Shown here piece by piece: positions 1 to 64,000 of a stretch of 64,000 bases of DNA (its first letter is position 1; each line of letters starts with the position of its first letter). The DNA is from Echinarachnius parma (taxonomy: Eukaryota > Echinodermata > Echinoidea > Clypeasteroida > Echinarachniidae), in contig JBAMJV010003993.1 in the NCBI GenBank assembly GCA_037951105.1, forward strand, positions 248,001 to 312,000, written 5' to 3'. The notes beneath the pieces were generated by a model that had not been told where the DNA came from, ran no database searches, and saw only the letters and a list, made by a program, of their open reading frames with translations. The position numbers and the translations under genes are program-made.

Positions 1-3000
1 CTTGACAATGTCAATGTGATCCGACACGTGACCATCTAGGACGTAGTACTCCTTGGCTTCGTTGATCCACTTCTGAGCAGGCAGGAAGAGGCAACGAGCC
101 TGAATAAACAAACATAAACATGGAGAACATTCAACCATTTACATGGGTTTAGAATATACATTGAATTTAATTCATCATTTATTCACAATTTTATCAAATA
201 CAATGACAAAGAACATCAATTGCAATAAAAACCACACAATTAATACAAATTATGAGAATGAGGAGACAGCTAAAAAGAGCAAAACAGCCGATTTCCACTT
301 TTACACATGTACATAAAGTCCTAGCTTGCTTTTTTCTTCGTTGTGAACAAAAATGGTTAGCTAAAAACCTCAATATCAGATATGGTTCTTTACTTTTAAA
401 TAGTTAGTTACCAAGTGTCAAACTTTTCACTCCCTCACTAGATGAATTTCAACGTACCTCATCAAATATCTGCACAACCCTGTCTGGCACCTGTATCAGT
501 TATCCACATACATATTATTATAGTCCTAGATTGAATGTATTTTTGCCTGTATTTAGAACATTCTCGCGAAATATCTTCTCTAATTTGAATAAACCTGAAA
601 CCTAAATATCTGATATGATTTAACTGTTGAATGGTCAGTGACTAAGTGTCATTCATACTTGGCACTGCCTCACTAGACAGGAAAAAGATTCACGGAAAAC
701 ACTCTGTCCCTCTGATAGGATGGCAAAATGGAGGTCGAGTGTATGAGACAGTCGCACCTCATGCACGCTAAGAACCTAGTCTACTTCTCAAAAAGAGTAG
801 GGTGTTAACCTCGTTGACATCACAACTAGAATAACTGCGAAAATCTTCAGCATTGAAGGAGGCAGTTTATTAGGAAGAAGATTGCAACGTACCTCATCAA
901 ATGTCTGCACCACCCTGTCTGGCACCTGCCCCTCCAGCGATGTCAGCTCCAGAGACTCAAAACGCTCGGCCAACTTATCCACATCATCATCCTCCACTGT
1001 CTGCTCATCCTGATTGGTAGATGGCGCTATTGCATTGTGGTTGGCACCGCCCGATGTGCTTGGTTCATTTTCCTGCTCCCTGCAGTATAACAGAAAGAAT
1101 TAAAGGGGAGTGAAATGCTGGAATTTTCGCATACTGTAACTGATAAGTGCATAATTCCTGTCACTTCTAGTCCGATATTTCCTCATGGGTATCACTTAAT
1201 AATGGAAATAATCCATGTATTTGAAACCACTATAATCTGTCTTGACTGACCACTGGAGGCTGCCATGTCTTTCAACTGTTCCATATGAAACGTTATCCGA
1301 GCACATTTGAGCGATCACTTACAAAAGCGGGTTACATAACCACTGACATAGCAGCAGATTCAACAACAGCGGTTACATAACCCACTTTTGTTAATGCATG
1401 CTCACATGCGCTCGGATGACGTTTCATATTTTGAGATTACTCAATGTAGTTGATCTATTTGGTCCGGTTTTAGAAACCCTTTCATTTTTATGGGTAAAAG
1501 AAGGGGGCATCCAAGTCTGCGCACCAATTTTCAAAATGGCTGCAACAGCCTGCAAATAAAATGTGCATAGTTGTCTAGTAGCTAGACCAACTAAGGGATA
1601 CAGAAAATGTGGTCTTCATAAACAGTTGGCCTTTGCTGACAAGCTAATTTACAAGCTGACCGTTTCCTTTGGAGTCATGATTAGATCTGACTTGCAACCC
1701 ATGGCACCTCATATTTTATTGAGCATTGCCCAGAACTCACTTTGAGTACTGGAGCAGACAGATGCAGTACTTGATCCAGCAGCGACTGATGTCTGCCTTG
1801 CGACTCTTGATGTTTTCCTCCCAAGCCTCGATGTCATCCCGCTCCATCTCAGACTCGGTGATTGGCTTGTTTTCCGCCTCAGAGAAGATGCGAGTCGCGC
1901 TAGCTGCACATACAAAAGAGTTTTTAAAGAATAAAATTTGTTTATCTAAACAAACTTGTAAATGTGTTTTTTTCATGTACATAAAATATGCTTTGTTTAC
2001 TAAAATATTATCCTCTCAAACCATCAAGTCATCACACTACATAGCTCTTACTGACTGCAAGGTTTCATGAGTAGTTGTGACCGCACTATTAAATGATGTG
2101 TTACATTTTAAAATGAACCGCTGATTTACCCTCATTTTCATGGTAAACTAACTGGAAGTTCAAATATGAACAAGATAAAAAAATCAGTAAAAGAGTTATA
2201 CTGGACAAAAATACATAACGAAGATCAAAAAAAGGAAATTACTTACCTAAACAATGTCTGGCTTGTGTGTAGTCATCTTGAGTGATGTAATACTGGGATA
2301 GTGTAGCGCAGTTGAGTGCCCAGTCTATGGGATCATACTGGTTGGTCTCTAGCTGTCTCTGTAGAGTCATATGGCAGTACTTGGCAGCCTGCAAATACAA
2401 GAACATGTTGATCCTTAGTCTTATACATGTAATACTGGGATAGTGTAGCGCAGTTGACAGCCCAGTCTATGGGATCATACTGGTTGGTCTCTAGCTGTCT
2501 CTGTAGAGTCATATGGCAGTACTTGGCAGCCTGCAAATACAAGAGCAAGTTATTCTCTTAATATGTCATAATGAGATAGTATAGCGCAGCCAGAGTTAAG
2601 CCACTCAAAGTAGCTTTTTACTTTCACTTTTTCCAGACATTAATTTTGTGAGTATTTAAAAATTAAATGTGGCATAAAACCAAAGTTACAGCAAAATGAG
2701 AGAAATTCCAGGGAAATTGTTAAAGATCAGGAGAGCGAGTTCCAGCGTTTGAAAAATGGGAGAACTAGCCTTTGTTGAACAAAATGGCTCGTCAGTGTCT
2801 AGGCACCTTCCTTGCACTGGTTGGAGACTCACTCTGATTCTTCATATGGCAACAAAATTATGGAAGATATTTCTTCTCTGCGAGTATGGTCATACTTTGT
2901 ATTTTCAATGATTATTATTTGTTATATAGTGTATATCAAATGTTGTATTGTTTCATGATGCAATACATGGTATCTGTTGGTATATTTATGTATCAAGCCC

Positions 3001-6000
3001 TGGAACGATGAATCTAGTCTCCTCTCAAGACTGCTTTTCTCTTCCTCCTTCTTATAAGCCTGTGCTAGATAGTAGAGGGTCAGTGTGCAGCATTTCTCTT
3101 GTCCATGTACAAAGTAAATAAGACATGTAACTGTGCGCGCATAAAGTCGGGCTTCTAGTTATAAACAAGTGATTAGTTTGTTGATTCATAATTCAATGTT
3201 CTTACCAGTGTTTTCTCTTCCTCCTTCTCATAGACCTGTGCTAGATAGTAGAGAGTCAGTGTGTAGCAGTTCTCAAATTATTATTACTATCATTATTGAA
3301 TGTCAAGCCCTGAAACTATGAATCTAGTCTCATTTCAAGACTGCTTTTCTTACCAGTGTTTTCTCTTCCTCCTTCTCGTACACCTGTGCAAGGTAGTAGA
3401 GAGTCAGCGTGTAGCAGTTCTCAAACTGTCTCTCCCGCTCATGCTCCGACGCCTCGTTGCCTTCAGATGAAAATAACCTACAAAATAAACAGACAATTTT
3501 GAAATTGTAAACCTTCAACCTAACATTACCATAGTTAAACTTTGGAAAATGTCTTTAGGAACAACATTTGTATTACCTAAACTGATCCTTAGTTTAACCT
3601 TGTCAAATTCAACCAAAATCATTTGGAGCTTTCACGTTGGCTTGTTTGGCTTATGATAGCAGAAGAATGAAATGAGCTTTGATTTTTCACACATCTCCTA
3701 TACTTCTTCTTGCATCTATTTCCATAAAAAAAGTATGTGTTTGTACATTCCCATATTTCTAGAGAAGTTCTTTCCCAGGATTTAATCCCATCTCCATTTC
3801 TTTTTACCATTGTTGTTGTTGTTTTTATTTGGGGGGTTACAAAATGGAAATGGTATCATTAAAATGATGTATTTCCCATGTGACAATAACTCATGTGGAA
3901 ATGGGCCGAGGATCAGCTCACTTTCCACAACAAGTATGCTTTCCATTCCGATATATCAAGAGACATCTGTTCATATGCTTTTACCCAACTTGCAATATGA
4001 AATGGTCCTCTCATACCATGTTGTATTCGTATTACCAATAGAAGCATGTAACTGATTTTGTTTTTTTCAAATTTCCCTTTTGTTAAAACGATTGAAGTGT
4101 TTGGATTGTTAATTATCCACTGGATAATCATAACCATGTACAAAGTCAGTGGAATAAGTTAGGGAATATCACTTTGCATTTTTACTCATTACTCGGCCAA
4201 ATCTCACATCCATTTAACGTGAAATTTTCACAAAATACTCAAGAGGACATATCAAATCACAAAACTACACATTTTAACAACCTTTTTATCACTTTCTACA
4301 CATGCCAACAAAGTTACTAGATCCCTTTAATATTTCCCATGTGGGTGACATGATACTTACTCATGCACGGTGTGTGGGGAAGACCCGACCTCTTTCTTGA
4401 ATGTCTTGAACACATCTTGAGCTTCCTGGTGACAAAAACACACAGGGAGGGAAATATGAAAATATATTGAACCAAAATAATAAGAAAAGATTGAAAACCT
4501 TGAATCAATTTTTGCTTCATCCTACATCTGTTCTCATCAAACTCATAATTCTTCCTTTTTATAGTAATGGTTACAGTAAAATTATGTGCAAATATACAAG
4601 TTTATTTTCATGTCAATATACTTGTGTATCTTGAAATGTGTACATTTATGTGTATATCTTCTTTCTGTTTGGTATAAAGTAAAGAACTTTTAGAATATCA
4701 AACTTTTTATGAAGAACAAAAGAAAAGAGGGTGATTCTTACCTTGAGAAATATCATACATTTTGCGTAATCTCTTCTTGCACTCCATAGAATAGCCAACT
4801 GGAAAAGAGTAAGAAGCACAATTATCAATGTCAATGTCAGTGATTAAGAGTAAAACAAAACATGGGTATTCAAGCTTAATTTCACTTACATGATACAAAA
4901 AAAACATTTAACAGATTTAACCAATTTAAAACATTTTGTGAGATTTTATGTTACTCTTGACAAATAACACTTTATTATACTTTATAAACAATCCTAATAC
5001 ATTTGTTCTCAGTAGCAGCACAAACAAAATCTGGACAATGATCATGAGCGAGCAAGTTGTGTACTAACTAAACATACTGCTCATAGAAAGAAAAGTTGAA
5101 CATTTCATTTTTAAATACAGATTATACGTTTAAAACACAGTTTCATGCCACATACTGTTCTTAGGGTCAATTTCTCAAACAATTTGATAATACAATATGG
5201 TTTTCAGATTTAACCAAAATCTGAAAAAGTAATTAAAAAATCTGGAATTCCACATTAATATGGAAAACTTGCATCCCTGTAAACTGACCTGGTTCAATGT
5301 GTTGAGTGCTATGGACACACATCTACGATCCTGTCTGTATTCCTTCGTGATGTCATTGGCCTTGGTCAGGTGCTCATGACCAGAAGAAGTCTCCTCCGTC
5401 TCAACAAAGTTGACTCCAAGCTGGTACTGGATCAGGGCTAGTCGGAACAGCAGCTCTACACCCAAAAAAAGAAAGGTTACATTATAACACTTTTGAGTTC
5501 CAGGGATTTACAGCTCTATGGCATTTGTGTGTATTAAGCAGTGTGAATATGCAACATTGCCACTCAATGGCCCGTTGCAGAAAGAGATACAATTGATTGT
5601 AAGTTACAATTAATTGTAAGTCAGAAAATGTGCGCGTTTCAACCAATCATTACAATAAATATTATTGTAACTTATAATCGAGTGTATCTGTTTCCACAAC
5701 AGGGCCATGGAGTTAATAGCTTACAATTACTGATCAGTTAACAAACTTGAACAAAGCTCTGGACCTTCCTGAGTTTCCCTACAATTTATATATCACAGTG
5801 AGTTAGCAGTTTTAAATATTATTCTCTTTTATTTTGTTAAAATAGTACTCTATGTGCTAATTAAAAAAACATGACACCAAAACAATATCTCACTCTACTA
5901 ACATCTAAAATCTCTACTCTAATTATAAATTGTATCATTTCATTGGAATCTCAATCTCAACCAAGCAGTAATTTTACTGCAAATTTGTAATTATAAATCC

Positions 6001-7768
6001 AACTGGGCAATCAAATATAAAATATCTCTTTGAATCTTTGTAAAAGTTTTCTTTCTTTGGGGGCTATGATGCTATCCAATACTGCTTTTACTTGCACCAA
6101 CATAATCATCAATAATTTGAGGATTAATGAAGGCATAATTTGACTTTGACAAACCCATTGCAGAAAGAGATGCAATCGATAGTATCTCTTTGTGGCCGGG
6201 AGCACGATCATGACCCTGGACCAGCCCTAGTTCCACTGATCTCTGGATATACTTGTGTAATTCTTTATGGTTGAATAAGTAAGGGCGGTATATGTACGCT
6301 CTGCTACGTTCTGCTGATGTATATGTCATTCCAGCATATTGACATCGGTGAGTTAGAGCCAATGATGCTAATTACCATGGTAAATGTCACTGGTCCGTAA
6401 TCAGGCCTGGGCCCAGGTCACTAAGAAATAAAAATTATTTTGCGCCTCACTCTAAAAAGTTTGACTGAATATTTTACCCTTGGAGTCGTTGCCATCATCC
6501 TGGGAGTTCTCCAGTTCCTTCCTGATGTCATGCAGGATTGCTCTGGCCTTGTACTTAGACCTGAAGGGATCTGTCTCTGGGTCATTCTTGGAGTCCTAGA
6601 CCAACATGTAACATGAACAATGTAATATAATTTCTTGATAATGATAATAAATGTTTTTTTTTTATATTGCATTTCGTTAATGTAACTGTACATCAATGTG
6701 ATTTACAATAACAAAGAGAAAACAAACATTTTACAATCAATGCAAGCAATCTGAATTGAGAAAATACATAATACAGGAAATGATCAATTCAACATTATTT
6801 GTTTACAAATAATTCTTCAATCATAATACTGTAATATAATTTGTTTTGGACAAAAGGAATCACTTTACAAATATTTAATTTTTTCTGATAATATATTTCT
6901 GATTGTTTTGCTCATCCGAACTAAATTGACTCTGGATTACAAAGATAATGATCCCACACATAGCTACATTACAATAGCGTTGTGCGGAGATCAACCTCTT
7001 CCGCCTGCTGCACTATCCAACACAAAAACATGGAAAGAGCTCCTTTTTCGGCCAATTTCTCCCTCCATTTACCAGCAAACTTTATTTTATGTGATCCACA
7101 ATTCATATACTTTGATAATAATTACCGACTCTGTTGTTTTGAAGACCGCAAAATGTAGGGGAAAAAAAATTATTTCCCGTCCGTTTTCCTTGCGTCCTAA
7201 AAGTAGTAAAACACAGTGTTCAACTGTTGGAACGGTACAGTTTACGAATGGGCGGTATGCTTATCTCCAGCGTATTAGCGTAATTACGTGTAAATGGTCC
7301 AACTGATTGAACCATTTACTTTAGTAGATGTGAATCGTGTAAAAATGTGGTTAAGAAATAAATTCTGGTACGATTTATTTTGTTTTCTGTAGCAGTGTAG
7401 GCAAAAAAACAGTCTGATGAAAATGCATAGCTTTGCGTCAGAACGTTTGTATACCATGTAAACAAAAATGTGCAAATGATAAAAGTTAAATGTCTCTACA
7501 AACGTTATTCTGAACTAATACTTCGTACTTCTGCGACGACATTACCTTATTTGGTAAATACGCTCGCAACACAACACACACACATTTGAAGGTATGGGAC
7601 TGATGAATTCTTTTACAATTGAAATACGTATCAAATTAGATGTATTCGTCTGCATTTAATCCGTTTATTTTTCAAAATGGGTTACTATACATCATCACTT
7701 ACCTCTTCTGATAATTTTCTAGCATCTGCGTACTTCGTATTAATCTCTTCACGGCTGAAGCTGGCCAT
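1..7768 (-). CDS. KIFBP: KIF-binding protein, 5' ten coding exons (partial gene)
   Basis: Spliced minus-strand gene; coding exons in order 7768-7703, 6595-6478, 5455-5289, 4798-4742, 4425-4361, 3477-3354, 2388-2247, 1903-1741, 1079-893 and 99-1 (continuing off the window). Every junction has AG/GT sites and the phases chain without a break, giving about 396 residues of a family protein of roughly 620. The start is the ATG at 7768 (MASFSREEINTKYADARKL). Recognisable family blocks include LAILWSARRDY, TLTLYYLAQVYEKEEEKTL, AAKYCHMTLQRQLE, IDWALNCATLSQYYI, DISRCWIKYCICLLQ, and the terminal ARCLFLPAQKWINEAKEYYV. KIFBP is a cytoplasmic TPR-like helical protein that binds kinesin motor domains and is needed for axonal microtubule organisation (family knowledge). 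Oddities: exons corresponding to 3477-3354, 2388-2247 and 1079-893 have partial copies nearby. Exon boundaries are read by eye; identity is very likely. Confidence 0.93.
458..495 (-). pseudogene. Partial copy of the 3' end of KIFBP exon 1079-893
   Basis: About 38 bp matches the last codons of the exon ending at 893 (VVQ.FDE) and keeps the donor GTACGT. Neighbouring intron sequence is duplicated too: the stretch before 458 resembles that at about 600-680, including the phrase around 'ccctcactaga'. No acceptor-side half exists, so it cannot be an exon alone. It is best read as a remnant of a tandem segmental duplication. Confidence 0.7.
1282..1430. mobile_element. Palindromic MITE in KIFBP intron
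   Basis: About 149 bp folds on itself. The left end ATATGAAACGTTATCCGAGC and the right end GCTCGGATGACGTTTCATAT are near-perfect inverted repeats, and pairing continues inward past the GGGTTACATAACC blocks. There is no coding capacity. This is a non-autonomous DNA element by structure; the superfamily is not evident. Confidence 0.7.
2429..2530 (-). pseudogene. Partial tandem copy of KIFBP exon 2388-2247, lacking its donor
   Basis: The copy begins with the same acceptor (TATTTGCAG) and repeats the first roughly 100 nt of the exon almost perfectly (AAKYCHMTLQRQLE to LSQYY). It then diverges into ATGTATAAGACTAAGG and runs straight into the acceptor of the true exon. One base change turns ALN into AVN. 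With no donor it could only be used by skipping to the next acceptor, so it is probably non-functional. A still fainter third trace lies at 2568-2592. Confidence 0.8.
2994..3277 (-). pseudogene. Two partial tandem copies of KIFBP exon 3477-3354
   Basis: 3206-3277 repeats the 3' half of the exon with its donor (CACTG/GTAAG). About 3037-3100 repeats it again but has lost the donor. The older copy carries the downstream intron phrase 'caagccctg.aac.atgaatctagtct', also seen at 3304-3330, so the duplications include intron. Neither copy has the acceptor half of the exon. They are degraded duplications, not evidently spliced. Confidence 0.7.
4003..4326. mobile_element. Truncated F4 TTAA MITE in KIFBP intron
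   Basis: Matches the right-hand three quarters of the roughly 380 bp family seen intact at 39384-39771 and 54050-54427 (shared phrases TTGTTGTATTCGTATT, CAAATTTCCCTTT, CAAAGTTACTAGATCCCT). The right end abuts TTAA at 4327-4330. The left terminus is missing or too diverged to see. Confidence 0.7.
5569..5706. mobile_element. GTTGCAG-type palindromic MITE
   Basis: Short inverted-repeat element with ends GGCCCGTTGCAGAAAGAG and a mirrored, slightly decayed ...CAACAGGGCC. Internal inverted blocks centre on TTGTAAGTTACAAT and its complement. Same family as 36191-36357 and the copies inside the palindrome at 44.7-47.0 kb. A fragment also sits near 6155-6185. Confidence 0.7.
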
Positions 7769-8770
7769 GTTTAGGGCTGATTTGTCAAGCTATATCACTG
7801 ATTCACTCGTGTACGTACTCGCTGATTATAGGGTGTATTGCTCAAAATCAACGAACGTTGAGGGCGTATAACACTTGCGTGTTGCCTCGAGGAAGGTCAA
7901 CTCGAATTATTTTTTGTGACCACTTGAAGGGCGCCCCAGTTGACAGTAACGTTTTTCCGTAGATTGTAGATTTGATACACCAACCAGAAGTCCGATTTTG
8001 TACAGATTGACACTGAACATATAATTTTTTCTGGACATTTCATCAGATATGTGAAATGTAACCAAAATTGGTCATTCAAATTAATTTTTTAATAAAAGAA
8101 GTTACACCGGCATTCCTAAGTTATTACACATATTTGGCATTTCAACTGTGTGTACAAATCACAATAGTGACTGAGCCTTTTAAAATAGCAGACGACAACG
8201 TACAGCTGTTGAACGGCGGAATCCAACTTTCACAAAATAGTAAGTCGATTTTATTTTAAAATGCTGTAATACCTTATTTTATAGATTGTGTCTAATTGTC
8301 ATCATGTCAACAATTTGATTGAAATAATATCTGAAACTAGTTTGTGAGTTCATTTTCATTAGGCCTATTAATTTGAAAGAAATATTTGGAAGTGGACCTG
8401 GTCTGAGGGCGGGTCGCGGCTGGAATAGATCGACAAATCTTTTGTTTTTGTGGCATCTTTTAACATTTAATTTCAGTCTCTTACTGTCGGCCATTCTATT
8501 ACTAAAATAACCAGTAAAATAGGCAATGAAAACGATTCATTTTGTCGATCGATCTAACTCTAAGACCGAATAATGGATGGCAACAAAGACATGCAAGTGC
8601 TGAACTTCTAAAAGTAAAAGTCGGTAACTTCACCGGCTTTGCCTTTGCCGGTGCCGGTGGGCTAGAACTAGAAGTGAGCCACGGCCACGCCGGTCTTGTC
8701 GCGTCGGCAGGCGAAGCTAGGCTAAGGTGTCACTCTCTCATACTCGGCTTCTCTGGCCGTCTCGGCAATC
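7769..8770 (-). promoter_or_regulatory. Probable KIFBP 5' flank / CpG-richer promoter region
   Basis: Sequence immediately upstream of the KIFBP start codon. 8600-8765 is much richer in GC and CpG than its surroundings, as expected for an invertebrate promoter region. No TATA or initiator can be assigned confidently. Most of this block reappears in inverted, diverged form at 13010-13830. Confidence 0.35.
7800..8765 (+). repeat. Left arm of a large inverted repeat
   Basis: Pairs with 13010-13830. Conserved segments include the inverted equivalents of TACAAAATCGGACTTCTGGT, GTTACTGTCAACTGGGGCGC and GCCCTCAACGTTCGTTG, plus the CpG-rich block containing TCGCCTGCCG..GACCGGCGT. Identity appears to be roughly 80-85% in the best stretches. 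Confidence 0.75.
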
Positions 8771-9556
8771 TGGACTAATAATTATACTCGGCCTTAAAAC
8801 GATGGTTTGTCATCTACCTTAGATACTCCAAGAACCGGTAATGTTTAATCACATTAATTAGATTTAGACTTAGAGAGATCAGTTGACTTGTCCTAGCATA
8901 TTTCAATGATTTATTAATCATTGATTTTTATTGCGGTCCCGACTCCTACCTGGCCCTGGTTAATAATAATTTATTTAAATTTAAATTAAAAACAAGAAAG
9001 ATTCCGAGAGTGAGAGACTGACCCTAGGCCTGGCTAATTGTTTTCGTCCAGCCACTGCACTGACATTCAATTTGTTCGCAAACACATGCCAGCCCCAGAC
9101 TGGAAAGCATTAATTCACATTTTTATCTGATGTTTTTGTTCAACCCCTTATTCTGATTGCACGTTTATGATGTATCGTTTGTAGCCCATTCTAAATCATT
9201 GATGACAATACAAAATGATGGACCAAGAAATGTCTAAGTAATAAAAAAAACTTCTTTTCAAGGATTTTTTTGTAACGTTTACTTAACTGGCTCTTGACTG
9301 AAAAGTAAATGTAGTACCTAATCATCAGTTTAAACACTAAAGTCAATCAATCAATTTTGCATTTTTAAACTGAGACTTTGCAGGAGCTCGTTTGTCATTT
9401 CACTGTTTTCAGGAGCTAATTACTAATTTGCACTCTCTGAACAGATGTATTTTTTTTACTATTTTGGTCTAGTATTTTCATTCCACATCAAGAACATGTT
9501 AGTGAAATTAAGTGAATATTTTTTCTTATGAATGTTATATTTTTTTCATCTCATAG

Positions 9557-9689
9557 CAATATTTTGAGGATGTGGTTCAACAAGGACTGGCGACTGGTGA
9601 TAGGCTGGTGTTACAGTGGTACTTCAGGATTACTTATCTGCCGGTTCTTTACTCGCTATGCACAGCTAGTCAGCTATCCACAGGCACAG
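9557..9689 (+). other. Weak plus-strand exon candidate
   Basis: A 133-nt segment bounded by a pyrimidine-rich acceptor (TTTTTTTCATCTCATAG) and a CAG/GTATTC donor. It is open in two frames (FEDVVQQGLATGDRLVLQWY or MWFNKDWRLVIGWCYSGTSG). I do not recognise either product. A second candidate lies at 10266-10350. This could be a divergent gene sharing the CpG-rich promoter, or chance. Confidence 0.2.
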
Positions 9690-10265
9690 GTATTCTTTCT
9701 ACTAAAATTTAATCATCCCATTCATTTTTTTGGTGCAGGATTCTTTTTTTTTCTTCATAGGTTAGCTTTTTCCCCGTTATTTATAATTACGTATTAATTT
9801 GGATAAGAGGAATAATTAAGGCCATTCAAGTTTTTCTTTTCATATTTTGAATTCATTATTTATTGGTATTATACATCCTAACTATCTCGGAGATCAACTT
9901 CTCAGTGAATTTATTTATTGGTTTGTGGCAATGAATGATTAAACTTTAAGCTATATAATTCAAGCAAATTTCTTCATTGTGTTCAATATCATTTGTCACC
10001 TTCTTATTCAATTTATTTGCATGTTTTGGTAATTTTTGTTGATAACTTTTATTACTCTACATGCTTTTTGAGGTCAAGACAATTTATTTTAAAGTTTATA
10101 AAGTTTTATTAATATTAACTCATTCATGACTGTTCCCTAAAAATACTCCACTCTGTTTTCCATGGACTCGAGAATATGTTATACCAAAATCAATAAATGA
10201 AAGTGCAATTGCTATCTATAGTCTAACATTCTTTCTCTGTGTGTGTTTGCATTCTTTAATTACAG

Positions 10266-10350
10266 ATCTTCGGACTATAGGAGCATGACAGATCACCATG
10301 GATGTTACTTGGTAGAGTTCACAAGCAATGGACAAGCCATGCTATATCAG
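10266..10350 (+). other. Weak plus-strand exon candidate
   Basis: An 85-nt segment after TTTAATTACAG and before CAG/GTACCT, open in one frame (SSDYRSMTDHHGCYLVEFTS). That frame does not chain with either open frame of 9557-9689. Joined in the other phases it would terminate within eight codons, so it could equally be a terminal exon or noise. Confidence 0.18.
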
Positions 10351-13009
10351 GTACCTCGTTATAATGAAGTTTGGTATAAAAAGGTTCCACTGTAACAAAA
10401 TTAGGCATTCCTAATTCTTTTAAATCCAAACATATGGGAACTGATCAGAAATAAATTAATTTAATGAAAGTGAGCAAAGAAAAATAGGCTTATGATTCTA
10501 CCTAAGACCTGTCAATTGCTTTACTGTGTTCTAACCCGCACTGAGCTAGAATGCATCTCATAGTGGTACTTTCCTGAACCCGTCTAGTATGTGCATTGAG
10601 GAAGAATCTTTGAAGGAGTGCCATGTAGCTCAGAGGTTAGAGACTTATAGAGCATGACCTTGCAAAAGTTGACGTCTCTAGTCATTTTAGTTGGTGAAAT
10701 CATTTGCAGTGATAAAGAATTAAAATGATGCAAGAAAAATTATATTTCCATAATCTAATTTCCTCAGGCTCATTTCTTTTCTATTCTGAATCTATATTAT
10801 AGATTTCCATTTTCCTCATGGTCAAGTTAAAAGAAAAATGATAAAATCGCCCCATAACAAAATTGATTGAATCACTTTCATTGTAGGCAAACCTGAATAG
10901 ATGTAATATTTTGTTTGTGAAAATTGATCATTATTATAGTGGAACCTCTTTATAAGGAGACCTGTTATCACATAAGTTACCTGATAATGATATAGTGAGG
11001 TAATTGCTTTAAACCCAAGGCTATCTGAGAACCATCATGCTCGTTATAACAAGGTTTCACTTTACAGATTGGTAAAAGATCTTAGTTAGACTGATGAAAT
11101 GGCTGTTACAACCTTTTGTTATTTCAAGATCTGAATTTTAAAAATGTTCCCAGGTATTTTCTGTAGTATATTATTAGGGTCTTTTTCTTCCGTTTGGTAC
11201 AGTCCACCAGCGCGGTGTATTTTCGTAGGAAAACCCAGACTAGTTGCAGTCTAGACAATTCTAGATTTGCCTAACTGAATGTAGGTCAAACAGTGACCTG
11301 TTGTTGTACTTGTAAACAACATAAACTATGTAGACTGCAATTGCATTGTACATGTGATGTGCATGGGTTGCATGCATAGCTTTAGGCATGCACTTTCTGT
11401 ATACAACCAGAGTGTATATAACCAGTGTGTACATGTTACAAGCTGATTTTCATATACTCTCCCAATGAGTTCAATAAACGATGCATGAAAGAATGCATTC
11501 TTAACTGAAACGAATGGTGCGGTGTGTAATTATTGGTGGTTTAGACGACCAGCCTTCAATTTACCTCAACATGCATGCAGAGATTACATTTCCAAGCCCC
11601 TTCTCAGGCTAGCTTTAAAAACATTTTTTTTCTTCATATTATAATTATCTCTCAAGTCTCAACCATTTGCTTTGTCTTTCAAAAAGAGGACATCATGTTT
11701 AAATCTATTCAACTCTCACTCATTCATTTGATTTACAGTCAAATTAAAATGTATTACAAACTTGGTCTCGGTGTGTAGATAAATAGATTCATGCAAAAGC
11801 CACATTTTTATCAATGAATGGTTTACTTTCATTTTCTGCTTGCATCCATCTACAACTTTCAATATTGCAAACAAAATAATCTATGAAATATCATAATTCA
11901 AGAACAAATCTTATTACTTTGGTATCTAATGTTTATTTCTTATTTTTAAATTGAAGCTAAATGAGAGATATTTGTTATTTTGTTGGCACACTGATTGTGG
12001 TGATAATGGTTAGTGGATGATGTTGAGTGTCATGGTGGAATTCCTGATTGGAGAGATCCTCTTAACTAACAGGGTATATGAAGTGTGGCATGATAGTCTT
12101 ATATTTCCCCTTCAGGTCAGGATATTTTTGTCAAATCATTGCAAAACATGTATGTTTTACTATTTTGACCCCCTACTGTTAAATGATTAGTTGAAAGGTG
12201 GCTATGATTGATGGTGATTAAAGAAATTGATGTAAATTATTTTGTTTTGATAAATGGTGCATAGTCTTCAAGCCTGAAGCTGCACTTTATTGGAAGAGGA
12301 ATAAGACATCGACATCTATTCACTGGAATATTAAATGCTTGATTCTGGACCACCCCCATCCTTTACCCAAATGGGAAACACAATGGAAGTATTATGCCAG
12401 TTTCCTTTTACGCTGCCTAGCTTCCTTTTGTTGTTGTTGAGTTCCTGGAGTAAAGATTTACAAAATAATTCTATCTATTTTAGGCATTAAACCCCCTTTA
12501 CATCTACAATGCAATCATGACCACATATTCAATGAAAGATAATAAAGGGGTTCAAATAAGTAAGCCTAACACTCCTACAGAATGAACACCATGTTTATTG
12601 TGGCTAATTTCTCCCCACTCATGATCATACTGGTTGATGCAGGCAACTATGTACATGCCTTTGGGGTTGGATAGTCTTATACCCCCCCCCCCCCCCCCCC
12701 CACTATTACCCCAAATAAGGGCTTAAGGCTAAGACCTATCTAAATATAGGGCCTACCCTAGCCTGCCTAGGCTACGTCTAAGCTAGACATTTCTTTTTTT
12801 AACTTGACCAACAAAAACAGGTATCAAATTCAAGCGAGTAAAAAGGTCCAATAGTCAATACAAGACTCAAAGATTGAGGTGAAATCTCCAAGAACAAGAC
12901 TAATTTACATGATTTGGGTTGGAATTGATAAACTGGATCTCCTTCAATAATGATACAAAGTAATGATACAAAGTAGGCCATACATTATATAAGGTAAAAA
13001 TAAAACCAC
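10351..13009. other. AT-rich region with little recognisable content
   Basis: No convincing exon. A tRNA-like SINE scrap (GTAGCTCAGAGGTTAGAG) sits near 10628, just upstream. A C homopolymer of about 20 lies at 12682-12702. The rest is AT-rich unique-looking sequence, probably the loop of the inverted repeat 7800-13830. Confidence 0.5.
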
Positions 13010-13830
13010 CGCTTTCGTATAAAGACCGAGACGCGGGACCGAGACTGACTGCATGAAGATGAGCTAGCGTCGAGTCAGAGCCGGAGCAGAAGCCCGGTGA
13101 ATGAGCGGCAGACTAGCCTCGCCTGCCGCCGACCCGACCGGCGTAGCTCATTCTCAGACACCGTATCGCGAAGTCACTTGCCGGTCACTATCGTATACAA
13201 ATTACAATGTCAATGCCAATGAATGGGCAAAAGTAAGTCGCAAATTTGTTTTAAATAAAGCACATTAATGTGCTTAATCGGCAGAGTCGCCACAGAGTCT
13301 AGTTCTAGTTTAAATGATGTTATACGCTAACGTCAGTTAATTATCCTAAGTCTAAGACAGGAATAAATAGCATACAAATACAATTCCGACATTTTTTTTG
13401 TCGTCTGCTTAATATCTCGATACGTCATCCTCACTCACAAACGGTTTTTGTACACACAGTTTTGCCGACAAAAATTGTTATCATCATGAAAATGCCGATG
13501 CGGTTTATTTTAATAAGACTATGATTGGAATGAGCGATTTTGTAAAAAATTCCCATATACATGAAATGTCAAACAAAATTATATATTTTAGTGTCAATCT
13601 GTACAAAATCGGACTTCTGGTCTATTTATCAAATCTACAATCTACCGAAAAACGTTACTGTCAACTGGGGCGCCCTTCGAAATGGTCACAAAAAATAATT
13701 CGCGATTTCTCATAGACTGCGTGTATAACAATATACGAGTTGACCTTCCTGAAGGCAACACGGTCTCGTGTTTACCGCCCTCAACGTTCGTTGCTCAAAA
13801 TATACGAATCGCTTGAGATCACTCGTCATT
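13010..13830 (-). repeat. Right arm of the large inverted repeat (mirror of the KIFBP 5' flank)
   Basis: Diverged inverted copy of 7800-8765: same order of blocks, including the CpG-rich part (13020-13170) and the TACAAAATCGGACTTCTGGT to CAACGTTCGTTG part (13600-13795). It does not include a copy of KIFBP exon 7703-7768. No gene is seen to its right. Confidence 0.75.
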
Positions 13831-14378
13831 CGACATATTCTCGATGCTCATTGGTCAGAAGCCAACATTCAGGTCTGATAAGATTTATGTAACTATTTGT
13901 GCAATCGGACCAACATGCCTTTTTTAGTCTTCCTTACCAGCCGGCTAGCCAGAATAACTTTCAGTCTGTATACACCATCGATATCGATGGTATACACGTA
14001 TGTAGAGCCCAGCTTGTACTACTAGGGTCACTTGTCAGAAATACAGAAGCTATAAAATGGGGTGTCCTTTTACAAATATAACTTCAGTGGAAATGGTCAG
14101 CAAAGGCAGACTCAGTCTTCGACTTTTAGAGGAATAAACATAAACTATAACTTTTTGTCTTTATTTTTTATTTTTTATTTATTTATTATTTTATTTTGTA
14201 TGTTTTATTTATTTATTTATTTTAATTATTTATGTTTTTATAGATTTTTTTTTGAGGGGAGGGGGGGGGGGGGGGGGATGTTTTCCATATCATTAACCCT
14301 AAAAAGACTGGGGGGACTGATTTAGCCCCCCCCCCCCCCCCCTCTCCGCTATTTTCGTGATTACTTCGCAACGCTTAA

Positions 14379-15100
14379 AGGGTACCACCAGACAGAGATT
14401 TAGCTCTCTTACATCAAAGACATATCCCAAATGAACATACAAAACAAGTCTGTGATCCTGAACGTATTTCTACATCGCCAGGGAATCATTTATAATATCA
14501 CCTTTCAATCATTCGGTCAGCGCAGTTCTGATAAAGATATCAATTAACGATTCTCTTATCGACCGCAACTGCGATATATCGCAGCAAGCAGAGAAAATCT
14601 CAAAAATCTCTTGTGTGCAGCGAATAAAATATCAACTTGGCTTTTAGAAAGAACATCTATCACGACACGTAGCGCTATACAAGCACACTATACATTGCAT
14701 GCACGAGTAACCTACATGCATTGTGCGGTGGCATTGAAGTGTACCACTAACGACTTCAATGTGCGGTGGCTATTTAGCGCCTGGGCATTATATGTGTACA
14801 TCAAAGTGCGAGCGCTCGCTCGGGCGTATTGCATGCATGCCCGAAACGATACTAATATCGCATGGGCTATGCGATAAATCGCACATACTACCATATAACG
14901 TACGTGTATTGATTGAGCGGTCATGCAAACAAGTCGCGCGCCGCGAACCACTAAATAGCCGTGGTTCCGTAGGTCGTAGTATATAAATTGCATTGTTCTC
15001 AAATTACAGAAACATATCAGAACCCATGAGAGTATGATTGATATTCAATTATAGTACCAAAACAACTAAGCATTGGTTTTATAATGCCCGGTGGTACCCT
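14379..15100. mobile_element. F2 TTAA MITE nested in the outer element
   Basis: 722 bp with ends AGGGTACCACC and GGTGGTACCCT, flanked by TTAA at 14375-14378 and 15101-15104. Homologous, in reverse orientation, to 23589-24721 (shared internal GCGATATATCGCAGCAAGCA). No coding capacity. Confidence 0.85.
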
Positions 15101-15104
15101 TTAA

Positions 15105-15663
15105 AGGGGAATTCCACCCAAGAAATGTGAAGTCTGCTATAAAATGAGGTGAATATGAAGAATCATGATCCAAAATCTGAGCCAAAACGGTAGAGCAATA
15201 AAAAAGTTATGACAGGATGAACTTTGCTCCGATTTTTAATATCGTTCGCAATCGCTATCGATCGTGACGTCACTTGCGAGCTGCAGCCATTTTGATTTTA
15301 CATGGAAATTTTACAAAATTTTAATTTTCTTCATAACAAAGCAAATTTATGAGCTTACAAATTCCCATGAGGTTGGCCCATCGATATTCTTCTATGAATT
15401 TGTTAAAACAAGCAGAGAAAAATGAATTTTTAGCTATGAAAATGAGAAATAAGTGTATTTTCATGTACTAAAGCCATGGCGAGTTGCTCGTGAATGATGT
15501 TGCATTTGGCGGCAATTTTGAAACGATCGCTCATTACTACATGATGTTCAAATAGGTATAACTCCCGTGTTTCTTGTTCGATTTTGATCAAATTTTCACC
15601 AATTATTCCTCTTGTTCTGCTTATTCAAATAACGAATAGTTTTATCAGGTCCGGAATACCCCT
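15105..15663. mobile_element. F3 TTAA MITE abutting F2
   Basis: 559 bp with ends AGGGGAATTCC and GGAATACCCCT. It shares the TTAA at 15101-15104 with F2 and has its own at 15664-15667. Non-coding. The two MITEs lie end to end at what was one TTAA of the outer element. Confidence 0.8.
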
Positions 15664-15950
15664 TTAAATATTTTACGGTGCCACATCATGACTTTTTTCC
15701 TCAGAGTCTTGCGCAACTTTTGATATCAAATTTGCGATGACCGCGGGTGTACCGTTCTAAAGTTACGTGACCTTTTGTAAGTGAGCGTCGGCCCGAAAAT
15801 CGCTAAAATTTGTGTACAAATCCTATGGAAATTGACTTTTTTTCTAGAATAGACAAAACCTTCATTATTTTTCATTCTGATCACTGCAATCATTTAATTT
15901 TGGGCTACAAATGGTTGAATAATGGTTAATATTTTATTCCATCAACAAAA

Positions 15951-18472
15951 TATACTCCGCAAAAAAAGAAACTGGACACTTGTATAAGTTGAAATATTTC
16001 ATATTAATGTACGATAAAATGTACATGATCATATATCAAATTAAAGGGAATTTAGTCCTCTTAGTATATCCCCTAATGAAGTGTAAATAAATGTTGTGAA
16101 ATTTTTTGCTATAATCTTGGAAACATTTTAAAATTTGGTCTTAATACATTACTGATGAGAAAAAGTGATGTTTCCATTTTTTATTTTTGGTCCCAGGGTG
16201 CATTTTGGCGATTTTAAAGATAATTAGCTAATTTGCATATTTGTGAAATAAGGTCAGGGGTCATTTTCTACAATATTGATAAAAACTAGTATTCTAGGGT
16301 ATTTTGGGGCAAGGATTCCATTTCCGGTGCTCGTTTGTAAGTGATGTATGGGAAACACTCTGAAATCCAAGATGGCTGCCCCTAATTTGCATATTTATGA
16401 ATATTATTGATTTTCAGTGGCTACAGCCCCTAATAAGCAATCATTCCGGATTATTATTTGTCAGTTATGTTCTAAGTATGCATTTAAGATATCAGAGATG
16501 AGTTGCCATCGTGGCAACCTCTATAAGCAATGCATATTATTTGCATAATTATGTATTTTACCTAATTTGCATATTCCCCAAAATCGAGTATATTGGGAAC
16601 CCGGCAAGTAAAAAAGACAAGTAATACCACTTTTCCAAGGTTTTGGGGGGCAGCAGATCCATTTTTGATACTTATTTACCTGTATCACCATGGCATCCAT
16701 CTCAAATCCAAGATGACTGCTCCCTAAATTACACATGTTATCATACACGACTATATTATTTAGGTTATATTAGATTGATATTATAATGTTTTGACTTTTA
16801 ATTATTGGAATGAGCAACTAGAATATTTGAATCACAATGTAGTTGTTTGCTTACAGTAAGCAAATCATACTTTTATCAATTAAATGCCGTTTAAGTAGCA
16901 AATAGCATTATTTACTTTAAAATGACAATTGCGGCCATCTTGAATTTATGTGGGTTGCTGAGGTTATACAGGTAAATAAGTATCATGAATGGATTCGTTG
17001 CCCCCTAAAACCTTGGAAAAGTGGTATTACTTGTCTTTTTTACTTGCCGGGTTCCCAATATACTCGATTTGGGGGAATATGCAAATTAGGTAAAATACAT
17101 ATTTATGCAAATATGCATTGCTAGAGGTTGCCATGATGGTAACTCATCTTTGATATCTTAAATACATACTTAGAACATAACTGACAAATAATAATCCGGA
17201 ATTATTGCTTATTAGGGGCTGTAGCCACTGAAAATCAATAATATTCATAAATATGCAAATTAGGGGAAGCCATCTTTGATTTCAGAGTGTTTCCCATACA
17301 GCACTTACAAACGAGCACCGGAAATGGAATCCTTGCCTCAAAATACCCTAGAATACTAGTTTTTATCAATATTGTACTATTCCTAGATAGAAAATGACCC
17401 CTGACCTTATTTCACAAATATGCAAATTTGCTAATTATCTTTAAAATCGCCAAAATGCACCCTGGGACCAAAAATTAAAAATGGAAACATCACTTTTTCT
17501 CATCAGTAATGTATTTAGACCAAATTAAAAACTGTTTCCAAGATTATAGCAAAAAAAATTGCTGCTTTACATAACCTGATAGACTATCTACATGCAGGGT
17601 ATAACCTAAAGGTGTAATCGTTCATGCATGAAATACCATGGTCAATTAACACTAGCAAGGTCTGTTTTCAAAAATAGCAAAACAATGGAGGACCACACCA
17701 TTCGACTGAAGTGATAGTAAGCGTTTCACTTAAAACAAGATGAGCGGGGCAAGTAAAGTATGACATTATTCAACTTTATTGTTATGAACAAACTCTGGAA
17801 ATACAAATTTGTCAATAAAACAGGGCCAGGTTATGAGAGCACTATCATACTGGTCTGTATTACAGGCATGAAGCTTGTCTATTTCATGTGTCCCCTGCAA
17901 TTTTAATCATATTTACCTAGAGAAATGTAATGTTAAAGACTGCCCAACTGTTTGACCAAGGGTGACTTCAGCTTTTGAAGATCTTTGGACTACGGTATAA
18001 TTCTTGAGAAGAATTTATACCATTTTCATGCTGAAATAAGGGCACAAACTGTGGTTTTGACTAATAAAGCTTTGCCATGGAATTCCCCATTTTGTTACTT
18101 TTGGATGAAAATAACACCTATAACGTTCACAATTTGTCTTCATTTATACTTTTTATTGAGATGAAGATAGAAAAGATCACATTTGTAATGAAAAATTATG
18201 CCATCTCATGAATATAGCGTTTTACATTATGCTTATCAACATTTATATGGTTGAGTGGATGTTCCATTTTTGCTATTTTTGAAAACAGACCTTGGTGTGG
18301 TTAATTGACCGTGACAAGTCATGCATGAATGATTTCATCTGGATTTCATGCGAATATTGAAGAGGGTAATTTTATCTTTAATTTGATATACAATATCATA
18401 TATTTTATTGTTAATGAATACAAAATATTTGGTCTCATACAAGTGTCCAGTTTCTTTTTTTGCGGAGTATAT
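15951..18472. mobile_element. Foldback / Tc1-mariner-like element with a long internal palindrome
   Basis: Long terminal inverted repeats of about 34 bp, beginning TATACTCCGC and ending GCGGAGTATA, each followed inward by a run of A or T and then GAAACTGGACACTTGTAT or its complement. The interior holds inverted arms (about 16105-16683 and 16968-17560) around a spacer of about 0.29 kb. A further inverted pair spans 17622-17690 and 18266-18332. TA repeats at both borders suit a TA-targeting element, but no transposase remains. Confidence 0.75.
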
Positions 18473-18742
18473 ATAACAAATATTTTTAAAATGCAAAAAA
18501 TACAAAAAAATGCAATTTTTGCATAATTAATTAGCTCTAATTAGAATATTCTAATTAATTGTTTTTGTTTTACCTACGCAATATTGTAGACCTTATGGAC
18601 ATCTATCACCATGCCAAATTTGGAGCCGATCAGAGTTTTGGTTGCCGAGATCTTAGGGGGGGCCCTTTTAGCCCCCCCCCCCCCCCCCCCCCCCCCGTTT
18701 TTTAAAGGTTCAAAATAGCCTTTTTAGTCTTTTTAGGGTTAA

Positions 18743-19420
18743 ATTTGCAAGTTTAGAATCGTTTAAACGATTTTAGTCAGTGGCGTAGCGACAATAATTT
18801 GGAAAAAACAATAGAAAACACAAGGGGACATTTTTTGAAAAATAAAGAAATACATAAGGTGTGCCGTGCCGTTCAGGAAATTAAAAAATTTGCATTCCGT
18901 GTTGATGCTTCAGAAACGAATCGCACGGGTCTTAGCGTTTAACCCATAAACTGCTGAAATTCTATGTATACATGTAGTTCCGTTAACTGCCGAGCATATT
19001 TTAAGGTAGAGTGGAATTTGTACTTCAGTTACCTAAAAAATTGCATAAAATTGTAGGAAGGTGCTATGGTTGTAAATGAGGTATCATTTGAAAGAGTATG
19101 ACATGTCCTAAATCATGAACCATATTTTGTGGTTATGTGATGTAATTTGACACCCTATTACGTAACATTTATTTCAAACAAATACATAAGACTTGGTTAT
19201 GTAATAGTGAACTTTCTTACAAAACCATACCAGAAGATGTTTTGTTTTTCTCCATTTTTTTCAGGATCAGATGGGTCAATATTCATAATCCTTTGCTGAA
19301 AATTTAAATTGTTCAGGCCCATTATTTTTTTTATTTCATTTTTTTATATATTTTTGATACCGGGTGTCAAATTACTTCCAAAAAGTGGTCAGCTGTTGTA
19401 TGTCAGTGAAATTGGTTACT
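18743..19420. other. No gene seen
   Basis: AT-rich spacer after the outer TTAA element. It contains phrases such as 'gtatcatttgaaag' that recur loosely in other repeats of the window (around 44360 and 44590), so it is probably old transposon sequence. Confidence 0.4.
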
Positions 19421-19454
19421 TTTGACTATAATCTCTAGTCTAATTTCATTTTTG

Positions 19455-19885
19455 CCATACAGTTATCATCACTATCATCAACAACATCATTATCACCAAC
19501 ATATCATCATTTTCACCGTCATCATCATCAATCATCATCATCGACATCGTTACCATCACGATCAACATTGTCAACATCTTCATCATTATCAACATCATCA
19601 TCACAACCGTCAACATCATCACGTCATCATTGTCCAGATTATCACGTCATCATTGTCACGATCATCAACGTCATCATCGTCACGATTATCATCACAATCA
19701 TCGACGTAAAAATCGTCACGATTATCACGTCATCATTGTCACGATCATCAACGTCATCATCGTCACGATTATCATCACAATCATCGACGTAAAAATCTTC
19801 ACGTTTATCATCACAATCGTCGACGTCATCGTCACGATCGTCACAATCATCACGTCATCGGCCATCGACATGATTATCGCCATCA
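19455..19885. repeat. ATC/GTC-rich micro- and minisatellite
   Basis: Imperfect (ATC)n/(GTC)n tract with embedded higher-order repeats of about 90 bp; the block CACGTCATCATTGTCACGAT occurs twice. Long His- or Ser-rich open frames across it are products of the repeat. Confidence 0.85.
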
Positions 19886-20449
19886 CTGATTCATCAAAGT
19901 CATTGTGATCACTTCAAAATAACAATGAATCCAATTACCAGTATTCACGAAAATAAATCAAAGGTTTGTACAAATGTTGTGAATGAAATTTTCTTGTTCA
20001 TTTTATAAAAATCACAATCCAATTCAATTGAATTTGAAAATGAAGAAAACAGACATCGATTGAAAAAAGGTGATTGCATGTTTTGTTTTATCAATCACAA
20101 TTATTACAAAGCATCTATGATCAATCTACTATCAATTAAATCCCTTCTTCTCAAGTAGCACAAAATAATGAAATAAACATTTCATGCATGTTTTTATAAT
20201 TAACCAAAAACTTAATTTGTGTTGTGGCAAAAAAAATGCCAATTTTGCCTGGCAGGGGCAAAAAATCCTATCCAAAAACACCTCGTAGATAAACAAACAT
20301 TATCTCAAAATCATAAAATAGTGAGGTGAAAGAAAAGGACCAAAATTCCCCTGCGACCCACGCGCAGCGTGCGATCAAGCAAGCTCCAGGCAATATATAT
20401 TCAACTATCATATCACCCCATAGTTATGTGGTGGTTGGAGTTGGTGTTA

Positions 20450-20700
20450 GATATTTTTAACGAAACGAAGACCCGGCCCGCCTCCTCATAGATTTATTCA
20501 AAAATCGCCTGCAGCTTGATGTTTCAGCAGCAGACATCGAGCGGTCCCATCGAGTAGGGAAGATGAAGCCTGGCAAGCACCGCGCTCTGATCATCAAACT
20601 GTGCAGCTACAGTGTTAGAAAGAACATCATCCAGTCGCGAAGGAAGCTCAAGGGTACAGGTATTTCCATCCATGAAGATCTGACAGCAAGGAAACAAAGA
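20450..20700 (+). pseudogene. LINE ORF1 fragment
   Basis: A short open stretch encodes ...QLDVSAADIERSHRVGKMK... RRKLKGTGISIHEDLTARKQ, a block typical of the ORF1 RNA-binding domain of CR1/L2/jockey-like LINEs. It has no start and runs straight into the 5'-truncated RT element that follows, possibly after internal deletion. Confidence 0.65.
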
Positions 20701-23345
20701 ACATTATAATAAATGTAGAAATAGTTATACAAAACAAATTCGGGCTGCAAAAAGACAATATTATTTGTCAAAATGTAATACTTTTAAAGGAAATATAAAT
20801 AAGACTTGGAAACTCATTAATGATGTTTTACAAAGAAGCATAAAGTGCAGTAAAGCCTCTGTATTTACTCTCAATGGATTACTTTTGACTGATCCACAAG
20901 ACATTGCAGAGGGTTTTAATAATTATTTTAAAGACATTGGTCAATCTATAGCAAATAAGTATCTTACAAATATAAATGTTCATTTTACTTCATTTTTGAC
21001 TCAATATTATCCCCACACAGCTTATTTTGTACCCATAACAGTACAGGAAACTATAGACCATACATTATCTTTTAAAAATGGTAAAGCCCCAGGCTTTGAC
21101 TATATTGATGTTTATGTTGTAAAGACAATTATCCATTTAATATGTAAGTCTCTTTGTAATATTGTTAATTTGTGTATTGAACAAGGCATTGTCCCAAATT
21201 ATCTTAAAATGGTCTTGCCAAAGTTATTCCCATACATAAGAATGGACCTAAAGATATGTTTTCTAATTATAGACCTATTTCTTTGCTTCCATTCTTCTCT
21301 AAAATAAAAAAAATCAAACACGCAATTTGGTTTTAGGGCCAAACATTCAACTGCTCATGCCCTTTCAAACTCTTTAGTTCATGTATCACAAGCAATGGAG
21401 AGTAATGAGATTATAGTTGGTATTTTTTTAGATTTTCAAAAGGCTTTTGACTCTATTAGTCATGATGTGTTACTTGCAAAACTTCATTACTATGGTATAC
21501 GTGGCACCACATTGAATTTGTTTTGAAGTTATTTGAGTGATAGGAAACAATTTACAGTGTATGATTTTAAATACTCTAATCAGCAACCAGTCTGCTGTGG
21601 TTTCCCCCAGGGTTCAATCATGGGGCCCCTTTTATTTTTGATATCCATACATGATTTGCATTTAGTTTCTCCATTATTACACTTTTTATTGTTTGCAGAT
21701 GACACAAATATATTTTATCAACATAATAAAGATCCAGATTATTTGATGGAGACTTTAAATATTGAACTCCGTAAGGTTTGTGAGTGGATCAAGGCAAATA
21801 GATTACAATTGAATTATGAGAAAACTCACATTATTGTCTTAACCCTAACCAGGCCGGGTTATTTTGGCTATGCTATAGCCGGGGGGGGGTGGATTCCACC
21901 CCCCCCTGAGATCTCGGTCGCCGAACGCGCGGCCGCCACAAAATTTGGCACACAGATAGATTGCGACATAATCTACAAGATTGCATTGTTAGTTTTTTGA
22001 AAATAATCAATTTCGAATTAATTATGCAAATTTATGCAAAAATCCCCTTTTTGAAAATAAATCACTAAATATGGCTCAGAATATGCTAATTTTGTGCATG
22101 AATATTCTTTATGAACTAATTATCAGGTTTTCAACATTAAAAATTGCGACAGCCAAAAAATTCCTTATGTATTTCTTTGTTTTTTGAATTTCTTATGTAT
22201 TTCTTTGTTTTTTTACTTTTGTTTTTTATTATTTTTTTTGATGGAATAAATTATTAACCATTATTCAACAACTTTTAGCCAAAAATTAAATGACTGCAGT
22301 GATTAGAATGAAAAATAATGAAGGTTTTGTCTATTATAGGAAAAAATCAATTTCCATAGGATTTGTACACCAATCACAAAATTTGGCGATTTTCGGGCCG
22401 ACGCTCACTTACAAAAGGTCACGTGACTTTAGAACCGTATACCTGGTCGTCGCAAATTTGGTCTCAAAAGTTGCGCAAGACTTCAATGAAAAAACTCATG
22501 AAGTCGCGCGGCAATACCTGCGTGCGTTGCGGAATTATCGCGCGAAAAGTTGAGGGGGGGGTGGATTCCACCCCCCCCCCCCCCCGGCCTGGTTAGGGTT
22601 AAATGCTAATAAAGAAAATATTGATAAAATAAGAATATATATGGATGATAAAGAAATACAGCACACTGATTCAACAAAGTTTTTAGGCATTATTATTGAT
22701 AGAGATTTGAAATGGAGAGTCATGTTTGTGATATTTTACGCAAAATTTTGAAAATGATAGGAATCATGGGTAAGCTTCAAGACACTTTGCCACAAACTGT
22801 TTTGTTATTATTGTATAATAAAATGGTCTTGCCATCATATTGTAACATTATTTGGGAATCATGCAACAAATATTTATTAGATGTGCATCAGTATAATACG
22901 AGATTTGCCTCTGACACTCGATTAATATATGGACATAAATCTTTTTCAAATTCTATATTTTTATATAAAGGACCATTATTGTGGAACAAACTTACCAATG
23001 ACATTAAACAGTGTGCAACATTAAGCACTTTTAAAAGAAAATTGCAACAAATTTAAATGCAACAGCCCTCCCTTCTGTTATCCTTCATTTTACCCCTTTT
23101 CTATTGTAATGCTCTAGGGTCATCTATCCATAAGTTCTCTGCAACTCTCCTGACGATCCTTCCACTTCATAATTCTTATCTTCTTTCTCTCTCTCTCTCT
23201 TCTCTTCTTCTTGTTTTTTTGTATTTGTTTGTTTGTTATGATGTTATCCAACTTACTTTGTACTTATTATTGTAATGATTTATGTAAATTGTACTTGTGT
23301 ATATATTGTATTTGCATGTTTTTATGAAAGTGGTTAATAAAATTC
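20701..23345 (+). pseudogene. Degenerate CR1/L2/jockey-like LINE reverse transcriptase, interrupted by a MITE
   Basis: RT domain in pieces: 20720-21240 (FNNYFKDIGQSIA, NGKAPGFDYID), 21320-21840 after a frame change (FLDFQKAFDSISHDVL, GFPQGSIMGPLLF, LLFADDTNIFY) and 22603-23056 (STKFLGIIIDRDLKW, then the LPSYCNIIWE tail). Frame breaks near 21236 and 21300 and a TGA near 21525 disable it. It ends in a short AATTC microsatellite (23339-23358), as many CR1/L2 elements do. A TTAA MITE (21843-22598) splits the RT gene; the codon series on either side is continuous once one TTAA is counted. Confidence 0.88.
21843..22598. mobile_element. F1-type TTAA MITE inserted in the LINE
   Basis: 756 bp, TTAA at 21839-21842 and 22599-22602, ends CCCTAACCAGGCCGGG and CCCGGCCTGGTTAGGG. 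G-run/C-run hairpins sit beside both ends (about 21881-21906 and 22552-22585). The interior matches 51434-52190 and 32980-33690 in inverted orientation. Confidence 0.92.
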
Positions 23346-23359
23346 AATTCAATTCAATA

Positions 23360-23470
23360 CCAGTTTGTCTAATTCTCAGTTAGGCTACTCTTCACTTGGT
23401 CTATATGCAATTCGTCTAATTACCGTTTGGTCTATAACCATTTGGTAATCGCTTCCACAAGGTATGGTTC
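23360..23470. repeat. Degenerate 'gtctaat' minisatellite fragment
   Basis: Short repeated phrases (TTTGTCTAATT, TTGGTCTATA, TTCGTCTAATTACC) are the reverse complement of the array at 25195-25625. The two therefore flank 23.5-25.2 kb in inverted orientation. Confidence 0.6.
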
Positions 23471-23928
23471 CCCCGACTATGAGCAACTTGTCTCTTATGG
23501 ATTAATGACTCTCTCTCCAGTCATCCATGACTTATCACCACAATGTAGCTTAACTTTACAGATCAGGAAATATTTATGCAACATTTAAAGGGTACCGCCG
23601 GGCATGATAAAACCAATCCTTAGTTGTTTTGGTACTATAATTGAATACCAATCATACTCTCATGGGGTCTGATATGTTTCTGTAATTTGAGAACAATGCA
23701 ATTAATTACTACGACCTACGGAACCACGGCTATTTACTGGTTCGCTGTGCGCGACTTTGTTTGCACGACCGCTCAATCAATACGCGTACGTTATTATGGT
23801 AGTATGCGATTTATCGCATAGCCCATGCGATAGTATCGTTTCGCGCGTGCTCGCACTCTAGCCACGGCCACCGCATCGCACCATATCTCTGCATGCATGC
23901 AATATGTATACATGCTATTGCTTGTACA

Positions 23929-23952
23929 TTAGGGTTAGGGTTAGGGTTAGGG
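23929..23952. repeat. Interstitial TTAGGG repeat
   Basis: Four perfect TTAGGG units inside a MITE. This is the animal telomere motif, but the array is too short to be a telomere. Confidence 0.9.
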
Positions 23953-23997
23953 TATATATATATATATTTTTAAAAACCAACACCAATCAAGCAATCC

Positions 23998-24062
23998 GAA
24001 ATAGCTCCGTGGATAGAGAGTTAGATTTATACGCTAGAGATCCCTGGTTCGAATCGTACCTT
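23998..24062 (+). repeat. tRNA-derived SINE head
   Basis: A-box-like TAGCTCCGTGGATAGAG and B-box-like GGTTCGAATCG at tRNA spacing. The acceptor stem does not pair properly, so this is a SINE head or tRNA relic rather than a functional tRNA. Confidence 0.55.
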
Positions 24063-25194
24063 GGTCCAATGTTTTTTGTATTTGCTATTCGTTCGGCACT
24101 CGACTAAATGTTCGAAATTATACAAGTCGGAAATTTCGGGTATGCATATGGTCTCTGACCAAGTCGCTAATTCACAAGAAGTTGCTGAATGGTTTGGGAA
24201 ACGCAAATTCGCAACCCGCCCGACCCTAAAAATACCGCCGACCCTAAAGGTTTTTTCTGATTAAAAAAAAATAATAATAAAAAAAAAATTTCCAACTGCG
24301 ATATGTGTTATTTGTGTAATTTGCGAATCCTGAAAAAAAAAACCCTACCTACCTACCCTAATGTTTGGTTGCCCGTTACTCCAATTCAACAATTTATTGT
24401 TTTTGGCCTTATAGCGCTACTCGTGTCTCTCTCTCTCTCTCTTATAGCTCCGTCTATACGCACTGTGCTGCAGCAGCGCGCGCACACAAGCGATTTTCGA
24501 GATTTTCTCTGCTTGCTGCGATATATCGCAGATGCGATCAATAAGAGGATCGTTAAGTGGTATCGTTATCGGAACTGCGCTGACAGAATGAGTGATATGT
24601 GATATTAAAAATGATTCCCTAGCAATGTAGAAATACTTTCAGGATCACAGACTTGTTTTGTATGTTCATTTGGAATATGTCTTTGATGTAAGAGAGCTAA
24701 ATCTCTGTCCGGAGGTACCCTTTAAATATTGACAATGTTGGTCAGTTTCAATGATCTTAGGGTTGATATAAATGTGTATTGTATGCATAAACTTGTTGTT
24801 TTCACGTAATAGCATTTCAAATCCAGAGGGAACTTTCCATGATGTTCCAGACAAGAAAGTTAACATCTGCTATGTTATATGATTTAGTTTATGTACAAAG
24901 GTAACACAACTTTATACTTTTAGCCTTTCTGAGCTCGATTAGAATGTGACTTTTCGAATGTTATATGTTGACAAGTTATTTTGACATCATAACATTATGC
25001 TTTCACAAAATATAATTATATTACACTAGTTATTTATAAGCTGGTAATTTTAACTTGTCTAGTTTGCTATGAATGCATAGGATCTAACATGGGTTAAAAC
25101 ACTTCTTGAACTTTTTTACAAGTTAGAACTTAGTGGACGATGCAAAATATTACTAACCCTGAATTACAATTATCAAACTTTACACCAACCTAAC

Positions 25195-25625
25195 ATTAGA
25201 CCTTAAGACCAAATGGTCATTAGACCATGTGGTCATTAGATCAAGTCAGACATTAGCCCAAGTGGGGGTAGCCCAACTGTCTATTAGACCAAACGGGAAG
25301 ATGATGAAACGGTGATTAGACCAAGTGATGAATTGCCCATCTGGATATAGCCGAAGTGGGTGTAGCCCAAATGGCTATTAGACGTAGTGATATTAGACGA
25401 ACTGATAATTAGACGAAGTGATAATAGACGAATTGAATATTAGACAATCTGGTGTTTAGATGATCTGGCAGGTAGACTAAGTGGTATTGGGTATAGCCCA
25501 AATGGTTATTAGACGAACTGGCTAATAAACCAAGTGGTTGTAGACGAAATGGGATTAGACTACGTGGGATGAGATGAAGCGGATATTAGACAAAGCGGGG
25601 TTAGACCAAGTGGCAGTTTACCTTG
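25195..25625. repeat. Degenerate minisatellite ('ttagaccaagtgg' type)
   Basis: Roughly 20-24 bp units of the form ATTAGAC(C/G)AA(G/C)TGG, repeated about 18 times with heavy divergence. A related array lies at about 50520-50830. Confidence 0.8.
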
Positions 25626-25948
25626 ATCAACAGCTACCACCTGAGAAAACTGCGAGCCTGGGCAATCATAAATTTCTAAACAATTTACTAGCATGACACT
25701 GGCCCGCTATTAAACTCTCATATTATCCACACAAAGGTGGGAAATTAAAAGGTGAATACATATGCTCCAACCAACAACATATGTATTGCACAATAATTCA
25801 ATGAACATGAATTATAACAGAAAAGGCGTATACGTCGCAAATTATTGTGCAAGGTCAATCGCGGACTGGACACTTGACCTTGGTAGACGAGCGCATACAC
25901 AACAAAACATAAATGACCCAACATTTGAGAGGAAGATGCATGCGTATA

Positions 25949-26222
25949 TACACTACTGAAAAAAAAGTTAAGGATCACTTTTTATTTTGTGTATTATTTG
26001 TAGATGACCTGTTTTACTCCTGAATGACCTCCGAACATACTGCAATCAATATCACATGTGGTTGATCAGTTTTTGCATAATGTCTCTTGCATCATTTTTT
26101 ATTCCAATGAGGACACCATCTAGTCAAATAAAAAATGAAAGAACTAGGTAAGACCTCACTCATAGCTTGGAAAAAATACAAGTTAAGAAAAAAGTGCTCC
26201 TTAACTTGTTTTAAGTAGTATC
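25949..26222. mobile_element. MITE with 'actact..aagttaagga' ends
   Basis: Inverted ends ACTACTGAAAAAAAAGTTAA and TTAACTTGTTTTAAGTAGT, with AAAAAGTG/CACTTTTT just inside. About 270 bp, non-coding. Confidence 0.65.
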
Positions 26223-26639
26223 AACCATAATTTCAATTGTACTAGTACAAACCATGCAAATATCACGGATTATAAGGATGAGTTCATTGTGAGACAGTCA
26301 CGATCCCACTATAATGTTCGCTCCATTTCCAGGTCCGAGCCGCCGGACATAATCCCCAGAGTAGACACGCAAATCCCTCAGGTCCTCGATCCAGACCAAG
26401 CGGTATTATCTGCAACGATACATTAAAAAAAAACAAAAAAACAAAGCAAGTATTTGTTCTACCTAATGACAAGGGTGGGGAGGGGGGGGGGGGGGGGTGG
26501 TACCTATTAAACAAACCCAGTCACTGACAGTGTTTGTCATACACAAATATACCTGTGAATACTAAATACAATTCTGAATTCCCCAATAGTAATCCCGGGG
26601 GGGTCACTCGAATACACAATTGCTACCCACCCGTGTCCG

Positions 26640-27104
26640 TCAACCTGTTCCAAAGACTAGGAATCGAGGCATTATATTCCCTGAACATCTCCAATTAAAA
26701 GATCAAGTTCGTAAAACTGTTAGTGCTGGATGGCCTGGTATCTATAAAATTAGGACATTGAGGAAGTATTTGGATCAATCGTCATCTGAAAAAACTTGTC
26801 CATGCTTTCATTACATCACATCTTGACTATTGCAATAGTCTTCTTGCTGGTATATTTCAAGACGTCTACAAAATGCGTCTGCCAGAATTATTACTCATTC
26901 TGCCTGTTCATTTACGCATACATTTTAAAATATTGTTGATAATGTTTAAATGTTCTACAGGCAATGCCCCTAGCTATTTAAGTAATTTGACTGTCCCGTA
27001 TGCACCGAGAAGATTCAGATCTGCAACTCAAAATCTGTTTGTTATACCAAAAGTGTATTCAAGATCTTATGGTGAACGGACATTCTCCTTGACTCATTCA
27101 AAGA
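26640..27104 (+). pseudogene. LINE ORF2 C-terminal fragment (CR1/L2-like)
   Basis: Carries the typical tail of LINE reverse transcriptases in order: IRTLRKYL, then after a frameshift ITSHLDYCNSLLAGIFQDV, then KILLIMFKCSTGNAPSYLSN, PYAPRRFRSATQNLFVIP and SRSYGERTFSL. Both ends are truncated; the right end is joined to the putative LTR. Confidence 0.85.
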
Positions 27105-27128
27105 TAACGGGATTCGCTCCGGGTTCCA

Positions 27129-27704
27129 ATTCTCACCACAGCCATCCACTCGCTGGTCACACCCGACAACCACCTCCCGTTAGGGTTCTTTTGACACACT
27201 AGTGATTTGCAGCTCACTCTCCCCCAATCAGACACATCACACCAGAAGTTTGGCTTTATCGTGGCCCTTGCCTTTATTTTTGCCAGAGGACTCCTAACGT
27301 TTGTACAGTCGATCAGGCGCACATCTCGACTATGCGCCTGATTCCGTCTCGGTGCATCCAGCTAGCTCGCACACGTCACACGTCTTGTCCCGACAACGGC
27401 CTTAGACCCAACTGCCCCAAATTTAACTATGACGTGACTCTATCCACACTCCGATATCCACGTCCGTCGGATCAGTGCGCGTGTGGAGATCGTGTGTGCG
27501 CGCTAACCAGCTATACCAAGCTCACATGAAATACACATCAAATACACATCATACACTACTCTGATATACGCTAAACATGCCCTATCCACAACAGTACATC
27601 AGCTCGCAACATGCAATGCGGTACAACCCTTTTCATATCCGTGACGATGCAATTTACAACGGTACAAGCACAATGATTAAAAGCACAGTTACAATTTCGT
27701 CACA
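27129..27704 (-). mobile_element. Putative LTR-retrotransposon LTR
   Basis: On the minus strand a purine tract (TTGGGAGGGGG) precedes TGTGACG at 27704. About 575 bp later TGGAACCCGGAGCGAATCCC at 27128-27109 looks like a primer-binding site, being complementary to a tRNA-like 3' end with CCA. An AATAAA lies in between near 27272. Only one LTR was seen and no pol domain, so the call rests on terminal signals. Confidence 0.35.
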
Positions 27705-28790
27705 TAACCCCCTCCCAAGATAAGTCTGTCCTCAGGCTTACATGGCTTTACGGAAAGACGAAATTCTAACTTGCACAAACATTTCAAAATAACTGCTAAT
27801 AATGTTCAACTGCCTTTAAACTTAAAACATCATCAAAACATTTCTTAAAACAACCTTATGCAATTCAATATCCAACTTTTCCAAACAAAACTGTCATGAT
27901 TACCAAGCATTACAAACTTAAAAACATCCACATATATACAAATACCTAACCCAACTATTAACTTTCCTTATTTCCAATAACAAACGTGTTGTACCCAATC
28001 ACATTAAAACAATAACAACTGCCGACTGAATCACTTTAACTTAATTTAACATGAGCTACCAAAATTAACGCCAAAAGATTCAACTTCACTTACAAGATCG
28101 CATGCACCATCGCACAATTATCTATTTACAAACAATAATTAAAACCACTTGTCATCATATCTGTTTGACTTTAAACATATGGCTATATACAACATTCAAC
28201 ATCAGTATGCCTGACAAAACTACTGCTCATCGACCACGTGCAAGGTCGTACAAATTACCTTTGTACACAGAACGACTGGTAGCCGAACGGTCACATCAAT
28301 GGCATTTCAATAAATTCCAATAGCGTTTTGGACTTAAATCTTAGCGCTGTCTTACCGCAATACTAACTCCTAAACAATCTGAGGTATCGGTCTCAATAAA
28401 ACATAAACAATCATTAAATGCGAATACATGAAAATAAAACACTGCATACTAATAAACTAATCAATGGTCACGTTTCATGTTCTATTCAAAACATAACATT
28501 ATACAAATACACGATATATAACAATCTGTTCTTTAAACCCCAAAGAAATACATGTATATGGTCATGAGAACAACAATTATCACGATATAAAACGAAAAAG
28601 CTAATTAATGGAAGCCCTTATCTGTACAATACACAAAATATCAAAACGACTTTCAGTCAGCAAAATGTCTCTGAATTCTGTCTAATAATTTTAAGAACAA
28701 TGAAATGTTAAATGTTGCTTATAAGTGTCGGTTTCCATGGTGGTGTATATAATACGTGTGGTTTGCGGTTGCACCATGTGAGATGGGTGG
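27705..28790. other. AT-rich, no gene seen
   Basis: No protein motif recognised on either strand. If 27129-27704 is an LTR read on the minus strand, this stretch would be the 3' internal or untranslated part of that element. Confidence 0.3.
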
Positions 28791-28796
28791 ATTGGT

Positions 28797-29095
28797 GAGT
28801 CCTGAAAAGGACTATGGTAGTCCTAGAAAGGACTGTTGGTAGTCCTAGAAAGGACTGTTTGTGTAGTCCTGAAAAGAACTGTTGGTATTCTTTCTAGGAG
28901 AGTCCTAAAAAGAACTGTTGGTAGTCCTAGAAAGGACTGTTGATAGTCCTAGAAAGGACTGTTGGTAGTCCTAGAAAGGACTGTTGGGATAGTCCTGAAA
29001 AGGACTGTTGGTATTCTTTCTAGGAGAGTCCTAAAAAGGACAGTTGGTAGTCCTAGAAAGGACTGTTGATAGTCCTAGAAAGGACTGTTGGTATT
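28797..29095. repeat. Minisatellite of 22-bp hairpin units
   Basis: About a dozen units of TAGTCCTAGAAAGGACTGTT. AGTCCT and AGGACT within each unit are complementary, so each unit can form a small stem-loop. Two units are replaced by a TATTCTTTCTAGGAG variant. It lies beside the Penelope-like remnant. Confidence 0.88.
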
Positions 29096-29120
29096 GCAAG
29101 GAGAGGGTGGATGGTAGGAG

Positions 29121-29162
29121 AGGCTCGACGTTTCAAATAGGTTGACTATCCGTCGTCAGGAG
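29121..29162 (-). ncRNA. Hammerhead-ribozyme-like motif of a Penelope-like element
   Basis: Minus strand: CTGACGA (29159-29153), a potential short stem GATAG-loop-CTATT, then GAAAC (29134-29130) and GTC. These are the conserved CUGANGA and GAAA boxes of hammerhead ribozymes in the right order. Penelope-like elements are known to carry such ribozymes in their terminal repeats. Stems I and III could not be verified by eye. Confidence 0.5.
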
Positions 29163-29199
29163 TGGGGATTTGTTGGCGTGCGCGGCCTTAAGACTAGGG

Positions 29200-30430
29200 G
29201 TTGCGGACGTAGGTGAGGTACTATCGATTCGGAGTGCTATCGGCAACGCGTTGTGTGTGCTGCCGACGCTGGCGGCGCTGTAATCTCTCGGCTCGCTGGG
29301 TGTGGACGTGAGTGACGCAAGGCTCTGCTGCGAGTTGGGGCGGGTGATGTTCGGCTGGCTGGCTGGCTAGCTGTTGTCGACGCTGGCGGCGCTGCAGTCT
29401 CTCGGCTCGCTGGTCGCGGACGTGAGTGATGCAAGGCTCTTCTGCGGGTGGCGGCGGGTGATGTACGGCTGGCTGGCTGGCTGGCTGTTGCATGTCTGTG
29501 CGCTGGTTGGGGACTTGAGTGATGCTAGGTTGCTCGGTTCCCTCTGTGGGTGGCGACGGGTGAAGTACGGCTGGCTGTGTAGGCTGTGTCGGTGGTCTAT
29601 TTGTGTCCTTGTTGATGAGTGGTTTCCAGATGCCACTGATGTATAATCCTGTATCTTGAGGTACTGTGTTGTGGCGGTGAATTTCGATGGCTTCTCGGAT
29701 GCGGCGTGTGTTCCAATGTTTGATGGTGGTAATGAGCTTGCTGTCGTCCCATTGAATGACGCGTTCGTGATGTTGTGCGTGTTTGACGATGGCTGACTTG
29801 TCCCAATCGCTGAGTCTGTAGCTGGTCTTGTGTTCCTTTAGTCGTGTTTCCAGATTTCTGCCCGTTTCCCCAATGTAGACTTGACTGCATTCGCATGGTA
29901 TTCTGTAGACTCCTGCTTTCTTGTGAAGTGGATGCCTGTCCTTGTGAGTGTTGAGTGCCGAGTGGAGCTTGTTGGATGAGCTATGTCGAACTTTGATGTC
30001 TGCTGCCTGAAGGATGCGTTAAATCTTGTGTGAGGCTGGTCCGATATATGGTAGAACAACTGTTTGTGTCGGTGGTGTAGCTATTGGTTGTTCCTCTTCC
30101 ATTGTGGTGTCGGCGACGGGCGTGCGGGCTGGAATCCTGGTCTTGATCTTGTTTCTTGGGTACTTGTTGATGTCGGTGAGGGCAGTGGTGACGTGCTTGA
30201 TTTCCTGTTGGAGATGGTCGGCATCGCTGAGTTGGTGGGCTCGGCGGATGAGGGTTCCATGAAGATGTTGGCTATGACGGGTGAAAGTGGTGATCCCATG
30301 GCTGCGCCTTGTAGTTGTTTGTAGTAGTTGTCTCGCCATTTGAAGGATGTGGAGTTGAGACAGAAGATGATGAGGTCGTGAATTTGGCATGTGATGGCAC
30401 CACCTCCCACATAAATCACACGCCACCTAG
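29200..30430 (-). pseudogene. Decayed Penelope-like element: RT fragment plus GIY-YIG endonuclease
   Basis: Read on the minus strand. About 30419-30245 encodes a Penelope RT block (YYKQLQGAAMGSPLSPVIAN), then a frame change or deletion removes the YxDD catalytic region. The frame resumes (LQQEIKHVTTALTDINKYP), has an in-frame TAA near 30019, and continues into a GIY-YIG nuclease (KKAGVYRIPCECSQVYIGET, GRNLETRLKEHK) at about 29925-29840. Downstream the frame enters an Ala/Ser/Pro-rich tandem repeat (about 29270-29560). The two domains together are diagnostic of Penelope-like elements. This copy is inactive. Confidence 0.88.
29270..29560. repeat. Tandem repeat in the 3' part of the Penelope-like ORF
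   Basis: Units of about 110 bp with the phrases CTCTCGGCTCGCTGG, GTGAGTGA(C/T)GCAAGG and GGCTGGCTGGCTGGCTG, repeated about three times. Confidence 0.75.
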
Positions 30431-30741
30431 CAAATGGACCTCTGAGAAGGTAGCTTCACGGCTGCCGCCAGTTCCTGTAGCACATAGTCGCGCATGCTTA
30501 TGGCATATTCCTGGCTTAGTGATGCAGGATTAAATTTCTTTGAGATGGCAAAAGCATTCTGCAAATTGAAAGAGAAATTAAAGGGCATCAAGCGTGGGGA
30601 TTCTACACAGCGATTGCATTTTGAACTGGGCCAGTTTGCGCGCACCGCATGACACTGAGCTAACGTGCATCACGCACCGTGCGCAACGTGTACTTAAGAT
30701 GGCGCCGCGCATCTGATTTGACGAATCTGAAGTACCTTTAA

Positions 30742-31294
30742 AGGGATAGTTGAGTTCTGGTAAGGAGAGTACAGTTTTGGTGAAACTGAATTTTAGTAAC
30801 CGAAACCTGCATCATTACATTACAAACTAATAGTTATAACTAGAAAGGAACACAACATTACAAATGACGTAGTAAAGATCATGTTATAATTCAAAAAGAG
30901 CCGTTAAAACGTAAGAGGGCGCTCTCTAAACACTCATCAGTTTCAACCATTTTGAATAAAATATTGTGCATGTGATGCTTTGTTGAAATTGTGATTAGAT
31001 AGAGAAATAACCAATAACTATTTAAATACCAATTTTGTAACTTTTTTAAAAGAGGAAGCATTTTTAAAAATTTTTAACGGCTGGTTCAAAATTCTCTAAT
31101 AAACCTGGGGCCCCAGGTTTATTACAAATTGTTATATTTATGGATATTTCAGCCGTCTCTGAACCGATTTTGATCAAACAAAGATGATTTTATTATTTAA
31201 ATATTATGCTCTTTCAAATTTTACACTCAGTTTTTCATTACCTCACAAAAAAAAAAGTAGTCTAGGGCCCTCTCTACCAAAACTCAACTATCCC
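30742..31294. mobile_element. F5 TTAA MITE
   Basis: About 553 bp with ends AGGGATAGTTGAGTT and AACTCAACTATCCCT. The left flank is TTAA; the right flank reads TTCA, probably a mutated TTAA. The same family is at 35633-36146. Confidence 0.78.
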
Positions 31295-31501
31295 TTTCAC
31301 GTCATTTTAGTACATGCACTTAAATGGTGTTGTAACATTATTTATTATAATTCCAGCAATGGGCAACAATAATGTTGTAATTAGTGCAAACTGTATAATA
31401 TACATTATATCCTACATGAATGAAATCCTGTTCAGTGATGGGTCTACATAGTGTCATGTGACCAAACATAGTAATGCCCATGGAGAAAAATGTGCTATGC
31501 G

Positions 31502-31547
31502 TGACGTCATTCATGGAATAGTAAATGCTATTCCATGAATGACGTCA
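31502..31547. repeat. Perfect 20-bp-arm hairpin capped by CRE motifs
   Basis: TGACGTCATTCATGGAATAG, a 6-nt spacer, then its exact complement. Both outer ends are TGACGTCA, the consensus CREB/ATF site. Confidence 0.9.
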
Positions 31548-32203
31548 TAGACGCTGGGTGATCATATTGAGCCCATAGAGATGCGTGTTGTAAAACTTCC
31601 CTGCGAGCAGAGGTCTTGTTTTAGCTTGCGAAAGATGCTCGACGAGATTTCTCAAAGAGTTATTTAAAAAGAAATACAGCATATTTTCACCCGTGAATAT
31701 TAATAAGTTCCAAAGAATATTCTAGAGATGCATTTCATGTATAACGTAGCGGTATTCGAATTTAAAAATTAGAACAATGGTGCACATTGTGGATCATTGT
31801 CCTTCTGTGGTCGTGACACTAATTCGTCATTTAACAATCGGCCGCGGTGTGCACTGCACTAGCTGTATGTGTAATGTACGAATACAATAACGTGTGTAGT
31901 ATGTAAAGCAGATTAATTATTCACTTTGATGCACGCGTTTTGCATTTGGGTGCGCATTACTTGTTAAGGCGCGTAACCATGAATGGAAAGATAGCGCAAT
32001 ACGCGCTCTGCGCTAGGACTATTGCGCAAAGGGGGTCAGTGTCACAAACAGAACATAGTCAGTGCAGTGATGGTTCCATGATCAATGTTTTGTTTTTCTT
32101 TATATTTTTCTTTAATTTAATTGAAATCATTTATTTTTGCGATGATTATGATTATGCGAAGGATATAAAACAAATATATCATGCACTATTTTGAACCACT
32201 AGT

Positions 32204-32458
32204 GAAATTATGGATTCCTCGGTGACAGGAAAAGCACTATGTTCTTCGGGTCTACGACCCTCAGAACATAGTGCTTTTCCTGTCACCTCGGAATCCATAA
32301 TTTCAACTAGAGGCTCTCAGTGCATGGTATATTTGTTTACTATTTCGAGCCACTAGTGAAATTATGGATTACTAGGTGACAGGAAAAGCACTATGTTCTT
32401 CGGGTCTACGACCCTCAGAACATAGTGCTTTTCCTGTCACCTCGGAATCCATAATTTC
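32204..32458. repeat. Tandemly duplicated long hairpin
   Basis: Two copies (32204-32304 and 32358-32458, period about 154 bp) of a stem-loop with roughly 42-bp arms around TCGGGTCTACGACCCTC. The arms are nearly perfect and include GGTGACAGGAAAAGCACTAT and its complement. Flanking phrases (GTGCATGGTATATTTGTTTA) repeat as well. Confidence 0.88.
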
Positions 32459-32519
32459 TACTAGAGGCTCTCAGTGCATGGTATATTTGTTTACTATGCT
32501 CTACTGGACCTAGGCGGAC

Positions 32520-32830
32520 CTAGCAATCATGCCTTAAAATTTAATTGGCACTGGCCCGCTGGCCCAGGGCCAGTGAAATTGCACTTTGGGTCAGCAAAAA
32601 TGTATAAAGCAGATTTTCAACCTGACAATTACAAAATTAGAAAACCAGTGCTTCATCTATAAGCACTGGTTTGAGCAGGAAAGAGTGATATTGTGCTTAT
32701 AAAAGTTTACTTATAAAATGAAATTTTGGGGACAGTCAAATTTTCTTTTGGGCCACCAGAAAAGGGGAATAAATAATTCCACTGGCCCGACTGTGCCACT
32801 GACGAAAAATGTTAGTGTGGAGCCCTGTCA
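32520..32830. repeat. Unclassified 'ctggccc' repeat
   Basis: Phrases GGCACTGGCCCGCTGGCCC, CCACTGGCCCGA and TGTGGAGCCCTGTC suggest an interspersed element, but termini are unclear. Confidence 0.35.
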
Positions 32831-32979
32831 TTATCTATTATCATTACTTATCTATATAAATAATCAGGTAAATGGTGATGAATTGTTTTAGGTACATAAT
32901 TTGTTACATTGACATAAAGGGGACCACCAGACAAAGAATAACACATAATTTTATGTTTTGGTACCGTTTTGTGATTTAA

Positions 32980-34624
32980 CCCCATCTTAACTGGGGGGGG
33001 GGGGGGGTCAATTTGACCCCCCCCCCCTCGACTTTTCGCGCGATAATTCCGCAACGCGCGCAGATATTGCCGCGTGACTTCATGAGTTTTTTCATTGAAG
33101 TCTTGCACAACTTTTGAGACCAAATTTACGACGACCAGATATACCGTTCTAAAGTCACGTGACCTTTCGTAAGTGATCGTCGGCCCAAAAATCGCTAAAT
33201 TTTGTGATTTGTGAACAAATCCTATGGAAATTGATTTTTTCCTAGAATACACAAAGCCTTCATTATTTTTCATTCTAATCACTGCAATCATTTAATTTTG
33301 GGCTAAAAATGGTTGGATAATGGTCAATAATTTATTCCATTGAAAAAAACAATAAAAAACATGTCGAAAAACAAAGAAATACATAAGAAATTAAAAAAAC
33401 AAAGGAATACATAAAGAAAATTTTGGCTATCGCAATTTTTAATGTTGAAACCTGTTAATGAAGTCATAAAGAATATTCATGTACAAAATCAGCATATTCT
33501 GAGCAATATTTAGTGATTTACAGACAAAAAGAGGATTTCTGCATAAATTAGCATACTTCGTTATTGAATATGCGCATAATTTGCATAATTAACATTGGAT
33601 CGTTTAAACAAAAAAAACATGAACGCGTCGCTAATACTTCAATGTACCTCCATGCAAAATTTTGCATGAATCGGACATTCGGTCTTCAAAATCTTAGGGG
33701 GGGGGGGTCAAAATCTTAGGGGGGGGGGGTTTCGGGCTCATAGGCCCCCCCCCCCCCCTCTCTATATTTCTTTATTATTCAATCAACAACTTTCATATTT
33801 GGCACAGGTGTCGGGCAGGTCAAGCTCTACAAGTTGCAATCATAAACAATGGTCACCATATGAGGGCGCTATTTATGATAACTTAAAATATAGAAAATTT
33901 CAGAATTGAGAAGTTTTTGAGCTATTCTCGCCAAATAGAGTCCTGTTATCATGTAGGCAAATTTAACTTTTTAACTACTATGTAATATTACATATTCTGG
34001 AACATAGAATGTGACATTTCTCTCAAATTTGATGGGTTTTAGAGGGGAATTAGATATGCAAAGTCATTGTGGAGGTGACCTTGACACGACTTATCAGACA
34101 CATTTACAGTACATGATAATGTATGTATGCAATTTCTTTAATTTTTACCCTATAAACTTAAACCAAATTGATTTGTTTCATTTCAAAATGTTTGTAGACA
34201 TAAGAAACCCCATTAGCAGATTTTAATCACAAAAATATTAAAATAAATCAAAACTATATTCAATTTAATTCTTGTTTTACGTCATTTTTTTTCTTTAAAA
34301 ACAAAGAAAAACAAAAGAAATCTTGAAGAAATTAATTTCAGTTCATGACAACCTGTGACCGAAGATTCTCATGAAATTTGACTAGAAAAAAGAAAAAAAA
34401 AAAAATGAAAAAAAAAAAGAAAAACAAGCTATTCAGTTTATGGTTACCATGGCAAATGGAAGTGGCCCATCTAGTCAAATTTTATACCCAAATGTTTGCA
34501 ATAAGATTATAGGAAAAGTCACCAAAATTGGTGAAAATCGAATAAAAACTGTGGAAGCAGTGATTGGAAGTATGGTGGGGGGGGGGGGGGGGGCTCAATG
34601 AGCCCTCCTTTGGGCTTGATAGGG
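32980..34624. mobile_element. Chimeric F1-type TTAA element
   Basis: The left end CCCCATCTTAACTGGGG, with a G-run/C-run hairpin, follows TTAA (32976-32979) and the left half aligns with 51434-52190. After about 33700 the sequence switches to a related but different element with its own C-run (33746-33760) and G-run (34576-34593), ending ...GGGCTTGATAGGG before TTAA (34625-34628). The ends do not match each other, so this looks like a recombinant or an insertion of one relative into another. Confidence 0.65.
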
Positions 34625-35219
34625 TTAAATCGGTGCCACTTTACATATGGATTGAGCATAAACTATTCTACATGTTTTACAAGATCATTGATAAAAGTCA
34701 TATGCAATATGAAAAGGTCTCTGATTAGCGTAGTTGCCAATTTCATAATGTACTGCTCTGAAAAGAAAATAATCCGACTGGCACAGTTATTATTTTTCAT
34801 CAACCATAGAATTATGTGTCAGCTCCATAGCTCCAGAATTAAGAATGAAGATTGATGTTATATCTATATGTAATATGTAATTCAATTTTCCTTCATATTC
34901 TATTTAGATACTGGTTCGTGGTTGATCATTGATCAATCACAATGCCCGAGCTGGAATATCAATGTCCCCGTATTTGTCATTATTCAGACTGTTTCATCCA
35001 TTACATAGATTACTCTTCAATTAACCGCTAGGCCAAGACGTCATTGCGAACGTAGAAGTAGAGTTCAATCAAATATGACTATGTCGTAGTTATACTGTAA
35101 ACAAGACAATGCATTATTATCCATTTCCATATCCATATCCATATCCATATGGATACACATGTTCAAATCTTGGTGTAATATGTTTTCACGGATATGTTGT
35201 AATATCAAAATTAACTCAC

Positions 35220-38200
35220 CTGAACTGTTCGAGGTACATGGTATTGTCTTCTCCAGCAGAGTCCAAAATAGATACTGTCATCTCTACTGGATTGGCACAT
35301 AAAAGTATCCAGTGACGGTTTTCCACATTGATGGGGATGAACAGCCACTGGAAGTTGTGGAGTTCCACCTGATGAAAAAGAAATTTATTTAAAAGTTTTA
35401 AAATTTTAATGATCACACAAATATTTGTCTTTATTTATCAAAATGTAATTTGTAACGTCGTGCTGGCAGCAATAAACATTATCATAAACAATTTTTGAAA
35501 TATATTTACTTATTACAATTCAATTCAGGACAGCTAGCTACAAGGACACTTTTCATAACTACCCCTGTTCACTGGTGATGTAAAGTTCCCCTGACTATGA
35601 CACCCTTCTATGCATAATCCCCCTCTAGTTAAAGGGATAGTTCAGTTTTGGTATAGAAGGCGCTTCAAGAAAAAACAATTTGTGAGGTAATGAAAAACTA
35701 AGTGTAGAATTTGAACAAGCATGTAATTTTAATGATAAAACAAACTTTATTTGGCCAAAATCGGTTCAGGATGGGCTGAAATATCCATAATTATATCCGA
35801 TTAACAAGTAATAAATGTGGAATCCCACAGAAATTTTTTTTTTAATCTGTAAATTGCCTACACTTTTTCAAAAATATACCAAAGAGGTTTTTATATAGTT
35901 GTTAATTATCTCTCTATTGAATAATTTTTTAACAAAACATATTCACAATTTTGTTATGAAAAATGGTTGAAACAAACGTTTTCAGAGAGCACCCTCTTGT
36001 GTTTTAACCGCTGCTTTTTTAATGATAACAGCATTTTAACTTGGCCATTTGTAAATGTTTCTACCTTTTGGGCATAGTGGAATGATAACAGTATAGTTAG
36101 TAATGATGTGGTGTAATTTTTGGTTGACCCAAACTGTACTATCCCTTTAACACGTCTAATGGATTGTAATTTTATAAGTTATAAAGGCCTGGGCCCCGTT
36201 GCAGAAAGAGATACAATCGATTGTAAGTTACGATTGAGCGTAAGTCAGAAAATTTACGCGTTTCAACCAATCAGATTTGCGCATCTAGAACACGTGATCT
36301 GACTTACGATTAATCGCAACTTACAATTGATTGTATCTCTTTCTGCAACGGGGCCCTGGTCACATAAGACACGACTAGACCCACAAATGCAGTACGCATT
36401 AGTACGAATATATGGCAAGTTGTTTTAACATTTATTCCTATTTCTTGATATAAAGAATTGAATTCTTGATATCAAGAAATCGAACTCGGGATATCAATAA
36501 ATGAAATTCTTGATATCGAGAAATAGTTTTCTGTTGTTAACCAATGGTAATTTTTGATATCAAGAATTCATTTCTTGATATCTCAAAATGAATTCTTGAT
36601 ATCAAGAAATAGGAATAAATGTTAAAACGGCTTGCCATAGAATGCGTACTGCATTCGTGGGTCTAGTCGTGTCCTGTGTGACCAGGCCTTTATATTTTAA
36701 ATGGTTATCATCTGGGTCTATTTTCTCAACCCTGTATCATACTTAAATTGGTATATAGCGCGCTTTCCGATCAGTGTAATCCACAGTTTGAAAACGTGTT
36801 ATGTACATGTAGTAAGACAGTATCCACTGGAAAGTGGCTTTTTGTTAAGCTGTGCGCTTTGTTTTACCTCCAGAAAGGGCTCAAAATTGCTGCTCCTCCA
36901 CGGAACATATGCAGGCATTACAAATATATTTGTGTCGGTGATACTCGGCAAATGTAGGTAGGCATTGATGACCTGCAAGAATACAAAACCAGTACAGCAG
37001 TACAAGCTTTTAATCAGGTATGTTATATGGTTTAGTCAAATAAGAGTCACTGGTTGGCTAATCACAGTCACATGATTTTTAAATTAATTTCAGTATGTTC
37101 CACGGAAGAGCGGGATGTCACAGCCGTGATATATTAGGATAATTTACGTTTAGACCTACGGCAAAAAAAATAGATGGATCTTTGACTGCGTGCAGTCGAA
37201 AAATAATGCCTCCACTATCACGCAATTTTTATATCAAGCCCAAATTAACATGCACAGAATTTATTCTGTAAATTCAATTTTGATGGTAATCTATCAACCA
37301 GATCTTGAGACATCACTATTACAAATTTGTTGGATATAAATGAGTCCTGTGACCTTGACCTTCCACCTCATGACCCCAAAATTATATGGCTACATTGAGG
37401 TACCAAGTTTGATTGAAATCTGACATTTAGTTTGTGAGTTTTTACAATTAAAAGCTATTTATGCAATCCTGTGACCTTGACCTTTGACCTCATGACTCAC
37501 AAATTGTATGAATACATTGGCTTTCTATGATACATTCAAGTACCTAGTTTGATTGAAATCTGACATTCAGTTCTTGAGTTCATACAATTACAAGCGATTT
37601 TTGCATCTGTATAATGAGTTTTGTGACCTTGACCTTTGACCCTATGACCCCAAAATTATATAGCTTCATTGGCTCTCTAAAATACATGCAAGTACCAAGT
37701 TTGATTGAATTCTGACTAGTTCTTGAGATTTGGCCATTTCAAGCTATTTTTACATATATAATGAGCCCTGCGACCTAGACCTTTGACCTCATGACCCCGA
37801 AAATCTAATCAGATCATTGTCACCCCAATATGTTCACTCATACTGAGTTTGAAATTGATCCGTCAACTGATTCTTGAGATATTGCGAGAACGAAAACGGG
37901 ACAGATGGACAACAGCCAATACGCTACTCAGCCAGATTCCGCTCTATTCATTCATATCGTATTCATAGATTTTGCTTGCGCACGCACTAATGAGCAATGC
38001 AGAGGGGTTTTATTTTGTGCTTTTCGAAACCTTAACATAGTCTTTAATGAATAAATGTGGTACCAAATTTTAGAGGAAGAATCATATTTTATGTCTATAA
38101 TATTATATCAAGCATTTAACAAGATTTTACTAGTGAAATTTGTTGTCAAATATCACCAAAAAACAAGTTCAGAGGTTAAAAACAACACTTTATAGTGCTT

Positions 38201-41200
38201 GCGTCTCATTGATTTTATAATCATTGTAAAGCAAGCATGTTTTATACTCTTTCAGAATATGTAGGTTTTATTTTGCTACGTTGGATAATCGGGTCAGGAG
38301 TCAAGAAAATACCACTCAAGTACAAATTAAGAACAACTAAAATGCGAACGAGCATTCCCATTGGATGGTACGAAGGGGTGTGTTTGTAGCGGGCCAGTGA
38401 TTGGCCTAGTTCAAATAACGCAATACCAGACTCCCCCTGGAACAACGCGCTGTGCGGGGAAAGAGAAAATCTCTCTCCCCCTCTCTCTTCATCGCGGGAT
38501 GTGGAGATTCTGCGCGATGCTGATTCAACCAATCAACGGGCTTGATTTCCGCTGAATGCCAACAATTTGATATTTTATTCTGTCCTTTGCTGGTCTTTCT
38601 TGGCTCCTGACCCGATTACGAAATAAACGGCTACAAAATTGACATATTTAGAAAGTGCATTAAATTGCCTTTCATATGAAAGAGACGCAACTCCGTTTTA
38701 TAAGTTTTCAAGCGCAATGAAAAAAAAACTTTTAAAAAGGAATTTTGTCAAGTTATTACACTTGATTTTCATCATTTTGTCTTTGTCAAATTGAAAATAT
38801 ATTTATATGGAAGCAAAGAGTATGATATTGTCTGCATTGTCATATATCACATTGTACAATATGTTTTTGCAAACTGAAGTTATCACAATTTACAAATAAT
38901 GTGTCTCCAGCCGCGTAATACTCGGGAAAGAAAGTTCGATCGGGGGAATCTGAAAGGGACAAGCGTTTTAGCCTCATTAAAACATGTACGGCTAGCTGAC
39001 TGACAACCCGAAAATATAATGCCTCCGGCCACTTTGTTGGCGGAGGCATACAAATTAAAGTGCTTGTATCGATTACAGGTGTTATGTTTTATGCTGCTGG
39101 AGGTGTATATATATATCAAGAGTAAAAACGTGCAACTAAAGAGAGGTACTCTTATGACGTCACAATGATTTGTCAGCATATTACTTTGAAAAGTCATAAT
39201 TTGTGGGGGGGAAAAGCCCAGGGTCTTATACATCGAGTAGCATAAGTCAATACTATATGATCACGCTACCAAATGTGGCAGATAAGGTATGGCATTATTT
39301 TCATCTTCATTTGAATTTCACTCATGACAAATTTTGAGGTTATTACTAAATTATTTATTCAGATATCGGTTGGTATATCTTAAAGGGACTTAGTAACATT
39401 GTCCAAATCCTCAAAATAAAATTTTAATTCTAGCGGTTCCCTCATACCTTGTTGTATTCGTATTAACAATAAAATCATGGGACAGGTTTCGGTTTTTCAA
39501 ATTTCCCTTTCGTTACAAAGATATGTACGATCAAAGTATTCAGATAAGAAAAACTCCGGGCGAGTTTTGCATCCCTGTACAAAGTGAATGCAGTGAGTTA
39601 GTGAATATCACCCAATATCACTTTGCATTTTCGCTCATTACTTGGCCATGCAATGTCCATTTGACTTGAAATTTTCACACAATACCCTGTGGACATATGA
39701 GATAACAGCACTATACATTGCATCAACCATTCATCACTTTTTGCACATGCCAACAAAGTTACTAGATCCCTTTAAGGGGGCCATATTTGGTCACTGCATC
39801 ATATAGATTGCGCTATTTATGGAGGTGGTCAATTTGTTTCATTGCTCAATGTGATGTATTTAATAGTTTAATTCCAGATTGATTTGCAAATACACAACCT
39901 TATCATACATTTGATGATGTGAAGTAACAGGTTGTGACGTTGCAAAAGGCTTCTAATCTTGTTCAACCAAGTTCCTTCATGATGGCTGAGTTTTGGGGGC
40001 ATGTAACAGCCCTCTCAATTTTATTGTTATTAATCAGACAAATCATTGTCGTATTTGGGACAAATGTTAAAGGGATCTAGTAATATTCTCAAAATCCTGA
40101 ACACTTACTTGGAACTCTAGCGGCTCTCCCATACTTTGTTGTATTCGTATTAACAATAGAAGCATGGGACCAGTTTCGGTCTTTTGAATTTACCTTTTTG
40201 TTAAAAAGACAATATTACTAGATCTCTTAAATCATAGTGCATAATAAAACAATGTTGCATTAACAATTAGTACTTTGGCACATTGCTCTTTTCACATGCG
40301 TCAATAAGATGAAAACGTCTCACGTTTTCGTTTAGCCAGTGGGGATGCTCCAATGTTTGTAAGTCCAGCACGTCCAGCTCGTACCCACCTATATAGAACT
40401 TTTAAAAAGGAATTTTGTCAAGTTATTACACTTGATTTTCATCATTTTGTCTTTGTCAAATTGAAAATATATTTATATGGAAGCAAAGAGTATGATATTG
40501 TCTGCATTGTCATATATCACATTGTACAATATGTTTTTGCAAACTGAAGTTATCACAATTTACAAATACAGTGTCTCCAGCCACGTAATACTCGGGAAAG
40601 AAAGTTCGATCGGGGGAATCTGAAAGGGACAAGCGTTTTAGCCTCATTAAAACATGTACGGCTAGCTGACTGACAACCCGAAAATATAATGCCTCCGGCC
40701 ACTTTGTTGGCGGAGGCATACAAATTAAAGTGCTTGTATCGATTACAGGTGTTATGTTTTATGCTGCTGGAGGTGTATATATATATCAAGAGTAAAAACG
40801 TGCAACTAAAGAGAGGTACTCTTATGACGTCACAATGATTTGTCAGCATATTACTTTGAAAAGTCATAATTTGTGGGGGGGAAAAGCCCAGGGTCTTATA
40901 CATCGAGTAGCATAAGTCAATACTATATGATCACGCTACCAAATGTGGCAGATAAGGTATGGCATTATTTTCATCTTCATTTGAATTTCACTCATGACAA
41001 ATTTTGAGGTTATTACTAAATTATTTATTCAGATATCGGTTGGTATATCTTAAGGGGGCCATATTTGGTCACCGCATCATATAGATTGCGCTATTTATGG
41101 AGGTGGTCAATTTGTTTCATTGCTCAATGTGATGTATTTAATAGTTTAATTCCAGATTGATTTGCAAATACACAACCTTATCATACATTTGATGATGTGA

Positions 41201-44200
41201 AGTAACAGGTTGTGACGTTGCAAAAGGCTTCTAATCTTGTTCAACCAAGTTCCTTCATGATGGCTGAGTTTTGGGGGCATGTAACAGCCCTCTCAATTTT
41301 ATTGTTATTAATCAGACAAATCATTGTCGTATTTGGGACAAATGTTAAAGGGATCTAGTAATATTCTCAAAATCCTGAACACTTACTTGGAACTCTAGCG
41401 GCTCTCCCATACTTTGTTGTATTCGTATTAACAATAGAAGCATGGGACCAGTTTCGGTCTTTTGAATTTACCTTTTTGTTAAAAAGACAATATTACTAGA
41501 TCTCTTAAATCATAGTGCATAATAAAACAATGTTGCATTAACAATTAGTACTTTGGCACATTGCTCTTTTCACATGCGTCAATAAGATGAAAACGTCTCA
41601 CCTTTTCGTTTAGCCAGTTGGGATGCTCCAATGTTTGTAAGTCCAGCACGTCCAGCTCGTACCCACCTATATAGTAGCAAACTGTTCTTTCTAGTTTGTC
41701 AGCCTTTTTATCTGTCAGCAGATGAACAATTAGAAGAAACTAGATGGATCTTCGATTGCCCGCAATCGAAAATTATGCCTCCGCTATCACACGATTTTAA
41801 TATCAAGCCCAAATTAACATGCACTGATTTAATTTTTTAAAATATTTTTCATATATATTTTGAGTCCTGTGACCTTGACCATATGACCCCAATCTTTGAT
41901 GGCTCCCTAAAAAACATTCAGGTACGAAGTTTGATTGAAATTTGACATTTAGTTCTTGACATTTTGGCATTACAAGCTTTTTTGCATGTATAATGAGTCC
42001 CGTGACCTTGACCTCAACCTCATGACCCCAACATTTTATGGCTACGTTGACTCTTTATGATACATTCAGGTACCGAGTTTGATTGAAATCTGACATTCAG
42101 TTCTTGAAATTTTGCCATTACAAGCCATTTTCGCATACATATCGAGTCCTGTGACCTTGACCTTTGACCTCATGACCCCCCAAATCTAATCAGATCAGTC
42201 GCACCCTGATATGTACACTCATACCAAGTTTGAAATTGATCCGTCAACCGGTTCTTGAGATATCGCAAGAACAAAGCATTTTTGCGCATACATTGAGTCC
42301 TGTGACCTTGACCTTTGACCTCATGAACCCCAAAATCTAATCAGATCATTGCCACCCCAATATCTACACTAATACCAAGTTTGAATTAGATCCGTCAACC
42401 GGTTCTTGAGATATCGCGAGAACGAGGCATTTTTGCATATATATTGAGTCCTGTGAATTTGACTTTTGACCTCATGACCGCTAAAATCTAATCAGATCAC
42501 TGTCACCCCAATATGTACACTCATACCAAGTTTGAAATTGATCCGTCAACTGGTTCTTGAGAGAACGAAAACGGTACGGACGGACGGACAACCCAAAAAC
42601 ATAATGCCTCCGGCCACTTCGTTGGCGGAGGCATAAAAAAATGTTGCGTTTCCCACGATTGTTCTTGTGAATTATACCTCATTCATGCCTTAATCTAAGG
42701 TATGGTTCGCAATATTTACAGATTGGACTAAAAATGAGTAGAACTATATAAATCAAATCATTATAATATGGCAAACTGACAGGAAATTATATAAAAAATG
42801 GAAAAAAGAATAAACATTCCAATCCAAACTAGATGGATCTTCGACTGCGCGCAGTCGAAAATGATGCCTCCGCCATTACACGATTTATTTATATCAAGCC
42901 CAAATCAACATGTACACTGAATTAATTCTGTCAACTCAATTTTGATGGTACTCTGTCTTTTAGATCTTGACGTATCACAATTATGAGCTATACCTTTGCC
43001 CTCATGACCCCAAAATCTAATGACTACAATTGCTCCCTATTATTACATTCAGGTATCAAGTTGGATTGACACTGATATTCAGTTCTTGAGATTTCCAATC
43101 AAAAGCTACTTTTACATATAATGAGCCCTGTGACCTTTGACCTCATGAACACAAAATCTAATCAGTTCATTGGCTCCCCAAGAAACATACATGTACCATG
43201 TTTGGTCAGAATCCGTCAATTGGTTCTTGAAATAACACGATCACGAGCTGTTTCTTGCATATAAAATAAGCTCTGTGACCTTTGACCTCATGACCCCCAA
43301 AATCTATTCAGTTCATTGGCTCCCCAAAATACATACATGTACCACGTTTGGTCTGAATCCGTCAATCTGTTATTTAGATTACGCGATCAGGAGCTATTTT
43401 TGCATATATAATGCAGGGGTGTGAGAGCAAGATTGAAAAAAAAAATCTGAAAAAATCTGAAATGAAAAGTGTGGGCGAAGCGCACACTACGAGCGCGAAT
43501 CGCGAAGTCCCTTAGGCCGGGGTTCAGGGCCCGCCTAGGGCCCTGGAAGCTCTGGGGTTCTAGATGCTCTCTGGTGCAATCTAGGCTTATTTTGGAAAAC
43601 ATTTCTTTCAATTTAAAATGGTTGGTTTTTGGATATTTTTTTTTTTTTTTTACAGAATTGTTTCATACCTTGATACCTGAGGCTTGAAACTTGACATCTA
43701 GGACAACCAGTGTGCTTTTCAATATAATCTGCTGCCTGGAACCTAGTATTTGCTAGTGACAGGTCGAAATAACACCAGACAACTATCACAGTTTGTAGTG
43801 AAATCAAGTTCTTTTCAGTTATGAAGAGCTGAAAAAGTTTTTGTGAAATCAAATCTTCAAATTCAATTGCCCATACATTCCATGGTAGAGGGTTTCCAGA
43901 TGGTGACTTAGCTTAGTGCTGTAACCGACCTTGATGATCGGATCAAAAAATCAGATCAGCAAATTCTTGATTCATGATGGGATCGGATCGGAAATCGGAT
44001 CGGAAAAAAAAAACACAAACAAAAAAATAAAAATGGTCATGCGTCATGAACTCGCCTCCAAATAGGGTGGCGCCGTTACATTTTGGGTTTTTTTACTACC
44101 ATTTTCTTTATTATTTTCAAAACCAGAAAACCTTTTTTAACAAATTTGGTATCATTTTAAAGAGCTATGAGAGTGCTACCTTTCTGCAAAGTTTTAATTG

Positions 44201-47200
44201 TATACCTCCTTCCAAAGTGGAGGTACAGCTATTTGAATGTTGGAGCCAGAGGGTGGCGCAGGAAGCGGCGCCCGTGTACAAAGTCTATGGGAAAATGCAT
44301 CTCGAAGTGCAATTTTTCTTAAAACGTTAATAACTTTGTCAAAACTAGATGTATAGTTACAATGTAGGTATCAAATGAAAGCTTAAACATTGAACTATAA
44401 TGTTTGATCATTGAAAAGTGTATCTGCTTGTTTGTTTTTAAACTAAATCAACACAAACACAGAAAATTGTGGGTTACCTGTACAAACTCTATGGGGGGCT
44501 GGGGGCACAATCTGGACTGAAACATTTTGTGCATTTTTTTTTTAAACGTTAATTTCTTCACTAAGACTTGGTGTAAAACTACAAATTTGGTATCATATTA
44601 AAGCTTACTTATCAAACTTTATCATTTCTCAATACAATTAGGCCTGCCCTCTATGGGTCATTCCATGTCAAATCACCCAAAAAAAGTGAAAATTTTCATC
44701 GTACCCCCTTCAAATTTGCTAATATTTGGTATGTATGATATTTCAACCTTTCAAAACGCAAAGATTTAAGTTTTAGCCCAATCCGCCCAACGGTTTTGGC
44801 GCTATGGTCGATTCTTCGGGGGTAGTTTTGTCAAAAATGGGCGTGGGCACCGTTTTTCAAATCGCCATTGTCTGTTAACCGTTGGGTCAATTTATTTTTT
44901 AATGGTGTCATTGGACTGGGGATGTTATATGCAATCCATTTATGCCATTTATTTTCATGCATGAGCGAGTTTGGATACGATAACCTTTGACCTTAGGCTT
45001 CGACCTTCCGTTTCACCTCGTGGATCAAATAATCTTGAGAACTTTTTTGGCTTAAATCTTGGCTTGATATAATATCTACAACATATGAAAGAATTGGAGA
45101 TGTATTATTTCTTGTTTTTTCTACAGCCTTGTTTTAAGTTTGCAAATTTCATGTAAAATTGAATTATTTTAGACCTACACCCATGTCCAAGAATTCTATA
45201 GGGGTGTATTGTATGAAAAAGACCTTTTCAAAGTCAGGATTAGAGCCTATTCAGACTCTGGCTCACCACTGTTAAATAGACCTGCTAATCCCCATACAAT
45301 AGCAATCCAGACAAATGACATTCTAATGATACCACATGTTTCCAACCTGACAATGGCCCTGTTGCAGAAAGAGATAAATCAATTGTGAGTCAGATCAAAT
45401 GTTCTAAATGCACACATCTGATTGGTTGAAATGCAGAAAATGTCTAGGGCCTAGGTGGAGATCTTTTCTTGAATAAAATCTTTCAAGTTCAAGTTCAAAT
45501 TGCAAACTTGTACATCAATTATGAAAGCAAATATCTACAGGTATCCCTTTTCAATGAATTTAATGTTTCTATGCATCAGAAATTCATGCAATATTAACAT
45601 GATTTGCAATCTGTACAAATCCAAACCTGATTCTTTCCAACTATACCAAACACAAACAGTAACTACCCTCTAGACAACTGCTCATAATTTTATAACCAAT
45701 GATTGTTTAAGATTTGATCTTACCACAATATTTCTACAGTTGTTTCGTACACTATGTGTGAAAATCAGAGATACTTATCTCTTCATGCTATGAAAGAGCT
45801 TAGATTAAAGACAAATGACCTAATTTCAAAAGTCACAAGAACTTGCGCATGCCTGTCCATTTCTGTGAATCATCACATTTGCTTAATGCATTATTTATGG
45901 TTTGTGAAATTTCAAATTGCACTGTTTTTTTATTGCAATTAATGCATTTAAAAACAAGTGCCATTAAAAATCAAAATGAGTGGAATATCAAACAGCATTG
46001 TTTTTGTGTTTGGTTTAGTTGGAAATAATCAGGGTTGAATGTTTACAATTGCAAATCATGTTACTATTGCATGAATTTCTGTTGCATAGAAAAATTAAAT
46101 TAATTGAAAAGGGATACCTGTAGATATTTGCTTTCATAATTGATGTACAAGTTTGCAATAATTTGAACTTGAAAGATTTTATTCAAGAAAACATCTCCAC
46201 CTAGGCCCTGTTGCAGAGAGAGACATTTGCTGCGTTTCAACCAATCAGATTTGTGCATTTAGAACATTTGATCTGACTCACAATTGATTTATCTCTTTCT
46301 GCAACAGGGCCATTGTCAGGTTGGAAACATGTGGTATCATTACAATGTCATTTGTCTGGATTGCTATTGTATGGGGATTAGCAGGTCTATTTAACAGTGG
46401 TGAGCCAGAGTCTGAATAGGCTCTAATCCTGACTTTGAAAAGGTCTTTTTCATACAATACACCCCTATAGAATTCTTGGACATGGGTGTAGGTCTTAAAT
46501 AATTCAATTTTACATGAAATTTGCAAACTTAAAACAAGGCTGTAGAAAAAACAAGAAATAATACATCTCCAATTCTTTCATATGTTGTAGATATTATATC
46601 AAGCCAAGATTTAAGCCAAAAAAGTTCTCAAGATTATTTGATCCACGAGGTGAAACGGAAGGTCGAAGCCTAAGGTCAAAGGTTATCGTATCCAAACTCG
46701 CTCATGCATGAAAACAAATGGCATAAATGGATTGCATGTAACATCTCCAGTCCAATGACACCATTAAAAAATAAATTGACCCAACGGTTAACGGACAATG
46801 GCGATTTGGAAAACGGTGCTCACGCCCATTTTTGACAAAACTACCCCCAAAGAATCGCCCATAGCGCCAAAACCGTTGGGCGGATTGGGCTAAAACTTAA
46901 ATATTTGCGCTTTGAAAGGTTGAAATATCATACATACCAAATATGAACAAATTTGAAGGGGGTACGATGAAATCCATTGGGTGATTTGACATGGAATGAC
47001 CCCTATATTATAATCCTTTAGTGACTCTTACATAGTGAAAATTATTGATTATTTGTTTGCATTTTTTTCATAAAGTATGAGTGAAAATATCTCACACAAA
47101 ATAATCATGAACCCCATACAATATTATATTGCTGTAAAGGTCTAAGTGTGCTCTGCATGAAAACATTATCATTAGTTGTCTAGAGCTACATGTACCTCAG

Positions 47201-50200
47201 GAAAAATTATCATGAAAAATATTGACCTCTGTAACTGGAAACAAAATTTCACATTTTGATTTTATAACAAAATAAGTATACACCTAGTGTTATTTCTGAG
47301 TGGATATTTGGATTCCTTGTGAAATTTCCTTTCAGAAAATGTATACTTTTGATAGGATAGGGGGAGTTCTTCAGAAAATATTTGCTCTCAACTGAAACAT
47401 TGTCCCGCAGAAGCCCAAATCGGCATGTAACGCAAAAGGAGGCGACCTCATGACACATGACCAAATAAATAAATCAATAAATAAATTTTTTTTAAATAAT
47501 AAAATGTATTTATTTGTTTTTTTTTTTATAGCGGAAAATGAAGATTGCTGTTTGAATCGGAGGTCTCACACCCCTGATAATGAGCTCTGTGACCTCCCAC
47601 CTCATGACCCCAAAATCTAATCAGTTCATCGGCCCCTTAAGTTGCATACATGTACCAAGTTTGGCAGAATCTGTCAATCGATTCTTGAGATAACGCGATC
47701 ACAAGCTAGTTAGGCATATAATGAGCTCTGTGACCTTTGACCTTTCACCTCATGACCCCAAAATCTAAACAGTTCATCAGCCCCTTAAGTAACATACATG
47801 TACCAAGTTTGGTCAGAATCCGTCAATCCGTTCTTGAGATAAAGCGATCACGAGAATGGGACGTACGGATGGACGGACAACCTGAAAACATAATACCTCC
47901 AGCAACTTCATTACGGAGGCATAATAAAAATATTTACCTCCATTATGACCAGACTTGAACTATGACATAAACATGAGTTAAAATTAAGTTTATTTAAATG
48001 CTTAAAACCACAACAAAAACTGGGCTTCCTTTCTAATTAACAATTTGATTTGTTGCCCGTTTAATAGTGCCATTTAGCTTTAATTAAGCCATCTTCTTCT
48101 TTATTTTCAAAAGGTGTATGTTTTAGACAAAAATAAACTAAATAGCATACTCACAAACTGCCTCCAACTTCTTTGCAATCTTTGGTCTGATATAATTCCT
48201 TTTCGGTTTCCCGAGGCCTTTTTAGAAAAAAAATAGTTGAATCATCATTGTTTTAGGAAGGGATAATACCAGAAGGCAATGCATTCTCTTTACTGTCGCA
48301 CCAAATTCAGGATCAATTTACTATATTCATTTCCCCTTAGCATTATCCGAGCAGATGAAAGATTGTATCAATATCAAATAATTGTTCTATTCCACATATG
48401 AGTATTATTCCCAAACAATATGTTACTATTGGGAATACGTATGGATCGGAAGAGAAATCTTGTCTTACAGTAAACATGATTTTAATAATAGTTAATGAGA
48501 AATGTTTGATTATCATAAATAAGCCTATTGCTAACATAAATGCAATTAACCCAATCATTTCTGTGCAGAAGTTTAACTAATAGACATTTCTAATAACAAT
48601 TTAAACATTAACCACAATTCCGAGCAATCTGTACTTGCAAATGAAAGTAGTTCTGCTGAGTGTTCTGAAAATGGTGACATATAACTTAAATTCTACTACG
48701 TTGACGGTGTACCTAATTTGTTTGACCGTTATTTGGAAATACATACGTTTGACATCGTTCTTTGGTGGCTTTGCAGGATTCCCACCCCCAGCATACTTGT
48801 TGTTCCTGCTTGTTACGATGAAAGACGTGGCTCTCTCATCCTCCTGCACATGTATCTGAAGAGATGCTGCTTCGTCCCAACGCTGCATCACATGATTAAC
48901 AAATTTTGGGGGCAGGAAGGCTGGTATCTCCGCTGTGTACTGTCTTGTACTCAAAGATGCCAAAACGTTTTCCCCCACATAGCTGTAAGACAATATCATA
49001 CTTTAATTTCACACGTACAACTTAAATGTTTAAATACACAATTATTAGCAAATGAATATCAATGTGTGTATATTACATAACAGACAATACTTACTGTACA
49101 CCACATACCGTTACAATGGTTTCATCAATGCTAAACGTTTTTTTGAAATTAATTCATGTGTATGTGATGTTACTTTAAAAACTCCTTACTTTTACTCATT
49201 GCGATAACACTTAAATTCGTTTTTAATAATGGTGAAACTTGTTATATCGTCTAGCAGCTGGCTAATGGTTTGAGTCTTCTTGTACCAGACTGTCGACAGT
49301 ACAGCATTCTGGGACTCCACTCCGTTGAAGCAACCCACTAGGACTGGTCTGACAATGTCAACTTCATATGTCTCTGGTAGATTCCCTTCATGATTTCCAG
49401 TGGGTAGACTGTACCCTCATCAATATCCAACCCCCCCCCCCCCCCCCCCCCCCATCCCCATCTCCCCTCAGTGTGACCATTACTACACTAATATCACTGT
49501 ATCTACTATAATACTCACAATCTTCCCATACAGAAGTAATCCATTTGGACTGGTCTGACAATGTCAACCTCATATGTCTCTGGCAGATTCCCTTCATGGT
49601 TCCTGGTCAAGTCTTCACAGAGAGGGAAAGTGAACAAATTAAAAGTGAAATATGAGTGCGTGGAGTAATTCACATAATTTAAATATCACTTCATTGTTAA
49701 TTCAATAAAGGAACAGGTGCACAAAGAAAAATACAAATATCGCTGGAGTTACAGGGGACCCCCAGGCAAAGAACAACACACAGTTATATGTTTTGGTACC
49801 GTTCTGTGAATTAAATAGATGCCCAACACTCTGAAAAGGTTTGTGTAATTCATAAACAATACAGTTGATTACCAACACTTACGGAACCAACATGGCCCTG
49901 TATGCGCCAAAACACACAAAACAGCATTCCTTTTTGTATGTACATTGTAACTGATTGATTTGCATGTTTCTCTCAGGGGACAACCTCGATAAGCTTATGT
50001 TTTGCTTTTGTTGTCCCTACCACTTAATTTATTATTGTTTAGTTTGATGTATACACCAATGTCCAATATTTACCTGTATTTTACTGTAAATGTACACATG
50101 AATTGTATTTAAAATTGTGGAAATAAAATGAACTGAGCTGAACTGAATAATTCTAAAAGAATTGATTCTTCATAGCGATAGGTAGGTCCAAAATACAGCA

Positions 50201-52442
50201 TAAATAATGAAGGGTAAATTACCTAAATAAGACTTGCCATGGAATTCTTTGTCAAAGTTTAAGCTGTTCTTGCATCTGAAAAGAGAAAAAACAAAGCATG
50301 ACAACTCGCAAAGTAAATCACTAAAATATTAACAAAACATAATGCAAACTACATGGATGCCTCCGCCATCGCGCGATTTATATGAGCAGAGTCACATTTG
50401 ACCTTCGACCTTCAGCTGACTGGTGACATCTATGTATGTTTGATCGTTTTATTGTTTTTCTGAATGATGAGCAGGCAGACCAAAAGGCTTGGTCATTTTC
50501 TGATTTGTATTTTTCGTAAGTATTGAACTGGAATCTGGTGATGAATGACCGAATGACCAGTAGACGAAATAGATAGTAGACCAAATTAATTAAAAGTAGA
50601 CAAAAATTTATCGGAGATCAAATATAAAATAGATTAGTAGACATGTTGTTGACAAACTGCCTTCGTAGACCACATAACATCTGGATGAAACTGTGTTAGA
50701 CTGAATGGTTATTATGGACATAATTGTATCAAAATATTAGATGCGATGACATATAGACGAAATGCGTAGTAGACACATTGGGTGCATAATTAGCCATATA
50801 AGGAGCGGATGAACCAAAACTGGGAATGGTATATGAACCAAAGGAGAATGGTTATAAATCATGGCCTTTGGTAAATAAAGACATACACAATGATAAAACT
50901 AGACAAAATTAGATCATCAGTTCGAAATACGCAAATCTAATTGGTTGAAACACGCAAATTTTCTCACTTACAATTGATTTTATAGCTTTCTGCAACGGGG
51001 CTAGGCACTTATATGTCAAAATAATCTTAGTATTAAGTATGTTTTTTTCAGGACTTTAAAGATATTATAACTGAATATAAAGAATTATCAACTTGGTGAA
51101 GAGTTTCAAAAATTTGGTGAAGAAATATTTCAATCATAAGAGCATATTTTACTGTGTTTCAAGGACGGTGTGAAGAATTAAAAGTCAACATAACCTACAT
51201 AAGTTTTGGGGAATGTTACAGTGAACCTCGTTACAGGGGAACCTCGTTAAAGAGGAACCTTGTTACAGGGGAACCTCGTTACAGGACAAATCTTATTACA
51301 GGGAAACCTTGTTACAGGGGAACCTCGTCATTTATTAACCCACAAGGACTAGAGCTATCTTAAAGCAATATTGATCATTGTTTGCCTCTACAAATTGGCA
51401 TCTCCTAATTGTTTCAACCTTATAATGACTTAACCCTATCTTAACTGGGGGGTCAATTTGACCCCCCCCTCGACTTTTTGCACGATAATTCCGCAACGCG
51501 CGCAGATATTGCTGCGTGACTTCATGAGTTTTTTCACTGAAGTCTTGCGCAACTTTTGAGACCAAATTTGCGACGACCGGGTATACCGTTCTAAAGTCAC
51601 TGACCTTTTGTAAGTGAGCGTCGGCCCAAAAATCGCTAAATTTTGTGATTTGTGTACAAATCCTATGGAAATTGATTTTTTTCCTAGAAAAGACAAAATC
51701 TTCATTATTTTTCATTCTAATCACTGCAATTATGTAATTTTGGGCTAAAAATGTTTGGATAATGGTCAATAATTATTTCCATTGGAAAAAACAATAAAAA
51801 ACATAAGTCGAAAAAACAAAGAAATACATAAGAAATTCCAAAAACAAAGAAACACATTAAAAAAAAAAAAAATTTTTTGAAAACCTGTTAATTAAGTCAT
51901 AGAGAATATTCATGTACAAAATCAGCATATTCTGAGCAATATTTAGTGATTTACAGACAAAAAGAGGATTTTTGCATAAAAGTAGCGTTTTTCGCTAATA
52001 TGCGTATAATTTGCATATTTAACATTGGATCGATGAAAACATGAACGCGTCGCTAACACTTCAATGTACCTCCATGCAAAATTTCGCGTGAATCGGACGA
52101 GCGGTCTCCGAGATGTTAGGGGGGGTCAAATTGACCCCCCCCCCCCCCCCCAGTAAAAACCTGGTCTCAAATAGCCCAGTTAAGATAGGGTTAAAAATAG
52201 GCGGAAAATATTTAGTAATTAACATAAAGACAAACAGTGACTTTGCCAAAAAGTTGCCAATTTGAATACCAAAATCTATTTAGAAAATATCAAAATGGGC
52301 GGCAATTTAAGGATTTTCCTAAATTATAGCAATCTACGCAACAATAAAAATCCTTTAAAAAAACTGAAGCAGACTCTCCACTCACCTTTGAATCCTGTTC
52401 TCTAATCTTCTCACTGGACTGGGGTTGATGTACTTGAAATAT
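35220..52442 (-). CDS. Ulp1/SENP-like (C48) cysteine protease, internal exons
   Basis: Minus-strand exons in order: 52442-52386, 50275-50223, 49612-49519, 49408-49196, 48982-48747, 48217-48155, 41666-41602, 36972-36868 and 35368-35220. All have AG/GT sites and compatible phases, giving about 345 residues. The C-terminal part shows the Ulp1 protease fold: HPNWLNEKVINAYLHLP, VFVMPAYVPW-like IFVMPAYVPWRSSNFEPFLE, then FIPINVENRHWILL (catalytic His) and SILDSAG (catalytic Asp). The family removes SUMO or related modifiers. The upstream part (NLPETYEVDIVRPV, YTAEIPAFLPPKFV, RATSFIVTSRNNKYAGGG) is not a domain I recognise. The start and the catalytic-Cys exon are not visible, so the gene extends both ways. 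Introns are full of transposons. A few boundaries (49612-49196) are uncertain. Confidence 0.78.
35633..36146. mobile_element. F5 TTAA MITE in protease intron
   Basis: 514 bp, TTAA at 35629-35632 and 36147-36150, ends AGGGATAGTTCAGTTT and AAACTGTACTATCCCT. Homologous to 30742-31294. Non-coding. Confidence 0.85.
36180..36693. mobile_element. Palindromic MITE with a second MITE nested in one arm
   Basis: Outer arms start TATAAAGGCCTGG and end CCAGGCCTTTATA. Pairing continues through CACGACTAGACCCAC and a central set of 'ttcttgatatcaagaa' inverted motifs. The left arm is split by the GTTGCAG MITE (36191-36357); the intact right arm shows the unoccupied sequence. Confidence 0.85.
36191..36357. 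mobile_element. GTTGCAG-type palindromic MITE
   Basis: Ends GCCCCGTTGCAGAAAGAG and CTCTTTCTGCAACGGGGC, flanked by CCTGG on both sides, a 5-bp target duplication confirmed against the other arm of the host MITE. About 165 bp. Confidence 0.85.
37163..37910. repeat. 'gaccttgacc' repeat element, copy 1
   Basis: Starts TAGATGGATCTTTGACTGCG and contains internal units of about 140-150 bp with GTGACCTTGACCTTTGACCT, AAGTTTGATTGAAATCTGAC and GTTCTTGAGAT. The 3' end is truncated. A perfect DR1 nuclear-receptor motif lies at 37478-37490. Confidence 0.75.
39384..39771. mobile_element. F4 TTAA MITE (filled site)
   Basis: 388 bp, TTAA at 39380-39383 and 39772-39775, ends AGGGACTTAGTAACATT and AAGTTACTAGATCCCT. 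The sister duplicate at about 41047-41060 has the same flanks with a single TTAA and no insert. Confidence 0.95.
40324..40388 (-). other. Duplicate copy of protease exon (HPHWLNEN version)
   Basis: 65 nt, same phase as 41602-41666, encoding GYELDVLDLQTLEHPHWLNE then N. It differs at Asn to His before the conserved Trp, and at the last codon (AAC/GTGAGA instead of AAG/GTGAGA). The duplication breakpoint lies about 6 nt upstream of its acceptor, so its polypyrimidine tract is replaced by unrelated sequence. Including both copies would shift the frame. Confidence 0.7.
40399..41677. repeat. Tandem duplication, copy 2
   Basis: About 1279 bp, the F4-free sister of 38727-40398. Holds the protease exon 41602-41666, which keeps its original upstream intron. 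Confidence 0.92.
41738..42637. repeat. 'gaccttgacc' repeat element, copy 2 (complete)
   Basis: Starts CTAGATGGATCTTCGATTGC followed by AATTATGCCTCCGC, and ends GGCGGAGGCATAA: TATGCCTCCGC and GCGGAGGCATA are inverted. Between are about six units of roughly 145 bp built round GTGACCTTGACCTTTGACCT and CAAGTTTGAAATTGATCCGT. Perfect DR1 motifs at 42158-42170 and 42309-42321. Non-coding. Confidence 0.8.
43414..47576. mobile_element. hAT-like non-autonomous element
   Basis: 4163 bp with inverted ends CAGGGGTGTGAGA and TCTCACACCCCTG and a 6-bp flanking repeat ATAATG (43408-43413, 47577-47582). CAGGG ends fit hAT transposons, although hAT duplications are usually 8 bp. No transposase is visible. The interior is dominated by a 2.35-kb palindrome. 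Confidence 0.7.
44652..47006. repeat. 2.35-kb palindrome
   Basis: Arms of about 1.0 kb (44652-45660 and 46000-47006) around a spacer of about 0.33 kb. Outer ends are TGGGTCATTCCATGTCAAAT and its complement. Both arms contain a GTTGCAG MITE remnant at the same place (45355-45432 and 46204-46314). Confidence 0.9.
49196..49612 (-). other. Duplicated segment within two adjacent protease exons
   Basis: 49600-49545 and 49398-49340 are near-identical and both encode NHEGNLPETYEVDIVRPV. They lie in two exons (49612-49519 and 49408-49196) that chain in phase, so the protein may carry the motif twice. Alternatively the upstream exon is a broken copy like those in KIFBP. A C-run (49433-49453) lies in the short intron. 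Confidence 0.55.
49613..51220. other. Intronic sequence with repeat fragments
   Basis: Apart from exon 50223-50275 this holds a fragment like the left end of 32926-32975 (49750-49815), a short 'gaccttgacc' fragment (50352-50410), a 'gtagac' minisatellite (about 50520-50830) and a GTTGCAG MITE tail (about 50925-51003). Confidence 0.5.
51228..51330. repeat. 18-bp minisatellite
   Basis: About six units of GGAACCTCGTTACAGGGG with small variations. Confidence 0.85.
51434..52190. mobile_element. F1 TTAA MITE (intact type copy)
   Basis: 757 bp, TTAA at 51430-51433 and 52191-52194, ends CCCTATCTTAACTGGG and CCCAGTTAAGATAGGG. G-run/C-run hairpins sit just inside both ends (51447-51471, 52120-52152). 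Homologous to 21843-22598, 32980-33690 and the outer element at 14297-18738. Confidence 0.93.
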
Positions 52443-52525
52443 CTGTGAAAAACCAAAAACAAGTACAAATTTAAATACAGACAATGGTGAAAAGAATAAA
52501 TATATGATTAAATATTAAACATTAA

Positions 52526-53250
52526 AGGAGGGGTGCAATCCCGGCTTTGATTCAGGTTTATAGCTTTAAATATGTGCCTTTATTGATATACCACACTCTT
52601 TTTTTCAAAGAAATCCTAAAGTTGGGAAAAAAAGGTAAATTTCATGCAACTATTTTGCTTTATTACGCATCGGCGTTCCATGCTCCTAAAAAAAGTCATT
52701 TATAGCAGAGCGGAAATGTGCGCACGTGTCACCCGATTCATGACATCACATGCAGACCGCAACGCGGAGGAATGTGCATTGTTTACATGCAGAGCCTATG
52801 ACTTGCTTGTAAAACAAACTCGTTTTTGCTTGTAAATTGAGGTTTTACTGAAAATGCTTAAGAATTGCTAAGAAATGAATTGTAGCAGGATGCAGCTACA
52901 CATCTGAGTGTATATCGTCCCATGATATAAACCTGTACAAATGTTTGCAAATATTGAAACAAATGGAAATAATATCTCTGTGTCAACGTGAGTATTGTAC
53001 TCAGCGTGTACGTCTATGACCGAGCTAAACTGCGATTGCCTGCAGGCGACGTCACAAAGATGACGTCATTTTTTGTTCGCCCGGGACTCAGTTTTTTTAC
53101 GGGGGTTCCGAAAGAGAATTTACAAGTTGATTTTTTTATTTTACCGGGTTTTCCCACGAGGAAAATATGTTTGTATTAGTAATCTTCATGAAAATCTACC
53201 TTAGATACAGTAAAACCCAATTTTGAGGCAGTTTTCTTGTCACCATACCT
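52526..53250. mobile_element. F6 TTAA element
   Basis: 725 bp, TTAA at 52522-52525 and 53251-53254, ends AGGAGGGGTGCAATC and CACCATACCT. It sits at the same TTAA of the array unit that other units have filled with F4. Non-coding; end-to-end inverted similarity is short. Confidence 0.75.
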
Positions 53251-53391
53251 TTAAGTGACTTTGCCGAAAAGTTGCCAATTTTAATACCAAAATCTATTTT
53301 GAAAATATCAAAATGGGTTGCCAATTTAAGGATTTTTCTAAATTATAGGAATCTACGCAATAATAAAAATCATTCAAAAAAACTAAAGCAG

Positions 53392-53897
53392 GTAGAGTAT
53401 CAAAATAGGGCTTTAAAAATAGAGAAATTTAGGCTCCTTCTCCTTGTAGACTTCATATAACTTTGTATCTTCTTGCTAAGGTGTAAGACTACCAACCCAC
53501 AAACATGTGGGACACCGTCCTTGACGGGTGCCAACAAATATAAACTTATTCTTTAAAAGCTGAGCAAAGAACATTTACATTTTGGCTGGATTTTCTTCCT
53601 TTTTTCATTTAAACTAACACAACAGCACCTGAAAAAATTAAATAATGCATTCAAAATAATCTGTTTAATAAGGTGAGTGAAAATGAGCAAAAAATAGGTA
53701 TATCCCAGAGACCTTCGGATTTCTAGACTAGTGCTTAACCATATTAGAATGTTGAGAGACAATCAATGTACGGCCGAGATAGCTCAGTTGGTAGAGCACT
53801 GGGCCAGTAATCTGGAGGTCTCTGGTTCAAGGCCTGCAACATTCAACTTTCCTTTGCTCCCCAATTATTGATCTAATGTTCATTTTCTCTACAACAG
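53392..53897 (+). mobile_element. tRNA-SINE-containing insert (506 bp), repeated through the array
   Basis: Absent from the first array unit, where AAGCAG joins ACTCTCC directly. It contains a tRNA-like head at 53773-53841 with A box TAGCTCAGTTGGTAGAGC and B box GGTTCAAGGCC. Other heads are at about 55592-55662, 61700-61770 and 62873-62943, plus a truncated one at 54952-54989. The anticodon and acceptor stems do not fold canonically, so these are SINE sequences and not tRNA genes. Confidence 0.75.
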
Positions 53898-53910
53898 ACT
53901 CTCCACTCAC

Positions 53911-53967
53911 ATTTGATTCCAGTTCTCTACTCTTCCCACTGGATTGCGGTTGATTAACTTGAAATAT
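53911..53967 (-). other. Protease exon copy 2
   Basis: 57 nt with acceptor TTTTCACAG and donor GTGAGT. In the frame used by 52442-52386 it reads YFKLINRNPVGRVENWNQ, with no stop. Confidence 0.7.
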
Positions 53968-54049
53968 CTGTGAAAACCAAAAACAAGTACAAATTTAAAT
54001 ACAGACAATGGTGAAAAGAATAAATATATGATTAAATATTAAACATTAA

Positions 54050-54427
54050 AGGGACTTAGTAACATTGTCGAAATCCTCAAAATAAATTTTTCATTCTAGC
54101 GGTTCCCTCATACCTTGTTGTATTCGTATTAACAATAAAATCATGGGACAGGTTTCGGTTTTTCAAATTTCCCTTTCGTTACAAAGATATGTACGATCGA
54201 AGTATTCAGATAAGAAAAACTCTGGGCGAGTTTTTCTTCTGTGTACAAAGTGAGTGCAGTGAGTTATTGAATATCACTTTGCATTTTCGCTCATTACTTG
54301 GCCATGCAATGTCCATTTAACTTGAAATTTTCACACGATACCCTGTGGACATATGAGATAACAATAATATACATTGAATCAACCATTCATCACTTTTTGC
54401 ACATGTCAACAAAGTTACTAGATCCCT
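54050..54427. mobile_element. F4 TTAA MITE in array
   Basis: 378 bp, TTAA on both sides (54046-54049, 54428-54431). Other array copies are 60799-61176, 61979-62356 and a truncated one at 63151-63317. Ends as in 39384-39771. Confidence 0.95.
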
Positions 54428-55731
54428 TTAAGTGACTTTACCGAAAAGTTGCCAATTTTAATACCAAAATCTATTTTGAAAATATCAAAATGGGTTGCCA
54501 ATTTAAGGATTTTCCTTAATTATACCAATCTACGCAATAATAAAAATCATTCAAAAAAACTAAAGCAGGTAGATTAACAAAATAGGGCTCTAAAAATAGA
54601 GAAATTTAGGCTCCTTCTCCTTGTAGACTTCATATAACTTTGTATCTTCTTACTAAGGTGTAAGACTACCAACCCACAAACATGTGGGACACCGTCCTTG
54701 ACGGGTGCCAACAAATATAAACTTATTCTTTAAAAGCTGAGCAAAGAACATTTACATTTTGGCTGGATTTTCTTCCTTTTTTCATTTTAAACTAACACAA
54801 CAGCACCTGAAAAAATTAAATAATGCATTCAAAATAATCTGTTTAATAAGGTGAATGAAAATGAGCAAAAAAATAGGTATATCCGAGAGACCTTCGGATT
54901 TCTAGACTAGTGCTTAACCATATTAGAATGTTGAGAGACAATCAATGTACGGCCGAGATAGCTCAGTTGGTAGAGCACTGGGCCAGTATATACATTATAC
55001 AATATACAATATACATTGAATCAACCATTCATCACTTTTTGCACATGTCAACAAAGTTACTAGATCCCTTTAAGTGACTTTACCGAAAAGTTGCCAATTT
55101 TAATACTAAAATCTATTTTGAAAATATCAAAATGGGTTGTCAATTTAAGGATTTTCCTTAATTATACCAATCTACGCAATAATAAAAATCATTCAAAAAA
55201 ACTAAAGCAGGTAGATTAACAAAATAGGGCTCTAAAAATAGAGAAATTTAGGCTCCTTCTCCTTGTAGACTTCATATAACTTTGTATCTTCTTGCTAAGG
55301 TGTAAGACTACCAACCCACAAACATGTGGGACACCGTCCTTGACGGGTGCCAACAAATATAAACTTATTCTTTAAAAGCTGAGCAAAGAACATTTACATT
55401 TTGGCTGGATTTTCTTCCTTTTTTCATTTTAAACTAACACAACAGCACCTGAAAAAATTAAATAATGCATTCAAAATAATCTGTTTAATAAGGTGAGTGA
55501 AAATGAGCAAAAAAATAGGTATATCCGAGAGACCTTCGGATTTCTAGACTAGTGCTTAACCATATTAGAATGTTGAGAGACAATCAATGTACGGCCGAGA
55601 TAGCTCAGTTGGTAGAGCACTGGGCCAGTAATCTGGAGGTCTCTGGTTCAAGGCCTGCAACATTCAACTTTCCTTTGCTCCCCAATTATTGATCTAATGT
55701 TCATTTTCTCTACAACAGACTCTCCACTCAC

Positions 55732-55788
55732 ATTTGATTCCAGTTCTCTACTCTTCCCACTGGATTGCGGTTGATTAACTTGAAATAT
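55732..55788 (-). other. Protease exon copy 3
   Basis: 57 nt, identical in coding sense to copy 2, with intact splice sites. It is only about 70 bp from the left end of the DIRS element. Confidence 0.7.
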
Positions 55789-55855
55789 CTGTGAAAAACC
55801 AAAAACAAGTACAAATTTAAATACAGACAATGGTGAAAAGAATAAATATATGATT

Positions 55856-55907
55856 TTATTACGTAAGTCTCCGATCGAGACTACATCTCGATTGGAACTA
55901 TATGAGA
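55856..55907. repeat. DIRS left inverted terminal repeat
   Basis: TTATTACGTAAGTCTCCGAT... to ...AACTATATGAGA, repeated perfectly inverted at 60438-60492. Confidence 0.9.
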
Positions 55908-56076
55908 TCCCGCTTGCGCGCATGTGTCAATTCGTTTGGCGCTAGTGTAACACGCGAGAGGTGCTCTCGCCTGTCAGTTAAAAAACACTCAGAATTTCGT
56001 TGAAATTCGCTGTTTTGAACACTGTAATATATTCAAACGCATTCTATCATTTGCCTAGATCGTAGATTTGGGAAAA

Positions 56077-57336
56077 ATGACATCGAAGCAATCCGCAGGC
56101 GTGGCCGCGGACGGAAAGAAAACTGATAAAGATATGCCTAGACTCGTGGAGTCGGCTGTCCCTGCACCCAACGGCCGCGCAGCGGCGGTAAACCCGAAGC
56201 CCGCGGGGCCCGGGAAGGCTCCGAACACGAAAGGAAAGCCCGGTGCAGGTGGAAAACACAAACAGAAATCAGTCCCGGCCGCGGCGGGAGTATCAATGCG
56301 CGATACTGACAACGTGAACTCTCGTCTCGACAAACTCGAATCTATGCTGGGCGATTTCATCGCGGCTCAAACTCAAAGCCCTACTGCGGGAGTATCATCC
56401 GCCAGCCGTTACGGCGCCGCGGGCGCTAGTTTGCCGCCGGCTGAGAGTCGGCGCAGCCGAGATTATGACTCGATTGATTTGGCGTCGGATGATTACATGA
56501 GCACAGACGATGGTGCGGATTTGGATCCTCCAAACCAACATACGAGCGAAGCTGACAGTGACAAAGTGCCTTTGCTCGCCGCAAGATATGCCGTGGCTGT
56601 CGATGTCGGGCAGCCCCTCGATGATGAACTGGCAAACTCGGTGAAATATTTGATGAGCAACCAGTTGGAGGAAAGGAAGCTTGACGAGACCGCCAGTAAA
56701 TATCCATGCCCTGCCAATTCTCAACTGGTCGATGCACCCAAAGTAAACCAGTCAATTTGGGATAACCTATCCGCTCCAGTCCGTACAAGAGATATGAAAC
56801 TTCAGCGGGTTCAGAAGTCGCTGACTAGGGGCATAGCGGCTTATTTGAGCCTGCTCGACCCCGAGAACATTGGGGAGGAGCAACAAGACACTCTCGCCTT
56901 GCTGTGCAACGCAAATTTCGAAATGAACGCCCTGCGAAAGGAACTGATTAAACCAGACTTGAATAGTCAGTTCACACATCTTTGCAAACCCTCTAATGCG
57001 GTAACTAAATTCTTGTTTGGCGACGACCTTGGCCGCCAGGTTAAAGATCTACAGGACCAGCACAAGGCGGCCGCAGGGGTAATGCGTGGGCACCAGCGGG
57101 CCCCAAGACGCCAACACCCATATCGTGGATACGGGCAAAGCCCCAGCGTTTCCCGCAGAGCCAGAGATGCGGGGTGGACGGGTGCTTCAGCGGGGAACTC
57201 GGCCAGGCCTTTTTTAGGCCAGCGAGACAGCTGGAGGAGGAGGACCCCGATGCAGGCCCCTCGCACGTTCACGCCAGCTACAGCCTCGAGACCGCTACCC
57301 CAGCAACCTCGTCGAGGGGGCCAGGGGAGGAAGTAA
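56077..57336 (+). CDS. DIRS ORF1, gag-like protein
   Basis: 419 codons from the first ATG (56077); the frame is open slightly further upstream. The protein is Lys/Ala/Pro-rich at the N-terminus, has a short predicted coiled segment (LDKLESMLGDFIAA, about residues 85-100), a Ser/Asp-rich acidic stretch, and a helical middle (VQKSLTRGIAAYLSLLDPEN). It ends in an Arg/Gly/Gln-rich basic tail (QQPRRGGQGRK) suited to RNA binding. No zinc knuckle is seen. Position and composition match gag-like ORF1 proteins of DIRS elements, which are assumed to package the RNA. GC content is markedly higher than in the surroundings. ORF2 overlaps its 3' end in the -1 frame. Confidence 0.82.
   Translation: MTSKQSAGVAADGKKTDKDMPRLVESAVPAPNGRAAAVNPKPAGPGKAPNTKGKPGAGGKHKQKSVPAAAGVSMRDTDNVNSRLDKLESMLGDFIAAQTQSPTAGVSSASRYGAAGASLPPAESRRSRDYDSIDLASDDYMSTDDGADLDPPNQHTSEADSDKVPLLAARYAVAVDVGQPLDDELANSVKYLMSNQLEERKLDETASKYPCPANSQLVDAPKVNQSIWDNLSAPVRTRDMKLQRVQKSLTRGIAAYLSLLDPENIGEEQQDTLALLCNANFEMNALRKELIKPDLNSQFTHLCKPSNAVTKFLFGDDLGRQVKDLQDQHKAAAGVMRGHQRAPRRQHPYRGYGQSPSVSRRARDAGWTGASAGNSARPFLGQRDSWRRRTPMQAPRTFTPATASRPLPQQPRRGGQGRK
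57210..57216 (+). promoter_or_regulatory. Candidate -1 ribosomal frameshift site (T TTT TTA)
   Basis: The heptamer lies in the ORF1/ORF2 overlap with ORF1 codons CCT TTT TTA, exactly the X XXY YYZ register. A -1 slip passes directly into the ORF2 frame (AGG CCA GCG). GC-rich sequence that could form a stimulatory stem follows. Confidence 0.65.
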
Positions 57337-59381
57337 CAAGCCAACAATCTACAGGGCATGAGGTACGTCACAATAATTTTGATTATGATGATGATTATGA
57401 TGATGACGATGATGATAATCTTGATGGTAATCCAATCACTAATGATAACACATCCACCCCTGTTGGGGGTCGACTGAAGCTATTCACTCACAATTGGGGT
57501 AAACTCACATCAGACCCATACATCCTGCACGCTGTGCAAGGCTATGAATTGGAATTTGACCCAGAAAAATTCCCACCTTCTCGTGATAGACCTATACACC
57601 AATTTAAGCGTAATGCTGCAGATGCAGCTATGATTCTTGAAGAAATCCATAACCTTCAAGCCAAGGATGTGGTCGAACAGTGCGAGCATGAGAAAGGGGA
57701 GTTCATTTCAAATATATTTACGAGACCAAAGAAGAGTGGAGGCACAAGACTGATATTGGATTTGTCAGATCTAAACAAGAGTGTTGTCTACCAACACTTC
57801 AAAATGGACAACATACATACTGCCCTCACACTCATTTCCCCCAATTGTTTCGTAGCTTCAGTCGACCTCCGTGATGCTTATTATACTGTCCCTATTCATC
57901 CTGATTCAAGGAAGTACCTCCGATTTATGTGGAATGGGACACTATGGCAATTTAAAGTCCTTCCAAATGGGCTTAGTTCTGCGCCCCGTCTATTTACAAA
58001 GATACTTAAACCTGTCTTTGCAAAACTTCGAGAGCAGGGTCACATTGTCGTTGGGTACCTAGATGATACACTTATCATGGGGAAGACGGCAACAGAAACA
58101 AAAGCAGCAGTGGTGGCAACTACTAGCTTGTTGACTGAATTGGGATTTATTGTGCACCCTCATAAATCTGTTCTCGACCCAGTTCAGGAAATAACGTTTC
58201 TTGGGTTCAGGCTCAAAACAAAAGAAATGGTGGTTGAGCTACCAAAAGATAAAAAACATGACATAGCCCAGTCATGTACAAAATTGATCAATGAGGTGCA
58301 GCCCTCAATCAGACTTGTTGCCAGGGTAATTGGACAATTGGTTGCCACATTCCCTGCAGTACAATATGGGGCCCTCTACTACCGATCCTTGGAAAAGGAC
58401 AAGATATGTGCGCTCTCGGCCAATAAGGGACATTACGATAGGCACATGACTCTGTCAGTAGAGAGTATTAATGAATTGCGATGGTGGATAAAAAACTTGC
58501 AATCCCAATATAGACCGATCCAAAGGGACAGGCCTACCATTGAAATCCACACAGATGCTAGTGGGAAAGGTTGGGGCGCCACGGACCTAACGGTTGAAAC
58601 AGGTGGCCGGTGGAATGACACCGAAATGAAGCATGCACGACACAATGAAATAAACGTGCTTGAAACAATAGCAGTTTCACATGGTCTCCGGGCTTTCTGC
58701 TCCGACATTCGTAATGTGCATGTGCTTGTGAGAGTAGATAACACTACTGCCGAGGCATACCTTAATAATATGGGAGGTACAAAATCTTACAAGTGTAATG
58801 AGAAAGCCAAAGAAATCTGGGAGTGGTGTATCAGTAGGAACATTTGGATTACCGTTGCATACCTGCCAGGCAGACTCAATGTCGAGGCCGATCGAATGTC
58901 TCGCAAGTTCTGTGACACAACAGAATGGATGCTCAGTAAAGCAGTGTTTGAGGAGATTATAGACAGGTATGGCATGCCCCACATTGACTTGTTTGCATCG
59001 CGGTTAAACAAGCAACTAGACCGTTACGTGTCTTGGAGGCCAGACCCAGACGCAATTGCCGTTGACGCGTTTACTGTGAACTGGAGTACATGGCAATTCT
59101 ATGCTTTTCCTCCTTTCAACCTTGTTGCCCGATGTTTACAAAAAATCCAATTCGACCAGGCTGCTGGTATATTAGTAGTCCCTAACTGGCCGTCACAGGC
59201 TTGGTTCCCCATCTTAAAAGACATGCTCATCGAGGAACCAATGATCATAGGCGGGCAAAAGCTACTATTGACACAGCCCGTAACGGGTACACCTCACCCT
59301 CTCAATGAACGTCTTTCTCTTTTATGTTGCAGGCTTGGAGGGGAGTCTACAACAACAAAGGCATCAGCAAAGGTGCAGTAG
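57217..59381 (+). CDS. DIRS ORF2: reverse transcriptase, RNase H, methyltransferase-like region
   Basis: Open in the -1 frame relative to ORF1 from before 57174 to 59381; the first in-frame ATG is only at about 57630, so expression probably uses frameshifting. Order: RT fingers (SGGTRLILDLSDLN), palm (SVDLRDAYYTVPIH), LPNGLSSAPRLFTK, catalytic YLDDTLIMG, then FLGFRLK. RNase H follows with HTDASGKGWGAT, the Glu of NEINVLETIAV, VRVDNTTAEAYL and NVEADRMSR. The last part (PHIDLFASRLN... VDAFTVNW... AFPPFNLVAR) resembles the Dam-like methyltransferase region described in DIRS elements, with FPPF where active enzymes have (D/N)PPY. It synthesises the element's DNA copy. Confidence 0.9.
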
Positions 59382-60331
59382 ACATCATAGCTGCCTCATG
59401 GAAAGGATCTACAAGGACGCAGTACCAGGTGTACGTCAGGAAATGGCAGCGTTTTTGTACCGAGAGACACATAAACTCCATGCAGACAAAAATTGGTGAA
59501 GTACTTGATTTCTTCACAAACATGTTCAAAAATGGTGCTTCTTATAGTACAATCAACTCTGCTAGAAGTGCCCTTTCCGCATTTCTTATCATTGACGATG
59601 GTAGTCATACTCTCGGATCACATCCTGTTGTACATAGATTTATGAGAGGCATATTTAACATGAGGCCTCCGGCCCCTCGATACTCGTCTACATGGGATGT
59701 AAAAACAGTTCTAGACTACCTCCGCAAGCTCTCCCCAGCCAGAACGCTGGGCTTACCTGCATTAACGCAAAAATTAACTATGTTGATAGCCTTGGTATCT
59801 GCCCAGAGAGTGCAGTCTATTCAAGACATTAGCTTGGATAGAATGAAGATGAAGAAATCTTCTGTTGAAGTATGCTTTAGCAATACGCTAAAACAATGTA
59901 AACCTGGAAATACAGGATTTAATGTTAATTTGCAAGCGTATCCTCCAGATAGGAGGTTGTGTGTAGTAACCTACATGAAGGAATATGTAAATAGAACAGA
60001 TAGCAAAAGAGGGATGGAAAGGAACCTCCTCATCACTTACAAGAAGCCTTATCACCGTGCTACGACACAGACTATATCGCGTTGGATCAAGACGGTAATG
60101 TCATCTGCGGGAATAGATACGCAGATTTTCAAACCTCATTCCACGAGAGCGGCATCCACGTCGGCAGCACAGAGGGGTGAAGTGCCAGTGTCGCGGATTT
60201 TAGCACGTGCGGGATGGGCGTCTGAGGACACCTTTAGGAGGTTCTATTGCAAGCCTTTAATGGACTCGGGACAGTTTGCAAATGAGCTGTTACGGCAGTC
60301 GAGCAGCACAGCTCAGCATATCCCTAAATAG
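59324..60331 (+). CDS. DIRS ORF3: tyrosine recombinase
   Basis: 335 codons from ATG 59324, overlapping ORF2 by 58 nt in another frame. The N-terminal core-binding part (TQYQVYVRKWQRFCTER) is followed by a catalytic domain with all expected residues: Arg in ALVSAQRVQSIQDIS, His-x-x-Arg in KPHSTRAASTSAAQ, and the nucleophile Tyr in TFRRFYCKP, preceded by RILARAGWAS. In DIRS elements this enzyme integrates a circular DNA intermediate without target duplication, in agreement with the ends observed here. No disruption is seen. Confidence 0.93.
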   Translation: MLQAWRGVYNNKGISKGAVDIIAASWKGSTRTQYQVYVRKWQRFCTERHINSMQTKIGEVLDFFTNMFKNGASYSTINSARSALSAFLIIDDGSHTLGSHPVVHRFMRGIFNMRPPAPRYSSTWDVKTVLDYLRKLSPARTLGLPALTQKLTMLIALVSAQRVQSIQDISLDRMKMKKSSVEVCFSNTLKQCKPGNTGFNVNLQAYPPDRRLCVVTYMKEYVNRTDSKRGMERNLLITYKKPYHRATTQTISRWIKTVMSSAGIDTQIFKPHSTRAASTSAAQRGEVPVSRILARAGWASEDTFRRFYCKPLMDSGQFANELLRQSSSTAQHIPK

Positions 60332-60437
60332 CAGAGCTCAGACCCTTGATAGGCTGAGGTATGTGATATTACTGTTTCTCTTCGAGTTGCAGTCTCTGTT
60401 ATTGTGGTGTACTGTACATGACTACAGGGCTTTAAAG

Positions 60438-60492
60438 TCTCATATAGTTCCAATCGAGATGTAGTCTCGATCGGAGACTTACGTAATAAAAT
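60438..60492. repeat. DIRS right inverted terminal repeat
   Basis: Exact inverse of 55856-55907, starting TCTCATATAGTTCC and ending TACGTAATAA. Confidence 0.9.
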
Positions 60493-60782
60493 AGGAAGAT
60501 TAAATGAGAACTTTAGTTTGAAATTTAATATAAATTTTATTAGTAAGACGTAGTGAGAGACTACATCCCTCCTCACCCACCCAGATCTTACTATTATCAA
60601 GAAGTTCTCATCCTAATCATCTTCCTATGTTGGTCCTGTAGTCACGTACCAGCTTTGAATATTGACACATGCGCGCAAGCGGGATCTCATATAGTTCCAA
60701 TCGAGATGTAGTCTCTCACTACGTCTTACTAATAAAATTTATATTAAATTTCAAACTAAAGTTCTCATTTAATCTTCCTATT
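60493..60782. repeat. DIRS right tail with outer hairpin and copy of the left end
   Basis: 60493-60567 and 60705-60779 are mutual complements (AGGAAGATTAAATGAGAACT and inverse). Between them, 60660-60714 is the complement of sequence at 55882-55935 (TGACACATGCGCGCAAGCGG). This fits the internal complementary region used for circularisation, but is longer and more folded than a simple one. Confidence 0.75.
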
Positions 60783-61838
60783 AAATATTAAACATTAAAG
60801 GGACTTAGTAACATTGTTGAAATCCTCAAAATAAATTTTTCATTCTAGCGGTTCCCTCATACCTTGTTGTATTCGTATTAACAATAAAATCATGGGACAG
60901 GTTTCGGTTTTTCAAATTTCCCTTTCATTACAAAGATATGTACGATCGAAGTATTCAGATAAGAAAAACTCTGGGCGAGTTTTTCTTCTGTGTACAAAGT
61001 GAGTGCAGTGAGTTATTGAATATCACTTTGCATTTTCGCTCATTACTTGGCCATGCAATGTCCATTTAACTTGAAATTTTCACACGATACCCTGTGGACA
61101 TATGAGATAACAATAATATACATTGAATCAACCATTCATCACTTTTTGCACATGTCAACAAAGTTACTAGATCCCTTTAAGTGACTTTACCGAAAAGTTG
61201 CCAATTTTAATACCAAAATCTATTTTGAAAATATCAAAATGGGTTGCCAATTTAAGGATTTTCCTTAATTATACCAATCTACGCAATAATAAAAATCATT
61301 CAAAAAAACTAAAGCAGGTAGATTAACAAAATAGGGCTCTAAAAATAGAGAAATTTAGGCTCCTTCTTCTTGTAGACTTCATATAACTTTGTATCTTCTT
61401 ACTAAGGTGTAAGACTACCAACCCACAAACATGTGGGACACCGTCCTTGACGGGTGCCAACAAATATAAACTTATTCTTTAAAAGCTGAGCAAAGAACAT
61501 TTACATTTTGGCTGGATTTTCTTCCTTTTTTCATTTTAAACTAACACAACAGCACCTGAAAAAATTAAATAATGCATTCAAAATAATCTGTTTAATAAGG
61601 TGAGTGAAAATGAGCAAAAAAATAGATATATCCGAGAGACCTTCGGATTTCTAGACTAGTGCTTAACCATATTAGAATGTTGAGAGACAATCAATGTACG
61701 GCCGAGATAGCTCAGTTGGTAGAGCACTGGGCCAGTAATCTGGAGGTCTCTGGTTCAAGGCTTGCAACATTCAACTTTCCTTTGCTCCCCAATTATTGAT
61801 CTAATGTTCATTTTCTCTACAACAGACTCTCCACTCAC

Positions 61839-61895
61839 ATTTGATTCCAGTTCTCTACTCTTCCCACTGGATTGCGGTTGATTAACTTGAAATAT
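61839..61895 (-). other. Protease exon copy 4
   Basis: 57 nt with intact AG and GT sites, coding sense as in copies 2 and 3. Confidence 0.7.
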
Positions 61896-63010
61896 CTGTG
61901 AAAAACCAAAAACAAGTACAAATTTAAATACAGACAATGGTGAAAAGAATAAATATATGATTAAATATTAAACATTAAAGGGACTTAGTAACATTGTCGA
62001 AATCCTCAAAATAAATTTTTCAGTCTAGCGGTTCCCTCATACCTTGTTGTATTCGTATTAACAATAAAATCATGGGACAGGTTTCGGTTTTTCAAATTTC
62101 CCTTTCGTTACAAAGATATGTAGGATCGAAGTATTCAGATAAGAAAAACTCCGGGCGAGTTTTTCTTCTGTGTACAAAGTGAGTGCAGTGAGTTATTGAA
62201 TATCACTTTGCATTTTCGCTCATTACTTGGCCATGCAATTTCCATTTGACTTGAAATTTTCACACGATACCCTGTGGACATATGAGATAACAATAATATA
62301 CATTGAATCAACCATTCATCACTTTTTGCACATGTCAACAAAGTTACTAGATCCCTTTAAGTGACTTTACCGAAAAGTTGCCAATTTTAATACCAAAATC
62401 TATTTTGAAAATATCAAAATGGGTTGCCAATTTAAGGATTTTCCTAAATTATACCAATCTACGCAATAATAAAAATCATACAAAAAAACTAAAGTAGGTA
62501 GACTAACAAAATAGGGCTCTAAAAATAGAGAAATTTAGGCTCCTTCTCCTTGTAGACTTCATATAAATTTGTATCTTCTTGCTAAGGTGTAAGACTACCA
62601 ACTTACAAACATGTGGGACACCGTCCTTGACGGGTGCCAACAAATATAAACTTATTCTTTAAAAGCTGAGCAAAGAACATTTACATTTTGGCTGGATTTT
62701 CTCCCTTTTTAACTATTACAACAGCACCTGAAAAAATTAAATAATGCATTCAAAATAATCTGTTTAATAAGGTGAATGAAAATGAGCAAAAATATAGGTA
62801 TATCCGAGAGACCTTCGGATTTCTAGACTAGTGCTTAACCATATTAGAATGTTGAGAGACAATCAATGTACGGCCGAGATAGCTCAGTTGGTAGAGCACT
62901 GGGCCAGTAATCTGGAGGTCTCTGGTTCAAGGCTTGCAACATTCAACTTTCCTTTGCTCCCCAATTATTGATCTAATGTTCATTTTCTCTACAACAGACT
63001 CTCCACTCAC

Positions 63011-63067
63011 ATTTGATTACAGTTCTCTACTCTTCCCACTGGATTGGGGTTGATTAACTTGAAATAT
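63011..63067 (-). other. Protease exon copy 5
   Basis: 57 nt with intact splice sites, reading YFKLINPNPVGRVENCNQ. The substitutions W to C and R to P distinguish it. Open in the required frame, although another frame has a stop. Confidence 0.7.
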
Positions 63068-63820
63068 CTGTGAAAAAACAAAAAAAAGTACAAATTTAAA
63101 TACAGACAATGGTGAAAAGAATAAATATATGATTAAATATTAAACATTAAAGGGACTTAGTAACATTGTCGAAATCCTCAAAATAAATTTTTCAGTCTAG
63201 CGGTTCCCTCATACCTTGTTGTATTCGTATTAACAATACAATCATGGGACAGGTTTCGGTTTTTCAAATTTCCCTTTCGTTACAAAGATATGTACGATCG
63301 AAGTATTCAGATAAGAAACAAGTACAAATTTAAATACAGACAATGGTGAAAAGAATAAATATATGATTAAATATTAAACATTAAGTGACTTTGCCGAAAA
63401 GTTGCCAATTTTAATACCAAAATCTTTTTTGAAAATATCAAAATGGGTTGCCAATTTAAGGATTTTCCTAAATTATAGCAATCTACACAATAATAAAAAT
63501 CATTCAAAAAAACTAAAGCAGGTAGATTAACAAAATAGGGCTCTAAAAATAGAGAAATTTAGGCTCCTTCTCCTTGTAGACTTCATATAACTTTGTATCT
63601 TCTTGCTAAGGTGTAAGACTACCAACTTACAAACATGTGGGACACCGTCCTTGACGGGTGCCAACAAATATAAACTTATTCTTTAAAAGCTGAGCAAAGA
63701 ACATTTACAGTTTGGCTGGATTTTCTCCCTTTTTAAAATTTAAACTAACAAAACAGCAACTGAAAAAATTAAATAATGCATTCAAAATAATCTGTTTAAT
63801 AAGGTGAATGAAAATGAGCA

Positions 63821-64000
63821 AAACTAGATGGATCTTCGACTGCGCGCAGTCGGAAATTATGCCTCCGCTATGACGCGATTTTTAATATCAAGCCCAAAAT
63901 AACGTGCACTGAAAAAAAAAATTTCATACACATATTTTGAGTTTTGTGACCATAGACCCCAAACTTAGATGGCTACATTGGCTCCGAAGAAAAATTCAGG
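63821..64000. repeat. 'gaccttgacc' repeat element, copy 4 (cut by window end)
   Basis: Begins CTAGATGGATCTTCGACTGC followed by AATTATGCCTCCGC and runs off the window. It is inserted within the SINE-containing part of the last array unit. Confidence 0.8.

Follow-up and report, generated by a model that had tools for sequence, protein, structure and literature searches.

A tandem array of a KIF-binding protein exon, probably amplified passively in a decaying gene duplicate

Introduction

Tandem exon arrays of the Dscam type are mutually exclusive or cassette arrays. When one short exon recurs in tandem, with splice sites and phase kept in every copy, is the row such a device for alternative splicing, or has it another origin? 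The question is raised by a 64,000-nt stretch of Echinarachnius parma DNA (the window), in which a first-pass annotation recognized five copies of a 57-nt exon, assigned them to a protease gene and proposed that they could generate protein variants.

Results

All five copies were found at the annotated places on the minus strand, each 57 nt long: c1 (52386..52442, YFKYINPSPVRRLENRIQ), c2 (53911..53967, YFKLINRNPVGRVENWNQ), c3 (55732..55788), c4 (61839..61895), and c5 (63011..63067, YFKLINPNPVGRVENCNQ). The description of their borders and frames was accurate: each is preceded by TCACAG and followed by GTGAGT, is entered and left in phase 2 (1 nt on entry completes the codon and 2 nt remain on exit), and is without a stop in the entered frame. 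The copies were also said to vary, which is true of c1 and c5 when compared with c2, c3, and c4, but no difference separates the latter three. Relative to these, c5 has 2 nt changed; c1, the most diverged copy in the array, differs from the other six at 8–10 nt within the exon. The window boundary cuts the array after c5, and two further copies (contig C3991:314442-314386 and 315684-315628, the latter being c7) lie beyond its right edge, for a total of seven. These seven are 92–100% alike across at least 131 nt, so that chance is excluded, and all retain AG and GT. In its donor, AAG/GTGAGT, c1 agrees with the intact gene described below, vs AAT/GTGAGT in c2–c7; the G at donor position −1 is absent from six of the seven copies. 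A genome search found the exon sequence outside the array only once in each of two KIF-binding protein (KBP) gene loci, with no second array elsewhere at the sensitivity of that search.

By homology, the arrayed exon is derived from KIF-binding protein (KIFBP/KBP, KIAA1279), and corresponds to its exon E12 in the exon numbering of the present analysis. A near-complete KBP gene spans contig positions 254.6k to 241.4k; its E1–E7 occupy 1..6592 of the window on the minus strand, the gene continuing past the window to 241.4k, and its first coding exon was not located. Its E3–E14 in order, E12 included, match human KBP (6zpg) at 4.2e-88, E1–E2 match the same chain at 4.3e-13, and E7–E14 match the KBP_C domain (PF12309) at 6e-77. 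E12 of the intact gene, a C-terminal stretch of KBP_C, aligns with human KBP residues ~554–570. The array unit is 80% identical to E12 and its flanks in the near-complete gene over 147 nt (6.5e-29), and 86.7% over 285 nt in a separate comparison; the two exons share the length of 57 nt and phase 2 at both ends. Furthermore, the KBP piece E11' (contig 316122-316029) directly precedes c7, as E11 precedes E12 in KBP. The idea that the arrayed exon is misplaced, ahead of both E10 and E11, was dropped, as E11' lies just upstream of c7.

The exons at 50275 and 49612, to which the copies had been supposed to be joined, also match the KBP gene and are termed here E10'' and E11''. When chained in KBP order, E10''-E11''-c1 matches KBP_C at 2e-5 (24.5 bits, below the cut-off of 29.5; residues 1–59 of 62), whereas c1-E10'' in the annotated order gave no match in the same domain search. 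Extending E10'', E11'', and c1 with E13–E14 of the other gene raised the match to 5.1e-19 (residues 19–112 of 116). The exon boundaries are recovered with the order and phases of the intact KBP gene.

Relative to the near-complete gene, the array lies ~46 kb upstream, within a duplicate whose nearest piece is ~43 kb upstream and whose exon order is scrambled and partial: E1', E4', E11', seven copies of E12', E10'', E11''. E4' has a TGA stop and has lost its acceptor. In E10'' (50238..50275, minus strand, CKNSLNFDKEFH), the donor GT of the intact gene is now GC (CATG/GCAAGT vs CTTG/GTAAGT), and the annotated form of this exon runs past the lost donor to a later GTAATT. E11'' (49519..49612, minus strand, LTRNHEGNLPETYEVDIVRPVQMDYFCMGR) retains both splice sites. 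It is followed by a fragmentary second E11 copy (49327..49401, minus strand), at whose lower edge, contig 297326, homology to the homologous contig C9178 resumes. A tblastn search of 297–318k at E<0.05 found only E1, E4, E10, E11, and E12, although this method can miss very short exons, five of the seven E12 copies having fallen below the cut. In exon set, open frame, and splice sites, the carrier copy does not correspond to a functional KBP gene. If spliced, E11', the seven E12' copies, E10'', and E11'' would be open and in frame throughout; no exon was found to continue the frame beyond E11''. Contig C9178 has a single E12, within its own KBP gene, and the array is absent from it; by this comparison, the array is not conserved in related sequence.

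Mobile elements are present in the array. A MITE of ~390 bp with TTAA at both ends (54046..54432) recurs at 60795-61181 and 61975-62361, with partial copies at 63147-63318 and 55008-55074. An empty twin at another site in the window demonstrates insertion of the MITE at TTAA, and the MITE spread together with the array units. The 5' intron flank of another unit, without its exon, is fused into the MITE at 63316..63384 (minus strand); its upstream junction, just above 63384, reads GTCAC-TTAA-TGTTT without a MITE. A DIRS-like retrotransposon with inverted repeats (55856..60779, plus strand) interrupts the array, starting ~67 nt upstream of c3, and comprises an ORF (56068-57336), a reverse transcriptase (57174-59381), and a tyrosine recombinase (59324-60331). 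A tRNA-derived SINE was also considered in the unit, part of which looked tRNA-like by eye, and was rejected: ARAGORN found no tRNA within the window, and the tRNA-like part is also present in the near-complete gene's intron. A search of Rfam at gathering scores gave no match.

Among c2–c7, variable columns number 2/57 in the exon, 5/71 in the 5' flank, and 5/200 in the 3' intron; by these counts, the exon is not more conserved than the adjoining intron.

Discussion

The array most probably arose through passive tandem amplification of KBP E12 in a decaying, scrambled partial KBP duplicate. Its founder may have been c7 (contig 315684), in which more of the ancestral 5' flank is retained than in any other copy. 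Duplication of a unit made up of the exon and intron repeats would have been followed, in one unit, by insertion of a MITE into the TTAA at the duplication junction, and the MITE-bearing unit of ~1.17–1.18 kb would then have multiplied via unequal crossing-over. The DIRS-like element would have split the array later. Splice sites and open frames would persist not through use, but owing to the youth of most copies and to the symmetry (2-2) that E12 already has in the parent. The first-pass annotation had itself cautioned that splice-site conservation might simply reflect recent homogenization, which we consider right. Its suggestion of functional length or sequence variants finds no support: the exon of c2–c7 is not extra-conserved, the carrier is damaged, and C9178 is without the array. 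Some observations count against the passive reading. The chain from E11' to E11'' would be open in frame if spliced, the contrast between exon and 5' flank in c1 (see below) could be read as selection, and very short exons can escape tblastn. Summed over five exon pairs, dN/dS between the duplicate and the near-complete gene is 0.31, so that the duplicate is not neutral relative to that gene; either it was under constraint for some period, or this constraint lies on the other gene's branch.

That same value, together with junctions that are all in frame and open from E11' through the seven E12' copies to E11'' and with AG/GT retained in each copy, could point to an expressed chimeric KBP-derived gene, in which a variable number of 19-residue E12' cassettes between E11' and E10''-E11'' would yield length variants. 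Such a gene is improbable, as E4' is broken, most exons were not found, no frame-continuing exon was found after E11'' (the join to 41711 gives a stop), the donor −1 G is missing from six of the seven copies, and C9178 has no array. It is very improbable that the decayed duplicate now serves as a small chimeric gene whose protein length is set by copy number and splicing in a recent, individual-specific array. The original reading, in which the copies would be alternatively spliced exons belonging to a Ulp1/C48 protease gene, is scarcely credible. Two C48-like exons do lie downstream on the same strand, one at 41602..41711 (KADKLERTVCYYIGGYELDVLDLQTLEHPNWLNEK) and one, catalytic, at 35219..35368 (VELHNFQWLFIPINVENRHWILL...). 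The label of protease exon is nevertheless wrong, given the KBP homology of the c1-type exon and of the exons at 50275 and 49612, and the frame does not fit C48: the entry phase at 41711 mismatches the donor at 49519, and splicing c1-50275-49612 into this nearest C48 exon found creates L-stop at the last junction. In a chain of c1, 50275, 49612, and the C48 exons, PF02902 covers residues 109–150 only, which is the C48 part, KBP_C matches weakly (0.037) at residues 34–74, which is the E11'' part, and c1 matches neither domain in that order. A PDB search with a single C48 exon gave no match. Moreover, C9178 carries both C48 exons (63% and 71% protein identity) without an array upstream.

The divergence of c1 might instead suggest that diversifying selection on E12' drove it apart from the other copies. 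Its 5' intron flank (52443..52525, minus strand) shows 0/83 differences from that of c4, though the exons differ at 9/57 (Fisher p 2e-4), and in the complete codons of c1 and c7, seven differences are non-synonymous and none synonymous. However, the 3' segment of c1 also differs from c4, at 12/137, which is not significantly below the exon (p 0.22, computed with 13/137), and a split of seven to none is not improbable under chance alone (~0.24 from site counts). At two sites that have changed in c2–c7, c1 retains the ancestral state, and our reading of the alignment is therefore that it is an older copy with a replaced 5' flank. The exon/flank contrast could be read as selection, but a crossover would explain it: recombination near the exon's 5' edge would have put a young 5' flank on c1. 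We consider diversifying selection very unlikely and have set it aside in favor of the crossover. An assembly artefact, which a repetitive region in an assembly of 14,790 contigs might produce, is extremely unlikely, as the units differ in the MITE, the DIRS-like insertion, partial units, and ~0.5–4% substitutions.

The tempting reading of a Dscam-like protease is thereby removed. The locus also illustrates a trap, as a symmetric parent exon and a young array in a decayed copy together mimic a design for alternative splicing. The array, which one of the two homologous contigs in this genome carries, would represent an early stage, and could show how such arrays arise.

Compared with known systems, the array exon, E10'', and E11'' match the KIFBP/KBP gene of this genome in sequence and phases. 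Unlike the near-complete gene, their carrier is partial and reordered: E4' contains a stop, splice sites have been lost, and the majority of the exons were not found. With mutually exclusive or cassette tandem exon arrays, such as those of the Dscam type (see also PMC9013439, PMC9741552), the locus shares homologous exons in tandem, splice sites, and a symmetric phase. As described in PMC9741552, human tandem-exon events are mostly ancient, with mostly conservative changes; in contrast, the copies described here look young, six of seven being near-identical and the homologous contig being without the array. An unprocessed pseudogene with repeat amplification shares with this locus the intron-bearing partial copy, the stop, the lost acceptor, the transposon insertions, and the homogenized units. 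The difference from a generic pseudogene repeat is that the amplified unit here happens to hold one whole symmetric exon, which is why the frames stay open.

Identity of the array exon

All five 57-nt, minus-strand exon copies described in the first-pass annotation (5/5) match that description in the sequence of the window, which spans C3991:248001-312000. The protease exon proposed there is instead, by homology, exon 12 (E12; our numbering) of the KIF-binding protein (KBP) gene, and splicing the first copy, c1 (52442-52386), to the exons at 50275 and 49612 and the Ulp1/C48-like exon at 41711 ends in ...CMGRL-stop.

A tblastn search of C3991:208-359k with 14 KBP exon pieces, retaining matches at E<0.05, placed 14/14 in one gene at 254.6-241.4k. 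Its concatenated E3-E14 aligned to human KBP (6zpg) over 427 of 429 query residues (4.2e-88), with E12 at residues ~554-570, and E1-E2 matched residues 27-57 and 92-143. We call this gene near-complete because neither the first coding exon nor the part between E2 and E3 was located in it. Its E10, E11, E12, and E13 measure 38, 94, 57, and 67 nt, and spliced together they translate as CKNSLNFYKEFL-D-STRNHEG...CMGR-L-YSKFIVPHPGGRLENLDK-S-MEHYKAVV. As this E12 has the same length, phase, and boundary codons, the array exon inherited all three.

The Pfam domain KBP_C (PF12309) points the same way. The block of c1 and the exons at 50275 (E10'') and 49612 (E11''), in the order first proposed, gave a weak match (0.19) that falls on the 49612 exon, and c1-E10'' in that order gave none. 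With KBP order restored, E10''-E11''-c1 matched at 2e-5 across c1 (24.5 bits, below the curated 29.5); the intact E10-E13 matched at 1.8e-22. Genome-wide, KBP_C had 10 matches, in exons of the near-complete gene (C3991 246.8-250.3k) and of a second KBP gene (C9178 53.8-57.6k), plus single pieces at C3991:316920-317000 and, weakly, C9178:6434-6556.

Several exons of the near-complete gene are themselves repeated. The end of E7 (~72 nt) recurs 8 more times, plus a fragment, every 74 bp in the intron that follows it on both contigs (C3991:248099-247389, starting at window 1-99; C9178:56374-57084), and the units that were read include the 5' splice site, forming a tandem donor row. E3 is present in three copies (window 3437-3021); the second has no AG acceptor obvious by eye, and the C3991 and C9178 versions of the third are not the same. 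E4 is tandemly duplicated on C3991 (window 2285-2551; 142-bp unit, 96%), and one E4 was found on C9178.

Extent and surroundings of the array

The array continues past the window with two more copies (contig 314442-314386 and 315684-315628). Searching the 1.2-Gb genome (14,790 contigs) with 147 nt of one array unit, with candidates scored 9/9, gave 10 matches: the seven array copies, an exon-less flank (contig 311316-311374), and E12 of the two KBP loci (C3991:244564-244508 and C9178 from 59877). The host is probably an echinoderm: in its mitochondrial COX1, AAA encodes the second N of PRMNNMSFW, AGA stands for serine, and ATA occupies isoleucine positions, residues that are generally conserved. 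This usage agrees with the echinoderm code, which flatworms also have.

Upstream of the near-complete gene, tblastn at E<0.05 detected only E1 (contig 317261), E4 (E4', 317060, with a stop codon), E10 (E10'', 298274), three copies of E11 (E11' at 316123, others at 297613 and 297401), and E12. The same cutoff recovered just 2 of the 7 array copies, so other very short KBP exons could be missed. The E4' acceptor lacks AG. Between the array and the near-complete gene lie two C48 exons (41711-41602 and 35368-35219). A ~1.3-kb tandem duplication with 99.4-99.5% identical twins (38727-41674) holds a truncated second copy of the C48 exon, from 40396 down.

Many blocks of C3991 recur in opposite orientation on the homologous contig C9178 (75-99% identity, dispersed repeats counted). 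C9178 represents either a recent duplicate or the other haplotype. Across thirteen KBP exon segments (E6 left out), 21/280 synonymous and 4/1070 non-synonymous sites differ. The homology of C9178 17977-19312 stops at C3991 297326, the edge of an E11 fragment. Upstream on C9178, the search turned up neither E10 nor E11 nor E12 but other decayed KBP pieces (E5, E6, and E8 at 0.1-6.6k); thus even this pair of homologous contigs, from a single genome, does not have the array in common. The decayed E5 copy (C9178:127-336) contains an expanded CWIK-like repeat run. Between the contigs, the C48-like exon at 41711-41602 differs from C9178:29578-29682 at 26/107 sites and the next intron at 13/246 (Fisher p 1e-6). 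Conversion of the intron or diversifying selection on the Ulp1-like gene may account for this contrast, which is absent at the second C48 exon (17/155 versus 13/114 flanking sites).

Growth and possible use of the array

In the comparison with C9178, homology to the KBP gene extends farthest 5' in c7, and we therefore take this copy as the founder. The upstream junctions of c2 and c4 contain a complete MITE bounded on each side by TTAA, and that of c5 contains part of one; the junction is free of the MITE in c6 and also in the orphan flank near 63384. The same MITE lies at 39380-39776, with an empty site at ~41050-41057 in the 99.4-99.5% identical twin. Units repeat every 1172-1180 nt at 97.4% identity in 60780-63318. 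A DIRS-like element (55856-60779) that looks young splits the array; it has reverse transcriptase (5.6e-21) and tyrosine recombinase (1.2e-9) domains and inverted repeats. Its plus strand has three long open frames, and close to one of its ends lies an identical 78-nt inverted repeat. From c4, c1 differs at 0/83 positions in the 5' flank and 9/57 in the exon, with 12/137 in the c1 3' segment, a pattern consistent with a crossover near the exon edge that would have given c1 its c4-like 5' flank.

Are the copies used? The variable columns among c2-c7 (exon 2/57, 5' flank 5/71, 3' intron 5/200) show no excess conservation of exon over flanks, and because the copies diverge so little, their retained AG/GT sites and open frames are weakly informative. 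The donor context AAG|GTGAGT has become AAT|GTGAGT in c2-c7. For E12 alone (c7 versus the near-complete gene), pN and pS are similar (0.231 and 0.281). A dN/dS of 0.31 for five duplicate exons measured against the near-complete gene (18.5 synonymous and 25.5 non-synonymous changes, E4' stop codon excluded) nevertheless argues against a simple dead-copy picture; this constraint may be that of the other gene, or it may date from a period in which the duplicate still worked. If spliced, E11'-E12'x7-E10''-E11'' would read through without a stop, so a small chimera could conceivably be expressed, though with low probability. We consider it very probable that the array arose by an ordinary mechanism, in which a symmetric KBP exon within a decaying duplicate multiplied passively in tandem.
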